64,000 bases of DNA from Lutjanus erythropterus (Eukaryota > Chordata > Actinopteri > Lutjaniformes > Lutjanidae), in contig CM034591.1 of NCBI GenBank assembly GCA_020091685.1, forward strand, positions 12,596,833 to 12,660,832, read 5' to 3'. The translations under genes were made by a program, and so were the position numbers. The notes under the pieces were generated by a model, which did no database searches, was not told the origin of the DNA, and saw nothing but the letters and a program-made list of their open reading frames with translations. Below are positions 1 through 64,000 of this stretch, in pieces (the stretch's first letter is position 1; each line of letters starts with the position of its first letter).

Positions 1-1770
1 CAAAAGCATTTAATTATTAATTACGGCCAATCTATAGGCAGTTAAGGACAAGTGACACTGTATGTTTAATGTGTGATATGGCTGGTGTTGAGGTTGGGGG
101 GCTGGTTCAGGGAGGTGCTGTGGCATTTTTGCTATTAGTGTAAGTCAGCAAAGAAGTGACGAGGGGTGCGAAAAGAGGGAAGGGGAATGTTGTGATTGCC
201 GCTTTGGATGAAAATGTAGTCTGTGTGAGCTTTGACATTCATGTACAGAGAGACAATAAAATAGCACACCCATGGATCAAGAAATGTAAAACTCTTCAGG
301 TTCTCCTCACGCTGATAAACTGTGAGCGTGTTAGGCAAAAGAGAAGTGGCACACCAGCGTTTCAGTATCAGATGTGACCTTGGTAAACTCATTATAAAGA
401 GGGTGTAGTTAGACTTGATATCACTAAAACTCAATTTCATTACAAACTTCTGTAATGTCACACTGCTCGGTTTATTTTTTGTAAAGAGATTTGTCCAAGT
501 TTGAGTTATTTACACTGTTAAAATCAATCCTAAATGTGTAACTGTGAAATCAGTGGGAAATAGAAGAGATTGAATGAAAGATGGAGTGGAAGGTTAAATT
601 TTTAAGTAAAAAACAGGCATTTCTTTTCGAGACTAGATGGATAAGTTGGTTTATATAAACTTTGTCAGCAGAATTTTGTCAGCTGAATCAGATTGGGCCA
701 TCCCATACTGTTCCTTTTTTTTTTAAAATTCAGCACCACACTAAACTCATATCAGCCTACGTGAGTATGTTTTGCCAGTAAGTAAGTTCTAATGCCTTCC
801 TTTGTCACCTGTGATGTGATGAGATTTCCACAAAAGTAAAAGTGTCAGCTCTCCTGCCTATAACTCAGCCTGCATTTCTAACACTTTTCTTTGCGTCCAC
901 CAGTTTGTTTTGTCATTTGTGGTGATTATGAGAGGTGTTTTGTAAAGTTTGCAGCCTGCTACGCTGCTGCATGGCTCTGTCTAAAATAACAGTTAGAAAA
1001 CAAAACCTGAAACCTTTTTCACCTTCTCTCACTATTTGTGTACCAGCTCATATAAAAATATTCCTCGCTGAAATGTCGTTCCTATGCAATTTTGCAAGTT
1101 TCTATTTGTTTACTCCTGTTATTGCAATGCATAGCAACTGACAGAAAAAGCCCAAACAAAACAGAAATGTTTGACTGAAAGAATCCAGTGGACTGACAGG
1201 TCTCTGACTGATGATTCAAATCTTTGACTTCCAGGGAGCAACCCTAATAAAACATCTTATGAAATTATGTATGTCAGCTTTTTTATGATTCTGTTCTGTT
1301 TTGTATCCCCTTTTTTGTTTTTGCAAGATCTGACTTTAACTTCAATACATGTGTGTTTATATGTTGTGAAACAAAAAGACTCACTGTGGTCCTCAGTGCT
1401 CATGCAATTATCAGTCTCTTCAGTTGTGTATTTGTGTGAGCATTACGCCTTTTATGTAGAAACAAACACCCAGTGCAGTCATGAGAACTGTCCTGGGTAA
1501 ACAAATTTTGTCTGCCTTGGTATTTGGCTCTGTAGTATAACAGAATTCAGAACTGTTTTGCTGTGTGTGTGTCACTCACGATAGGTCCAACCTCTACAGT
1601 AATGTGCGTGTGCATATGTGTATTGCCTGAGGCAGTTGCATAGGGTGAAGGGTTGAGTGAGTGGGGAGCAAAGCCGCCTGAGTGGTTTGCTTCATTAGGA
1701 AACAAAATATAAGCTTTCCGGGCCATTAAGACTGACTTTAGATGCAAAAGCACATAAGACGACGACTCAC
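1..1770 (-). other. intron 3' of exon 19, incomplete
   Basis: AT-rich intron sequence without a recognisable exon, repeat family or long open frame on either strand. The donor of exon 19 is at its right edge; the matching acceptor lies outside the window. Confidence 0.7.
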
Positions 1771-1803
1771 CTCATCAACGATGCATTGCAGTAACTGGAG
1801 AGG
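1771..1803 (-). CDS. map2k5: map2k5 exon 19 (33 nt), last exon in window
   Basis: Eleven codons reading [11 protein letters not shown], residues 356-366. Acceptor ctcttccag|CCT, donor GAG|gtgagt. The following residues, which in mammals begin DSPVLP and run about 70 more, were looked for at 1-1770 and not found, so they lie outside the window. Confidence 0.96.
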
Positions 1804-4800
1804 CTGGAAGAGGAGAGACACAGGGAGATGAAAAAAAAAAAAACATGTTAGCCTACATGGAATTTCTTGGCAATAAGGAAAATCAATAGTGTGATAAAAA
1901 AAGAAAGTATCTACTTAGATTAATCAAATGCAGCAAGCTCAGACAAAGCCATCCTTCAGCTCCTGAATGTTTTTATTATTCCATAATGGCACCTAATGTA
2001 ATACCAGCAGTTTAAGCATGATCTAATATTTCATTGCAAAAATGCAATTTGAGTGTTGTTTCAAATGAGAGAGCCAACCAAGAGTAACAGACTATAGTGT
2101 GGGAGACCTCTATTTCCTCTCCTGTTATTCTGTTGCAATAAAACTTACCATTAAAGATCCTTGGTTTTTCTGAATCTGTAGGGCAAGACAGAGAAGAAGG
2201 AACGAGGCAATATGTAATTAGCGTGTCATAATCAAGATGATGCACTTGGACACATTATGATCACTAGGAGAAAATTATTGCTTTCCTGTTGGCAATTTGT
2301 GAGTATGCGTTAACACCATTTACATAATGAAAACACACAAATGTTAATGGCCTTCCCCTCATTTGTGGAGAATGGGGGTAAAAGATCCACTAATGCTAAT
2401 TTTCAGAGTAGCACTTTATTCCTGCCCTCCAGGTTATCTAGATATGCAGGGATGTAAAATAACTGTTACAAACAGCATGAGCAAGCTTTGTAATGAGCAT
2501 GCTCAGTGTGTCAGTTTTACAGGTGAAACACTGACAGTAAACAGGCCAGGATGCGGTAAGCTGCCTCCAACAGGTCACATTTTTCTGGACTAAGCAAAAC
2601 AGGAAAAACTGATTTGAAAGCAGATCTCTGAAGGTGTGCAAAAAAGTCACATGAATAATTAGCGTTGGGTTTGGAAGTCAGTTTAAACAAAATATTGAAA
2701 AAGATTTATGGTGAATATTTATATGACTTGCTAAATGAACTTTGAAGTAGTATTCTGTGATTGACAAAATATATCTATGAGTCCATTCAAGGTTGTTTTT
2801 GTTCAGTGATTTTTGTCATTTTATTTTGCTAATTTAGTGGTCTGCCTCTGTAAGTAGTAAGTAGTTGTAAGAGACTCTTGACAGAACAGACCCACTGAGC
2901 GTAAGTTTGAGGAAAACAGTGCTGAGACTAAATAATTTCAAGTCTAACTCTGTATTAAGGATTTATTTCTATCAAATCAGGGTTGGAACATTGTTGGAAC
3001 GGTAGAAAGACCAATCAATGGTTTTGGTAAGTTTCAACATAATTTTGTTTCTGTCAAGTTTGAATAAATTGTGTTAAGAAGGCAATTAAACTCAACCTAG
3101 ATAGGTATAAGAGAGAAATTTGAAGTTACAGGGTTGAATTTTTCTGTTTATTTATTATGAAAATTGGAATGAGAATATTTCCTTTCTTGACATTTTTATT
3201 GTGTTTACTTTTTGGACAGTGAACAAACTCGCAGCTCACAAACATCTCCCAGCTCGAGCTCTGGGACACACCTGCATGAATATATCGGCAATATATAATG
3301 TATTTGGGCTGATGGTGGCCTACTGGAAAATGTTTTGACATGTTGCACAACCCGAATATGAAGTCCAAAATAAGTCCATATAAGACAATTATATATTAAC
3401 TGTAATAAATCATAAAATCACCATATGTCAGCAGAGATCGAGGAAATGCTAGGAAGTTGAAGTACTCGCTTCTCTGACAACAATACCCGCCCTGAAACTT
3501 CCATTCCAGGCCAGAATGGAAATTGTATGCCTGACTGATGTTAATTAGAGCTCAAATTATTGCTGAACGTTCACTGAATGAGTTAGTGTCTGTTTATGAG
3601 TAGTAAAAAAACATTAATTATCTTTTAAGAGTCGATGTTAATACTGGTTAAATTGAGTAACATATTAATGGAGTCTGACCAGCAGTCTGTGGCTCCAACT
3701 ATTTGGACTACTGTTCTCATTTTTCCACATGCAAATGCTCCATATTGCTCCTTTAAAAAATAACAGAATAGGAATTTTTGATTTGATCTCTGTGATAATG
3801 TCTCAAAATGAGACTGCAGAGAAACAACAGAAAGCATTTAACTTTCCTATTCAAAACCCCCAGGGCTGAGTTCATCAGGACAATCCATTTTAATTTCTAA
3901 AATCCCAAATTTATAACTTCATCATATAGACTAAATGATATAAAACCTGAAACCTTGGCTCAGCTAAATGTCTAACAATGTTTGGTAAATAAATTGCTCA
4001 TTTCTCCAGGTCTTTTGACAGTGTATTAGAGCACTTATTGATTCACTCAATTAAATACAGGTTTTCACACTCTGCAAGTACCAAGAGACTCCTAAACCAC
4101 CTCTATATCCAGTTTTGCCTGATTCAGACACATTAAAGGCAACTATGGAAAACTAATTTGTTCAGAAATAATTACTAGGACAAAATTGCGTGCTGCTCCA
4201 GGGGTTGAAATTGGATAGTGGGAGACTAACTTATTCAAGCATAATTGAGCACTTATTCTTCTTGTACCAGGTAACTTGACCACATATCAAAAAGAAAGGC
4301 TTAATAATCCCTCTCTATCCATCCATCTTAACAGTGTCTCATCACTGTGGGCTGATTATCTGGTAGACATGTCATTACCTGCATGTTAGTCCCGAGGGTA
4401 AATATTGTTTAATATGACATTTATACTTCCCGATAATACATTTCTTCAAACTTTCGTCTGATACCTGAAGAAGTACAAACAAATGTTTGACAAGCAAGGG
4501 TGCCGTTTGCTGCGTAGGACTGAATGAACGTGTATAGGACTGCATTTGTGTGGCTCACTAAATGACGACTGTAGTAGTGTAGAACATCAGTTTCTTGCTC
4601 CTCTGAGCTAGAGAGCCCTGGTAAAAGCCACTCAAGTGGCTTTGTGGCGATTTGTGAGCCACATCAAGCTCTATTCGTTACTTGAAAATATCTCAGCGTG
4701 AAAATAACAAGTCACAAATTCAATTTTTAGATGTCAAATGATTTCTGTTCCTTTTAAGAGCAACTCAATAAACACTTCTAAAAGATCAGATGACTGTTTC

Positions 4801-6740
4801 CTTCCTCAAGGAGTTCAAAGATATTTCTTCAAGGGTGAGGAATCAGAAAACTCTTACAATACTCCTTTTTGATCAAAAATGTCAATTTCAACAAAGGTTT
4901 ACGAGCACATTTTACTTATGGGCAACAAGGGCAGTCCCACTCTGGCACTGCAGGGATATCATTAATATCACTATAAGAAAATGGAAAATGGTAAGAGGCT
5001 CGTCTTTGATAGGTTAACAACAATTAAGTCACTCTGTTAGCTTAAGATGTGTTACCCTGAAATTGTGCGCCGTTAAAAATCATCCAACGAGAGGAGCTCT
5101 TCTCTGATCTCATCCAAACTGACAACCTTTCATGCTTAGCCAAAAGCTTCAATGCTACCCAACTGAGATCCATTACATGGCAAATTTAGGTTAAATTAGA
5201 TTTGATAGTGTCTTTGGTTAGTGATAGTCTGGCTCACAGGAAGTAAGCAATTGGAAAAAGCCTGCCCTTGGCTGACTATTTTATTCAGCATTCACTTCCC
5301 CCTCCCACTTTCTGTGTTACCGTTTTTTAAGTCCCTGCTACTATGTGAAACAACAACCTCTGAACTAGCAACCTACACACTGAAAATGGCAACGTAACTC
5401 AACCACTGGCAGACTCAGACTATGTGAGGTGCAGGGGTGAAAGAAATAGAAAGAGCACCAGCTGTATGTGGTGTGGCACCGGCACGCCAAATTTATATTT
5501 TAATCTACTGGAGGGTTGCTCTAGACGGCCCTTTTCCACATTTTCTTCACTAAAGGGGCACCCTAGGGGGCACTTTATCACACTGTCTTGGGTGTTGGGC
5601 CATTCGTAGACTGCACTTCATCATGTTACATCTATCATAAGGGCATCCAAGAGGGCACTTTTGCTGCATTTCTTGAATATTTAGAGCATGAAACCACCAG
5701 TGACCCTAAACCTTAGCTGGTTGCTAATGGTACAAATGTAAACAAAGTATCAGCTGTTACCTTTTCTTTTGTGGAGACTTAGCCATTTTAATTCCAGGGC
5801 TCACCTCCCCACGTCCAAATGTTCCAGCAAAACAAGTTCACCCTGACGCTATTCTGCTAGGGCACCATAGTTGCATCCTGGGCTAAGCACCACCCAAGAC
5901 AACTGTGATCATTTTAAAGAAATACAAATAAGCCAGAACGATAAGCAAGAGTAAGCTCTTATCAAGTAAAAATACATCTTAAGATAATTAATCAACTGCA
6001 TAGAGAAGCTAAATACAAGGTTATGCTGACATTGTGCATTATTCATTATGTGTGGGTGACAATAATTAGCATAGTGATAAAAAGTGACAGATGTAGTGTA
6101 GTTTTACATAATCAAAACTGAGGAGGAAGGGTCAACATTTATTTCACATCACTTGCAATGTAATCTAAAACCTAAAAAGGAAGCCTAATACACTAAAATA
6201 TACTTTTAACTAATTTCTGACTGAGCAAAGTTCAAGAGCTTAGATGGCGTACGGTGCTGAAAATTACAGCAAGCATTGTTTACAACACACATACAGTACT
6301 AAAACACAATACCATTTCCTTTCCATTTCATTTGCAAGAAGAAAAAAAAGACAAAGTAGCAAACAGAAAGCATCTATGCTGTTTTTGATGGATGCAGTGA
6401 TGTGTAAAGGAAGATCCTGAAACATAAACACAAAAAAACTGACACAATATTTCATCCAGAAATTCATTCAAAATAGAGAAAATATGACAAAATAAAGAGA
6501 AACAAAAACAACCAGAGAGCAAACAAAAAGACAACAAATCAATCAGAAGCAAGAATGCTGGCGGCTGTGTACACATCACATCAGGTCTGGTGTCTTCAAA
6601 GACTTTCAGAGCGAGCCGTGCAAAAACTCCATTAACTCCTGACAAAGGACGCAAATGAATCCCGACATGTGGTGAAGTGGAATTAAAGCGACCATCTCTA
6701 ATCATGACAAACATGAGGTGATGATTCCATTGTGCATGTG

Positions 6741-6782
<42 letters not shown>

Positions 6783-9700
6783 ACAATAAACGAGCGATGA
6801 TGCATCAACTAAACATCCACAAATGAAAGCAACTGGCAAGCAAACATGTAAAGAGTGAACAAAAGACCCCAAACAACGTTAAAATTGGCTTTTTTAGCCT
6901 CAAAGCCAAATTCTACTCTAACAACTTCTCCTGCATCTTCTACTAGTCTACAGTGTAAACTCAGATGCCACTGATTCCCTTCCAGTGTCTCTCTGTCTTT
7001 CATCTTCTCCAACTTCTCCCTCAGTCTGTACTAAAATGTTCTCTGTGAAGTGTAGCAGGGGGTTTTGCACAGACAGCTGTGCCAGCGTCTGCAAAAATGA
7101 CAGCTTAGGCCCGAGGACTTTGGCTGACTGCGCCTGACGAGCTGGATCCGAGCGCTCTCGCCACACCGCTCTGCTACAGCCTGCAGGTGAACTGTCTGCA
7201 GTACCATATGGAGTTAGGGGAGAATTAACACTGAGAGGAGGAACGCTGCGTGACAGTGGAGAGCCTAAACTATAAACTGAGAGGTGTTCCTGCTATTTTG
7301 TTTTCCCCATTTATATCAATGAGGGTAGATTAATCTAAGGATGGGAATCATAAACGATTATCGATGCATCATGATTCCTCAACATTTTTGAGTTCTGTAC
7401 ATGATATCTTTTCTCACTTTGTGACTACTTGCTACTGCTACTACTACTAGCTTATTTGTAATGATCCATAATTAGTTTAGTCAGACACAACTTGCACACA
7501 GTGTAGCTCTTGTTAAGTTCCCTTTTCTATTCAACTTCACAGAAGCCAAAATTCTTCCATATGCCAGCTTTTAAGACAGGGGTTGCCGGTATCCAAAACT
7601 GGTACACTGAGTCTTAGAACAGGTTTATGTCAAGTACGTTTCACCATCCTATTGGTTCTGCCATGAGGAACATCCAACTCTGTCTTACAAAATTGTTACA
7701 GGCAATCACAATGTCAATTGGGTTTTAAATTTCCGATTATTGACGTTTCTTCATTGATCATAATCTTTCAAGAGAGCCCATTAATTTGCAAGAATATACT
7801 AACAATTATAATGATGACAGAAGCATTAAATGATGGAAGGAACAGCACTGCAAAATCAGACATGCCTTTAGCTGTAGTCATACACTCCACACATGTAGAC
7901 ACCTTGTGTGACATTTATACCTTAAACACAACTTTTCACCCTTTTACATAGGCCGGAATAAGTTTTTCATCATGACTTAAGAATTAATGGTCAACACAGA
8001 AAATAAATGAATAGCTACATCACAACTGTACTGTGGAAGTATGCAGCTAAGTACTGAATTGAATGTAACTTGATTACTAAAATATATTTAAATTCTTTGC
8101 ATCAAGGCTTCATGTAATTCATATCCATAACTATACAAATTGCAATGTGTTTCACATAGATAATTATTACACAATGCATGGCCCTGTGATGCGATGAAGC
8201 GTGATTTGAAGACACAGATCGCAAAAAGGAGGAAGAGACAGAAAATAGCAGAAGCTGAGAGAGGAAAAGGCAGAAACTGCTGAAAGTTTGGGATCATTTT
8301 GAGCTGAAACAAAACGAAAACTCAGTTGTAGGTGCTTACGGCAAAACTGAACTTGCCCTCCACAGAAAAACAATGCCAATGTATCAGCATCTCAGCAGAA
8401 AGCATACACTCTACGCATCCAGTCCAGAGAGCGCATCCAACACAAAAAAACATGTTAATATTAGAATTTAATGTAAATTAATATAATTGCAAGTTGAGAT
8501 GAAGGCGAATAAATAATTACATTAGTTATGGTAGCCTAAGTTAGTTAAGGTTAGGTATGATGTCCTTAAGTTAACTAAGTTTTGCTCAGTTTATGAAAGC
8601 CGAAGCATCACGATCTCACACACACACTCAGTAACGCATAAAATACCCCAGAAAGCAAAATATCACGTGGTCTAAGTTGCAACTGGAGCCTTAAATGCAC
8701 CAATCCAGCACAGCAGGTATATTCAGGGGGTTTGGTGTTGTTTTGACAGATTTTATCCTTGTATGCAGCAATAACGATGTTGATTTCTATAAAAAGGAAA
8801 GCACACTAGTTGTTTTTAAGAGACCTGTCTTATTTTCTAATTTGTATTTTGTATTTCTACTATTGTTCTTTCATAAAGCAGAGGTATTTCTTATCTGATT
8901 ACTCAATTAATCAATGAAATAATCAGTAGAATACTCGATCATTAAAATAACCAATAGTTTACCAATACAGCCCTGAGTTCTTGTAAAGACACATTGGAGT
9001 TCTCTCAGCACACAACAGATAACATTAATAGGTTAACATCTTCAAAGAAACTTAACTGACAATAACATCCAAAACATCTGTGGCCTAAAAGAAATCTTTT
9101 TTTTCTTTTAATACACAGATCCTGAGATTCTTAAAGTCTCATTATGTTGTCCAAGTCCAACATTTAGTAAATTGGTTCTATTTTTCCGAGGAAGGATTGT
9201 CATCATACTGAAAGGAAGCAGTCACTCAGTCTCTGGGCAGAGAGTGCAGTGGTTACATCACACTCTGCTTCTTTAATCAGCTGCATTGAAGTTTCATTTA
9301 ACTGACAGAGCAGTTCAAGTGTTGCATACATTAAGCCCGGAGGAAAATTACACAGAAAATGATCAAATGTTCCAGTAAGCAGAACAGTGTCACGTCCTTT
9401 TCTTTCTTTTTTTCTTGTTAATCAAATTTTACATTCAAGTCTCCATGGCTGACTTGTTGACGTAGAAAATAAAAATAACTTTTTAATAACATAATTAAGA
9501 TTTTCAAAGCATACATTACACACAATAAAAATGTATTTCTAAGAACAAGTGTTTCATTAGATAAACTCCTTCACATTTCGTGAAGGCGAGCGGCCAGGAG
9601 GTAACCTGAGGTAACCAGATTTAGATTGCTCAGCTAGGGATTAGTGAGATAAACCCATCTTAAAGGGCTAATTAAGACTTGATGGGATTGGGAAGTCACT

Positions 9701-12700
9701 TCTGTGGTCGGCAATTACATTTGAGCAGGATTTTTAACTTAGTGTAATGAGGGGAAAAAAATGAACCCAAACAGTTGATTTACATTTAAAGCTGCATATA
9801 GCAACACTGAACAACTAAGTTATATAGATGACAGAAAATTAGATTTTGAGGTCAACACACATCTTAGTCTCATTCATGGTTTTGAATCATGATTAACGTC
9901 TCACAGAATAGTTCAAAGTACATCTCTAAAAACCATTTGACATTGGAATCATATAAATAATTCCCTGGGGGCAATATACATATAATATCTAAAATGTTAT
10001 TAAAACTTAAAAATCATGTACAAATCTAAGTTAAGCACAAGTACTGTAGTTTAACCACTAAAAACATTGTTATTGTAAACACAATACAGGAAGTTTTTAA
10101 CTGGTTATGACAGTCTCAGATTAATAATGATGTCTGTATATAACCTACATAAGCAAACAAGACCATCAGCAAGAAGACTGGCTCTTTTATATAATTATTC
10201 TTAATGCCTACTACTGGGTCATACTCTCCTTGAAATCAGATGAAATGAGCCTGTGTTTACATTTTCTCAGGCAAAGTTACAATGAGTAGTACATTAGCCA
10301 GTTAACGCTAAGATGGAGGAGATTTTTCTTTAGATAAAGTTATATTTTGTGGCCATGGTGGTGGAAACACAACTGCTTTCATTCATATGGGCCTCCTAAA
10401 ACAACACAATATCAACGTTGCTTGTAGCTGCTTTAAACTAACAGATAAAGGAAAAACAAAATAACTCACCTGTGGATAGGGGAACATGCCTAGCGCCAGC
10501 TGTGTGAAGAACAAAGTGAATTCAGTGTTACAGGAAATTCTTAGATTCTTCTTGAGACATTTCAAAAAAAAAAAAAAAACCCATTCCGTGATGCTTACAT
10601 TTGTGCAGCTTATAATGGCCAATTTTATAGTATGCATGATAATGTAATGCATATAATTCATGATAACAACACAAGATATGAAGGTCTTCAAAGGGACCTG
10701 AGAACTGATCAACACTGACAGATTATAAGAAAAATTTCTTGTATGGCTGCTGGAGTGGATTCAATGACTATACAGGAACTCATCATACTGTCACACCTCT
10801 TGTACACACATGCATTCACAGGATAGTTACATGAAGAGGGGTTGGATGAGGTACTTATCGATAGTCAGTGTATTATCTACACCGTAGAAATATAGACACA
10901 GATGCTATACTGGCTGCCTCGACTCTTTGCTGTAATTTGTCAATGTTGCTGCTATATTGGTCTGGGAAAGACTGGCCTGTGCACAAATACATGTAAATGG
11001 GGACTTCCTAGATAAAAAGCACTGTAATGTTTACACTTCTCAACCAATTTGAATAAGTCATTTTTATATTCAAAGATTTATCATCTATGTGAAGAAGAAA
11101 AATATTTTTCCCCTAACTTATGATCTAGCCAGCAATGACATGCATATATGCATGTTTGTTTGGTTTACAATGTTTTTGTTAAAAGAGTCTGGTTTCTTTG
11201 GAGAGAGCAATATCTGGCTTCTATAACAGTGGTTTCACATCAAAAAAGGCAGTCTGACAGCAAGGTAAAGCTGTGAGAGTATTCTAAGTGGGCCATTTTT
11301 AAGTGGCTAAAATACATTTTGCTGCTGAAGCCGTCCACAGCAGTACATTGCTTACCTTGTGTCCTGATACTCCTGCTGCTTCTCCAACCCAAGGGGCGTG
11401 TCAATCGCTATTTACTGTGGCTAATACACCGACTATGGATAAGTACCTCATACGGTCCCACTTCAAATAATCCGAACTATCCCTTTAATGTATAAATGCC
11501 TTTCCATTCCCAGTGACTTAACAGCATGGAGTTCAAGTGTAGACACAGAAGGGAAATGCTGCTAAAGCCACTGAAGCATTCAGAACTTGAGACTTTCTGT
11601 CTTTGAGGTAAGCTTAGTGCCCACCTGCTGATAACACTTCCTCATCAAACAACATCAGCTATTAGTTAATAACCCCCCCATGATTACCACCTGCAGAGAA
11701 CAAAATGGAGGGATAAAGATGAGGAGGGAGGGATTGCAGGACTTTTCTGTAGTGTGTGTGCATGTTATTTGGCTGGGGGGCTGGGTGACAGCTCTCTCTG
11801 ACATTTGGCAATTCACTTGGGGTGGGCATTTTTCATCTTGGTCAAGGGCAGCTTATTGGCGACATTACGTTATTAAAACATCAAAATGCTCACGGTGTTT
11901 CCTTGAACATAAATAGACCAACTAGTAGCCTAAAGATCAATCCAAATTGAGTAAGACAGCAAGCTATTTCATTTAGCTTAATGCACACATTCACAGCTAG
12001 AAATAACGGGTAGAAGGCCAGGGGGTCCACTGCTATAAAACTCCATCTTTATCACACAGAGATCATGTCAATAATTTTGACGTGGCTCCTTCCCTGTGAA
12101 CTCATCTATTATTGTTATAATTGTTATGATATTAAACATTATTGACAAACAAAGGCGAGGCAGAAGCCCAAATCATTTGTTATGCTGCAGAGGGAGAACT
12201 GTGGACTGAAACAGATGGGGAATCAATAACGTCAGAGGGAGGACAAGAGACGAGGAAAGTGTTATACTGAAAATGAAATGTTATTTGAAAACGCAGGGTG
12301 TCAGTCAGGCACTCGATCAACGCCACTGAGTGAGAGGAACAGAGATACTGATGCACATGCACATGGAAACACAAACACATATACATCTTAGAGAAACAGT
12401 CAGTCTGAAGACAATGTGTCTATAAGTTTCCCACACTTTTCTCTGTGTACAAATACCAAATATAGCATGATGTCATATATGATAGATTGTTGTACCTCCA
12501 TGAAAGAGATTCCCACACTCCAGACATCTGCATGGATACCATACTGTTCTCCCGATATCCTTTCCGGCTGTGAAGCAAAAAGAAAAACTGTAAGGGCTAA
12601 GTTCGAGGCTCTGATTCCTTTGCTTACTCACATCTTCATTAGTCCAACTTTAAAATGATCTGACATGAGACTGAACTTAAAGGAATCACTCACCGCCATG

Positions 12701-14734
12701 TATGCGTTAGTTCCCACGTACGTTTTGGCAATAGAATTCACCAGCTGTAAATGATATTAATTAACATTGGATAAGCAAATAATTAAGCCGCATACCATTA
12801 CAAATTCAGACCATTCAACTGACCATAATAAACTGTAAAGGGATAGTTCAGATTTTTTGAAGTAGGGTTGTAAGAGGTACTTATCCACAGTCATTCTATT
12901 ACCTACATTAAATGGCAGTTGGCAGCAGGAGTCCCAGTGTTGGAAACGAAGGGGCTGTGTCCACCAAAGCGTTTTTTCCTGAGGCCAGCGTTTTTCAATT
13001 TTTCTGCCACGTATTTACACTCTGCTACAAATGCCCAAAGCATGATGAGGCACTGAGCATCGATTCTGCGCTGAGCACATGGCAGTTTTTCTGGTCGTCA
13101 AGAGCTGACAAATGTTCAGCTTTGGGAAAAACGCAGTGGTCGTCTCTGTCACTTTTTACACAGCCATCCAGTCACCATGGTGGAGGGGTGGGACAAACAG
13201 GCTACCAGAAACTGTGTCCTGCTCTAACTCCTTAAACTGGGCTCCATCCCACTTCAACTCTTCAACCAAATGATGGTACTTGCTAAGATGTTTCCTTGGC
13301 CACACATCTCATGAACCTACATAGACTGGCAGGTCTGTCCTTTTTCTCTTTTCCAGTATTTGTTGATAACATAAACTGTCTAGGAAATTAGATATTTAAA
13401 ATAATAAATGAATCATTATTTCCAGTGATATTCCATATCATAGCAACCAAAGCGTCTTGGCTGAAGTAACGCTGTGCCTTCAAAGTGCTCTCATGCGCTC
13501 TGAGTGTTTTCAGTAGAGCACCTGGTGTTTTCAGCTGGGAAAAAAAACGCTTGGTGAACACAGTCTCTAAGCAATGTACTGCTGTGGACAGGGTGAGCAG
13601 CACCAAATGCATGCCATATTTAGAATATTTTCACCGCTTTACCTTGCTGTCAAACAGCCTTTTCCAACGGGAAACCACCTTTACAAAAATCATTCTCTCC
13701 AAAGTCACCAAACTCTTTTTCCAAAAACTGTAATATTACCTCACAGAACACAGGACTTGCTGGTCTACTGCTGCTGCTGCCTTGATGTGTTTGTTTATTT
13801 GTGTGACTTGCATAAATCTGAGCTATCCTTTTAAAACACCAAAGTCACACAATAACACAAACAAACTAGCCGATCGAGACAATGAAAGACCAGCAACTCC
13901 CATGTTCTGCAAGGCAAAATTACTTGTTTTTTTATCAAAGGAGTCTGGTTTTTAATCCTTTGGTGGCTACAATAAGTTTTGCTGCTGAACCTGTTCACAG
14001 CAGCACATTGCTTAGGTTACCACATTGGTACTCCTGCTGCTTCTCCAAACTGGGAGCATGTTGACTGCCATCTGCTATAGGTAATACACCGAACATGGTT
14101 CAAGTACATCATATAACCCCACTTCAAAAAATCCCATTTATTGCTTTAACCTGTGTAAACAACTTTTATGAGTCATTTCTTCATTGACCTATATTAGGAA
14201 ATAAAAAAAGACAGGTGCTGAACTTACATTATCTAAATCTATTGACATGTCAGGTTGATATTTTGGGCTGCTCTCAACCCTCGCACAAGGGAACAGGAGT
14301 AAGACAAGGAGACATTAGTGAGTCTGTGTTTGTGTGGATACAATGGCACATGCCATCAATGACAGGACTGTGATAATGAGTGTCTGTTCCCTTATGGCTT
14401 TTTTTTTTGGAATGTGCCCTACAGTGTGTGGGAGGGGGAGGGGGAGTGTATATGTGTGACAGAGAGATAAACAGAAAAACAGAGTTAAAAAGACAGAGGA
14501 CAAGTCAGTCCTGCTAGTGTTACACATACAGGGTGTAAAATTCACCTTGGAGCTTCCAAGCAAGCGGAGGTTAAAAATGAATAACATATTTGCAACAGAA
14601 AGGAGGGTTTGTGCGTGTGTGTGTGTCTGTGTGTGTGTCTGTGTCTGAAAAGGGAGACAGAGTCCTCGGGGTTGATGTTTGGGGAAATGGTGAAGGTCTG
14701 TCCCTGATGATTACATTACAAACACACACACTGC

Positions 14735-14786
<52 letters not shown>

Positions 14787-17700
14787 GACTGAGCTATTGT
14801 CTGCCACCCACGCTTTCCCCACATCTCCTGAATACATATCAATGAGGCTTCGCCGTGGTGTGTGCGGGTCATAATTATAACAAGTGATTTTTTTTGGAGG
14901 CTGCAGAACAATGGAGGTGGGGGGGTGGGAGTTAATGTGAGAGGAAGACCCCTGGGACAGTGCTGATGTTTTGAGTTGAAAATGAATGCAGTGATTGACA
15001 GGTTGACCATATGCACACAGATCTGTCCACACACACACACGCACACAGACACAGATTGCACAGGACTGTGGCGATGCAGCTGTAGACGATTGTTTTTCTT
15101 CTCTCTCTATCTATCTATCATGCTCACACAAACAAATCAGCGTACCTGCGTGCTGACACCAAAGTCACAGAGCTTGACTTGTCCCCGGGTGTTCACCAGC
15201 ATATTGGAAGGCTTGACATCTGCGGAGACAAACTGCTTCATAGAACTGCAACATCAGCACTCTGTAGCTTGTCTTTATCAACTCTGCTCTTTTTTTAATA
15301 AACACACAGCCTGCACACAACCTTACTCACCTCTGTGAAGTATCTTCAGGCTCCACAGATACGTTAGACCTTTCACTACCTAGAGGCACCAATGAAAGAA
15401 AAAATCTATTAATATCAACATCATTCCATGTTTAACCAGCACACGTCTGTATAATTAATTAATTTGGTTAATGTGGAGTGGTTACCTCCAGTTGATGTCT
15501 ACAAACTGAAGTTATAGGTAGGGAGAAAATTACAGTGACCCTGTTTACACATCACAACTTGGCTGTCATGGCACACGTCATTAAGGTGGTCAGTGAGCTC
15601 CTAAGAGGCCAGGGGGGTTAGACAAGATTCACCCTGAAATGTTAAAAGGGTTGGATACTGCTGTGCTGTCATGGTTCACACGTGTCTCTAATGGTGTATT
15701 GATGTTGCTCTTGGACTGGTAATCAGGAGTAGTGCTGTCTGTTTCCTGAATGAGGACCAGAGGGTGCGTTAGCTCTGATTATCATTCTTGTGAGAGCCTG
15801 TTGTTAGAAAACAGATTTTTAAACCTTACATTTAGAAGTTAGGTTGGTACAGTTACCCCGTTTCCTACAGATTGGCAGATGAGTGAGGCGTCCCAGAAAT
15901 GTGCTATGAGACAATGGCCTGTGGCATTCTGGACAAAAAAGGTCAATTGGATACTAGAGGTCTGCAAGCCTGTCGGGACCCAACAGGCCCTGACACGTTG
16001 AGTCAATTCGGGACGGGCTCTGCCCTTTTTTGTTTTTTAATAGATTAGGCTAATCTAACTTTTGCCTTTTAATTGTGCCCATATATGCTAGATGCAGAGC
16101 ACACTGTATGAAATATTGTTTATTAACTATATCATAAACAGTATAAATCTTGTACATCTGCATTTTTATTCACAAGCTTTACACGTGTCAGTTATTGTCA
16201 GGTATAATGCACCATGCAGAGCATCAGGGAGGAGTTGAAGTGTGTTCCTAATAGTTTCCAGTGGTTTTTTTTTGGAAGAGTTGTGATTGTATTACCACTA
16301 CAACTACTAACCACAAGTGTCATGCACACCACAAAGAAAACTAAGGGTAACTCTTTATTGACTAATTTGCTGCTGGATCATGTAGCTCATCTATATTCTC
16401 TATTGCATTCTTATTCTTCTCTGGAATGGACATATTCGTGGGCATAATTGCTGGTGGCACTTGTGGTCAAATGTTAGTACTGTGTGTGTGTGTGTGTGTT
16501 TTGCACTCATCAGAGAGTGCTGGAGTTTTCAGACAGTAAATGAATGAATACGGGTAGGACAATATATCAATATTATATCAATACTGTGATATGACATTAG
16601 ATAAAGCCTTAGATTTTGGATACTGTTATACCGTTACATGGCATGGCACATAGCTCATTGTGCTAATATTATGAGAAAGTACAGTCATCAGTACAATATT
16701 GTCACAATATTGATAACTATCAATAAAGGCATTAAGTGAATTTAAAAAAAAAAAAAGATTTTGTCCATATCACATAGCTCTGACATGAATGAACATATAC
16801 AGCAGCCACAGTGTATGTAATGGAGCCCATATAGGAGGGCTCTGTTACATACATTGTGAATTCCAGCAGCAGTGTAATGAGGGAGGACCTCGGTATTGAG
16901 GCTTTGCTCCTTCGCATTAAATGAAATTCACTGAGTTTATTAGGGAACAAAGAATTCCTCCTTGCTGTGTCTCCTTGGAGGTGTTATGTGTACAACTGAC
17001 TGGGAGAAAACACCAGGGTTAAAAACACACTGGAAGGAGCAATATATTTTGTTAAATAGGTAAGAGTGGACAGGCACTTGTTTGTCATCTTTGCGCAGCC
17101 CCCACAAGTGTATTATTGGTTGCACTTATATGACTCCACTTGCCTGGCTAGATTCATACAACATTCATAAAATCATCATATTTTTGTTTAAGTATTACTC
17201 ATCTCCCAAGGTGGGTATTTTTTCATTTATGGGATGCATGGGATGAGTTGATTCTAGCCTCTAGCTTTCTCTCATCCTTCGACAACCTCTGAGACAAATT
17301 AAGGAAGCACAAAAGCTCTCTGAAGTCCTGCTGCCTCAAAAGGTTGTGGTGTGAGTGCCACATAGGCAGTGTGCAGCTTCACTCACACCCTCTTGGGTGC
17401 TTTTCCTTCTGTGATAATTAACAACTGTGACAGTGGAAAGGAGGGAAAGCTGTGAATTGGAATTAACACTGACTAAATAGCTGTCATTGTTTGATTACGG
17501 ACAAAGTTAAAGGGGGGAGACAGAAAAGAGGAGGTGGAGATAGGAGAAGGATAATGAGGGTGGAAAAGAGACATGTATTTATCAACATCAAGGCCATTTC
17601 TATCAAAATGCTAGTTTTAACTGAGAGTAGAAAGGGAGGGAGAAAAGGGGAAAACAACAATGACTTTGTCCGTCACTTCACCAAATAGAAGCTAATTGAA

Positions 17701-20700
17701 AAATTCACACCTGTGGTTCTCTTTTCTTTTATCTTATTAATAAAATGAATTTTCCCGTCAGACCTGTCCTGTATCCGGCAAACAAATAACAGGTCACACT
17801 GAAAACTGTGACTGTCTGGCACACATGGACGATCACACTCTAAGGCACTCTAATAGATTACACACTTCAACCTACTACAAGTAGTTTTTAACTGGTTATG
17901 AAAAAGTCTTAATTTAATACTGATGCATCTAAATGACCTACATATGTAAACGAGACCATCAGTGAGAAAACTGGCTACGTTAGCCAGTTAAAAGGAGGAA
18001 GGGAAATTTTTATCCAAATCATTTTATTTTTGATGTTACATGTTGATGTTGTGTTTATGGTGGTGGAAACATTACTGCTTTTGTCCACAAGGGCCTCCAA
18101 AATCAACAAAATATTATAAATAATATACATATATATTATATATATATATATATATAGTTCCTTGTAGTAGCTTTAAATAAATGTTTCAAAAATGCCAGCT
18201 CTCAACTGAAATGTTTTTCTCAGTAATCAAGTGACTAATGAGGAGATTAGAAGTATTTCATGTAAACTTACTGCCACTGCGAATCCTCCCCAACACGTGC
18301 TCTGGTATTCTTTTGTAGACATCAAGAGAACCACCTGCAAAAGACAAATTATTCATTCAGGCATTGACATTATAAGACAGATTTTGTACGGTTTCTCAAA
18401 TAATTGCACAACGGTCTTTTTTGCACAACACACCAAATTCTTGTTGGCCATGCAGGTTGTAACACCCCACACATATCCAAACAAAAAACAGTTTCTTGCA
18501 ATTTCATCCAGATCCAGCATCTGCACAATGCTGTGAAGCCCAAACTGGCACCCATGTCATGAAAAAACAGTTGATCCTCTTAGACTTCAAATTCACACAA
18601 AATAACTATGTAAAATCCTCCTCCATTAAAAAAAAAGTTCTTCTTGTTATTGACTGTGCTGGACAAAAAAGATTCTGGAATATTTAAAGAGGTAGATGAC
18701 TTACAATAATACATACATACATACACTTTTTTGAAAAACGTACGCAGACACATTATTGTCTAGTGTCTTCATACATGCCTGGAAGGCATCTTTAATTAGT
18801 TACAAGTAAAGTGAGTCAACACAAGTACAATGACTATATTCACTGTTTGTTATTATTCCTCTTGCTGTCACTTTAATTGTATCTGTTTTATATTTGTCTC
18901 ATCAATAAAACATTAAGAATTAATTGATGTTTCTGCATGTGGTCCGATTTTAATAACACAATATATTCTTGTTTGCAATAATCAAGTACAACTGGAAATG
19001 ACTGATCAAAGAAAAGTTTCCTGAAGTAAAGAGAGCTGAAGGGTTAGACAGACTTTGCTGACAAGCTGGCCAAAGCGTGAAACAGGGGAATCACTGCATT
19101 AACACACACTTGGACAAACAGACACACCTAAAAACATAGACAGTCCCCCTTCTCACGCCAAACCAGACACACACATACAAACACACCTACAAATGCACTT
19201 AAGTCAAGATTTATCGCACCCTTGTAGCTTTTAGCACACGGGCATGCTAAGCAGCTCACAGCGATAAGACGTTCTCTTGATCTGCAGAAGTGTAAATGGA
19301 TGCGCGGTAGAGAGACGGAGGACAGTTCCCCAAAGTCTCCTCAACACAGCTGTGGCTCGCAAAGAAAGACAAACATGTGATATACTGGCTTAAGCCACAG
19401 AGAAACTCACCGTCCATAAATTCTGTGCATATTGATATCCTGTTCTCTACAAAAAAGGCACTGAAGAAAGTGATGATGTAGGGTGAATCACACTGTAATC
19501 AAGAGAAGAGACAAACTGATCATTAAAGAGCATGCCACAATATTTATCTGTGATACAGAAAGAATTTGTTAATACATTAATCTCATTATGAAGCTGAGCG
19601 AAAAGAGAGTATGTGATCAGGAATTTGACTGCAGAAGAGCTCTAGCAAGACTGAATTGTACAAAAAAAGTTTCTCGTGATCATTCCTACTTAAGTGATGA
19701 TAGTTAGAGCTCAAAAGCATGACTCAGGAGCATCAATTTGAAATCCATCATCTGTTTCTGTTTGGAAAATTTTTTTTATTTATGATTTAATCCTACATAC
19801 GCTGCATGGGAAGAGGGCTAGCCAGAGCTCGATATTAAGGACATCCTGTTGTTCCAGGGGCAATAAAAATAGCACCTAGAACACAAAGTTACAGCATCTG
19901 GGACAATTCTGGGACATATTGTCCTTATGCATTGTGAAAAACAAAGACCTACATCACTTTAATTGTTCGGTGTATGAATTAAAAAAATATGAAGTGGCAT
20001 CAGCACAAACATGCAAAATCATAAACATGATCATGTCATGGTGTTAAAAATAAAATTAAGTATTTACTATGAGATATGTTACAATAAATTTCCATTGCTG
20101 TATCTGAAAAAAGAGGTTTGCATTTGGGCTGTAGTTTGCAGTGAAGAAATAGTAACTCGACCAAAAATGGAAAGGATAATGAAAAATGACTGTGTCAAAC
20201 AACTAAGTAAATACAGGGAATAACTTGCACAACTTCTATGGTGGACAAGAGAGAGTCAAAGTGACTCAAAAATGAAAAATAGAACTTCAATTTGGGACAG
20301 TGGTTATAACTTTGTGACAGCTGAAAGTCGAATTCATGACGGTTGCGGGACACTGAAGAAAAAAAATTCTCGCTGAGCACAAAGGGACAGTCGTCAGTAA
20401 ACTCACATGGCTGGTCCATGTGTATGTTGCATGTGTGTCTATGTACCGCTGATCCCTGGCTTACATTGTAAGTCCAGAGGCGATAAATAACACTTCATTA
20501 GTTAAGGACTCATGGGTTATTCACAGTGTAGATCTGGTTGGACAGGAACCGGGGGGGATTGGGGGGGATTGTGGTGAAAAAACTAACCTTGTAGAGGATT
20601 TCTAATTCTGACATGATCTGCTTCTGTAATTCCACCGTGATATCCAGAGGAATGACCTGTAATCAAATGTGGGGAAAAAAGGTCCAGCCTTAAATAAACG

Positions 20701-23700
20701 CAAAATTAACAAGTTCTGTTGATGTTCTGACAGGACGGAACAGACTGAGTGTCAAGTTTATTATCACCAGAAAGGGAGGAGTTCTCACCTTGACAGCTAA
20801 AACCCGCTTGCCAAGAAGATGGTACGCTCTGGAGGGACAAAGCAGAAGATGATATGAAACAAAAATGATGAGAGCAGTCACTTTTTATTTTAACAGTAAC
20901 TTGAGTTTTTGTGTTTTGATTTTTAAACTTACAGTAGCTGGTAACACTTTGATTGATGGGGTGTGCATAACACTGACATGACACCACCATAGCCATGTCA
21001 TGACATCTGTCATAAACATTCAGGAGTCTTTGTGAAGGTTTTAGACTGTTATCATATAGTGTCATTCAATCAATCTTGCAATGCAAAGTTGACACTGTTT
21101 GAGATAAACTTCTTACAACAACTTGACATTTATCAAGTCATCATAGTCTGTCATAAACCTGTCCTAGCAAGCCTAATTATCAAACCTACAGAAACGATTT
21201 AGTTTTATTTGTTAACATTAAATTATACTGTCATATGCAGTGGTTTTGCATTTTCATGCAAAGTTGACAAGTCTTTGTTATAACAATTTGACATTAACCA
21301 CGACAACACTGGTAACAATGACAGAATTTTAAAAGCATTTGACAATGTAATAAAATTTAATGACATCTTTATGTCAAGTCCAAATAGTAACACCACAGTT
21401 GAAGTCAAGGGAGTTTTTCATGACACTGTTATAGAAGGATTTGACGGTGCAGTAAATCCTAATGGCATCTAAAACGTATCACTGACATCAATGAACAAAA
21501 TATTCATGACATTTATAACGCTCTCATGACAGCCAATGTAATGTTAATAGATAAAGCTAAATAGTTTCTCAGTTTCACAGCCCTGATATATCCATCATAC
21601 ACCCTGCAGAAACGTTCTGTTACTGTTGTGATGTTGTTGATAAATAAATATTGATCAGAGCGATCACAAATTGTTAATGTACTTATAATGTACTTAACAT
21701 GGTGAATAAGTTCAACTAATGGGTAATGAGAGGACATAAATGACAATGACATACGAAACTCCACAGGTTTTCTGTGTTTCTGACCAATAGTTGAGTCAGC
21801 ATGACAAAATGCCTCTGTCATTTCTGTTAAAGGTCAGAGGTCACAACCCAAAACCAGATCCAGTCAGCCCTATCACACGTTGTTCCAGACAGAGTTTTGA
21901 GTTGCAAGTGAAGCAGCAGTCACAGACCGTCCCCGTAATGATTTAATTATCAAACTCCTTAATGCCAAACATCGGCTTTAGTTACAGCCCTTGAAGGTTA
22001 GTTTACGGCACCAGTGACAATACCTCAGGACCTCTCAACATACAATCCTCAAGGACGAATACTGTCCAACAGCTGTCAGGTGATGGAGTTGAGGTGGGGA
22101 CAGTGGACGTCACACAGTCTGGTTAGCTTGCAAGCAGGCTTGGTGAACGTGATACCTGGCTACTCACCTGTCAGCGGGTCTCCCAGAGAGAGTGTGTATG
22201 GTGCAAGGTGTGATTAATGTGTCTTAGATTGGAGTATCACGTTGCTCTTCGGCCAGACACCTCAAAACTGGCCCAGGCCTTTAATTAATGACACCTATTA
22301 GTGCCATGTCAAGTATTTACCCACAGTCAGGACAAACAGAGACCTGTGTCAACTGCAGCTCTGCCATACTGTACTGTACTGTACTATATATAAAACTGCA
22401 GTTTGCATTTTAGTTTTTACATCTTTGATAACAGTCTTGTCACAGCTGAAGTCAAAAGCAAAACTAAAGACCTTTTAGAGATTAAATTAAAAGAAAAACC
22501 CAAGGTATCCAGAGAGAATCCACATTAATCAATTATATTCAACTATTCATTAGTTTCGTGATTTATGGCAAGGTCTCAATTTCCTTTCATTTGTAGGAAG
22601 TTCAAAATTGTGAAAATATTACTGATGTCAGCTTCTAGAACATGCTGAACTGTTTTAAGCCACATGGCAAGCTGTGCCTAAAAGTTCACAGATAAAAGAT
22701 ACAAAATATGGAAAGGCAAAAGATTCAAATAAAGTTCATAGTTATTAAAACAAACCATAAGCCTTTGTCTGACTTAAATGGACAGTGTATTTTCTTTTTG
22801 CCCCAAGAGTGCTGGTGTTTTTGATCTTAAGCGCCGTCTTTTCTAGAAAAGAGTTCTTTGCACATAAGGCTGATGGCCTTGTTTCCATTTTGATGTCTCG
22901 GTCTTCCTTTAAGCTACAATCAATATCAGTTAAGCATGACTGCTGCCTCTTAATTAAGATGAAGATGTTAATTGAGGCAAGATCGCAGGGGTAGACATGT
23001 TAAATACTGACTGGGCAGGTTGAATGTGTGTAAGGCAGTCTGAAAAGAGATTACACCAGGTCTTCACCATGCTTAACAACTTGTAGTTCCCAATGAGAAA
23101 TCATGCTGAAAGACATATCCAGCCCATAGCTGAATTCACCTTACTACGACTTAAACACATGAGAAATTAAGCTTTGTGTGCACGTGATACCATGTAAATA
23201 ACTTTCATCTGTGTTTGTGTGCATATGTACCTACATGCAAAGTCTCACATCTATTTATTAAAGCCAATGCTGTTTTTGTTTGTCTAAGTTAGATATACAA
23301 GAGTTAAAGCTATAATATGCACTATTTCTCCATTAAAATTTCTAAAAATGCTGGACCTACGCTATAGATATGTTGCGTTGTCTACTTAAATTATCCCAAA
23401 TATTTCCAGCAATAGTCAGTGAAACCTGTAATATATTCAAGGTAAGAGTGCATTTCCTTGCTAGCTGCTAGTTGCTATAATTTCTGCGAAAACACATCAG
23501 ACATAGGGATAAATTAGAGAATAAGGAAGGAAGTTGGCAAACATGATCACTTGTGACTAAATGTGACAAGAACAAAATTTTAGTATTGCCTTATTCATGA
23601 ACATGATTTCTGCCCGAGACATGTCAGATAGATTTTCATCTGTAATGGTGGTTATTTAACAATAAAAATAACTCTCATGACCCCATGCTACTTCAGATAT

Positions 23701-26700
23701 CACCAAACTACAGGAGACAGACCTCTAGAGGCAGAACTTTAATTGTGCATTTAAGAAATCACAATTTAAAAAAAAAGAAAAAAGAAGTGCTTTAAAGGCA
23801 TGTTTTTGAGCAGGAAATATGGTGTGACTACTGCTTGTTTAAAGCTTTATTCTCAGACTGTCCTTGACCACCTCAGGGCCGAGCATCCCTGTATGAGTTA
23901 CAGTGACAGGCTTGTGACAGCGGGAGACATGGGGACAAGGTTACATAGCCACCCCCCGCCACTTCCCCCTGATCTGACCCCAGTAAACGTGCCCCATTGC
24001 CTGGATCTTATTTACACTCTAGCTCGCTCTGTAATAAAAGCTCCATCATGCAGTATTCATAGGGCCTCTCTCTATGTCTCTGAAGTCGGGGCTGCGGGTT
24101 AGAGAGACCGGCCTCCTGGATCAGGGCTAACGTGGTACTTTTACACCGCCACATGGATGACGGGCCTGTCTTCTCCCTCCCTGACTCTCTCACCTGATAC
24201 GCCTGTAATGAGTCTCCTAACTGACACACAGACAGAAACCAAAACACAGACACTCACAGACAGACATAATGTACAGACTAAAGCTTGCTAAATAAAGGCT
24301 GAGAAGCTCAAACGTCAAAGTTGAAAGGCTTGTTTATATCTTAGCATGCTAAGAAGTGAAAGTAAATATTTCTCAGTTCCACAGATGGACTTTGATATCA
24401 CTTTTGAGAACTGGCCTCTTGTGGCTGAGAGAGAAATTACAACAGCACAACAGTTGTTGGTTTGCCATTTGCTGTAAAACAGCCCTAAATCTACACTGCC
24501 CTCAGATGTCTGGTGAAAATGTGGATTACTGATTGCTAAAGCCCAAGATGATTTCCTCAAATCTTATTTTGCCCACAACCCAAAAGTACAACAACCAGAA
24601 AACATTCACATTTAAGAAGCTGGAGTCCGAGGATTTTGACTTTTTTTTTCTTAAAAAATTATTCAAACTGATCAATCAATAATCAAAACAGTTGCCTATT
24701 AATTTAAGAATCGATTAATTGTTATGACTCTACCATTCACTCACTGTCAGACCAGATCTACACATGCCACACTGCGCCACCTCCAGGATAGGAAAGTAAC
24801 AGCTGAAACAGTTTAGACCTGCAGTAGATCACCATCTCTAGGAACATAAGAGCTGCTAAAATTGCACATCTTGCAACACCTACAGGCAGTAAGTGTTACA
24901 GCAGAAGTTTGTTCCATGTATACTTTCTGTTCATATTACCTCTGCCATGGAGATTATGTTTTCAGTGATGCCTGTCTGTTTGTCAGCAGAATTAAGGAAA
25001 AACTACTGACCTGATTTTCATGAAACTTACTGGAAGGTGTAGCATGGGCCAAGGAAGAACCCATAAAAGAGCATATCCAAATCACAGGACAGGCACAAAT
25101 TATTTTTCCCTTTTGCTAACATTACAAGATAGGGCCTTAGCAGAGGTATTGTAGGTTTCACAGTTTAGACTATGTCCCATTTAAGATTAATTGGAACATC
25201 ACTGTGTCACTCTAACCTCCAGTGGATACCAAATAATCAAACAATCATACCACAATCATTTCATAATCATTTAGCTTGAGGCTGCAAAAGACAAACCAAT
25301 TGTTTTTTAAAGTTTTGTAAGTGAATGTATTTTTTCCAATCAGGTTTCAGATTACACTTTCAGGTTTTTAACCATTAGATAATTTAGCCTAATTGTCTGG
25401 AGAAAAACTCAAAGAGCCAAACTACTCAAACAAAAAAAAAAAAGCAAAATGATTTCTATAAGTCCAAATATTCAGCTCGAGTGACAAACGTTGACATAAT
25501 TTTTGAAGTTTTGCCAAATATTTGTGTCCATGTAATGATAAATATATTGCTCTTTGAGGGGTACTGATAGAGGATAAAATGGCTACAGTAAATGGAACTC
25601 ATGCTTTACATTACAAAAATCATCATTTTTGTCTCATATAAACATCAAATGCCATTCTCTGTGAACTCTCTGCCTCTGTGAACTCTGTGAAAAAAAACTG
25701 TGAAAATAGCATTAGAGCAGCCAAATACATTAGTCACTGGTTGGTCATTGATAAGGGAATCAAATAAGCATTGTAACCTTCAAGAACATAGGATTTAGGG
25801 TTGGGTGATGTCTACTAAATTGGCATTTGATGATGTACACAGTGAAACACTGTCATGTACAATGATATGGTTGCCGGGTCTAAAAGGATCTTGATCTCAG
25901 CACCACGTCAGTAACTTAGCTGTGTTTAAAAAGAAAATTCTAAACACGACACTAAGACATAGCAGAAATGAATAGCAGCAACAGCAACGCCAAAAATGAA
26001 CAACTCTATGGCAACTCTAAATGGACATACTCCCTAAAATACAGAAGGCTTTTACGATGGTAGGGGGCTCACTGGTTGATGACTGTCAAACATCGCAATG
26101 GACAAATAGCATTGTCCGTCATCTCAACCCTAGTAGGATTTATTAAAGAGATGTTGCATTAGACTGAATTTAAGGAGTGCTTCATCAGCTTTATAGTTAA
26201 GCATTTACAACTAATTTCAAAACAAATCTGATTTACCTATTCCAACCCACTACACCATGTTTAACAAGGTGAAGTATCAAACAGCCACCACAATCTTCAA
26301 AACACATTTCATATTCTCTGCTCAGGAGAGACAGTTTATTTACCAAAATAAAATCAAAAGCAAGTACAAGCAGGTACGTCAAAACCAATCAAAAGAGTTC
26401 ACTTAAAATACACTTGAGAGGCACTGTGACACCAGGTTTAAATTGCAATCCCATTCAACTCGCTCTAGGCACAATCTGAAAATATCTGGATACAAGATAC
26501 CATGTTACCACCAATTAACCAAAGAGGTTTGGCTCTTCAATGTACAGTCTAATCAATGAGGTGAAAAAACAAAATCAATGGAGAAAATGGTCTGTGAGAC
26601 TAAAGGAACAGCTGTGGGTGTCTAAGTAGATGTCACCACAGTCACAGCCACGCAAATGTGCTTGTTTTAATTGCACTGCTGGATCCATGAGTCATGAAAA

Positions 26701-29700
26701 TAGCCTGTGTGTCCTTGTTATTGTATTTATAAGCCATAGAGTCAGTTAGATTGGTGGACAAGATGGACCTCTGAGAGAGTGTGTAATAAAAACCAAAGGC
26801 TGACATTGATAGATGGCTGGGTCAGCTTGTGGCTATGGAGAGCTGAGGTGTTGGTAACATCCAATTGAGTCTAAATGGCTCTGGGTCATAAATGGGCTAA
26901 GAGGTTAAAAGGTGGGGAGTGGTAGTGCTTTTCACACGTGATAAGCCTAATATAAGCTGGACCAAAGGGTAGAGGCTGAAGAGGACAGAGAATTGGTTTC
27001 TAAGCAAGCAAGAGGCCTGTCCAGGCCCTCAGTGCATAAAATATCGTGACTGGTCTGAAATGAATTCTGATTCTGCCGATATCACAGGCTGTTAAGAAGA
27101 CGCTTTAATTACGCGTCAGAGCTTAATAAGTAATGGGAAAGTAAATCTGGCAACTCACTTGGTAAAATTTGGAATTTAACTATTCAACTAGTTTCATGAT
27201 CAATTAATTAATTGTGCAAAACGGCAAAAAAAAAAAAAAAAAATGCTATTTTCAGCCTCTCAAACATTGAGATTTTTGCTTTTCTTCGTTTAATATCCAA
27301 TGTATCCAAAATGTGACATTTAAAGAAATCACCAGGGACTTTGAGAAACTGGAACAGACATTTTTCACTATTTTCTGACATTTTATAGAAACTGTAGCCT
27401 CAGATTAAACATGGCATTAATTTTAGTCGTTGTTGTTATTTGACTTTATTTGATCTCTAATAAATAAAAAAAATTTAACTTCAGGCAAGGAGATTTATAA
27501 CCCACTTTCTAACCCTGTGTGCACATGATGCGAGTATGTCTGTGGTTTGTTTTTTGAGGTGTCTGAAACAGACAGCAAAGTTGCTATTTACAATTATTGC
27601 TCAGCATCAGTCATGATAGGTTGAGCCAATCACATTCTTTTAACACTACAAATTTAACTGCCCATCTTAAGAGCTGTCATCCTGAGCATTACAAATGTTC
27701 CATGAATATGTGAAGAGCGAAGAGAAACAGGCACCAGTGAAAAGAACCTGTCTGCAGCAGTTTTCTTTTTATGCCCAGCAAATGTGTACATTTTGGAAAG
27801 CATTGTATTTTATGTCTGCATCTGCCCGTGGGCCATTACAATAAGGGTAGGCATAATAATATGTTAATTCCAATACAGGAGAGGCTTGATGTTCTCTGCA
27901 ATTAGGTAGAACATAATATGTGCATATATCTATATTTGCAATCGGCCAAAATGAGTTGGAAAATATCAGCATATCAACAAAAATCTGTTTTTGAATTTCT
28001 AAACAGTATTTTAAAATATTGCTCATTTCCTGCTTGACACAGGAAAAACTGTTTAGTACAGCTAATTAATACAGATAAAGCTACAGTAATTTTCAGTGAG
28101 TTTTACACCCAAACAAAAGTGCATGTGTGCCTGTGATACTGAAAACATGCATCTGGCCGATATTTTTCCATCTCTGGAAAAAAAATCATTATTATATAAA
28201 TATTTGCCTGCTGAAATAAAAAATTTTGGGACAGTTTACCTTTATTTGATAGTGACAGCTGTAGATACAACAGGAAAGGGGGTAGAGACAGAAGGAATGA
28301 TACGCAGCTAACAGGCCACAGGTGGGAGTCAAACCGGCGGTCACTGCAGAGGACTGATAGCATCAGTACTTGTGGCAGACAACTGAGCCACAGGGGCACC
28401 CTGTCACTGGCATATTTTATCAGCTGTTGATATTTGGCATTAATTCTAAAAGCTGACCAATGACAAATAATGGGGACAGCACACATTGGAGGACTGTGAT
28501 GCACGATATGCCGAGGTGACAGTAACCTCCTGGCCATTTCATCGTGATCACTTCTTCAGTTTGCAGCTGATGCAACTCTATGTGACACATGGCAAAAGTA
28601 ATTAGTCAGCTGCAGCTTCCATACCGTTTGATAATCTGACTGTTGCTATGATCCAATTACTTTGTTGAGGACCAATGACCAGATCTGCAAAAACATAACA
28701 CAAGTTGTAATAAACCGCTGTTTACCTTTAAGCATGTATCAGCAACTGACTTTTGGGTTTCTTCAGCGGATGTTTAAAATTTAAAACTGCTGCAGTAATA
28801 TTTAAGCAATGCATGCACCAAACCCAAATAAAAACTGGAGCAAAAGAATGAAAACATGCATTAATGGAGAAAACATCTTTCTTTTCCAACAAAACTAACA
28901 GGTAAACCACAGCGAGGCAGCCCAGTAGTCTGAAGAGGAAAACAGTCGTTTGTTTGTTCTTTTTACCACACAGAAGTACATGTTTTGTTCAAAGGAGCTC
29001 TACTGTGAATACTGCTGACAAGTAAACATTGTAATTAATGAAGACATTTAAATATATTGGGGACAATTAGACTAATCCATGCTAATGCAATGCCCCTTTC
29101 TTTTATCTCTGTACAGAAACTAAACACAGAGGTTGTGGTTGATTGAGCAGGACAGTAGATTAAGGTGATCCTTCCAACCTGGACTCTTCACATTTTCATC
29201 TCTTTATGCACCTGATTGGATAATCTCAGCTTCCTGTCCAGACCCTTAAGAAAATCCCACCATGATAAAGCTTCTGTGAGGACAGACTGGATAATTCTGA
29301 TGTGCTTAAGGCATCACTGTTTATCTTAAAATACACTATTAGCACGAAATGCTTTTACAGAGATATGTACAAAGAAGAAAAGATTACTTTATTTGTAAGT
29401 TGAAATAAGTTGACTGGAACTGCTAAAGCGAAAAATCCAGCCAGACTGAATACAAGGTGAGGCCAAGGGAAGAGCGATATTAAATAATTGGGAGCTTTTT
29501 TCTGACTGTGACAAAATAATTAAAATTAAAGAAATGGGGAAGCAATTAACAGTTACTGATGAAAATTTCTAGGAGCCGATGTCAAGGCCACCAACACAAT
29601 TAACACCAATTCTGTTATAAATTCACAATTTTGAGTTTCCTCGAGCTCTAATGACTAGTTATAAAGGGGCAGGAAGCCTAGAACACTAACATATTATATT

Positions 29701-32700
29701 ATGCCTTTTCTGTTTAATGCATTTATGGAAGGGATTTTATTCATTTATTTTTTATGGCAAAAGGTGATTATTGAAGTTGTACTTTAAGTACCTTAACGAT
29801 TAGTCAAGCTTGTTCCACAAAGACATGTAGTCAAACAGGGTCCTGCTTTAAGTGCTGTTGTGTCTGTAATTTGGGTCACCAGGGTGGATCTGAACGGTGC
29901 TATCTGAGAACTTTTGTCCTACTCAAGGGTTGTATGTTTATGTTCCTGTCGATGAAAAAGCTCAAGTCAGAGGTCTATAATTACAGTAATTTTATTGCTG
30001 TATTTGCAATTAAATGCATGAGAAATTTGGGTTGATAGAGTAGCTGTTCTGTTTTTTGACTGGACCTACTGGTGGGTGATATTAGGTTTGCTGGCAATGC
30101 CTGGTTGAGGGAACTATTCAGTATAATTTTAGCTTTCATCATCAAGACAGAATCTCCAGTGTCATGTTGGAGTCAGAGTAGACCTCCTTCAAAATAAGAG
30201 GAAGAGGCAGTCCAAAACATGGTTGATGTTTACTGAACTACTGCTAACTCAGCAGAAAACATGCTTAGAATTACCATGTAGTATGAACGTGAGCCACAGA
30301 ATGTGATCTGTGATAGGCTTTAAGGGCTACATCTTCAAGCTCTCAAAAAGTATGTTAGGGCTCAAGTAAAAAATGAGATATATCTGAATTAAAATAGACA
30401 TGCAATAAAAAATCTACACCAACATAACACAAACAACCAGGCTTTTGTTTTGTCTGTATTTTTTTTTATCATCTCTTTTCAACCATAAAAAATTTCAGCA
30501 CCAAAGCATATGGATTTTTTTGTGGGGCTAAATTGACTGAGAAGTTGTTGGGCTTGCAGTATTGGCCTTCACCAGTGCAGTGTAACCATTTCTGGGGCCA
30601 AACTTATCAGAAATCTTATTCTCCTGCACCTATGAGAGATTGGCTCTTAATGAAACTATCTCAAAGTCATAAAACTGTAAAAGGTGGTTGGAAAGAAAGG
30701 GGTGAAAATAAAAAAAGACATTCTCATGGATTTGCAAGGCAGGAAATTTACTGGGTTTTCTGGGGACCGTGTGAGGCAGACCACTCTGTCAAGTCAAGGT
30801 TAGCCTGAGCAGTGATCAATACTTCAATCTCAATAAAACAGCTCAATAGCTAAAGATTGATGGGAAGAAGGAAACACAAGGTGGGGAAAAGAAGGATAGA
30901 AGGAGTGATACAAATGCCAACCTTGTCATAATGTTAGCAGGGCAGTAATACATTTGTCTCATCACAAAGGATGGAGCTCTTCTATAGTGGCAGGTAATGT
31001 GCTGTACTATAGACAGATTAACTCAATTGCTGTCATACCTTACAGCCCCAAATCAATATCATATATGTTTGCAACCTTCAAACCAGAATAAATAAATGCA
31101 GGTAGAGAGACAAACAGCCTGATAGATGTCACACCAAACACTGAGAGATAAATGGACGGACGAAGGGACAAAGGAAGGGTGGTGAACAGTAGCATACCCT
31201 TCACAGAACCCTACTGAGTAATGTGTTTGTTGTAAACATGAGCAGAAAAAACATCAGCAATCATATCACATCAGTCTCAAACTGGCGACTAATTGCAACA
31301 TTCTTCCTGAATATTTGCACTGTATTGCTACCGTGTCACTATCCGTTATTGTGCTGTGGCCTTGTCATGTTGGTGCTTCAATGTGGGAGCCAGCAAACAC
31401 TTACTTGTAAACTGTGCCTCCGTTTCCATGGCCAAGCTGCTCTTGGTAGTGGATGTCTTGGGCATTTATCTGCAGAGCCACAAAAACACACACAGGTACA
31501 CAAAAGGTACTTTGATGTTATAACATGAGAAGACACGCAACCAGTGGATGATCTGTGTAACTACACAGGTGAGAGGGAGAAGGGGGGGGTACATTGTCAC
31601 CAGAGGCTATAAACAAGACAAGCATTCAGGTCACTCCAAGTTCAGCAACATAAGGAGAGAAAACACAGAGGGGCAGGAGGAGGAGAAGAGGAGATCAATA
31701 CAACATTTGCTGTCCAATTTATAAAAGGACATTGTGCTTGGGTGAGTGGGGGAGTGACTGATGTAGAGTTTAACGACAATTTGTTGGCTGTTGTCGTTCT
31801 AGTCTACTTTGATAAAAAAAAAAAAAGTGTCAGAGGCTGGTAATATAATGTAGCCTGACACAACATAGCTGGTCTAATGTTTCCTCTTCTTGCCCATTTT
31901 CAGAATACCAGTCAAAATTTTCCTGTAGGATAATTTTGTAGTTCTGATTTAAGTTAAGTTGGTCTAGACCTGCTCCTTATGAAAAGTGCCTTGAGATAAC
32001 TTCCATTAGGATTTGGTGCTATTATACATACAAATAAAAATTAAGTTGAATATAGAAGATTAAATCTGTTATGTCACTAATGATGGAGTAGGTTAACGCA
32101 CTGCCTGTCTGATGATATTGTGCGGATAATCACAAAAATAAACAATAAGGAAAACATTTCACAAAAGCTCTACAGTTATAAATGACACTTTTAAGACTAA
32201 CCAAGAGCCTTCTCCTCATATAGGTGTTTATTTTAACTGAAATTAATTGAACTACACCGGATAGTCATTCATGAATGTATTTTCACAAATTATCATGTAG
32301 TGTTGATCCTGGTATTGAGTACTGGAGTGAAAATTACTGTATTCTAACAGTGACTATTGTGTTTGAATCTCTCAAAGCGATAGTTCACCCCAGAATGAAA
32401 TTTCACTCAATATCTACTCACCCCTAGCTGATGTGAGGATGGGTGAAAATCTCCAGTTCTGTTTCTTCAGCAGAAAACAGCGTTTCAGCCAAATCCAGTA
32501 CAACTGAAGTGAATGGTGACCAGTTTTAAAATGTAAAAAAATAACACAAAAAAAACACAAAATGTCTCCATACTGCTTGTGTGATGTAATCCAAGTGTCC
32601 GTAAGCCACGACAATAAAATCTGACCCCAAAAGACACCATTTACACCATGTTTTTAGCCTAAATGTCAACTGTAGCCTCTCAGACCTGATCCTCGTGCAC

Positions 32701-35700
32701 ACGCCTGAAGCGGGTACACAGGCTCTCGCCCAAGCAGCGCAGCTGCAGCAAAGAAATGATGTTCCTTTTCTATGTCAAAGTCCTTTATTTTCTTCTTTGT
32801 TGAAAGTTTGCGAAGTCAAGTCACTATTTCTGAGCAGATCTTTCTCTGTTGTCTGCGTCGCTGCCAGGTAGCATGTAAACACAGACGTGAAGGTATCGTG
32901 AGATCTCGTATATCTCCTGTTGCGCCACTTGGGGGAGATTGTATTGGATTTGGCTGCAGCGCTGAAGCTCCGGGAGTGTTTTGTGAACTGGAGATCTTCA
33001 CCCATCCTCACATCAGCACAGGGGTGAGTAGATTTTGAGTGAAATTTCATTTTTGGGTGAACTATCGACCATAAGTGAGAATGTTCCATCTTTTAAATAT
33101 GTACATTAAATTAGGGCTGCACAATCTGGTTAAAAAAAATATTTCGACAGATATTATGATTGCAATACACTTCACCATTAGTAGAAGTGATTATTTTTGC
33201 AACACCCTTCTAATTTTGACAAAAAACAAATGAAGTCATGATGGGGTGTTGGGGTCTGTACCATGTTTTCTTATAACTGAAAAACAAGATTTGCAGGTTA
33301 GAGCATCTCTGCAGCAGAACGGTCCTTTGACAATACTTTGAGTAATTATACAGCCCTACATTAAATACATTTCACATCCAATTTCTGCCAAAATAACCAA
33401 AAGCATTTTTACATTTATTAACATATTGTCTATTTGGATACATACCTTAATTTCGACACTGAGAATGCATTTGATTTACAACATCTATCTATTAAGGTCA
33501 ATAATCAAAGTAATTTATTTCATTAATTAATTTTATTCTTAATTACATTTTTATTAAAAAATGTGTATCAAAGTCCTTTTCATGTAATGAATATGACGTA
33601 CAATAGAAAAATTATAGTGTTCTGAAAATCCCTGAATTGATCCATACAACATAAAAAAGTTTTAAAACATTAAGAACAAAAACCACTGCTTACATTTGGA
33701 ATTTACAATGTCCAGTTAATAAGTCAGCAGTTGGTTCAACATGTGTATGACTGGTTTGTGAGTCTGTGTGGCGCTCATTGAGGTTGCAGGCAAATGGTGT
33801 CCTGTCAATACGCCAGTTTTGTCTGGATGAATGCCCACCTATACTGTGGCTGATACGATATCAATGTGGAGCTGCCAAAACTAATGTTGTACAGACAGAA
33901 AGAGGCAGGAATCACAACATACATGTAGGCCTGAAGCAATAATTACTTTATTGACTTATCAAGGTCAGCATAAAGTGTTTTTCTTTCAGAGAAACTGACC
34001 GAGATCATGTCTATATATCGTACAAAGTCTGTCCATGTTTGTGTGTGTTTGTTTACATAAGAATGGCACCAACGTTTTAATCAACATGATGTCACAATAA
34101 ACAGCAGGGGTTTCCCCACCATTATAAGACTTGAATGCAGCACTAAGCATTTTATCACAGTGCCGTAGTTGAATGAACAAGAAATGAGTATGCTGAGACA
34201 CATTTTGCTATTATTTCTAGCTGTGTTGCTTCCATCCTCTCATCGTCTGCCGTCTGAATTAAAAGTTCATTGCTATTTTAAAGGGTGTACTTGCACTATT
34301 TATGCTATTATATTATCACTGACATAAAATGGTCTTAAAATTAAAATACTACAATATATCGCAATTATTTCTGGGACAACATATTGCCCAAGTAAATAAA
34401 TTCTGACAGGCCTACATGCATGTAAGCATGCGTGCACACAACACATACAACCCCCCCCCCCCCCCGCCAATTCAACTCGATTGATTAGATAACACAATGA
34501 AAGTAGGGAGGTAGAGAGAATGAGAGGAGATGGATGAAAGGATGGAGGAAAAGGGAGAGAACAACTCTATTAGTTCACTGTGTTACAGCAGAAACCTGAG
34601 AGGCTGCTGGCTTAATTGTCTTTCTGACACGCTAGCCACTCCGTGTGTGTGTGTGGGTGTGTGTGTGGGTGTATTTATAAAAGAGGGAGAGACATGACTG
34701 TAACAGGCTCACGCTCAGGAGCCTACAGACCCACTGCTCCCAGTGCGGCGCAATGAAGAGACGATAACCAAATACACACTCTGTCCAACATGCCCTCAAT
34801 TGGCATCACAGAAAATCAATAGAGGAGCCAACCACTGTGAGAATGTGCTCCAGTCAGTGGAAACTAGGTGTGAGAGCAGGAGCAGTGAGATAACAGCAGT
34901 CAAATTCTACTTAAACCCAAAACACAGGCTCACCTGCCCATTTGTCAAGATCCTCTTCAGCTCAGCAGATGATTTTTTTAAGCTGGAGGACAGAGCACAG
35001 CACAGTCACAGTGACTTAAGTATCACAGACATAGTTCTACTCATCTGTCAACCATCCAACTGAAGTTTATTCCAGGTAGTGAAACATGCTCCTCGTGCCC
35101 TAGCAAGCTCACCTGTTGTTAGCCATGGAGTCTGGGACAGCATGAGTGCAGTCATTGGATGGGTTAGGTCTTGTATTAACCTGCAAACACATACACACAA
35201 ATGTGAGAGGACCCACACACACGCACACACAGACACACACACACATTTAGTGGTCAAGGCCAAAAGACAGGCAGACAGACAGACATATGGCCAGACCCCC
35301 TAATGAACAAGAACAAAACACAAGCTCTCAGTTCAGCCTGAAGGTTAATTGGCTTTCGTAGGAGAGAGGGGAGGCAGACGAAGAAGAAAGAAAGAGGTGT
35401 CCACATAGAGGAGGGGAGAGGATGACAGACAGCAAAAGGAAAAAGGGAGGAAAGGAGAGGAGAGTGGAACCAAAAATATATTTGAATAAAAGTACAGAAA
35501 TATGGCTTAAAACTAGAGGAAATGAGACAGATAACACAGAATTTGGCAAACGGTTGGAGGAAAAACTTAAAGGGATAATTTGGACCCCCTGACCTTAATA
35601 ATTTGGATTATTCTATGTGGGGTTGTATATGGTTCTTGTTGATAGTTATTGTAAAAACTACAGTAGATCCAAACTGTCAAAAATCAATATCAGTGTAACA

Positions 35701-38700
35701 ATTATACACTATATTTTTGCTATTTAGGGCCCCACTGATGTATCATCAACTGATATTATTGGATAGATATTGGTCTTTCCCCACAGTATCGGTCTATAGT
35801 GGTAATGGCATATATGTTGTCCAATTTGTGCCTAAATCAAAGAATATAATCAGATTGTTTTTGTCAGCTTTAAAGGCACTCTATGTGTATATTTGATTCC
35901 TTTTCTTGATTAACGTCTAACAGTTTTTGCTTTATTTGTGTATTTTTATTTATAGTTATTATTTTTAAAAGTGAAAGTTTACCGTTTCAGTGTCCAGATG
36001 TCATTTTGGACGTTTCTTATTAAAAAAACAAAATATCCTGCCTCCATTACAAATCTTTGACACAAGTGTTAAACACTTTTGAGAAACCACTGCAAAAATG
36101 GGTTTATGCAGATATTCTATATTCTGTATAGATAATATTGACTGATATATATTGACATCAGAATTTTTTTTAGTCTCTAATATTGCTATCAGCCCAAAAT
36201 ATTCACTATCAGAAAGGCCCTGTTGTTATTGTGTTACCTCTGTGAATCAGAACTAAACATTTAAAATACATAAGTCTTATAAGTGGCTAAAATGCCTTTT
36301 GTTGCTGGGCCTGTCCACAACAGCACATTGCTAAGCTTCTGTGGTGGTGCAGGAGGGCGTGTCGACCGGCATATACTGTAGGTAATACACTGACTATCAA
36401 TAAGTACCTCATACAGCCCCACATCCAATAATCATAAATATCCCTTGAAGTTAAGACATGAAGAAATTCATGCCTCATTGGGGATACCGTTCTTTGCATC
36501 TATTCATCGACATCTATGTTTACTCCAAAGACCTCTATGCTCAACCCAGATATCGTACACAAAAGAAGAGACAAGACGCTGTAAAGGGGATACTAAAAAT
36601 AACACGTTTAATTGAGGTCAAAAGGCCGATGTGTTGGGTCCACTAAAGCACAGGGATTCTCTCTTTAATTAGTGCCCAGGAAGACCTAATTTAAACAGTG
36701 TACAAGACTCCCCTCAGCCAATTACTTTTATATTAAAAACAGGAGAAAAGAGGGGAAAGATTACCAGAGGACTAAAGGTTTTTTGGAAAACATCATCTTC
36801 TCAAAACAGACCCCCTGACCTTAAAAAAAAAACCTGACACAGATCAGTGGTTGTTACCAAAGCCCCTCAGAGGATACATTAAATAAAGCACTTCCAGTAT
36901 TTGAAAGGGGGGCTTATTTTATTACTGAAATGGAGATGGATATAATATGGATCATCTGGAGAGATGGAGGGGGTGTCAAGTCATTTAACCCATGGTAATT
37001 AGCAATGAGTTTCAATAGTAACATATGCCTAACATAAAATGGGGAGGTCTGTGGAAGGCCATTTGTAAATGGCAGAGGGGGCTTGTAATGACAATTTCAT
37101 GGCTGAACAATGACATCTTCTTACTGACTTAGTTTTTGCTCTAGCCAACGCTGATGTTCTTTCTATCATATGGAATGAGAGGATCAAAATACTCTGGAGG
37201 GGAGATAAAGATCATTTCAACAAAACACTTTGCTCTTATCCCAGCATTAGAAACAAGAATATAGGGAGACAGAGATGGAGAAAAGCCCTGGAACAGCCAC
37301 AGACAGCCATCCCCATACATAAACATAGACGAGGGGAGCAAGAAAATGAGTGAAAGAAAAGGAGAGCCTTGACTTCAATTGACATTTCAATAAGTGGAAC
37401 ACAGCGTTACCAATCCATTTGCCTCAACTTCCCTCCCTCTCCTCTCCTCCCCTCCCCTCGTTCTCTGTGTAAGGCAGCTGAAACAATTATTGAGATAGGT
37501 ACCTTCAGGCCATGTATGTTCCGGATCCCTGGAGTCTTGCCGGCTGAAACAGTAATTGACTAGATTGTAGAACACATCACTGGGCCATTTACAAATGTGC
37601 TGAAAAGGAATCAGTTCTTTATAAAGAGAAAAAAAAGATGAAATGAAATGAGGGTTACTCGGAAATTAGTTGTAGACAAGAGAGTGATTGAGATGTTGGG
37701 CTCTTGAGACAGCTGGTGGGAGGTGGTAGGAAGGAAAAAAAAACAGAATCGCAGAGTTAGAGAAAAGAGAAGGAGGCAGAAAGAGAGAGCCAGATACAGA
37801 GTAAAAGAGAGGGACAATAAAATGTTTCGTCACTTTGCCCTTGGGGCCTGTTAGTGATTATGTATGACTTTGAGTGGTGAGAAAAGTATATGAAGATATA
37901 AAAAAAGGTATGTGAAAAAAAGCTCTCTTAGTGGAAACCAGTTCAGGAAGAAACTGCACAATGCCAAGGCTTAGCCCGAACACAGGCTTGCAGTCTCAAT
38001 GTCCTTGGAGCAAAAGAAATGTAGATTTATAAATGACTGTCAACACAATAACAGAAAGAGCCAATGAATTTTAATGTTGTCCAGAGGCTGCACTGTGACT
38101 TCTAGCCACCACATGCTCCCATTTTCCTATTATCTGAACATAGCACATGTGGTTTAACCAAATTTCAGTTGAAAGTTGTGATATTTTGTGAAGTGTGAAT
38201 ACTTTTTATATATTTAAAATCTGCTTGTTGTGATTTGTTGTCAACACATTAATTACAAAGATGTATTGAGCCTTTCAGCGTTACGGATCCATGATAAACT
38301 GTAACATGTCACTCCGTACCTCGTGGAAAAATCTGAAGAGGGTCCGGCAGCAGCCCATTCATGCGTTGTTCATGCATTGTGTTGCAGTACTAAAGGGGGA
38401 CAACAAAGTTGCAAATCGTTTAGAGCAATGGTGGTTTGAAGTGATTATTACACATACTGAAATTGAAATATATTAACAGAGGTTGTATGAGGTAGGTTAC
38501 TTATCCATAATAAAGTGTATTACCTACAGAGGATGGCAGTTGACACGCCCCCCAGTTTGGAGAAAAAGCAGGAGTACCAATGTACCCTGTATGGACAGGG
38601 TCAGCAGCAAAACATATTTTGTTTATTTTCCCATTGGAAAAGGCTGTTTGACAGCAAGATAAAGGTGTGAAAATATTCTAAATATAGTGTACACATAAAC

Positions 38701-41700
38701 TAATATTTATTTTTCTAGGCAGCTAAAATACGTTTTGCTACTGACCCTGTCCCCAGCAGTACACTGCTTAGCTTCCGTGCTGGTGCTCTGCTTCTCAAAA
38801 CCAGGGCCGTGTCAACCGCCATCTGCTGTAGGTAATAAACAGGTTATCAAAAAGTACCTATTACAACCCCATTTCAAGTAATCCAGACTAGAGCTGCAAC
38901 AATTTGTCAATTAATCGATAAGTTGAAAGAAAATTACTTGCCAACTATTTTGATAATATTTTTCAAGCAAAAATTGCAAACATTTGCTGCTTCCAGCTTC
39001 TTAAATGTGAGGATTTTCTGCTTTTCTTCTGTTAGTAATGAGGAGTCTTTTGGTTTTGGATTACTGGTTGGATAAAAGAAGCAATCTGAAGATGTTGCTT
39101 GGGGCTCTGGGAAATTATGATCATTATTTTTCACGTATTTTTTGACATTTTTTAGACTAAACGATCAACTTATCGAGAAAATAATCAGCAGATCAATCAA
39201 TAATGAAAATAATCGTTAGTTGCAGCCCTAACCTGAACTATCCTTTTAAGGAAACAATCAAAGCTATTTCATAAATAAACAAATACTTAAAATCTGTTTT
39301 ATGTTAATAGAATAAAAAAAAACCCCACAATCAATCTATCGTAAAACAGATAAAGAAAATCCTTGGTAAATTCTAAATTAAACTCTGCACTACAATGACA
39401 AATCTTAGAACATAACACAGACAAAAATGTTTATTTAACTGACGTCAGAATTAGTCTGCAGTGTTCCCAAAAATGTGAGCATGCTGTGCTGAAATCTGTT
39501 GCCGATGAGGACCAATGCCCTATGGGCTTGTTCTGAAGGAGTGTAGCATTAACCCTTCTCTCCTCCAGGTCAACAGCTCACCAAACACTCGTATCCTACA
39601 GGACTAACACGTGCACACACACTCTGGAGCCTCTCAGATGCTTGCCAAGGCAATGCAATAATTGATGTTTCAGTTAAGCAAACCATCTGTTAAACTGTGA
39701 GAAAGAGAGAGTGTGTGTGTGTGTGTGTGTGTGTGGTTTGAAGCTTCGGAAAGGAGGGAACCTAAACAAAATACAGACACTGTTGGACACTTTAGAAGAT
39801 GTTTGTCTTTATGTAGTCCACACATACATGTGTTCATTGTGTTTCATTTACAATCCAGTATGAACTACCAAGTCATCACAGCGATATGTAAATTTGCTCT
39901 CTCATTGTAAGGGAGGAAGGGAGGGAGGACGATGGGACCGGCTTGGATGGGAATGGATCAGAATGGCTACCCATGTGGCACAGCTGTTATTAAAAGGCCT
40001 ATTTATCACTGTCAGGTCCCTCCTCGCTCCTAGCCCTCTGCTTTCGCCCTCCAGCGTTCTCACTAGGCCACATCTGAACAATGGGCCTAATACCAAAAAA
40101 CATGTTGTGTGTGTTGAGGGTGTGCGCGTGTGTGTGTGTGTGTGTGGGGGGGGGGGGTCGGGCTTCACATACCTTTAATTTTCCGCTCAGCTAGCTTATT
40201 GATTAAGGCTGCAATTACCACCTAATCTGTAGTAGGTGTGTTATTAAAAGACATTCTCCATTGTTGGCCAATAACTAAACAGTGTCCGATCTCAAATACC
40301 ATCGCTCAGCCTTAAGGGACAAGTGGGAGAGCGGAGAGCAGAGAGTGGGTCTCATCATCATTAGCAGACTGAGGGGAAATGGGAGTAAGAATGGTGGAAT
40401 TAGAGCTACTACCTCCAGGGGGAGCTGAGCGAGGAACGGATGAGGTCACATGTTTTTTTTAGCACCTGACACAGGCCAGTCTTTAACTTTGAACAGGGGC
40501 GTCTGTCTTTCAAGGTGTCGAACAATGATTAGAGATGCCTGCAAGACTAGTGGGTCTCACAGGAGCATGTAGCAATCAATGTTCTCAGTGATGGGGGATA
40601 CTTTTCACAATAAATGCCCTCTGCAGACTGATGTTAATTAAGTGCTGAATTTGAGCATTAATTTTGTTCAGCAACAAGGAGCATGAGTTTTTCACCGGGC
40701 CACGTTAAAGCAGAGATCTTGACTAAGGAAAAAACACTGTAGTGAAAGCATATTTAAAAGTCTGGTTATGAATTTATTATTGCAAACATTCACAAACACG
40801 AGAAACACGTGCAGACACGAGTCAACCATGAGAGACTCTAATGAATTATCCCACCTTTCACCTAACATGCTGGTTTTCCTTAATTCCTATTAATTTCACA
40901 TAATGGCTGTCTGCTCACCTGGAATTAACAACACTGAGGCAAAAATCCACCGGGGTCTCTACGGAGGCCAAATGGCAACCACAGCAAACAACCACAACAA
41001 GAAAAAAAATCATCTGAATACAAATGCAAATGACTGCTGAAATGCATAACCCTTGCATAAGACATTTAAAGTACTCGGCTAGTGTAAATTATATTTTAGT
41101 GAGCCCGGTATTTTCCAGGTGATCAGCAGCTTTTTGTGCACTTGGCTGTCCCACGAGGAGTAAAAAACCATTATCAGGCGCCTGGATTTGTTTGCCAAAA
41201 ATTCATTGTACAATTGGCTTTCATAAAATTTGTGGACGAAGCAGTGCAGTGGTGTGGATATTAACTATTTGTGCTGGGTAGTGTGAGGTGCAGGTCAGGG
41301 TCGTAAATTAATATGCTTTCCCTAGGCATGTCACCTGAATAAAATGTTGGGACAATAAGCTGCCATTATACATAACAAAACGAAATAATGCTCTATGGTT
41401 ATTGAAGCCCATTCTGCCAAATAAATGAACATACATGGGTTTTGGTTATGATTAATGTGACAAAGATCAAGTTCATTGAACATAAAATATTTGACAAAAT
41501 CAGGCTAACTGATGTTTCATAAAAAGAATAGGTACCAGGTACACTGATGTCTCTAGTTGTTAGTCATTCTGCAGTTGCTTCTCTGTGGGTTTTATTTTCA
41601 TATTGTTAAAGAACAGTGTGGCCTTTCAATTTGAGAGCATGACTTACAAATTTCATGTTCAGATTTTGTTAAGTTTTCACTCAAATCCCAACCCCTCACA

Positions 41701-44700
41701 CTCCAAAAGCCCCTGCTCGCACTTAGACTCGCTCTGCTTGTTTTGTTGCTTCTTTACTGCAAGTGATGCCAACAAGTGATTAGATTGTTTTAGTTTTTCC
41801 CAATGTAGATGACGTCCTAATCTACTCCATGCATCAGCAAACAGGCTAAGCAACATGTCGCTTGTTTAAAAAAAAAAAAGAAAAAAAAAAGATTGCTCTG
41901 GCTCTATTTTAGCTAAGTTAGCTAAGACACTTACTTCATCTCTAACCTTTTTTATCTGGTCAAAATTGACGTGTCTGTTTCCCCTAATCAAAGCAGTTAA
42001 TAGCAGTTAATAGGGAATGCGGGAAAGTAATTAACAAGGTTGAGAAGTGGCACCGTTTAAATGATCCACAGCGAGGTTTGAAAGATAAACTGATGTAAGT
42101 TACAGGTAAGTAAACTGTCCCCTGATTATAGAGAAACGAGGCTGACTTAAGAAAATTACAATAGCAATGAATAAATAACTTGAGACACTGAATTTACTCA
42201 TTTGCAGAGGGAAAAATCTCAAGCTCAAAATATGTAAGTACACTGCAACCATTGCTGATATTTGGTTGATCACTTATCAATTTAGTATCACAATAGAAGT
42301 ACATTAAATTATGCATTCATACATTTCCTGAAAGAATTGATCATAATCTACTGGAGCAGCATAACTTTGCTTCCAAATGAGGTTGTTAAAGTAATATTAA
42401 GACGCAATTTTAGCAGACACTTTCAAAATAATGGTAGTAATACCAAAACACACCAGACAAGATATTTCTGAAACCTTATTGGTACATCAATACTGCCATT
42501 TTCTCTGAATTAACTCCCATTCAAACAGGACACACAGCACCACAAGACAGAATCACAAAATAACCTCTAAACAAGTCAGCTGGATTTGTGAATAATAAAG
42601 CTGGCTGAGGTCAATACTTTTTCCATCCTTGTCTCATAACGCTTATTGGCACAACAGCTGTCTCTTTTTGCTTAATCACCCTGCTACCCTATGCTACTTA
42701 ATGATTAAAAGGCAACCACAAGTGAATGCATGATAAAAATGGACAAAAAACAAGGAGTGTAAATTGTGCCTGTGGCTCTAGCAGCATCATTGTGAGCTGA
42801 TGGGGGGTAAAAGACATCCACAGATGAAAGTAGATTTTGAACAATTCTGCAGCCCAGGGGGCCCGCTCTTTAATGAGGCAAAACTTTAAGTACTGAATAA
42901 TAAATAATAAAAATTGACAGTTCATTTAGCTTTCAGTGTACCTCGTAGAGAAACCCATTACACGCCATTACTCTTACTGTCCGTGGCATGAACAGTAAGT
43001 ATGGTGGAATATGAAAATGTACTGCACTAGGTGGGGGAGCTGAATGGGTAGTGGAAACGTGTGTGTGTATGTGTGCGGCTGAAAACTACCAATAAACAGG
43101 TTTTCACTTCAGGTTAAATACAACTGGATGAGGCTGTATGGTTTCAAAATTCTTAACAGGTTGGTGAGCTGCACACAAATATAATGTCAGTGCAGGTAGA
43201 GGCAAGAAGTCTGTAATTCCTATCTTATTATCAACATATACTTCTTTCTTTTTAGACCAGACCAGTGGTGCCTCCTCATCACATTATAGTGAGTGTTTTT
43301 AATTGTTCAAATTCTACAGTATTACAGATCTGACAGCCCAGAGGTGGCCATTTTAAACCCCACTATCCTCTTAAACACCCATGTGCTTGGCTTACATTAC
43401 TGTCCTTCAGAAGCTGCAGCAGGCCAATGAAAGACAGCAGATAAGACATCCATTGACACCAACTATGTCATGTCAACTTGTCAGGACAGGGCTAGTTAAT
43501 GCTCCAAAGTTGGGCTAAATTTTGTCAAAGATTCCATGATATATAAATGAAAATGTTTTTTATGAGTACCCAAGAATCTCCACTTTACTGATATGCCCCC
43601 TTGCATAATCCCATGCTGTTCTGGGCAACGACCATGCAGTTTTGCAAGTGGTATCAATTTGTCATTTTCACACATTCTAAAAATGTTGTATTTGAAAACA
43701 TACTGGGGTCTCTAAAGTATTGGAATTGTATGAATTTAGTTTGACTGAAAAGCTGACTCTTGTGGAAATGAGCCTCTTCCAGAACAGAAGTTCTCACCGT
43801 CCAAGCCGCAGAAAAATGCAATTCAAAACCCAAAAACTGCTGCAGCAACTAATGAGACATCATTGGGTTTGTGACATGATGAAAAAATTCACAAATTTAT
43901 TTAGTCATTTATATACTCACATATGACAACATGGCTTTAAGTTCTTCATCACTTCTTACAGTGATCCTGTCTCCCACTTCATCTTCATCTAAAAAAAAAC
44001 AACATAAAAGCATCTTAAAATTTGGATTGTAAAACTTTTTAATAAAATAATACAACATAAACAGCTACCAACACCTTAGGTAACACTGGAAGAATAAAAC
44101 ATCTTTGACATAAAACATTGATTAAGGGTTAAGAGATATAATTAATCTACTGTACTTATACTACACTACAGCAAATGTACACAATTACAGCAAACTGTAA
44201 CACAAAATATTAAACTGCTATGCTATGGTATCATATCAACTACTACATACATGCTAATACTTTAAAGGTAAGCTGTCATCAAAACATTTAATGCAACTTC
44301 CAAATCATGAAAACTGCCAGTAGCAAAGCAAGTCACTCTTTTCTGCCTAATGAACATACGTTATACTGTTAACTGTTAACTTATTAGTTACTTACTAACT
44401 TATTACTTGTTACTGTTAACTGTTAACATACTGTACATATCATATTCAGTAACAAAATGTCAACAAAATGTTTTTGTCAGCATTTCATGAATAATAATTC
44501 TCTTTTATTTACTTCTTTATATACTAATTAGTGATACTGACCATAACTATCACTACTAGCTATTTAACAGTGAGGCTGGTTTAAAACTATTCTACCTGAA
44601 AATTGCACAGATAAATAAAGTTACATATTTTCAGTGATAAAGAGCAAAGTAGCTAAATGAATCTTGTTTATTAGAACATACAACAATCTGAAAAATAGCA

Positions 44701-47481
44701 TCATCAAATCATTTTTATATGCACGGATGAGGAAGATGCTCTTAAAAGATTAATTGCTTTTTCCTGCCCTCTCCACATACAGTAGTCTGATACATCATAA
44801 AGGTTAAAGCCTTAACTAAGGGCAGAATGGGAACGACAATTAAATGGGCTACTGTAGGCATACAGTAATAAGGTGAGCTTTGTATTTTGACTATTGATAC
44901 CAGGTTAGTTAATTACCCTACACATCACTGAACATATTAAACATAAAAATATCTCGCAGCCTTTGTAAGCCTTGATGCTGAAAAGGCATTTGATAGTGTT
45001 AATTGGGTATTTCTATATCAGGTACTTGAGAATGTTGGACTGAATGATAAGGGCATTCAAGGTATTAAAACATTTGATCAAAAACCAGCTGCAAGGATAA
45101 AAATAAATGGCAGTCTGACTGAGAGCAAAACATTAGAACGGTCTACTAGGCAGGGCTGTTGTCTTTCTCTAACCTTGTTGGCAATTTCTATAGAACCCCT
45201 GGTGCAACAAATTAGGCTAAAGGAAAAGGAATAATGGTTAGGAATGAAGAGCACATCACTGGGCTTTTTGCTGATGACATGACCTGTTATTTAGAGGACC
45301 CAGAAACATGCTTTCCTATATTAACGAATCAACTTGAAAAATCTCAAGCTGATTCGTTAATATAGGACGGCATGTTTCTGGGTCCTCTGCCTCACTGGCT
45401 TCTACTCTCAATATAAGTTGAATTTGGCTAAAATGCAAATTTTTACATTTAATTAATAAGCAATATTTCCATGCAGCACAAATTAGACCAGTAATCTACT
45501 GGTGTGAATAAAATGTAAAAGGAAGAAAATTTCAAAGCCTAATGGAGATGAAGAGGAAGCAAAACATTTACTTGAAAAGGTAGATATTGTCCACAATTTA
45601 CACTAAAATTATGGTTTAACCTAAAATATAGATTAGAGAAAGAGCTCAGATTAATTCCATGGATAGCTTATGACAGACATTTTGATTACACTCTTGACCG
45701 TAGGTTTAAACAATGGATTACAAGTGGAATAACAGCACTACGTATAGTAAGGAAAGATGGGAATGTCATGAGTTGCCAGGAGATAAAACAAAATTATACA
45801 TCAAGCAACCAGGACCACTTTCAATACTTGGAATGGAGAGACTTTTATGACAGAGAATTAAAGTAAAATATGAATTTGGACAAAAATGGAATAGTTAGAA
45901 CCATAATTGGAATCTACAATTCAAAGCACTGTTGGAAGAATTTAATCAGATTCTTAATTACACCCAAAATTAGGACATATTTGTCTGTACCTCATCCATG
46001 TTGGAGACAATGTGGGGCACTAAATGTAGACTATTCATGTGTCTTCTGGCCGTGTCCTGAAATTGTACAGTTTTTGGAAAATGTTTGTTTGCTTTTAGTC
46101 AAAATTCTGGGCTGTGATATACGAAGGTCATGTATAGTACTGTATTTTGCCAATATGTCAGGAAATATAATGTTAAGAGAAGACAGATATTTGTTGAAAA
46201 TCTTGTTAGAAAAAAAAAAAGGCATCACAAAGAGGTGCAAACCAGACTCACCAACACAAGATAGCTGGTTGAAAATTGTGAGCGAAAGATATGTTATGGA
46301 ACAACTGACTCATAAAAGATAAGATCAGAACTCAAGAGGGTTAATGTCAAGAAGAATGGGAGAAAATGACAATATTCATATGTAAACGGGAGGATAAGGA
46401 CTGAAACATTTATTATGTCACAGTAACTGTAGAGACAAGGCAATCCAGATTGTTCATGTTTTTTGTTTGTTTTGTTTTATGTGTGTATGTGATCTTTTAA
46501 AGCAATAAAAAAATAAGTTAAAAAAAGTCAGTTAATTATATTAAGACTTTGTTAGAGGATGAGAAGCACAGTATAGAACAATGAGAAGGTTCACAGTACT
46601 GTGAACTTTGACATTATCAGGAGTTGAAAAAGTACTGTGATGTATTATAGACCTTGCAATACTACAAGTCATCAAGAGTTTAGGGAATGGGTAGTCGCTG
46701 AGTTCCTGTTTCAGCAGTAACTGTTAAAGAAATAGAAGTGTGAAACAGAAACTTACATTCGAAGGCTGTGACAGTGGCCTCAGGCATGACATCTCTGATT
46801 GCAACCTGAAATGTTTGGCAGAGTGAGTTAAAACAGGTAAAATAATAAAGCACAAAATTTACAACTGCAGACAGATGTGGACAGTTTATCATATTTGAGG
46901 AAGATAGACAGACACAATTAGAACCACAAATATTATAGTTTTTCTCATTCACTGTGACTCAATTCTTGATTGAAAAAAAATACTAAGTTCAAATCTCTGA
47001 AAACTTAGTTTTTTGTTCACAGCAATTTTGAATTTGTCATTCATTCAAACAAAATGCATGTTTGCCACATTTGTGCAAAGGAATATGTACAATTATCCAC
47101 AATTAGCACAATAACAACTTGCACATGGCTTGCTGACAAAAATTGTCATATGTAAGGTGGGGTAACAGTATTGTAAATTTGAACTATTTATATTGTACTT
47201 TATCTGGGTTCGGACACGTTCAATCAGAAACCGAAACTGCGAACTCCAAACTGTACATATTTGTCGTTTCACTAACCAGCTGTTTTAACTGAAAACTGCT
47301 TACATTAAGAGTGACAGTTAGCTAGCCCTGTAGCATTATGAAGACTCACCAGCAAGTCATTGAAGTTGAGAAGAGATGGACAGTCGACAGACGAGTCCAT
47401 GTCCCCTGACGGCGTTTTTATACGAATCACTATTGGCTCGGGGTCCATGGCGCAGATGTTATTTAAATCGAGTATGAGCAT
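1771..47481 (-). CDS. map2k5: map2k5 (MEK5) gene, 19 coding exons, 3' end missing
   Basis: MEK5 is the dual-specificity kinase that phosphorylates ERK5. Its N-terminal PB1 domain binds MEKK2/MEKK3 and ERK5, and it acts in the cytoplasm in growth-factor and stress signalling (established for the family). Nineteen exons on the minus strand join in phase to give 366 residues from the ATG at 47448, or 377 from an in-frame ATG at 47481. They hold a PB1 domain (about residues 5-95), a linker, a glycine loop (160-170), VAVK-type lysine K183, alphaC E200, HRD at 269-271, DFG at 289-291, activation-loop S299 and T303, and APE across exons 15 and 16. Mammalian MEK5 is about 448 residues, so roughly 70 C-terminal residues lie left of position 1. 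An extra base in exon 12 breaks the frame. MEK1/2 are excluded by the PB1 domain and the diagnostic IQKNQGSLM micro-exon. Confidence 0.97.
2149..2175 (-). CDS. map2k5: map2k5 micro-exon 18 (27 nt)
   Basis: Nine codons reading IQKNQGSLM, residues 347-355. Acceptor ccctacag|ATT, donor ATG|gtaagt. In mammals MEK5 isoforms differ by a block of about ten residues at this site, so this is probably the fish equivalent of that cassette exon. It is phase 0 at both ends and can be skipped without a frame change. Confidence 0.95.
5424..5690. repeat. possible dispersed repeat with internal GGGCACTTT units
   Basis: Contains irregular repeats of a GGGCA-C-TTTATCA/GCTGCATTT unit (for example around 5566 and 5655) within otherwise unique intron. 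The pattern resembles repeats seen in other fish introns, but the family is not recognised. Confidence 0.3.
6740..6779. repeat. (CA)n microsatellite with CG-rich start
   Basis: About 16 CA units preceded by alternating CG/GC bases (TGCGCGCG), giving some 40 bases of alternating purine and pyrimidine. Confidence 0.95.
10087..10440 (+). mobile_element. TIR-type repeat, family A, copy 1
   Basis: Shares with 17878-18180, in the same order and orientation, the segments TTTTTAACTGGTTATGA, CCTACATA-G-AAACAAGACCATCAG, GTGGTGGAAACA, GGGCCTCCTAAAA and TAGCTGCTTTAAA. The ends are roughly inverted (TACAGGAAG and CTTGTAGCTG), suggesting a short non-autonomous DNA transposon. Target duplications are not clear. 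Confidence 0.6.
10470..10499 (-). CDS. map2k5: map2k5 exon 17 (30 nt)
   Basis: A ten-codon exon reading [10 protein letters not shown], residues 337-346, with M where mammals have R. Acceptor cacacag|CTG, donor CAG|gtgagt. Phase 0 at both ends. Short, but both splice sites are strong and the peptide is diagnostic. Confidence 0.95.
10500..12495 (-). other. intron between exons 17 and 16
   Basis: Carries the family B element at about 10832-11489. The remainder shows no recognisable exon or repeat. Confidence 0.6.
10832..11489. mobile_element. TIR element, family B, copy 1
   Basis: The left part (GTTGGATGAGGTACTTATC at 10842) and the right part (GATAAGTACCTCATACGG at 11438, ending GAACTATCCCTTT) are inverted copies. 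The centre shares GCAGTCTGACAGCAAGGTAAA with the other family B copies. Foldback or MITE-like non-autonomous DNA transposon; left end less well preserved. Confidence 0.65.
12496..12567 (-). CDS. map2k5: map2k5 exon 16 (APE motif, helix alphaF)
   Basis: Reads [20 protein letters not shown] then SFME, residues 313-336. PE completes the APE motif begun in exon 15, and DVWSVG is the alphaF anchor. Acceptor ttcacag|CCG, donor GAG|gtacaa. The 126-base intron to exon 15 holds nothing of note. Confidence 0.97.
12694..12744 (-). CDS. map2k5: map2k5 exon 15 (activation loop)
   Basis: Reads [17 protein letters not shown], residues 296-312. S299 and T303 match the two sites on which MEKK2/MEKK3 activate MEK5. 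Acceptor ttacag|CTG, donor GCG|gtgagt. Phase 0 at both ends; identical to the mammalian sequence as I recall it. Confidence 0.97.
12838..14148. mobile_element. TIR element, family B, copy 2, with another element inside
   Basis: Starts AAAGGGATAGTTCAGATT, followed by GTTGTAAGAGGTACTTATCC. The right end is the inverted form (AAGTACATCATATAACCCC ... TTATTGCTTT). Flanks AAACTGT and AACCTGT look like a decayed target duplication. The arms are interrupted at 12955-13563 by a different TIR element. Confidence 0.75.
12955..13563. mobile_element. nested TIR element inside family B copy 2
   Basis: Left end CTGTGTCCACCAAAGCGTTT and right end AAACGCTTGGTGAACACAG are inverted repeats of about 25 bases. 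The interior carries several AGCGTTTTT and related units. It splits the host arm before CTAAGCAATGTACTGCTG. No convincing target duplication. Confidence 0.7.
14737..14784. repeat. (CA)24 microsatellite
   Basis: Perfect run of about 24 CA units, with an irregular GT-rich tract 100 bases to its left (14607-14646). Confidence 0.97.
15146..15219 (-). CDS. map2k5: map2k5 exon 14 (catalytic loop and DFG)
   Basis: Completes the HRD aspartate (D271) and reads [20 protein letters not shown] then GVSTQ, residues 271-295. D271, K273 and N276 are the catalytic-loop residues and D289-G291 the magnesium-binding DFG. Acceptor ccgcag|ATG, donor CAG|gtacgc. Almost identical to mammalian MEK5. Confidence 0.97.
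15331..15379 (-). CDS. map2k5: map2k5 exon 13 (helix alphaE, HR of HRD)
   Basis: Reads [16 protein letters not shown] plus one base, residues 255-270. The LTYLW motif is typical of MEK5. The acceptor is cctctag|GTAG, and a second AG four bases further (15376) gives tandem acceptors. Donor G|gtgagt. The intron to exon 14 is 111 bases. Confidence 0.95.
16550..16735. mobile_element. MITE-like repeat rich in ATATCA/TGATAT
   Basis: Starts with AGGACAATATATCAATATTA and holds CTTAGATTTTGGATACTGTTATACCG, resembling the ATATCG-type MITEs common in fish. The inverted ends are only partly preserved. Confidence 0.45.
17878..18180 (+). mobile_element. TIR-type repeat, family A, copy 2
   Basis: Second copy of the repeat at 10087-10440. 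It has ACTACAAGTAG at the left end and CTTGTAGTAGC at the right, so the termini are inverted copies. A (TA)n run at 18121-18157 has expanded inside it. Confidence 0.65.
18121..18157. repeat. (TA)n tract
   Basis: Imperfect alternating T and A, about 37 bases, inside family A copy 2. Confidence 0.9.
18272..18334 (-). CDS. map2k5: map2k5 exon 12, carries an extra base
   Basis: Completes glycine and reads [18 protein letters not shown] (residues 234-251). The expected AVA should follow, but the bases are ATT C GCA GTG GCA|gtaagt. The C (given as g at 18281) is one base too many, so the frame is lost before the donor. Without it the exon would be 62 nt and end in phase 0, matching exon 13. Acceptor ttgcag|GTGG. 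Whether the base is an assembly error or real is discussed as a finding. Confidence 0.93.
18335..19410 (-). other. intron between exons 12 and 11
   Basis: About 1.1 kb. A short (ACAT)n run at 18707-18726 is the only notable feature. Confidence 0.65.
19411..19492 (-). CDS. map2k5: map2k5 exon 11 (kinase N-lobe, hinge)
   Basis: Reads [20 protein letters not shown] then ICTEFMD plus one base, residues 207-233. The hinge TEFMDG matches MEK5. The sequence ITFFSAFF differs from the mammalian IGFYGAFF at several positions and is closer to what MEK1/2 have there. Acceptor ttacag|TGT, donor G|gtgagt. Confidence 0.95.
19493..20587 (-). other. intron between exons 11 and 10
   Basis: About 1.1 kb with two runs of seven G (20551-20557 and 20561-20567) close to the exon 10 donor. 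Otherwise nothing recognised. Confidence 0.65.
20588..20656 (-). CDS. map2k5: map2k5 exon 10 (helix alphaC)
   Basis: Reads [20 protein letters not shown] then LYK, residues 184-206. E200 in SELEIL is the alphaC glutamate that pairs with K183. Acceptor ttacag|GTC, donor AAG|gttagt, which is slightly unusual. Phase 0 at both ends, so it could be skipped without a frame change, but the kinase would be dead. Confidence 0.96.
20789..20828 (-). CDS. map2k5: map2k5 exon 9 (catalytic lysine)
   Basis: A 40-nt exon reading (K)[13 protein letters not shown], residues 170-183. The final AVK holds the ATP-anchoring lysine, K183. Acceptor ctccag|AGCG, donor AAG|gtgaga. A 10.6-kb intron separates it from exon 8 and a 132-base intron from exon 10. 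Confidence 0.95.
20930..21560. repeat. degenerate tract of TGACA/TGTCA-containing units
   Basis: The words TGTCATGACA, CATTTGACA, TTGACAT and CATAAAC recur irregularly over 600 bases, with similar spacing. It looks like a decayed tandem or TIR-derived repeat of a kind common in fish introns. Confidence 0.45.
23295..23705 (+). repeat. dispersed repeat, family C, copy 1
   Basis: Shares with 62440-62790, in the same order, CATTAAAATTTCTAAA, TTTCCA, AGTTGCTATAATTTCTG, AACATGATTT-TGCC and CATGTCA-ATAGATTT. Type unknown; no inverted ends or poly-A tail found. Confidence 0.6.
24580..24735. mobile_element. fragment of family D (CTGCAAC-type hAT MITE)
   Basis: TTTAAGAAGCTGGA, GATTTTGACTTTTT and CGATTAATTGTTATGACTCT resemble the right half of the element at 38889-39230. 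The left half is absent. Confidence 0.5.
24935..25145 (+). repeat. dispersed repeat starting TACCTCTGCCATGGAG
   Basis: Contains AAAAACTACTGACCTGATTTTCATGAAACTT and GGGCCAAGGAAGAACCCAT, words I know from a very widespread animal repeat, and closes with TTAGCAGAGGTA, an inverted copy of its start. Family name not certain. Confidence 0.55.
25796..26132. mobile_element. hAT-like MITE with 8-bp target duplication
   Basis: Begins TAGGGTTGGGTGATG and ends CATCTCAACCCTA, inverted copies. Flanks are ATAGGATT (25788-25795) and GTAGGATT (26133-26140), matching at 7 of 8 bases. Short non-autonomous DNA transposon without coding capacity. Confidence 0.8.
27180..27440. mobile_element. decayed copy of family D
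   Basis: Begins with AGTTTCATGATCAATTAATT, then an A run, GAGATTTTTGCTTTTCTTCG and CACTATTTTCTGACATTTTA, in the order seen in the element at 38889-39230. Ends not preserved. Confidence 0.45.
28235..28403 (-). mobile_element. tRNA-derived SINE-like element
   Basis: On the minus strand the head reads GGTGCCCCTGTGGCTCAGTTG, then, about 45 bases on, GGTTTGACTCC. These resemble RNA polymerase III A and B boxes (TGGCTCAGTTG and GGTTCGANTCC). The body carries TGTCTCTACCCCC and TGTATC and ends in an AAATAAAGG-like tail. Confidence 0.65.
31405..31469 (-). CDS. map2k5: map2k5 exon 8 (glycine-rich loop)
   Basis: Reads [20 protein letters not shown] then Y plus AA of the next lysine, residues 149-169. 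[11 protein letters not shown] is the ATP-binding glycine loop in its MEK5 form. Acceptor ctgcag|ATA, donor AA|gtaagt. Ends in phase 2. Confidence 0.97.
31960..32040 (+). repeat. retroelement 3'-tail-like fragment
   Basis: Contains GTCTAGACCTGCTCCTTATG, AAAGTGCCTTGAGATAACTT and a GGTGCTATTATACATA...AATAAAAATTAAGTTGAA tail, the pattern of a common fish retroelement 3' end. Only about 80 bases remain. Confidence 0.5.
32378..33067. mobile_element. TIR element (GATAGTTCACCC type)
   Basis: Starts CGATAGTTCACCCCAGAATG, and the right end TTTTTGGGTGAACTATCG is its inverse. The inverted arms extend about 75 bases (CTGATGTGAGGATGGGTGAA left, TTCACCCATCCTCACATCAG right). No transposase frame inside; short open frames at 32772-33089 are not protein-like. 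Target duplication not evident. Confidence 0.8.
33112..33358. mobile_element. hAT-like MITE with perfect 8-bp target duplication
   Basis: A 247-base element beginning TAGGGCTGCACAAT and ending ATTATACAGCCCTA. It is flanked on both sides by CATTAAAT (33104-33111 and 33359-33366). An 8-bp duplication and TAGGGCTG ends are typical of hAT elements. Confidence 0.88.
34451..34465. repeat. run of 15 C
   Basis: Homopolymer tract whose length is likely to be unreliable in any assembly. Confidence 0.9.
34934..34982 (-). CDS. map2k5: map2k5 exon 7 (linker helix)
   Basis: Completes the split serine and reads [17 protein letters not shown], residues 132-148. It is nearly identical to the mammalian stretch before the kinase domain. 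Acceptor cctccag|C, donor CAG|gtgagc. The intron to exon 6 is only 130 bases. Ends in phase 0. Confidence 0.95.
35113..35180 (-). CDS. map2k5: map2k5 exon 6 (linker)
   Basis: Encodes [20 protein letters not shown] then NN plus AG of a serine codon, residues 110-131. Only VNTR and the spacing of Pro, Ser and Asp resemble mammalian MEK5; this is the least conserved exon. Acceptor tttgcag|GTT, donor AG|gtgagc. The acceptor is preceded by GT-rich repeat sequence rather than a normal pyrimidine tract. Confidence 0.9.
35204..35246. repeat. imperfect (CA)n tract
   Basis: On the transcript strand it is GT-rich and lies 24 to 66 bases before the exon 6 acceptor. Confidence 0.9.
35571..36448. mobile_element. 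TIR element, family B, copy 3, with another element inside
   Basis: Left end AAGGGATAATTTGGACC and GTGGGGTTGTATATGGTTC; right end TAAGTACCTCATACAGCCCC and AATATCCCTT. The right arm (36277-36445) keeps GGCTAAAATGCCTTTTGTTG and GTAGGTAATACACTGAC as in other copies. Interrupted at 35725-36222. Confidence 0.7.
35725..36222. mobile_element. nested hAT-like element in family B copy 3
   Basis: Begins TAGGGCCCCACTGATGTATC and ends TCAGAAAGGCCCTG. Flanks TTGCTATT (35717-35724) and TTGTTATT (36223-36230) match at 7 of 8 bases. Contains TATTGG and ATATTGAC words but no reading frame of note. Confidence 0.7.
37503..37543 (-). CDS. map2k5: map2k5 exon 5 (linker)
   Basis: A 41-nt exon completing an alanine codon and reading [14 protein letters not shown], residues 96-109. 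IRNIHGLK lies in the stretch that in mammalian MEK5 helps dock ERK5 (established, recalled). The acceptor is tttcag|CCGG and the donor AAG|gtacct. Phase 1 to phase 0. Confidence 0.94.
37544..38319 (-). other. intron between exons 5 and 4
   Basis: Purine-rich on the plus strand around 37620-37810; no recognised repeat or exon. Confidence 0.6.
38320..38389 (-). CDS. map2k5: map2k5 exon 4 (end of PB1)
   Basis: Reads [20 protein letters not shown] then FPR plus one base, residues 73-95. The PLQIFPR end is a strong MEK5 match, while the EQRMNG loop is more diverged. The acceptor is tttag|TAC and the donor G|gtacgg, a weak form. It ends in phase 1 and joins exon 5 correctly. Confidence 0.94.
38475..39249. 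mobile_element. TIR element, family B, copy 4, with family D inserted at its end
   Basis: The most compact copy: the left arm (GGTTGTATGAGG ... GTGTATTACCTACAGAGGATGG) and right arm (CCGCCATCTGCTGTAGGTAATA ... CAACCCCATTTCAAG) are inverted over about 170 bases, with GGCTGTTTGACAGCAAGATAAA between them. The right terminus is split by 38889-39230 and resumes as GAACTATCCTTTTAAG. Confidence 0.8.
38889..39230. mobile_element. family D hAT-like MITE, 342 bp
   Basis: Begins TAGAGCTGCAACAA and ends TTAGTTGCAGCCCTA. Inside are TTAATCGATAAGTTG and CAACTTATCGAGAAAATAAT, also inverted. Flanks ATCCAGAC and ACCTGAAC are a diverged 8-bp duplication of the host's ATCCGAAC. Confidence 0.8.
39711..39735. repeat. 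(GT)n microsatellite
   Basis: About 12 GT units. Confidence 0.95.
40117..40158. repeat. (GT)n followed by a G run
   Basis: Alternating GT and GC, then 12-13 consecutive G, a tract prone to length error. Confidence 0.9.
40160..41250. promoter_or_regulatory. candidate conserved noncoding block
   Basis: A 1.1-kb intronic stretch free of recognisable repeats, rich in homeodomain-type ATTA words (TTATTGATTAAG, ATGTTAATTAAGTG, CTATTAATTTCA) and mixed composition. It has no open frame that resembles a protein. Conservation cannot be tested here, so regulatory function is inference. Confidence 0.35.
43921..43988 (-). CDS. map2k5: map2k5 exon 3 (PB1 acidic OPCA motif)
   Basis: Completes the split tyrosine and reads [20 protein letters not shown] then LSY, residues 50-72. 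This is the acidic OPCA-type loop of the PB1 domain, which makes MEK5 able to bind basic PB1 partners. The acceptor follows a run of nine T (ttttttttttag-like) and the donor is TAT|gtgagt. It ends in phase 0. Confidence 0.96.
44950..46512 (+). mobile_element. 5'-truncated, broken L1/Tx1-like LINE
   Basis: On the plus strand, antisense to map2k5, reverse-transcriptase motifs occur in order: LDAEKAFD at 44971, STRQGC at 45140, FADDM at 45267. They lie in different frames and are interrupted by stops. The C-terminal part is an open frame at 45870-46322 with CWRQC and FWPCP, matching the cysteine-histidine region at the end of L1-type ORF2. Ends with AGCAATAAAAAAATAAG. The 5' half (endonuclease) is missing. 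A hairpin occupies 45293-45388. Confidence 0.85.
45870..46322 (+). pseudogene. C-terminal ORF2 remnant of LINE
   Basis: 150 codons remain open after the reverse-transcriptase region has been broken. The CWRQC...FWPCP pattern is typical of the C-terminal zinc-knuckle region of L1 and Tx1 ORF2 proteins. As the upstream frame is disrupted, it is not expected to be translated. Confidence 0.75.
46757..46805 (-). CDS. map2k5: map2k5 exon 2 (PB1)
   Basis: Encodes [16 protein letters not shown] plus the first base of a tyrosine codon (residues 34-49), ending in phase 1. The acceptor is ttcag|GTT and the donor T|gtaagt. It aligns with the MEK5 stretch around VLPEATTTAFEYE. Reading through the donor would give a false FECK, so splicing after the T is needed to restore FEYED. 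Confidence 0.95.
46806..47349 (-). other. first coding intron, between exons 2 and 1
   Basis: 544 bases, no recognised repeat or exon. Confidence 0.7.
47350..47448 (-). CDS. map2k5: map2k5 exon 1 (start of PB1 domain)
   Basis: Reads [16 protein letters not shown] and ends NFNDLL, residues 1-33, phase 0 at the end, with donor CTG|gtgagt. The IVIRIK strand matches the first PB1 strand of MEK5, whose lysine belongs to the basic face. The ATG has a strong context (GCGCC before, G after). A second in-frame ATG lies 33 bases upstream at 47481. Confidence 0.93.
47449..47481 (-). CDS. map2k5: possible 11-codon N-terminal extension of map2k5
   Basis: An ATG at 47481 is in frame with the ATG at 47448, and the 11 codons between them ([11 protein letters not shown]) contain no stop. 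Human MEK5 is annotated with a start exactly 11 residues before the equivalent second methionine. The upstream ATG has a poor context (T at -3, C at +4), so ribosomes may often pass it. Whether it is used cannot be decided from the sequence. Confidence 0.45.
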
Positions 47482-47720
47482 AAAGAGAAGAAATAAAACC
47501 TCATAACAGCACTTGTCTAGCTGTTTAAGCTAACGAGCTAATTTCCTGCAGTGGAATGCTAACGACAAATGCTAGCATCCTGCTCAGTCCGGACACTTGT
47601 GTGAAGTGATGCGGAGATTTAAACACGTTAACGGTCACTGCCAACACCGAAGTCACGTCATAACTTCATTAACGGTTCGGTCTGAACTGTAAAGCAGTCT
47701 GAGACAAAGTTTTACACTGT
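47482..47720 (-). promoter_or_regulatory. likely map2k5 5' UTR and core promoter
   Basis: The region just upstream of the start codons has more CpG than its surroundings and lacks a TATA box. It holds TCACGTCA at 47653-47660 (TGACGTGA on the gene strand), close to a CRE/ATF site. The transcription start cannot be placed. No divergent gene is visible on the plus strand. Confidence 0.45.
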
Positions 47721-49433
47721 GTTATCGCAGGTAGTTAGCCATGCAGCTAGTTTAGAGGAAACTACTCCAACAGCGCTTCCGAATCAACATCCGCTCATGG
47801 CTTTTCAAAATAAAAGATCCTCATTCCTGTGTCTGTGGGCTGTTGCTCATTTTATGGATAATAATGGAAATCTGTTACAGCATGTGAAGTTCTGTGAGAA
47901 ATTTTGACTCAAATGTACAGTTAAGAACTAAAACAATGAAAAAGCCATACACTCTCTCTGAGATCCTGGGCTGAGAGAACTTTGCATTGAAGTAAATTAA
48001 CTTTTGTGACAATATAAGAAGAAAATTTGTTCTCAAGGAAAATTTGTTACTTTAAGGGGTGTTCAATAAAAATGTATACAGCAAAATATTTTAACATGCA
48101 TGCAGTAAAGTACTGTGCCACGTAAACAGCAGAATTGATACACATTAAAATCAAGGTTATTAAAGTTAACAAAACACATTTTAGTGTTTTCAACTTAAAT
48201 TGAATTAAAAATTAGACCAAAAACTACTCTTAAAACGCCCATTGTTACATATTTGCATAATATTTTTTATAACATATAACAAACAATACACTGTAAAAGT
48301 AAATAACATAACACAATAACAGTACATTTTCAAATGTTTCATTTAACTTGTTGAAATGTGAATATATTATGAATATTAGATTGTGAACAAATATTTAAAA
48401 TATATTTTTTGTTTCATTGTTTTCATCATTCACCCCTGATAAAACCAAGATGTCACCCCAGTAATAAATGTGCTTCGGACTAAAAAGTGATAACTGAAAA
48501 GCTTTGTAAAGAAAAGTGCACGAATGTAGCACTGGATGACACACTATCTGTGTGTACAGCTCAGCCTTTTATAATGAATTGAAGTTATTGAACACTCCAT
48601 CAAAAGAGATTGTTGCCACCTTGGTCTGATTTTACCGTGCATGACATTGATGTGAGCTCAAAGTTGATAAGAGCACAATTTGGACCATACAATAAGCTTT
48701 CTGGGGATATAAAGGTGAGTATCTAAAGGGGATATATTCTTTTTAGAATTGACCTTAACTAATTATTATACATGTTCAGTCAATATTTTGCATAATGTAT
48801 GAATGGTCCTCACTTATACAGAAACGCACAGCTGCACTGGCAATCCACCTACTCCTATTTTCCAGTTCTGTGCCCTCATGACCATGGCTTTTCGAGAATT
48901 CAAAGAGGTTTGTGCCTCTTTCACTCTACATTAACACAGCATTAGTATTTAAAGGTTTTCACTTGGCATGAGTCATTAGCGTATAATTGAATGTAAAACA
49001 AAGGGGCACTTAAAACCGTTGTTGATTACGGCCTTATGATTGAGGAGCTGCATCGGTCTCTCTGCCCGCTCACCAAACAGCTCTGATTGCAGTTCCAAGA
49101 ACAAGACATTGATCCCTGGGCAAAATGAAGTCTGTTTCTCTGTTAATTTATAGCGCTGTGCTCACAGAGCGGATACCCAAGTCTGTTGACCGGGGTTCTG
49201 TGTAATGATAAGAACTTGTTAAAGCTTGTTCTGTCTCCCCATGGCTCAGATCTGGCTGGACATGTGGCACTTGAAAACAATATCAATGAGATGTACTGTG
49301 CCAGCTATCGCAGTAGGTTGGGTTTCACTGGCTGCTAAAACAAAAGTCTCCACCTCTGGTTGACCTGAGGCTGAACCTCTTTATCAGCTGTTACCATCTC
49401 ATTTAAAAGGTAAGAGAAGCATTCAAAAGGGAA
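47721..49433. other. upstream flank without recognised gene
   Basis: AT-rich to about 48500. The stretch 48960-49320 is less AT-rich and repeat-poor (for example ATTACGGCCTTATGATTGAGG near 49026) and may contain regulatory sequence. No exon of a neighbouring gene was found. Confidence 0.5.

Positions 49434-49515
<82 letters not shown>
49434..49515. repeat. (ATCT)20 microsatellite
   Basis: About 20 perfect tetranucleotide units. Confidence 0.98.
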
Positions 49516-49679
49516 TCTTACATCTTGTCGATAAAGTTGAGTATAGTCTAATATTAATTACCAATATATGGGACTGAATGGCACTCAGCTTGTGGTGCTC
49601 AAAATGCCAAAAAAAATACATCTGAAAATTCAAAAGAATTGTATCTTTTCAAAAACCATGACTCAGTTACTTAAGATAA

Positions 49680-49805
49680 TTGACAGACCTTGTTGTGAGC
49701 AGTTTCACGTAGGAACTGCTTTCTTTCTAGCATAAATAAAGTAGTTCCGGTCAATTATAAAGTAGTTCTGGCAGATTCTCCTGCAGAAAGAAAGTAGTTC
49801 CTACA
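49680..49805 (+). repeat. fragment related to the element at 60972
   Basis: AGACCTTGTTGTGAGCAGTT and TAGCATAAATAAAGTAGTTC also occur at 61159-61180 and around 61212 in related form. Contains three AAAGTAGTTC units. Ends not found. Confidence 0.5.
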
Positions 49806-49960
49806 TATAACAGTGAAAAGTACAATATTTCCCTCTGAAATGTTGTGGTGTTGAACTATAAAGTACCATAGTGTGGAAACAATCAAGTTAAGTATAAGTA
49901 TGTCAAAACTATACTTGATTACAGTACTCAAGTAAAAGTTTCAATACTGTCTGTCTGTCT
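49806..49960 (+). repeat. dispersed repeat, family E, copy 1
   Basis: Carries AAAGTACAATATTTCCCTCTGAAATG, ATAAAGTACCATA and TACAGTACTCAAGTAAAAGT, the 3' part of a widespread fish repeat characterised by AAGTAC words. Confidence 0.6.
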
Positions 49961-49969
49961 ATCGATACT

Positions 49970-50256
49970 CAGCCTTGATGTCAGAACCCCCAAGGGGTCA
50001 CAAGATCATTTCTGGGGGTTGCCAGATGGTTGTGGAGAATAAACTGAAATAACATATTGTGGCATGCAGCATGAAAGGAGGTCCAGGAAGCAGCTTTTTA
50101 CATTATATCACTAATACCAGTAATATAATTTGACTGAGTTTGGTAGCTTTGATGAATTATACAGTAATTCCTACAGTCTCAAGCAGACAGGGGGGTCGCG
50201 AACATCAATCTGATATTTCTTGGGGGTCACGACCTAAAAAAGGTTGAGATTCACTG
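49970..50256. mobile_element. hAT-like non-autonomous element (GGGGTCGCGA type)
   Basis: The right end reads GACCTAAAAAAGGTTGAGATTCACTG, the inverse of the CAGTGGTTCTCAACC-type ends of many hAT transposons. The interior has GGGGTCACAAGATC left and GGGGGTCGCGAACATC right, also inverted. The left end is degraded. Confidence 0.65.
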
Positions 50257-53200
50257 ATCTAGCTATACATCTATTGCTGACTGTCTCAAACAGACACACA
50301 TACCGTACACACATAGAGGTTAGAAGTTCATAGCATCGACCTGTATCTACGTGCATCTAATCTCTTACACCTGTACCAACTGTTGGGTTAAAGACCCATT
50401 GATTTCTATGTAATGCCTGAAATTATTACTGTGTCTAATTGTTACAGGAGAGTAAAGGGGAAAAACAAAGCCAGGCTATCAAGCATTCTGATTAATGCCT
50501 CCACCAGCACTGGCCTCTGATGAAAAGCAGAGGATCTATATGGCACTTTGTCAAACATACTCTCCCAGGAATTGACATTAGGTCCTTCTGCTTTAGGGGC
50601 AACTAGGATGAAGCCCAGTCAGCAATCCACATTATCAGAAATCAAACTCCTGACTTAGCTGGGAGGGGAAAGTGGAAAAGGAAGGCCAGCACTCACTGTC
50701 TGGTAATTAAAACCCATTTTATCAGACCTCCTCTCTTGCCCGGTACCTCTTTTCTCACTATTGACAGGCTGCTTAGCGCAAAGTGAGCTCAGTTTGACTC
50801 TAAATATATGAGGCACACTTATTTAACTTTCTCAACAAAGAGGGAAAATCAAGTAAACAAGACAGCAACAAAATTGTCCAGCAAGATTGCCCATTATTTA
50901 TTTACTTTTTTTTTTTATTTATTTATGGCTGTTTTTGTTTGTAACTAAGTGTCCAAATGCAGCCTGTGTTCCTTCCTCCTCCTCCTCCTCCTCTGATGAT
51001 TATTATTTCATTAGTCTATGTCAAATGTATTGGTTGGCTTGTTGTGTTTATTGATTAATGAGCCAAAGTCAGCACTGTCTTCCTTCACTGTAATGCTGAT
51101 ATAGAAGATCTTGAAATACCATTTGTCTGCTGGTTAAGCATTGATTCTTCTCGCAGATATTGACTTATTACTTGACTTGTTACTTGGTAGCTTTCTATTT
51201 ACAATGCCGCTTAACATTAATGGTAATTATTCAAAGTAGAAATGTGTGAGCTTGAGGTTTAAGGCCTTATTTACCTCGATAGTAGTGACGATAGCACTGG
51301 CTTTGGTCTCAAAAAGGGGGCTGGACCTGCTGTGAGTTCAGCAAGAAAAACGTGTCCCACCATCTGTCCAGGGCCACGTCCCAACTCAGGTATCCAGATG
51401 TGAACCCTCCGGCTGAAATAGAGATGTGTCTCCTCAGCCTTGAAGCCTGAAGCCTGTTGTTTATTGATGCTGCCAGAGTCCCTGCTCAGATCGATACCAT
51501 CTCCCCTCAGATGGGCCTTCAACACGCAGACTCCAAATTGAGGTCAGGATATGTAGAGGGTTATGGCACTTCAGCAGATATGAATTGCCTGAGAGGCTGC
51601 GATCATTTGTTACATCTTCCTTTAAAGTTCATCTCTGAGTTGACCTGTGATGAAGCACGGAGAGTTTGTGAGTCACTGGTGTGAGAGTTATGAGGAAACG
51701 CACCAATATATGGACAAACAGGCTGGAAGAAATGGATTGTGTGAGTACCTCTCAGCTCTCGGAGCGGCACGCTTTCTGTGCCATTCCCTGTGTTTCCGAT
51801 TCACCTCTGAGGTCCCCTTTATGGGTGCATGTTGTTTCTGTTGTTTCTAATAAAGAGGAAATATTGGTGCCTTCCTGACCTGCTCATAGGGGCCATAGAA
51901 AAATTTATGGGGTGTGTCTTCTCTATAGAGGCTGCGTTTGAACTGAGCCTGTCATAAATAACACATCACCAGTTCACCACACCTCTATTGGCTCTTCTTT
52001 CATGCTGTGGTCAAGTGACTTTATTGAATGCAAGATGTGACTACATGGTGTTATTTTCACATTCTACAGCGAAAGCAAAAATGCCTAAAGCTATACAATA
52101 TTTCACTTTACTTCAAGTGTTTACCTTTCATGTTACATTTTTGTCCTGAATATGCACTGCACAACTACTATTATCAGCTCAGATAATTTTGTTCAAAATG
52201 TTCCAACTGCAGGTTTCAACCACAGACTGTATAAAACATGGTTGTAGACTCCATGACACCTACAGGTTTCTGAAGAGCCTTTGTAAAGTTCTCAGTGTGG
52301 TGGCTCCAGTCATCACCATCTTAACAGTGTCTGACTCTGTTTAACTCCCAGCTAATCCAAAAATGGGCAAAGAGGTGGAGCGTGGGTGGAACTGAGGCGA
52401 GTTGAATGGAGTGGCTTCCTAGTGGCTAACCATCAATGACAGCACCCACCTCTTGTAACTTTAAGCCTTAATATAATTTAAACGGGTGAGTTATATATTC
52501 TCCCTCTGTGCTGTTGTCATGTATGGGTAAATTAGCAACAGAGACCAAAACAATTAATTTTACTGGGACTGTAAACGTGTTAATTTCTGCTTTAAATTTG
52601 GGCATTTTAATACGGGAAGGTCTACGCAGATTGACTCACATTTGAAACCAACTTCAAGTGGCGGAAAGAGGAACTGCAGTGTTTGGCACTTTGGCGTTTT
52701 GCTTAATTTTTCAGCTCTGTGGGTTGCCGCTTGACTTCAACTGAACTGATGATTCTCATGATGCATCATTTTTCCCCAGCAGAATCATGTGGAAAACCCA
52801 GCACATATAGTGATGTCTGTATTTTACCGCAGAGTGGGAACCTTATGGAAAAAGTCTAAATGTGATTTTATTTAACTTGGGTTGCATCTTCAAAGGTATT
52901 TTTGTGACATGTTTGCGTTCTGTATGGAATGATGAAATAATTGCCTGGGTGAAGCCAACTCTTCAGTGCCGTACTTCCACAGGCTGCATTCTTCTGTGCA
53001 GGCTGTGGCAGTGGCGAGTGAAGTCTGTGGAAATATTGCATTGGAACATTTGATCTTTCTGGGTAGATAGACCCCTTACTGGATGACATTTAAAAAAACA
53101 CATTTTGACTTTACCGCATGGTTTGCATTTGGAAGGCTGTGACTGAATCATAGTGAGACATATCGAGTGCTGAAGTCACAAATGGCGGCTAGATGAGACC

Positions 53201-53559
53201 ATTGACATACAAAGATGAACGACATGACAGCTCCTCAAAAGTAACAGCAAAACATCTTGCTCTTCCCCTGCTGGCTGGCTGCAGTGTAGGTCAAAAACCT
53301 ATCCCCCTTCATGTTAGTAGATGGGATATGGGCCAAACTAAAATATCAAAGTAGAAATCAAATACATTTTTCCCAAAGATGTTTTTTTTTTAATTGTTTT
53401 AGGTGACTATGTCCAAGTGTTCATGTTTTTGTAGACGTTTGGTCTTAATTAATTATTTGATGCCATAAAAAGATGGTCTCACATCATGGTCAACAGCTGA
53501 GCCCAGTCGGCCAGCCATTGGTTGAGACCAAGGCGTTACTGTAGTTAATGAACCTTCTT
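50257..53559. other. upstream flank, no supported gene
   Basis: A short (TCC)n run occurs at 50970-50993. An open frame at 51271-51525 (minus) has plausible splice borders but no recognised protein. Otherwise nothing recognised. Confidence 0.5.
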
Positions 53560-53935
53560 GTTTAAGTATTAGAATAAAAAGTAAAAGCACTACATAGGTA
53601 GCAAACTGGCCCCTGTCACTGTTATATTGTATAATACTTTATTGTGATAACTGATCTTAATGCTGTAGCTGGTGGAGGATGAGCTCTAACTACTACTCTT
53701 AGGTAGTTTTATCTGTTGTAATGATCAACATGATTCATTGGTTTTGTATGTGCAATTTTAATATGCAAAGTAAGTCGTACCTAAATGTAGTAGTTTTAAA
53801 AGCCCAATATTTCACATTGAAATGTAGTGGTAGAGAAGTATAAGGTTGCTCAAAATATTTGCATGAAGTACAAGTACCTTAAGTTGTACTGAAGTACAGT
53901 ATTTGACTATATGTACATTCCACCTCTGCATATGT
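53560..53935 (+). repeat. dispersed repeat, family E, copy 2 (longest)
   Basis: Has, in order, TGCTGTAGCTGGTGGAGGATGAGCT, AACTACT, TTGTATGTGCAATTTTAATATG, TTTCACATTGAAATGTAGTGG, GAAGTACAAGTACCTTAAG and ACATTCCACCTCTGC. Inferred to be a retroposon tail or MITE; no coding region. Confidence 0.65.
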
Positions 53936-56799
53936 AGGTTTTTTTGCATATCAGACTGCAAGACGGTATGAAGAAAGTAATTTTACCTGCTTTAAAATAT
54001 AGATTTTTAGATGATTGTAGTCAAAACCAAAGGTGACAAACACTCAATCGAGAGGGAAATCAATGTAAATAAACATTAAGAACAGAACAGTAACAACAAC
54101 AACACTGTAACTGTATATACATGTGCACACATACGAGCATGACTGTGGCCAAGATGAGCGTCCTCTCTCTAACCACACATTGCTTTGGTGCAGAGTGTCA
54201 GGTGGCCCGTTTGTCAGCTGAAATATTCATCAAACAGATCAACGGAAAGTCTGGCTGCCTTTTCAACTGACAACTGCATGTCAATAATTGATAGGGAATG
54301 AGCTAAATGACTTAGTGAGTGTTTGGGGGGTCCTTCTCTTTCTGTAAGTGATGCCTCTGACCTTTGGTGTGTGAAAGAACTCATCATGGTCAGTGCTCAC
54401 ATGTCATATAAAGCCCGACACAATGAACTGAACAGTGAAAGTAATATAGAAAAAGAATGAAAGAAAGAAATAAGTGAATCATTTGGTACTTACATTACTT
54501 TCTTTTTGTGGATTTTTTTTTTCTGTGAATCTGTTTTTAAATGGGGCTTTTCAGAAAACATTTTTACTGCAGAATTACAAGCCAGTATTAAATTTTTAAT
54601 TAAACTGCCTTTTAATTTTCGTTCTTCATCTCTAAGAAAAGCACTGTGCATCTTGGTTGACTCCGCCTTTTTCTATGCTTGTGTTTGGGTGAGGAGGGAA
54701 ATTGGAAGATGTAAGTTTGATAATATAATTTTCTGATGGTGATGTTCTTGAAATATATCAAAATAAAATTTCCAAAATGTTCATGATGATGCTGAATGAC
54801 TAAACAGCTGGATATTGTGCAGAGACATTACATATTGTACCCACAAAGCACAATGGATTTATTTGGTTATTTATTACCTACAAAAACTTAAAATATCAAA
54901 GAAATTGTAGATTTTTGAAGTGTCACGATTGAGTGCTTGTTCTATATGCTAAAATGCAAAACAATAAAACAAGTTTTATTATATAAATGTCCTATTTTTT
55001 TAAATTACATTTTAACAATAAGACACTATTGAATGATGTGATCATTTTGACCAAAATAATTATGAAATAAAAATAAAATGTTTGTATCAGCACATTCCAT
55101 AAAACCTGGTAATATCTGATTAAGGCTAACAGTATTTACTGACTTATAGGAGGATACTTTTAATGACTTCATGTCATTCTTGTCAGTTTCTGTTTTAATT
55201 AGTGCTTTTTAAGCATACAAATGTTTTGGAGTCCTTGGGGACTCCTAAAATGGGTACTCCCCAGAGGAAAATTTTGTTGTTTTCTATGTCTTATGAGAAA
55301 TAAATGAGATTCTTATTTTGAGCTCACTGAAGTCTCATCTGTTTCTCCTGAACCACTCCTTAGGAGCAAAAGGAGCAAAACAAAAGCAGGAGATCTTTTG
55401 CTGAGCTCATTGGTGTCTCAGAGGCTTCTCCTTGACGACCGTGCGGAGCAACAAGACTTTAATTTGACTGAGACAAATTTAAGATCTCATTTAAGACAAT
55501 CAAATCTTCTTTTGGAGCTCAGTGTTATCGCAAGGGCTGATTATTTAAGACAAATTTAAGAAGAAAAAAAGAACAACTTAAGATCTTCAATTGGACTCAA
55601 ATTAGTCTTAGGCAGAGATGAGACAAAGTCTGTTTATCAGGAGCCAAATTTAAGAAGCATGAGAAAATGGTGAAAGTGTCATATTGGTCTTAAATTAAGC
55701 TCAGTTAAGTCAAGGAGACATAGGTTGGACAAAGTTGAGTGTTTCTTTTCCTGTAGGTCTGTCAGTCATTTCATAGGAGAGTTGAGAGGAAATGAGTTAA
55801 CATTTTGCTTTGATGGTTGTTTCTCACAGCCATTTATTCCCTAGAGATTCCAGTCGGTATGTTAAATATGGTTGTAGAGTGAGGCTTTGAGTGATATAGA
55901 TAATCTAATCCATCCTTCTAACTTATATTTGCTTAATTTCCAGTCACCAAAAAAAGCATCTATCATTCTTAAATGTCCTTCAAATACACAGAGAACCTAC
56001 CAGGGATTTGTTCTGTCATTAACCTGACCTCTGACCTCCCTGGAGGGAAAAATGTTTACTACAATCAATTAAAGGTTACATTGTTATGGTGCTGTGATCA
56101 GTATGCAGGGTGGATAGTAAATTATTCCCAGGTTGTGGTTAATTAAGTAGGACAGTAGCACCTACGTACTTTTGGTGTAATTTATGGCCGACAATGTACC
56201 TGATACTGTGGTGAGTCAGTGGAAAGTTGTTGTGGGGTTGGCGTGTGTGTTGGTGCTTCCTGCCAGATGAGATTCTCCCTACTGCCAACGTACTCAAATC
56301 TTTATTCTTCTGCCTATCGTCTGACCTTCTTCTCACAATAACCAATAGTGGCTGCACAGCGTTTTTATGGCTTCAATTCCCTCTGTAGCACCCGGAGAAC
56401 AGAGTGTATTTAAGACACACTGTCAGCATGAAGCGATACACTTGTCTGGACTGATGTCAAAATACAGATTCTTATGTCATATTTGCACATTATTAAAAAT
56501 CCTTATATGTGTGTAAGTGATTAAACTCCTGCATTATAAGAAAGAAGTAACAGCAGGGTGATAGGGTTATTATTGGTTATTATTTGATAAGGACATCACT
56601 GATCAAAAGAGAAAAACAAACGGATTGGCTTTTATCTTTTTGTTTGGTCATCTTGAGCAAAATTATCTCAGTGTAGATAATCATCTTTTAAAAATAATTT
56701 GGAATTATTTCTGGCTGATGGTGATTTCTGAGCTGCTGAGTAGACTCTCTGATGCTGCAGGTGTCAGCTGTCCTTTTAGTTTACCATTGTAAGTAAACA
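53936..56799. other. upstream flank, possible repeat at 55200-55740
   Basis: 55200-55740 has irregularly repeated GAGCTCA-TG-TCTCA, GACAAATTTAAGA and TTTAAGA words, likely a decayed repeat of unknown family. The remainder is featureless. Confidence 0.4.
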
Positions 56800-57065
56800 A
56801 AAAGCACCATTATGTAAAAATGCTCAATTACATGGAAAAGTCCTGTACTCAAAATCTTAGATTTAGTATACAGAAAATATCAGCAAAATGTGCTTTCACA
56901 ATCAGTTAAAGTACTCATTTTGTCCCCATATATTATTATGACTATTTTTATGTACAAAGTAATTTGCGTTATTTCTTGTTTGAAAAGTGCATTACAAACA
57001 GGATAATGCATAATGTGTGAGCAGCATTTTAGTATTGTAGCTGGTGAAGCTAGTTTTAACTACTT
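56800..57065 (+). repeat. dispersed repeat, family E, copy 3 (5' part)
   Basis: Shares AAAAGTCCTGTACTC, CATAATGTGTGAGCAGCATTTTAGTATTGTAGCTGGTGAAGCTAGTTTTAACTAC with the family's 5' part; the 3' AAGTAC-rich part is missing. Confidence 0.55.
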
Positions 57066-57598
57066 TATATACAGTTAGTTTCGTGATTCCCAACAAAAGG
57101 TCACAAAATCTGAAAGGTCGTTAGATAATCAATGGAGCAAAGGGAAAGAGGAAACAAAAAGTTCTGCAACACAAATTTTGTGATAGTTTTTTAGACATTA
57201 GATGGAATTGCAAAATATCAGATAATTTTACCTCAGTGGGCCTCAAACAATTAATAATAACAATCTCAAGAGCCGCTATCAACTTATAGACATCTGAAAT
57301 GTGACAAGGAACCAAGACTGCGCACCGTTTTTTTCTGCAAAAATTACAAGCCCAAAAAGGTTGAACCATCATGCAAGAACATTTTCCTATTCTTATCTTC
57401 AATTTCTCTTGATTTCTTCGTAGGGCTCATACAAACATGTCACATCAGATTCAGCAAATACTTCAGTTAACTGTGTAAATAATCTGCCTGTGCGTACTTG
57501 AGTGCTCATGCATGAGGCTTATAAATTAGCACAGTTAAGGCCCCAATAATGCTATATAAGGCTATGCTCCCTGCCCCATATGTCAGACGTATTAATTC

Positions 57599-57832
57599 AT
57601 GAAAATGGCATCAAATAATAACAAGACAAATTTCACAAGTTTGGAGTTTGAAGTTCTGCTTGCAGAGATCCATAAAGGAAAGTCGATTATTTTAACAGCT
57701 TCAGCAGTGAAATTAAGAGCTCTGCCAAAGCAAAGAAGGGGAAAAATGAGTGTTGGTAATTCCGTATTAAATGAGGGTCGTTGTGTCACTGAAATAAAGA
57801 AGAAATGTCTCAATATGAAAATGGCTTCATAG
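57599..57832 (+). pseudogene. decayed Myb/SANT-like DNA-binding domain ORF
   Basis: A 77-codon frame whose middle (NKTNFTSLEFEVLLAEIHKG ... EGRCVTEIKKKCLNMK) has the pattern of the Myb/SANT-like domain found with Harbinger-type transposons: NFT..E...LL.E, then a helix ending in TV.E.KKKW..LK. The usual tryptophan in the last helix is C, and the central W is missing. The frame stops right after. Probably a dead remnant of a transposon-linked or host Myb-like gene; neighbours give no help. Confidence 0.5.
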
Positions 57833-57891
57833 AAAAAAAGCCTCGCCACAGCTAGGGGCAAACGATGACTGCAGCAGGAGGAGGGGGTCAA

Positions 57892-60540
57892 GGGGAAGTC
57901 TCATTTACAGACATAGAGGATAGAATAAGTGAAGGATGTTCCCCTGGACAATGACTTCATAAACCTGCACGTGAAGATGTACGGCCAATACACCCGGCAG
58001 CAGGAAATAATGCATCATTAAATTGATGATGATAGGCTTCATGTATAAATTTAGAACTATATTATAATTTGAAAAATTAAGAGTCAGTAAAACAAGATAA
58101 TTTCATCATTATGTATAAAGTGTAATTCATTTTTTGAACTCAAAATGTCTTCAAACTATCATTGGTGAAAAAGTTTGGTTTGGATAACAGCAGATTAACT
58201 GCACATGACTCCTGCGACAGGTGTGGACCACTCATAAATTATGTTCATATCAGAAAGAAAATTCAAAATATAAGAAAACTGATGAATGCGGCAAATTCTC
58301 TTCATCACTTGTTCCCACCACTTTAGAACAAATTTATTCATATGAATGGTCCAATGTATTGTATTTTATAAGATTATCACATTCTTCTCATAAAACATAT
58401 TTGTAATGTAAAATGATTTGTTTAAAATAAAAGTAATGTAGCAAAAAGTGTGTTTCTGGCTGAACTGTAGTGAAATATAAGTATAAAGAAGCATTAATTT
58501 TGAGACACTTAAATACAGTACTTCACTAAATATACTTAGTGAGGGGACTTCCAATAACAGCTGCACTGTTGCTGTTAATCATATTATTATGTTATTTATT
58601 GTATGGTAATTTATTGTCTGTATCACAATATTAGTGACTTCCTGACTTATGTATCCTTTCTGTATTGTGTTTAGAGTTATAAACAGCTAGATGGAGGCAA
58701 GAATATAGATTTGAGCTTCATTAATTATAAAACACAAGACAGAGTGAACAACTGCTAAAGTTGCCGATGATTTCTGAGCAGGTCATTTCAAGCTGCAAGA
58801 GTCAGTTGTTATCGCTGGCACAGTTCAGTTTCTGAACTGCTGAGCGAACAATTTCAGCCGGTGATGGTCAGCTGTCCTATTTTGAGATTGACAGAGCGAC
58901 TGAAAATTACTGTGTGACATGTTGTTGGCTAACAATAGGTATGTGTGAAGAGTAAGGGCTTATAGCGACTGTATTTCATCAGTGTCTCTGAAACACCACA
59001 GTTTACTGAAGAGTCGTCTCAAGGTGTTTTGGGTCAAATTTAAAAGCTGCCCATATGATTACTGCTGAAGATGTACACACAGTATAAGCCATCAGCTGTT
59101 CTGCTGCCATTTCAACCAGCTCCTATATAATCAGACCCCTTATTATCCCATTTATGATTATTAGGATCGATGTGTTTGTTAAATGCAATCTGATTCACAT
59201 GTCAGTATAAAAGGTAACAAGAGTGAGTACAAGAAAAAATAATGCAGACTGTTTTCAAGTGCTGCTTAGAGGCACGTTTTAGCTGATTCTGTTACATCTC
59301 CATTCAAAAACTCAATTTGAGCTGTTTGTTTTAGGCATTAAAATCCAGTTATAACATCTAGTGTTAGGGTAATCACAATCTAATTTAATTTGCTGCTGAT
59401 ACAAAACTAGTTACAACTTGAAATTCTTATTATAATTAATCAGGTAAGATAATTAATTATAACATTTTGGAGGCATTTAAATTAATAGTAATATGACTGA
59501 ACAAGTCTGGCCTTGAATTTTGAAATAAGCCCACAAAGAACTCCAAACTGTCTGGATGCCAGCTTCATTATTAACAAAAAGATTTTGTTCCTTTTTCAAA
59601 GTTGCATTTGGCAGACATTTAATAACCTATACTCAATAGAAGTTTTGGGACATTTAATATTTCATGTTAAACAATCTTTCAGATCGTCAAAGATATATCC
59701 AACATTTGCCTTTTACAGAGAAATACATGTGTGTTTTATCAGCCTCCACCGTAGGTATTACTGTCTGGTTAAATCTGCGTGTGTGTGCCTGCGTGCCTGT
59801 GTGTGTCCACGCTGCCTCATTGTGGGATATAACAAAGCCCTGGAAATACAACCTCCAGGGGTCTTACCTGGATGTGGCGGCCCCCCACTTTTTCATTAAA
59901 AACTGCAATCCTGCAGCTGAGGCTCCGTTACACCACAATGTGGCAGAGCTATACAAGGGCAAACATATGCGACCTGGACCCAACCTTCAAATATGGCCCA
60001 ATAGATAGATCTTTTGCTCTTCTCTATTTTACAACAAGTTTGAATGCAAATTGATGCAGACTATTTTCACCGAATGTGTGTCTGGCTTTGTTGTTGGCCT
60101 TGCTGTGCTGTTTTCTCAAGCCTCCCTTGTTTAAGTATTGAAATGTCTGCATATTGAAATGGGTACAAGAATTTAAGGATGCATGACGATTCAAGTTGAA
60201 TTTTCCTCCCTGGAAAACCATGCTGTTATTATTAAATATGCAAATCATTTAATAAGAATAACTATCCCCAGAAACATATTTTTTCTCTTTTAACTTTTTA
60301 TTTTCTGTAATTGCTTTCAATTGGAAAAATTTGCTGTAGCACAGGAGGTAAAATTTGATTCTGTCCATTCCCTGGACTATCATTATGATTTTGCTGGGCA
60401 CATGAGAGCAACAGAGGTATTGAAGTGAGGTAATTGAAGTGTCCGAGACCAACCTGCTCCGGTGAGACATTGAGAGCAAAGCAGCAATGTAATTACAGGT
60501 CATAAGTTGACCACCTCAGAACCACAGCAGGCACAGGGAG
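57892..60540. other. upstream flank, no supported gene
   Basis: Apart from the family E fragment at 58420-58550 no feature is recognised. The open frames at 59513-59899 and 59664-60008 overlap each other, cover GT-rich sequence and look fortuitous. Confidence 0.5.
58420..58550 (+). repeat. dispersed repeat, family E, copy 4 (3' part)
   Basis: TAAAAGTAATGTAGCAAAAAG, ACTGTAGTGAAATATAAGTATAAAG and ACTTAAATACAGTACTTCACTAAATATACTTAG are degraded versions of the family's 3' part. Confidence 0.5.
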
Positions 60541-60567
60541 AACTGAGCCTGTCAAGCACACTGACAT

Positions 60568-60618
60568 GCGCGCGCACACACACACATATACACACACACA
60601 AACACACACACACACACA
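60568..60618. repeat. interrupted (CA)n tract
   Basis: GCGCGCACACA start followed by about 20 CA units with TA and AA interruptions. Confidence 0.92.
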
Positions 60619-60971
60619 TGGACTGTTTTTGCCATAAATCCTAGGAATCATAAGAAGCTTAGCACTGTATGACCATCCAGAAAGATGTGAATGTATTTGC
60701 CAAAATCATGTTTGATCAAAGCTGAACAGTGCTGAGCCAGAAAGTCAGAGTCTTGTAAACTTTTTGCAGCCTCATTGAGAGTTATATTCAAGTCTGTACA
60801 TATAATACTACCCCCTAGTGGTAAAATGAGGAACTACTAAAACTGGGAGTATGATGCTGTTATATTGAAAATGAGCCGTTGTATTTTGAGACTCTACCCT
60901 AGAGATTAAATGAAAAAAATCAGAATTAAGGTAAAATCGTTAATATATAGACAAAGTTTAAAATTGGAATT

Positions 60972-61926
60972 TCATCATCTATCACCCCAAATCAAAACTA
61001 CATATTTTTCCTTTGGGCATAGTGTAATTTAATCATATAGTTTGTTTTGGTGCGAGTCCCCCGGGTCTGGAGATATCGGCTGTAGAAGAAGAAAAGCATT
61101 AGAAAAGCGATGTCTCTTTCCAGAAATCATGAACCCAATCAACCCAAAACAATCCACAGACCTTGTTGTGAGCAGTAGGGATGGACCCGAATGCCACTAT
61201 GTTATTTGGGAAAGCATAAATAATGCGATGGAAACAGAGATCTCTTCCATCTGAAGTTGCTCATTATCATTCAGATAAAGACAGCTCCATGATTCCCTCA
61301 GCAGAGTCAAAAAAAAAAAGGTTGCATCTACCTTAATCAATCAGTGATGTATTGCACCAAAATTATTCTGTTTAACTGAAGGATATTTTTATATATTTGC
61401 ATGCCTTTGCTATTTCCAATGCAAAGTAGAATCTTCTGATTTATATTTTTCAGTTCCTGATTTTTCAATATCTCCCAGTTAAAGGAGGTAGTGGAGGGCT
61501 ACAGTCAGTTCATAAAACTTAGTTTAGTTAAAAAATTAAAGGAGATAGATATATTAAAAGTACAGTATAGGGATATGTAAATATATTTAACATTTAATTA
61601 ATTCACTATATAATCATTTTTATGTTAACAATTGCATTGCTAGGGAATATTAGGTTAGAAAACAAAACATTTGCCACTTCATTTGTGGTCTTCTATCCGA
61701 ATACAGATAGAGAGACAGATAATTCTTTTGGTTAAACAGATACTAATAATCACCTCTAGTGAGGAGTTTCATGCGAGATCTACTGTTTTTTCGAAGGTAC
61801 AAAGAAAATAGTTCCTTCACAAAACTGAGTCAATATCAGAGCAAAGGCAGGCATCTCTAGATGGATAAATAGCCTTTCTAGTATGAAGAAAAATACAGAT
61901 TTTTGATTTGGGGTTACTGTCCCTTT
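60972..61926. mobile_element. TIR element of about 950 bp (CACCCCAAATCAAAA type)
   Basis: Left end CATCATCTATCACCCCAAATCAAAACTACATATTTTTCC; right end, inverted, GAAAAATACAGATTTTTGATTTGGGGTTACTGTCCC. Inside is ACAGACCTTGTTGTGAGCAG, also found at 49687. No transposase. The short frame at 61042-61254 is part of the repeat and is not a gene. Confidence 0.7.
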
Positions 61927-61989
61927 ACATACTGGTGCTAAGCTAAACAACTGATTCTGAAAGTATGTGTCTGTTTGTAATTGATTCAG

Positions 61990-62230
61990 ACACATCCTTT
62001 ACCTGGTGAAGTGGTGTAAGTGGTCCGAGGTGAGTCCGGTGTAGCACCCTCCCCCCTCAGTTAAGTCATTTGTTATCACCTCATGGCTCCTCCACAGCTC
62101 TGTGCAATTGGCCGAGCTCCTCCAGGGTGAGGGGTCAGGCCTTTAAAAGGGAATTACTTCATTGACACAATAAGAGATGACAGTTTATTTGACGTCTTAC
62201 CACCACTTCACTCCCCTCCAACATCCAGCC
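61990..62230. promoter_or_regulatory. possible conserved noncoding segment
   Basis: Repeat-poor, moderately GC-rich for the region, between a TIR element and a GT tract. Words such as TTTGTTATCACCTCATGG and AAAAGGGAATTACTTCATTGAC suggest constraint, but conservation is untested. Confidence 0.25.
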
Positions 62231-62271
62231 ATGGCCAGCATCCTAACTGCTCCCCTGGGAGCACTGAGTCT

Positions 62272-62272
<1 letters not shown>

Positions 62273-62305
<33 letters not shown>
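62273..62305. repeat. (GT)n microsatellite
   Basis: About 16 GT units followed by irregular GT-rich sequence to 62330. Confidence 0.95.
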
Positions 62306-62311
<6 letters not shown>

Positions 62312-62439
62312 CTGTATGTGTGTGGGCTGGTAGGCGCATCCATGTGTCTTCCTGAGAATGTGTGTATTGTAATTTTATCTGTCTTGATGTGTTTTTCTGT
62401 GTCAAATGTATGTTTTTCTTCTAGAAAATCTACTGTGTC

Positions 62440-62790
62440 TGACAAAACTACTTTAACCTATGATACGTATAATTTCTGCATTAAAATTTCTAAATACGCT
62501 AGATACGTTTTGTTGAATTGTGTCCTTAAATGATCCCAAATGTTTCCACCAATCTACAAACACAGAGTGATCTGTCATTTTTTCAAGGTAATGGTGAGTT
62601 TCCTGCTAACCGTTACTAGCCAGTTGCCAGTTGCTATAATTTCTGTGAAACCAAGGGATACGTCAGCGTGAAGAAGGAACTCAGCACATGCGAATAAAAC
62701 TTGAATAATACCTCACCCATTAACATGATTTTTGCCTGAGTCATGTCAAATAGATTTGCATCAGCTATGGTGGCTGTTTAAAGGGTTACA
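62440..62790 (+). repeat. dispersed repeat, family C, copy 2
   Basis: Second copy of the repeat at 23295-23705, same orientation, moderately diverged. One copy lies in the gene's largest intron and the other in the upstream flank. Confidence 0.6.
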
Positions 62791-63539
62791 CAGAACCAGC
62801 AGTATTTTAGGAATACATAAATAAATACATCTATTTATCTCTTTAATATTAGCGTTGATAATAGTTTATTTATTTAATAAAATATTGTCCACTGAGGAGA
62901 AAAGTCCTCTTTTTTCAGGTCTGTCTATATAATGACTAAGCGGTGTGCAATACTTAAATTTTTGGATCAAGGCAGTAAGATAATTTACCGTACACCAGTC
63001 TCACTCTGTCAATTAACATTAGGAAGGACATTTAGACCACAGCAGACAGCAAACTGCATACTGATCAGTTCAGATCAGTTCTTAATGACTTACATTGAAA
63101 CAGCACAATGACAAACATTTCGTGGAGGAGACGAGTGTCTGTTCAGTGTTTACAGAGACAGATATTTTAGTCTGTATTTGTGTTTCTAGTGTTAAGTTTG
63201 TACCTGTGTATCCACTGGTCACAATGTATTCTGCTGTGTGCGTGTGTGTATTTATTACTACATCCCTGTCAGGTGTATTTAGAATGAATAGACTGCAGAT
63301 GTTACTTAGGATTCCAGCACAGTCCTGGGGCCTCTGTTTGTGTGTGTGTCTGTGTGTGTGTAAAGGAGAGAGACAGAGAGTGAGTGAGTGACTGAGTGAG
63401 TGATTGACACCAGACGCGTGTGTCACACTTCAGGGGGATTGGGAGAGGCCATGCAGCCAGTCTGGCAGGTCATTATCAGTGTGTCACACAGCGGCGTGAC
63501 GGCTACTTCCTCTGAGACAAAATGCACACACACAACACA

Positions 63540-63780
63540 CACCAACTCCTTCCCTAAGTCATTGAGGAATGCCTATCCAAGCCAATCAATTGGGCAATCA
63601 ATTGGGGACCAACTGGCAATCCCCTGCAATCAATACGCCCCTTGTTGCATGGCTCCAGAAGTGCCACAATGGCTGTGGCACTTAATTAAGTTGTTAATTG
63701 CTGCGTTAAGCTTTCTCAGGTACCCTCCCTAGACGGTAATTGAGAGTGGCTGGACAATTCGGCTATCGGCAGCACTTTGC
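63540..63780. promoter_or_regulatory. possible regulatory segment with repeated CCAAT/ATTGG
   Basis: Contains a perfect tandem 12-mer CAATCAATTGGG (63583-63606), with a CCAAT and two ATTGG words in 25 bases, and further on GCACTTAATTAAGTTGTTAATTGC. No repeat family recognised. Function is inference. Confidence 0.3.
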
Positions 63781-64000
63781 TAAATTTAATCACAAATCCA
63801 AGTAATGGCAAAGGCTGTAATACAACGAGCCAAACAACAGCGACAGTGTCAGTTTACGTGGAGGAGAGACAGTGCAGACTGTCGCATTGTGGCTTTTGCA
63901 AAGCAGACATAATGCACAATTCTGCGTCTGCTGAACATCCTGTTTATTGCTCCATGTGGAAATCTGGATGACGTCATGCAGCTGTGCCAGCCAATCACAG

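Follow-up and report, generated by a model that had tools for sequence, protein, structure and literature searches.

Is the break in the reading frame of map2k5 a property of Lutjanus erythropterus or of its genome assembly? As assembled, no single open frame runs across all exons of this gene, which encodes the kinase MEK5, because the frame is lost in exon 12. If the responsible base were real and common, this would be a vertebrate that lacks a kinase indispensable to mice, or one in which that kinase is rescued by a shifted splice site. Here, we describe the gene, its break and its surroundings, and conclude that map2k5 is probably intact and functional, the surplus base being most likely a single-base error in the assembly consensus.

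Results

The window, by which we mean the whole 64,000-nucleotide stretch that was analysed (C1:12596833-12660832), contains no N and holds coding exons 1-19 of the 22 exons of map2k5 on the minus strand (1771..47481), as established by tblastn, a splice-site and phase table, Pfam PB1 and Pkinase matches, and solved relatives. With human MEK5 as the query, tblastn against the window gave exon-by-exon matches on the minus strand from 47481 to 1765, and the short exon 9 (20828-20789, minus strand) was located by a separate scan for a small exon. In the rebuilt splice-site table all 18 junctions between these 19 coding exons are AG/GT, and according to the phase table each exon is entered in the expected phase once exon 12 is taken to be 62 nt long. 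Exons 20-22 lie outside the window in two flanking pieces, of which L002 carries exons 20 and 21 and L004 carries exon 22; all three are open, with junctions read by eye, and exon 22 ends in a stop. The complete gene thus comprises 22 exons with a single defect in roughly 1,350 coding nt, 21 of the 22 exons being open and in phase. Intron 2 holds a retroelement remnant (44947-46319, plus strand) in three open pieces, the first of which matches reverse transcriptase (PF00078, E 2e-9) while the other two have no Pfam match. A perfect ATCT tetranucleotide array of 20.5 copies (49434-49515, 100% matches) is a candidate polymorphic microsatellite. Across the window, no tRNA genes were found and Rfam gave no match at gathering scores.

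The predicted product has the domains expected of MEK5. An N-terminal PB1 domain is present (PF00564, 32.4 bits vs a cut-off of 23.6), and in a search of solved structures, residues 6-122 of the query align with the MEK5 N-terminal fragment 4ic7_E (E 2.6e-40). Pfam finds Pkinase in both pieces flanking the break, its first part before it and the remainder after it, at 55.8 and 121.7 bits, and no family at all in the 37 foreign residues that the shifted frame encodes. The piece after the break carries the HRDVKPSN and CDFG motifs, and MEK1 and MEK2 rank within the best 60 of 387 solved matches.

Exon 12 (18272..18334, minus strand) is 63 nt long by direct reading, where the phase table calls for 62, and the frame is lost after ...EHVLGRI. 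On the minus strand, the exon ends in ...GTG TTG GGG AGG ATT CGC AGT GGC A, followed by a gtaagt donor. Exon 13 (15331..15379, minus strand) is usually entered after ctctag and begins with GTAGTGAAAG, as placed by the splice table and by acceptor scoring. When the usual junctions are used, the joined frame is 299 aa long, with 262 MEK5 residues followed by the 37 foreign ones, and it terminates at a premature TGA in exon 14 that sits within the Cys-Asp codons of CDFG (15165..15167, minus strand, coordinates worked out from exon lengths). Judged from the reading frame, the shortened product would retain PB1 and the initial portion of the kinase domain but would lack the HRD and DFG motifs, and since eight junctions lie 3' of the exon 14 stop, nonsense-mediated decay of a mutant transcript is expected by the general rule. 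The sequence-only reading of this DNA had described a surplus base in exon 12 that breaks the kinase frame, all other junctions in phase, and a new stop at the DFG codons of exon 14; the rebuilt gene bears out each of these points and has the same exon number, donor and acceptor.

That reading had also placed the surplus base at 18281. We deleted each exon 12 base in turn and scored the resulting protein against human MEK5 over 36 residues. Deleting 18281, 18282 or 18283 gives an identical best protein, with 33/36 residues equal to the human sequence; deletions at 18278-18280 or 18284-18286 give 32/36, and all remaining exon 12 positions give 31 or fewer. Position 18281 therefore fits best but shares that place with its two neighbors, and the surplus base is one of 18281..18283, in minus-strand letters either the C (18281) or a T (18282 or 18283), depending on whether the original isoleucine codon was ATT or ATC. 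The longest single-base run within 10 bases of the break is 4. Inferring a cause from the type of insertion was dropped, since the inserted base is not identifiable.

The flanks of map2k5 show no comparable damage. On its downstream side lies a 616-codon open frame on the minus strand (C1:12546833-12556832, bases 3042-4889), an exon that we take to be SKOR1-like. On its upstream side, highly conserved, open smad3 exons are found on the minus strand (C1:12680833-12700832) and cover 357/425 residues of human SMAD3, the first 66 residues being without a match. No second break occurs in the roughly 4.3 kb of local coding sequence formed by map2k5, the SKOR1-like exon and smad3, which is too little to set an error rate.

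Discussion

Several lines of evidence argue for an assembly error. The roughly 1,350 coding nt contain no defect besides this one, every junction is AG/GT, there is no other stop, and both pieces of the kinase still match Pkinase and MEK1. The unbroken SKOR1-like exon and smad3, within 100 kb of flanks, imply that the region is not decaying. Loss of the gene is also lethal in mice: an excerpt of PMC8303459 describes Mek5 knockout mice dying at about E10, and this lethality likewise counts for an error. Two routes could have produced one, namely a residual long-read insertion left in the consensus or an indel created while two haplotypes were merged. PMC8081667 names short consensus-calling indels as the commonest errors before polishing and as a cause of frameshifts, and equates Q40 with one error per 10 kb; indels produced by merged haplotypes are described in part of PMC5632298. 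Against this reading, the assembly is a long-scale one, with contig C1 spanning 49.5 Mb, and if high-accuracy reads were used to build it, an error at a site with no long homopolymer would be out of the ordinary. The lack of a second local break, moreover, does not favor a high error rate for the assembly. We nevertheless infer a technical rather than biological origin of the surplus base as the most likely one. The sequence-only reading had likewise put an assembly or read error first and a real null or variant allele second, an order supported, as a judgment, by the lone defect, the open neighbors and the lethality in mice.

The best-surviving alternative, which we consider unlikely, is a loss-of-function allele in one copy of the sequenced animal, such that the assembly displays the broken haplotype while MEK5 is produced from the other copy. 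Some frameshift alleles are to be expected in diploid animals, and a rare, recent null would be expected to look much like what is found here, an isolated defect in otherwise unbroken coding sequence with a shifted frame that terminates well before the last exons. A T-to-TT change also fits the sequence, and a surplus T next to another T would be an ordinary type of natural mutation as well. Weighing against such an allele is the essential role of the gene in mouse development, as related in the excerpt of PMC8303459. In addition, a search of the 938 Mb assembly (444 contigs) with a 200-base stretch around exon 12 found no match beyond its own place, in a DNA search whose counts are lower bounds, and so offers no alternate haplotype for comparison. 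Our targeted literature search found no report of a natural MAP2K5 frameshift; as regards a zebrafish mek5 mutant, part of PMC5580709 describes a knock-down by morpholino.

A real change might instead be tolerated through splicing, if exon 13 were entered 4 nt later than usual, although we regard this as highly improbable. The usual acceptor, ctctag, is followed by GTAG (15376..15379, minus strand), whose second AG precedes TGAAAG, and we recovered it by enumerating donor shifts from -60 to +40 and acceptor shifts from -120 to +45. Used with the usual donor, this acceptor would restore the frame (+1 - 4 = -3) and yield GRI-RSGM-KGLTYL, a MEK5 one residue shorter with RSGM in place of AVAVV. 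Among the 17 frame-keeping donor/acceptor pairs it is the closest to the usual sites, its product keeps the match to MEK1 at 221.5 bits, and an excerpt of PMC8055015 describes a catalogue of human tandem splice sites that disrupt the frame, mostly suppressed by decay, which we counted in favor of this possibility. The site itself, however, scores poorly. In a weight matrix built from the 20 other acceptors of map2k5, it reaches -1.3 vs 5.9 for the usual exon 13 acceptor, and in leave-one-out scoring 19 of the 20 others exceed -1.3 and 13 of the 20 exceed 5.9; the matrix is a weak judge, giving 6.1 to an AG that lies 126 nt upstream. The match to MEK1 (9axh_A), the best solved relative, drops to 221.5 bits with the altered segment, compared with 229.8 when the break is filled by three X, and the true drop from an intact segment is probably larger. 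Use of the +4 site is possible but unsupported.

Other ways around the break fared no better. The remaining 16 of the 17 frame-keeping pairs lose more residues, many with GC or poor donors. Leaving out exon 12 fails to bring the frame back, as the phase of entry is 1 for exon 12 and 0 for exon 13, and a tblastn search with human MEK5 at E up to 100 for an alternative second exon 12 returned just one minus-strand match that covers GGSLDVY. As an observation in its own right, the two AG acceptors of exon 13 lie 4 nt apart (tctagGTAG, then TG), and use of the second in an unbroken allele would shift the frame and so appear as a decay-prone isoform.

Least probable of all is a fixed natural null or very recent pseudogene in the species, with a paralogue perhaps standing in for it: the assembled frame is broken, but a pseudogene would be marked by multiple disabling changes or missing splice sites, and we find one defect, 18 AG/GT junctions, the last three exons open, no further break across the 22 exons and no second exon 12 region in a DNA search, which would miss a diverged paralogue. 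We judge it very unlikely that a real change, common or fixed, leaves the species without the MEK5 kinase core or with a +4-acceptor MEK5 altered in a short kinase segment; this judgment covers the share of the resplicing and fixed-null readings that involves a change of such frequency.

On the preferred reading of an assembly error, the frame break in map2k5 is most likely not a real biological feature. The practical consequence is one of caution, as gene prediction on this assembly would shorten or omit MEK5, and a comparative study could record a false loss of map2k5.

The gene described here resembles known MAP2K5 / MEK5 in both of its domains, PB1 and the MAP2K kinase domain, and in the 21 of its 22 exons that are in phase, and differs from it by one surplus base in exon 12 of this assembly. 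A likeness is also found in TLK1 of Anna's hummingbird, likewise a conserved gene whose frame is broken in a vertebrate assembly, as described in PMC8081667; for TLK1 the cause was traced to an unpolished locus, whereas the map2k5 break is seen here in the assembly sequence.
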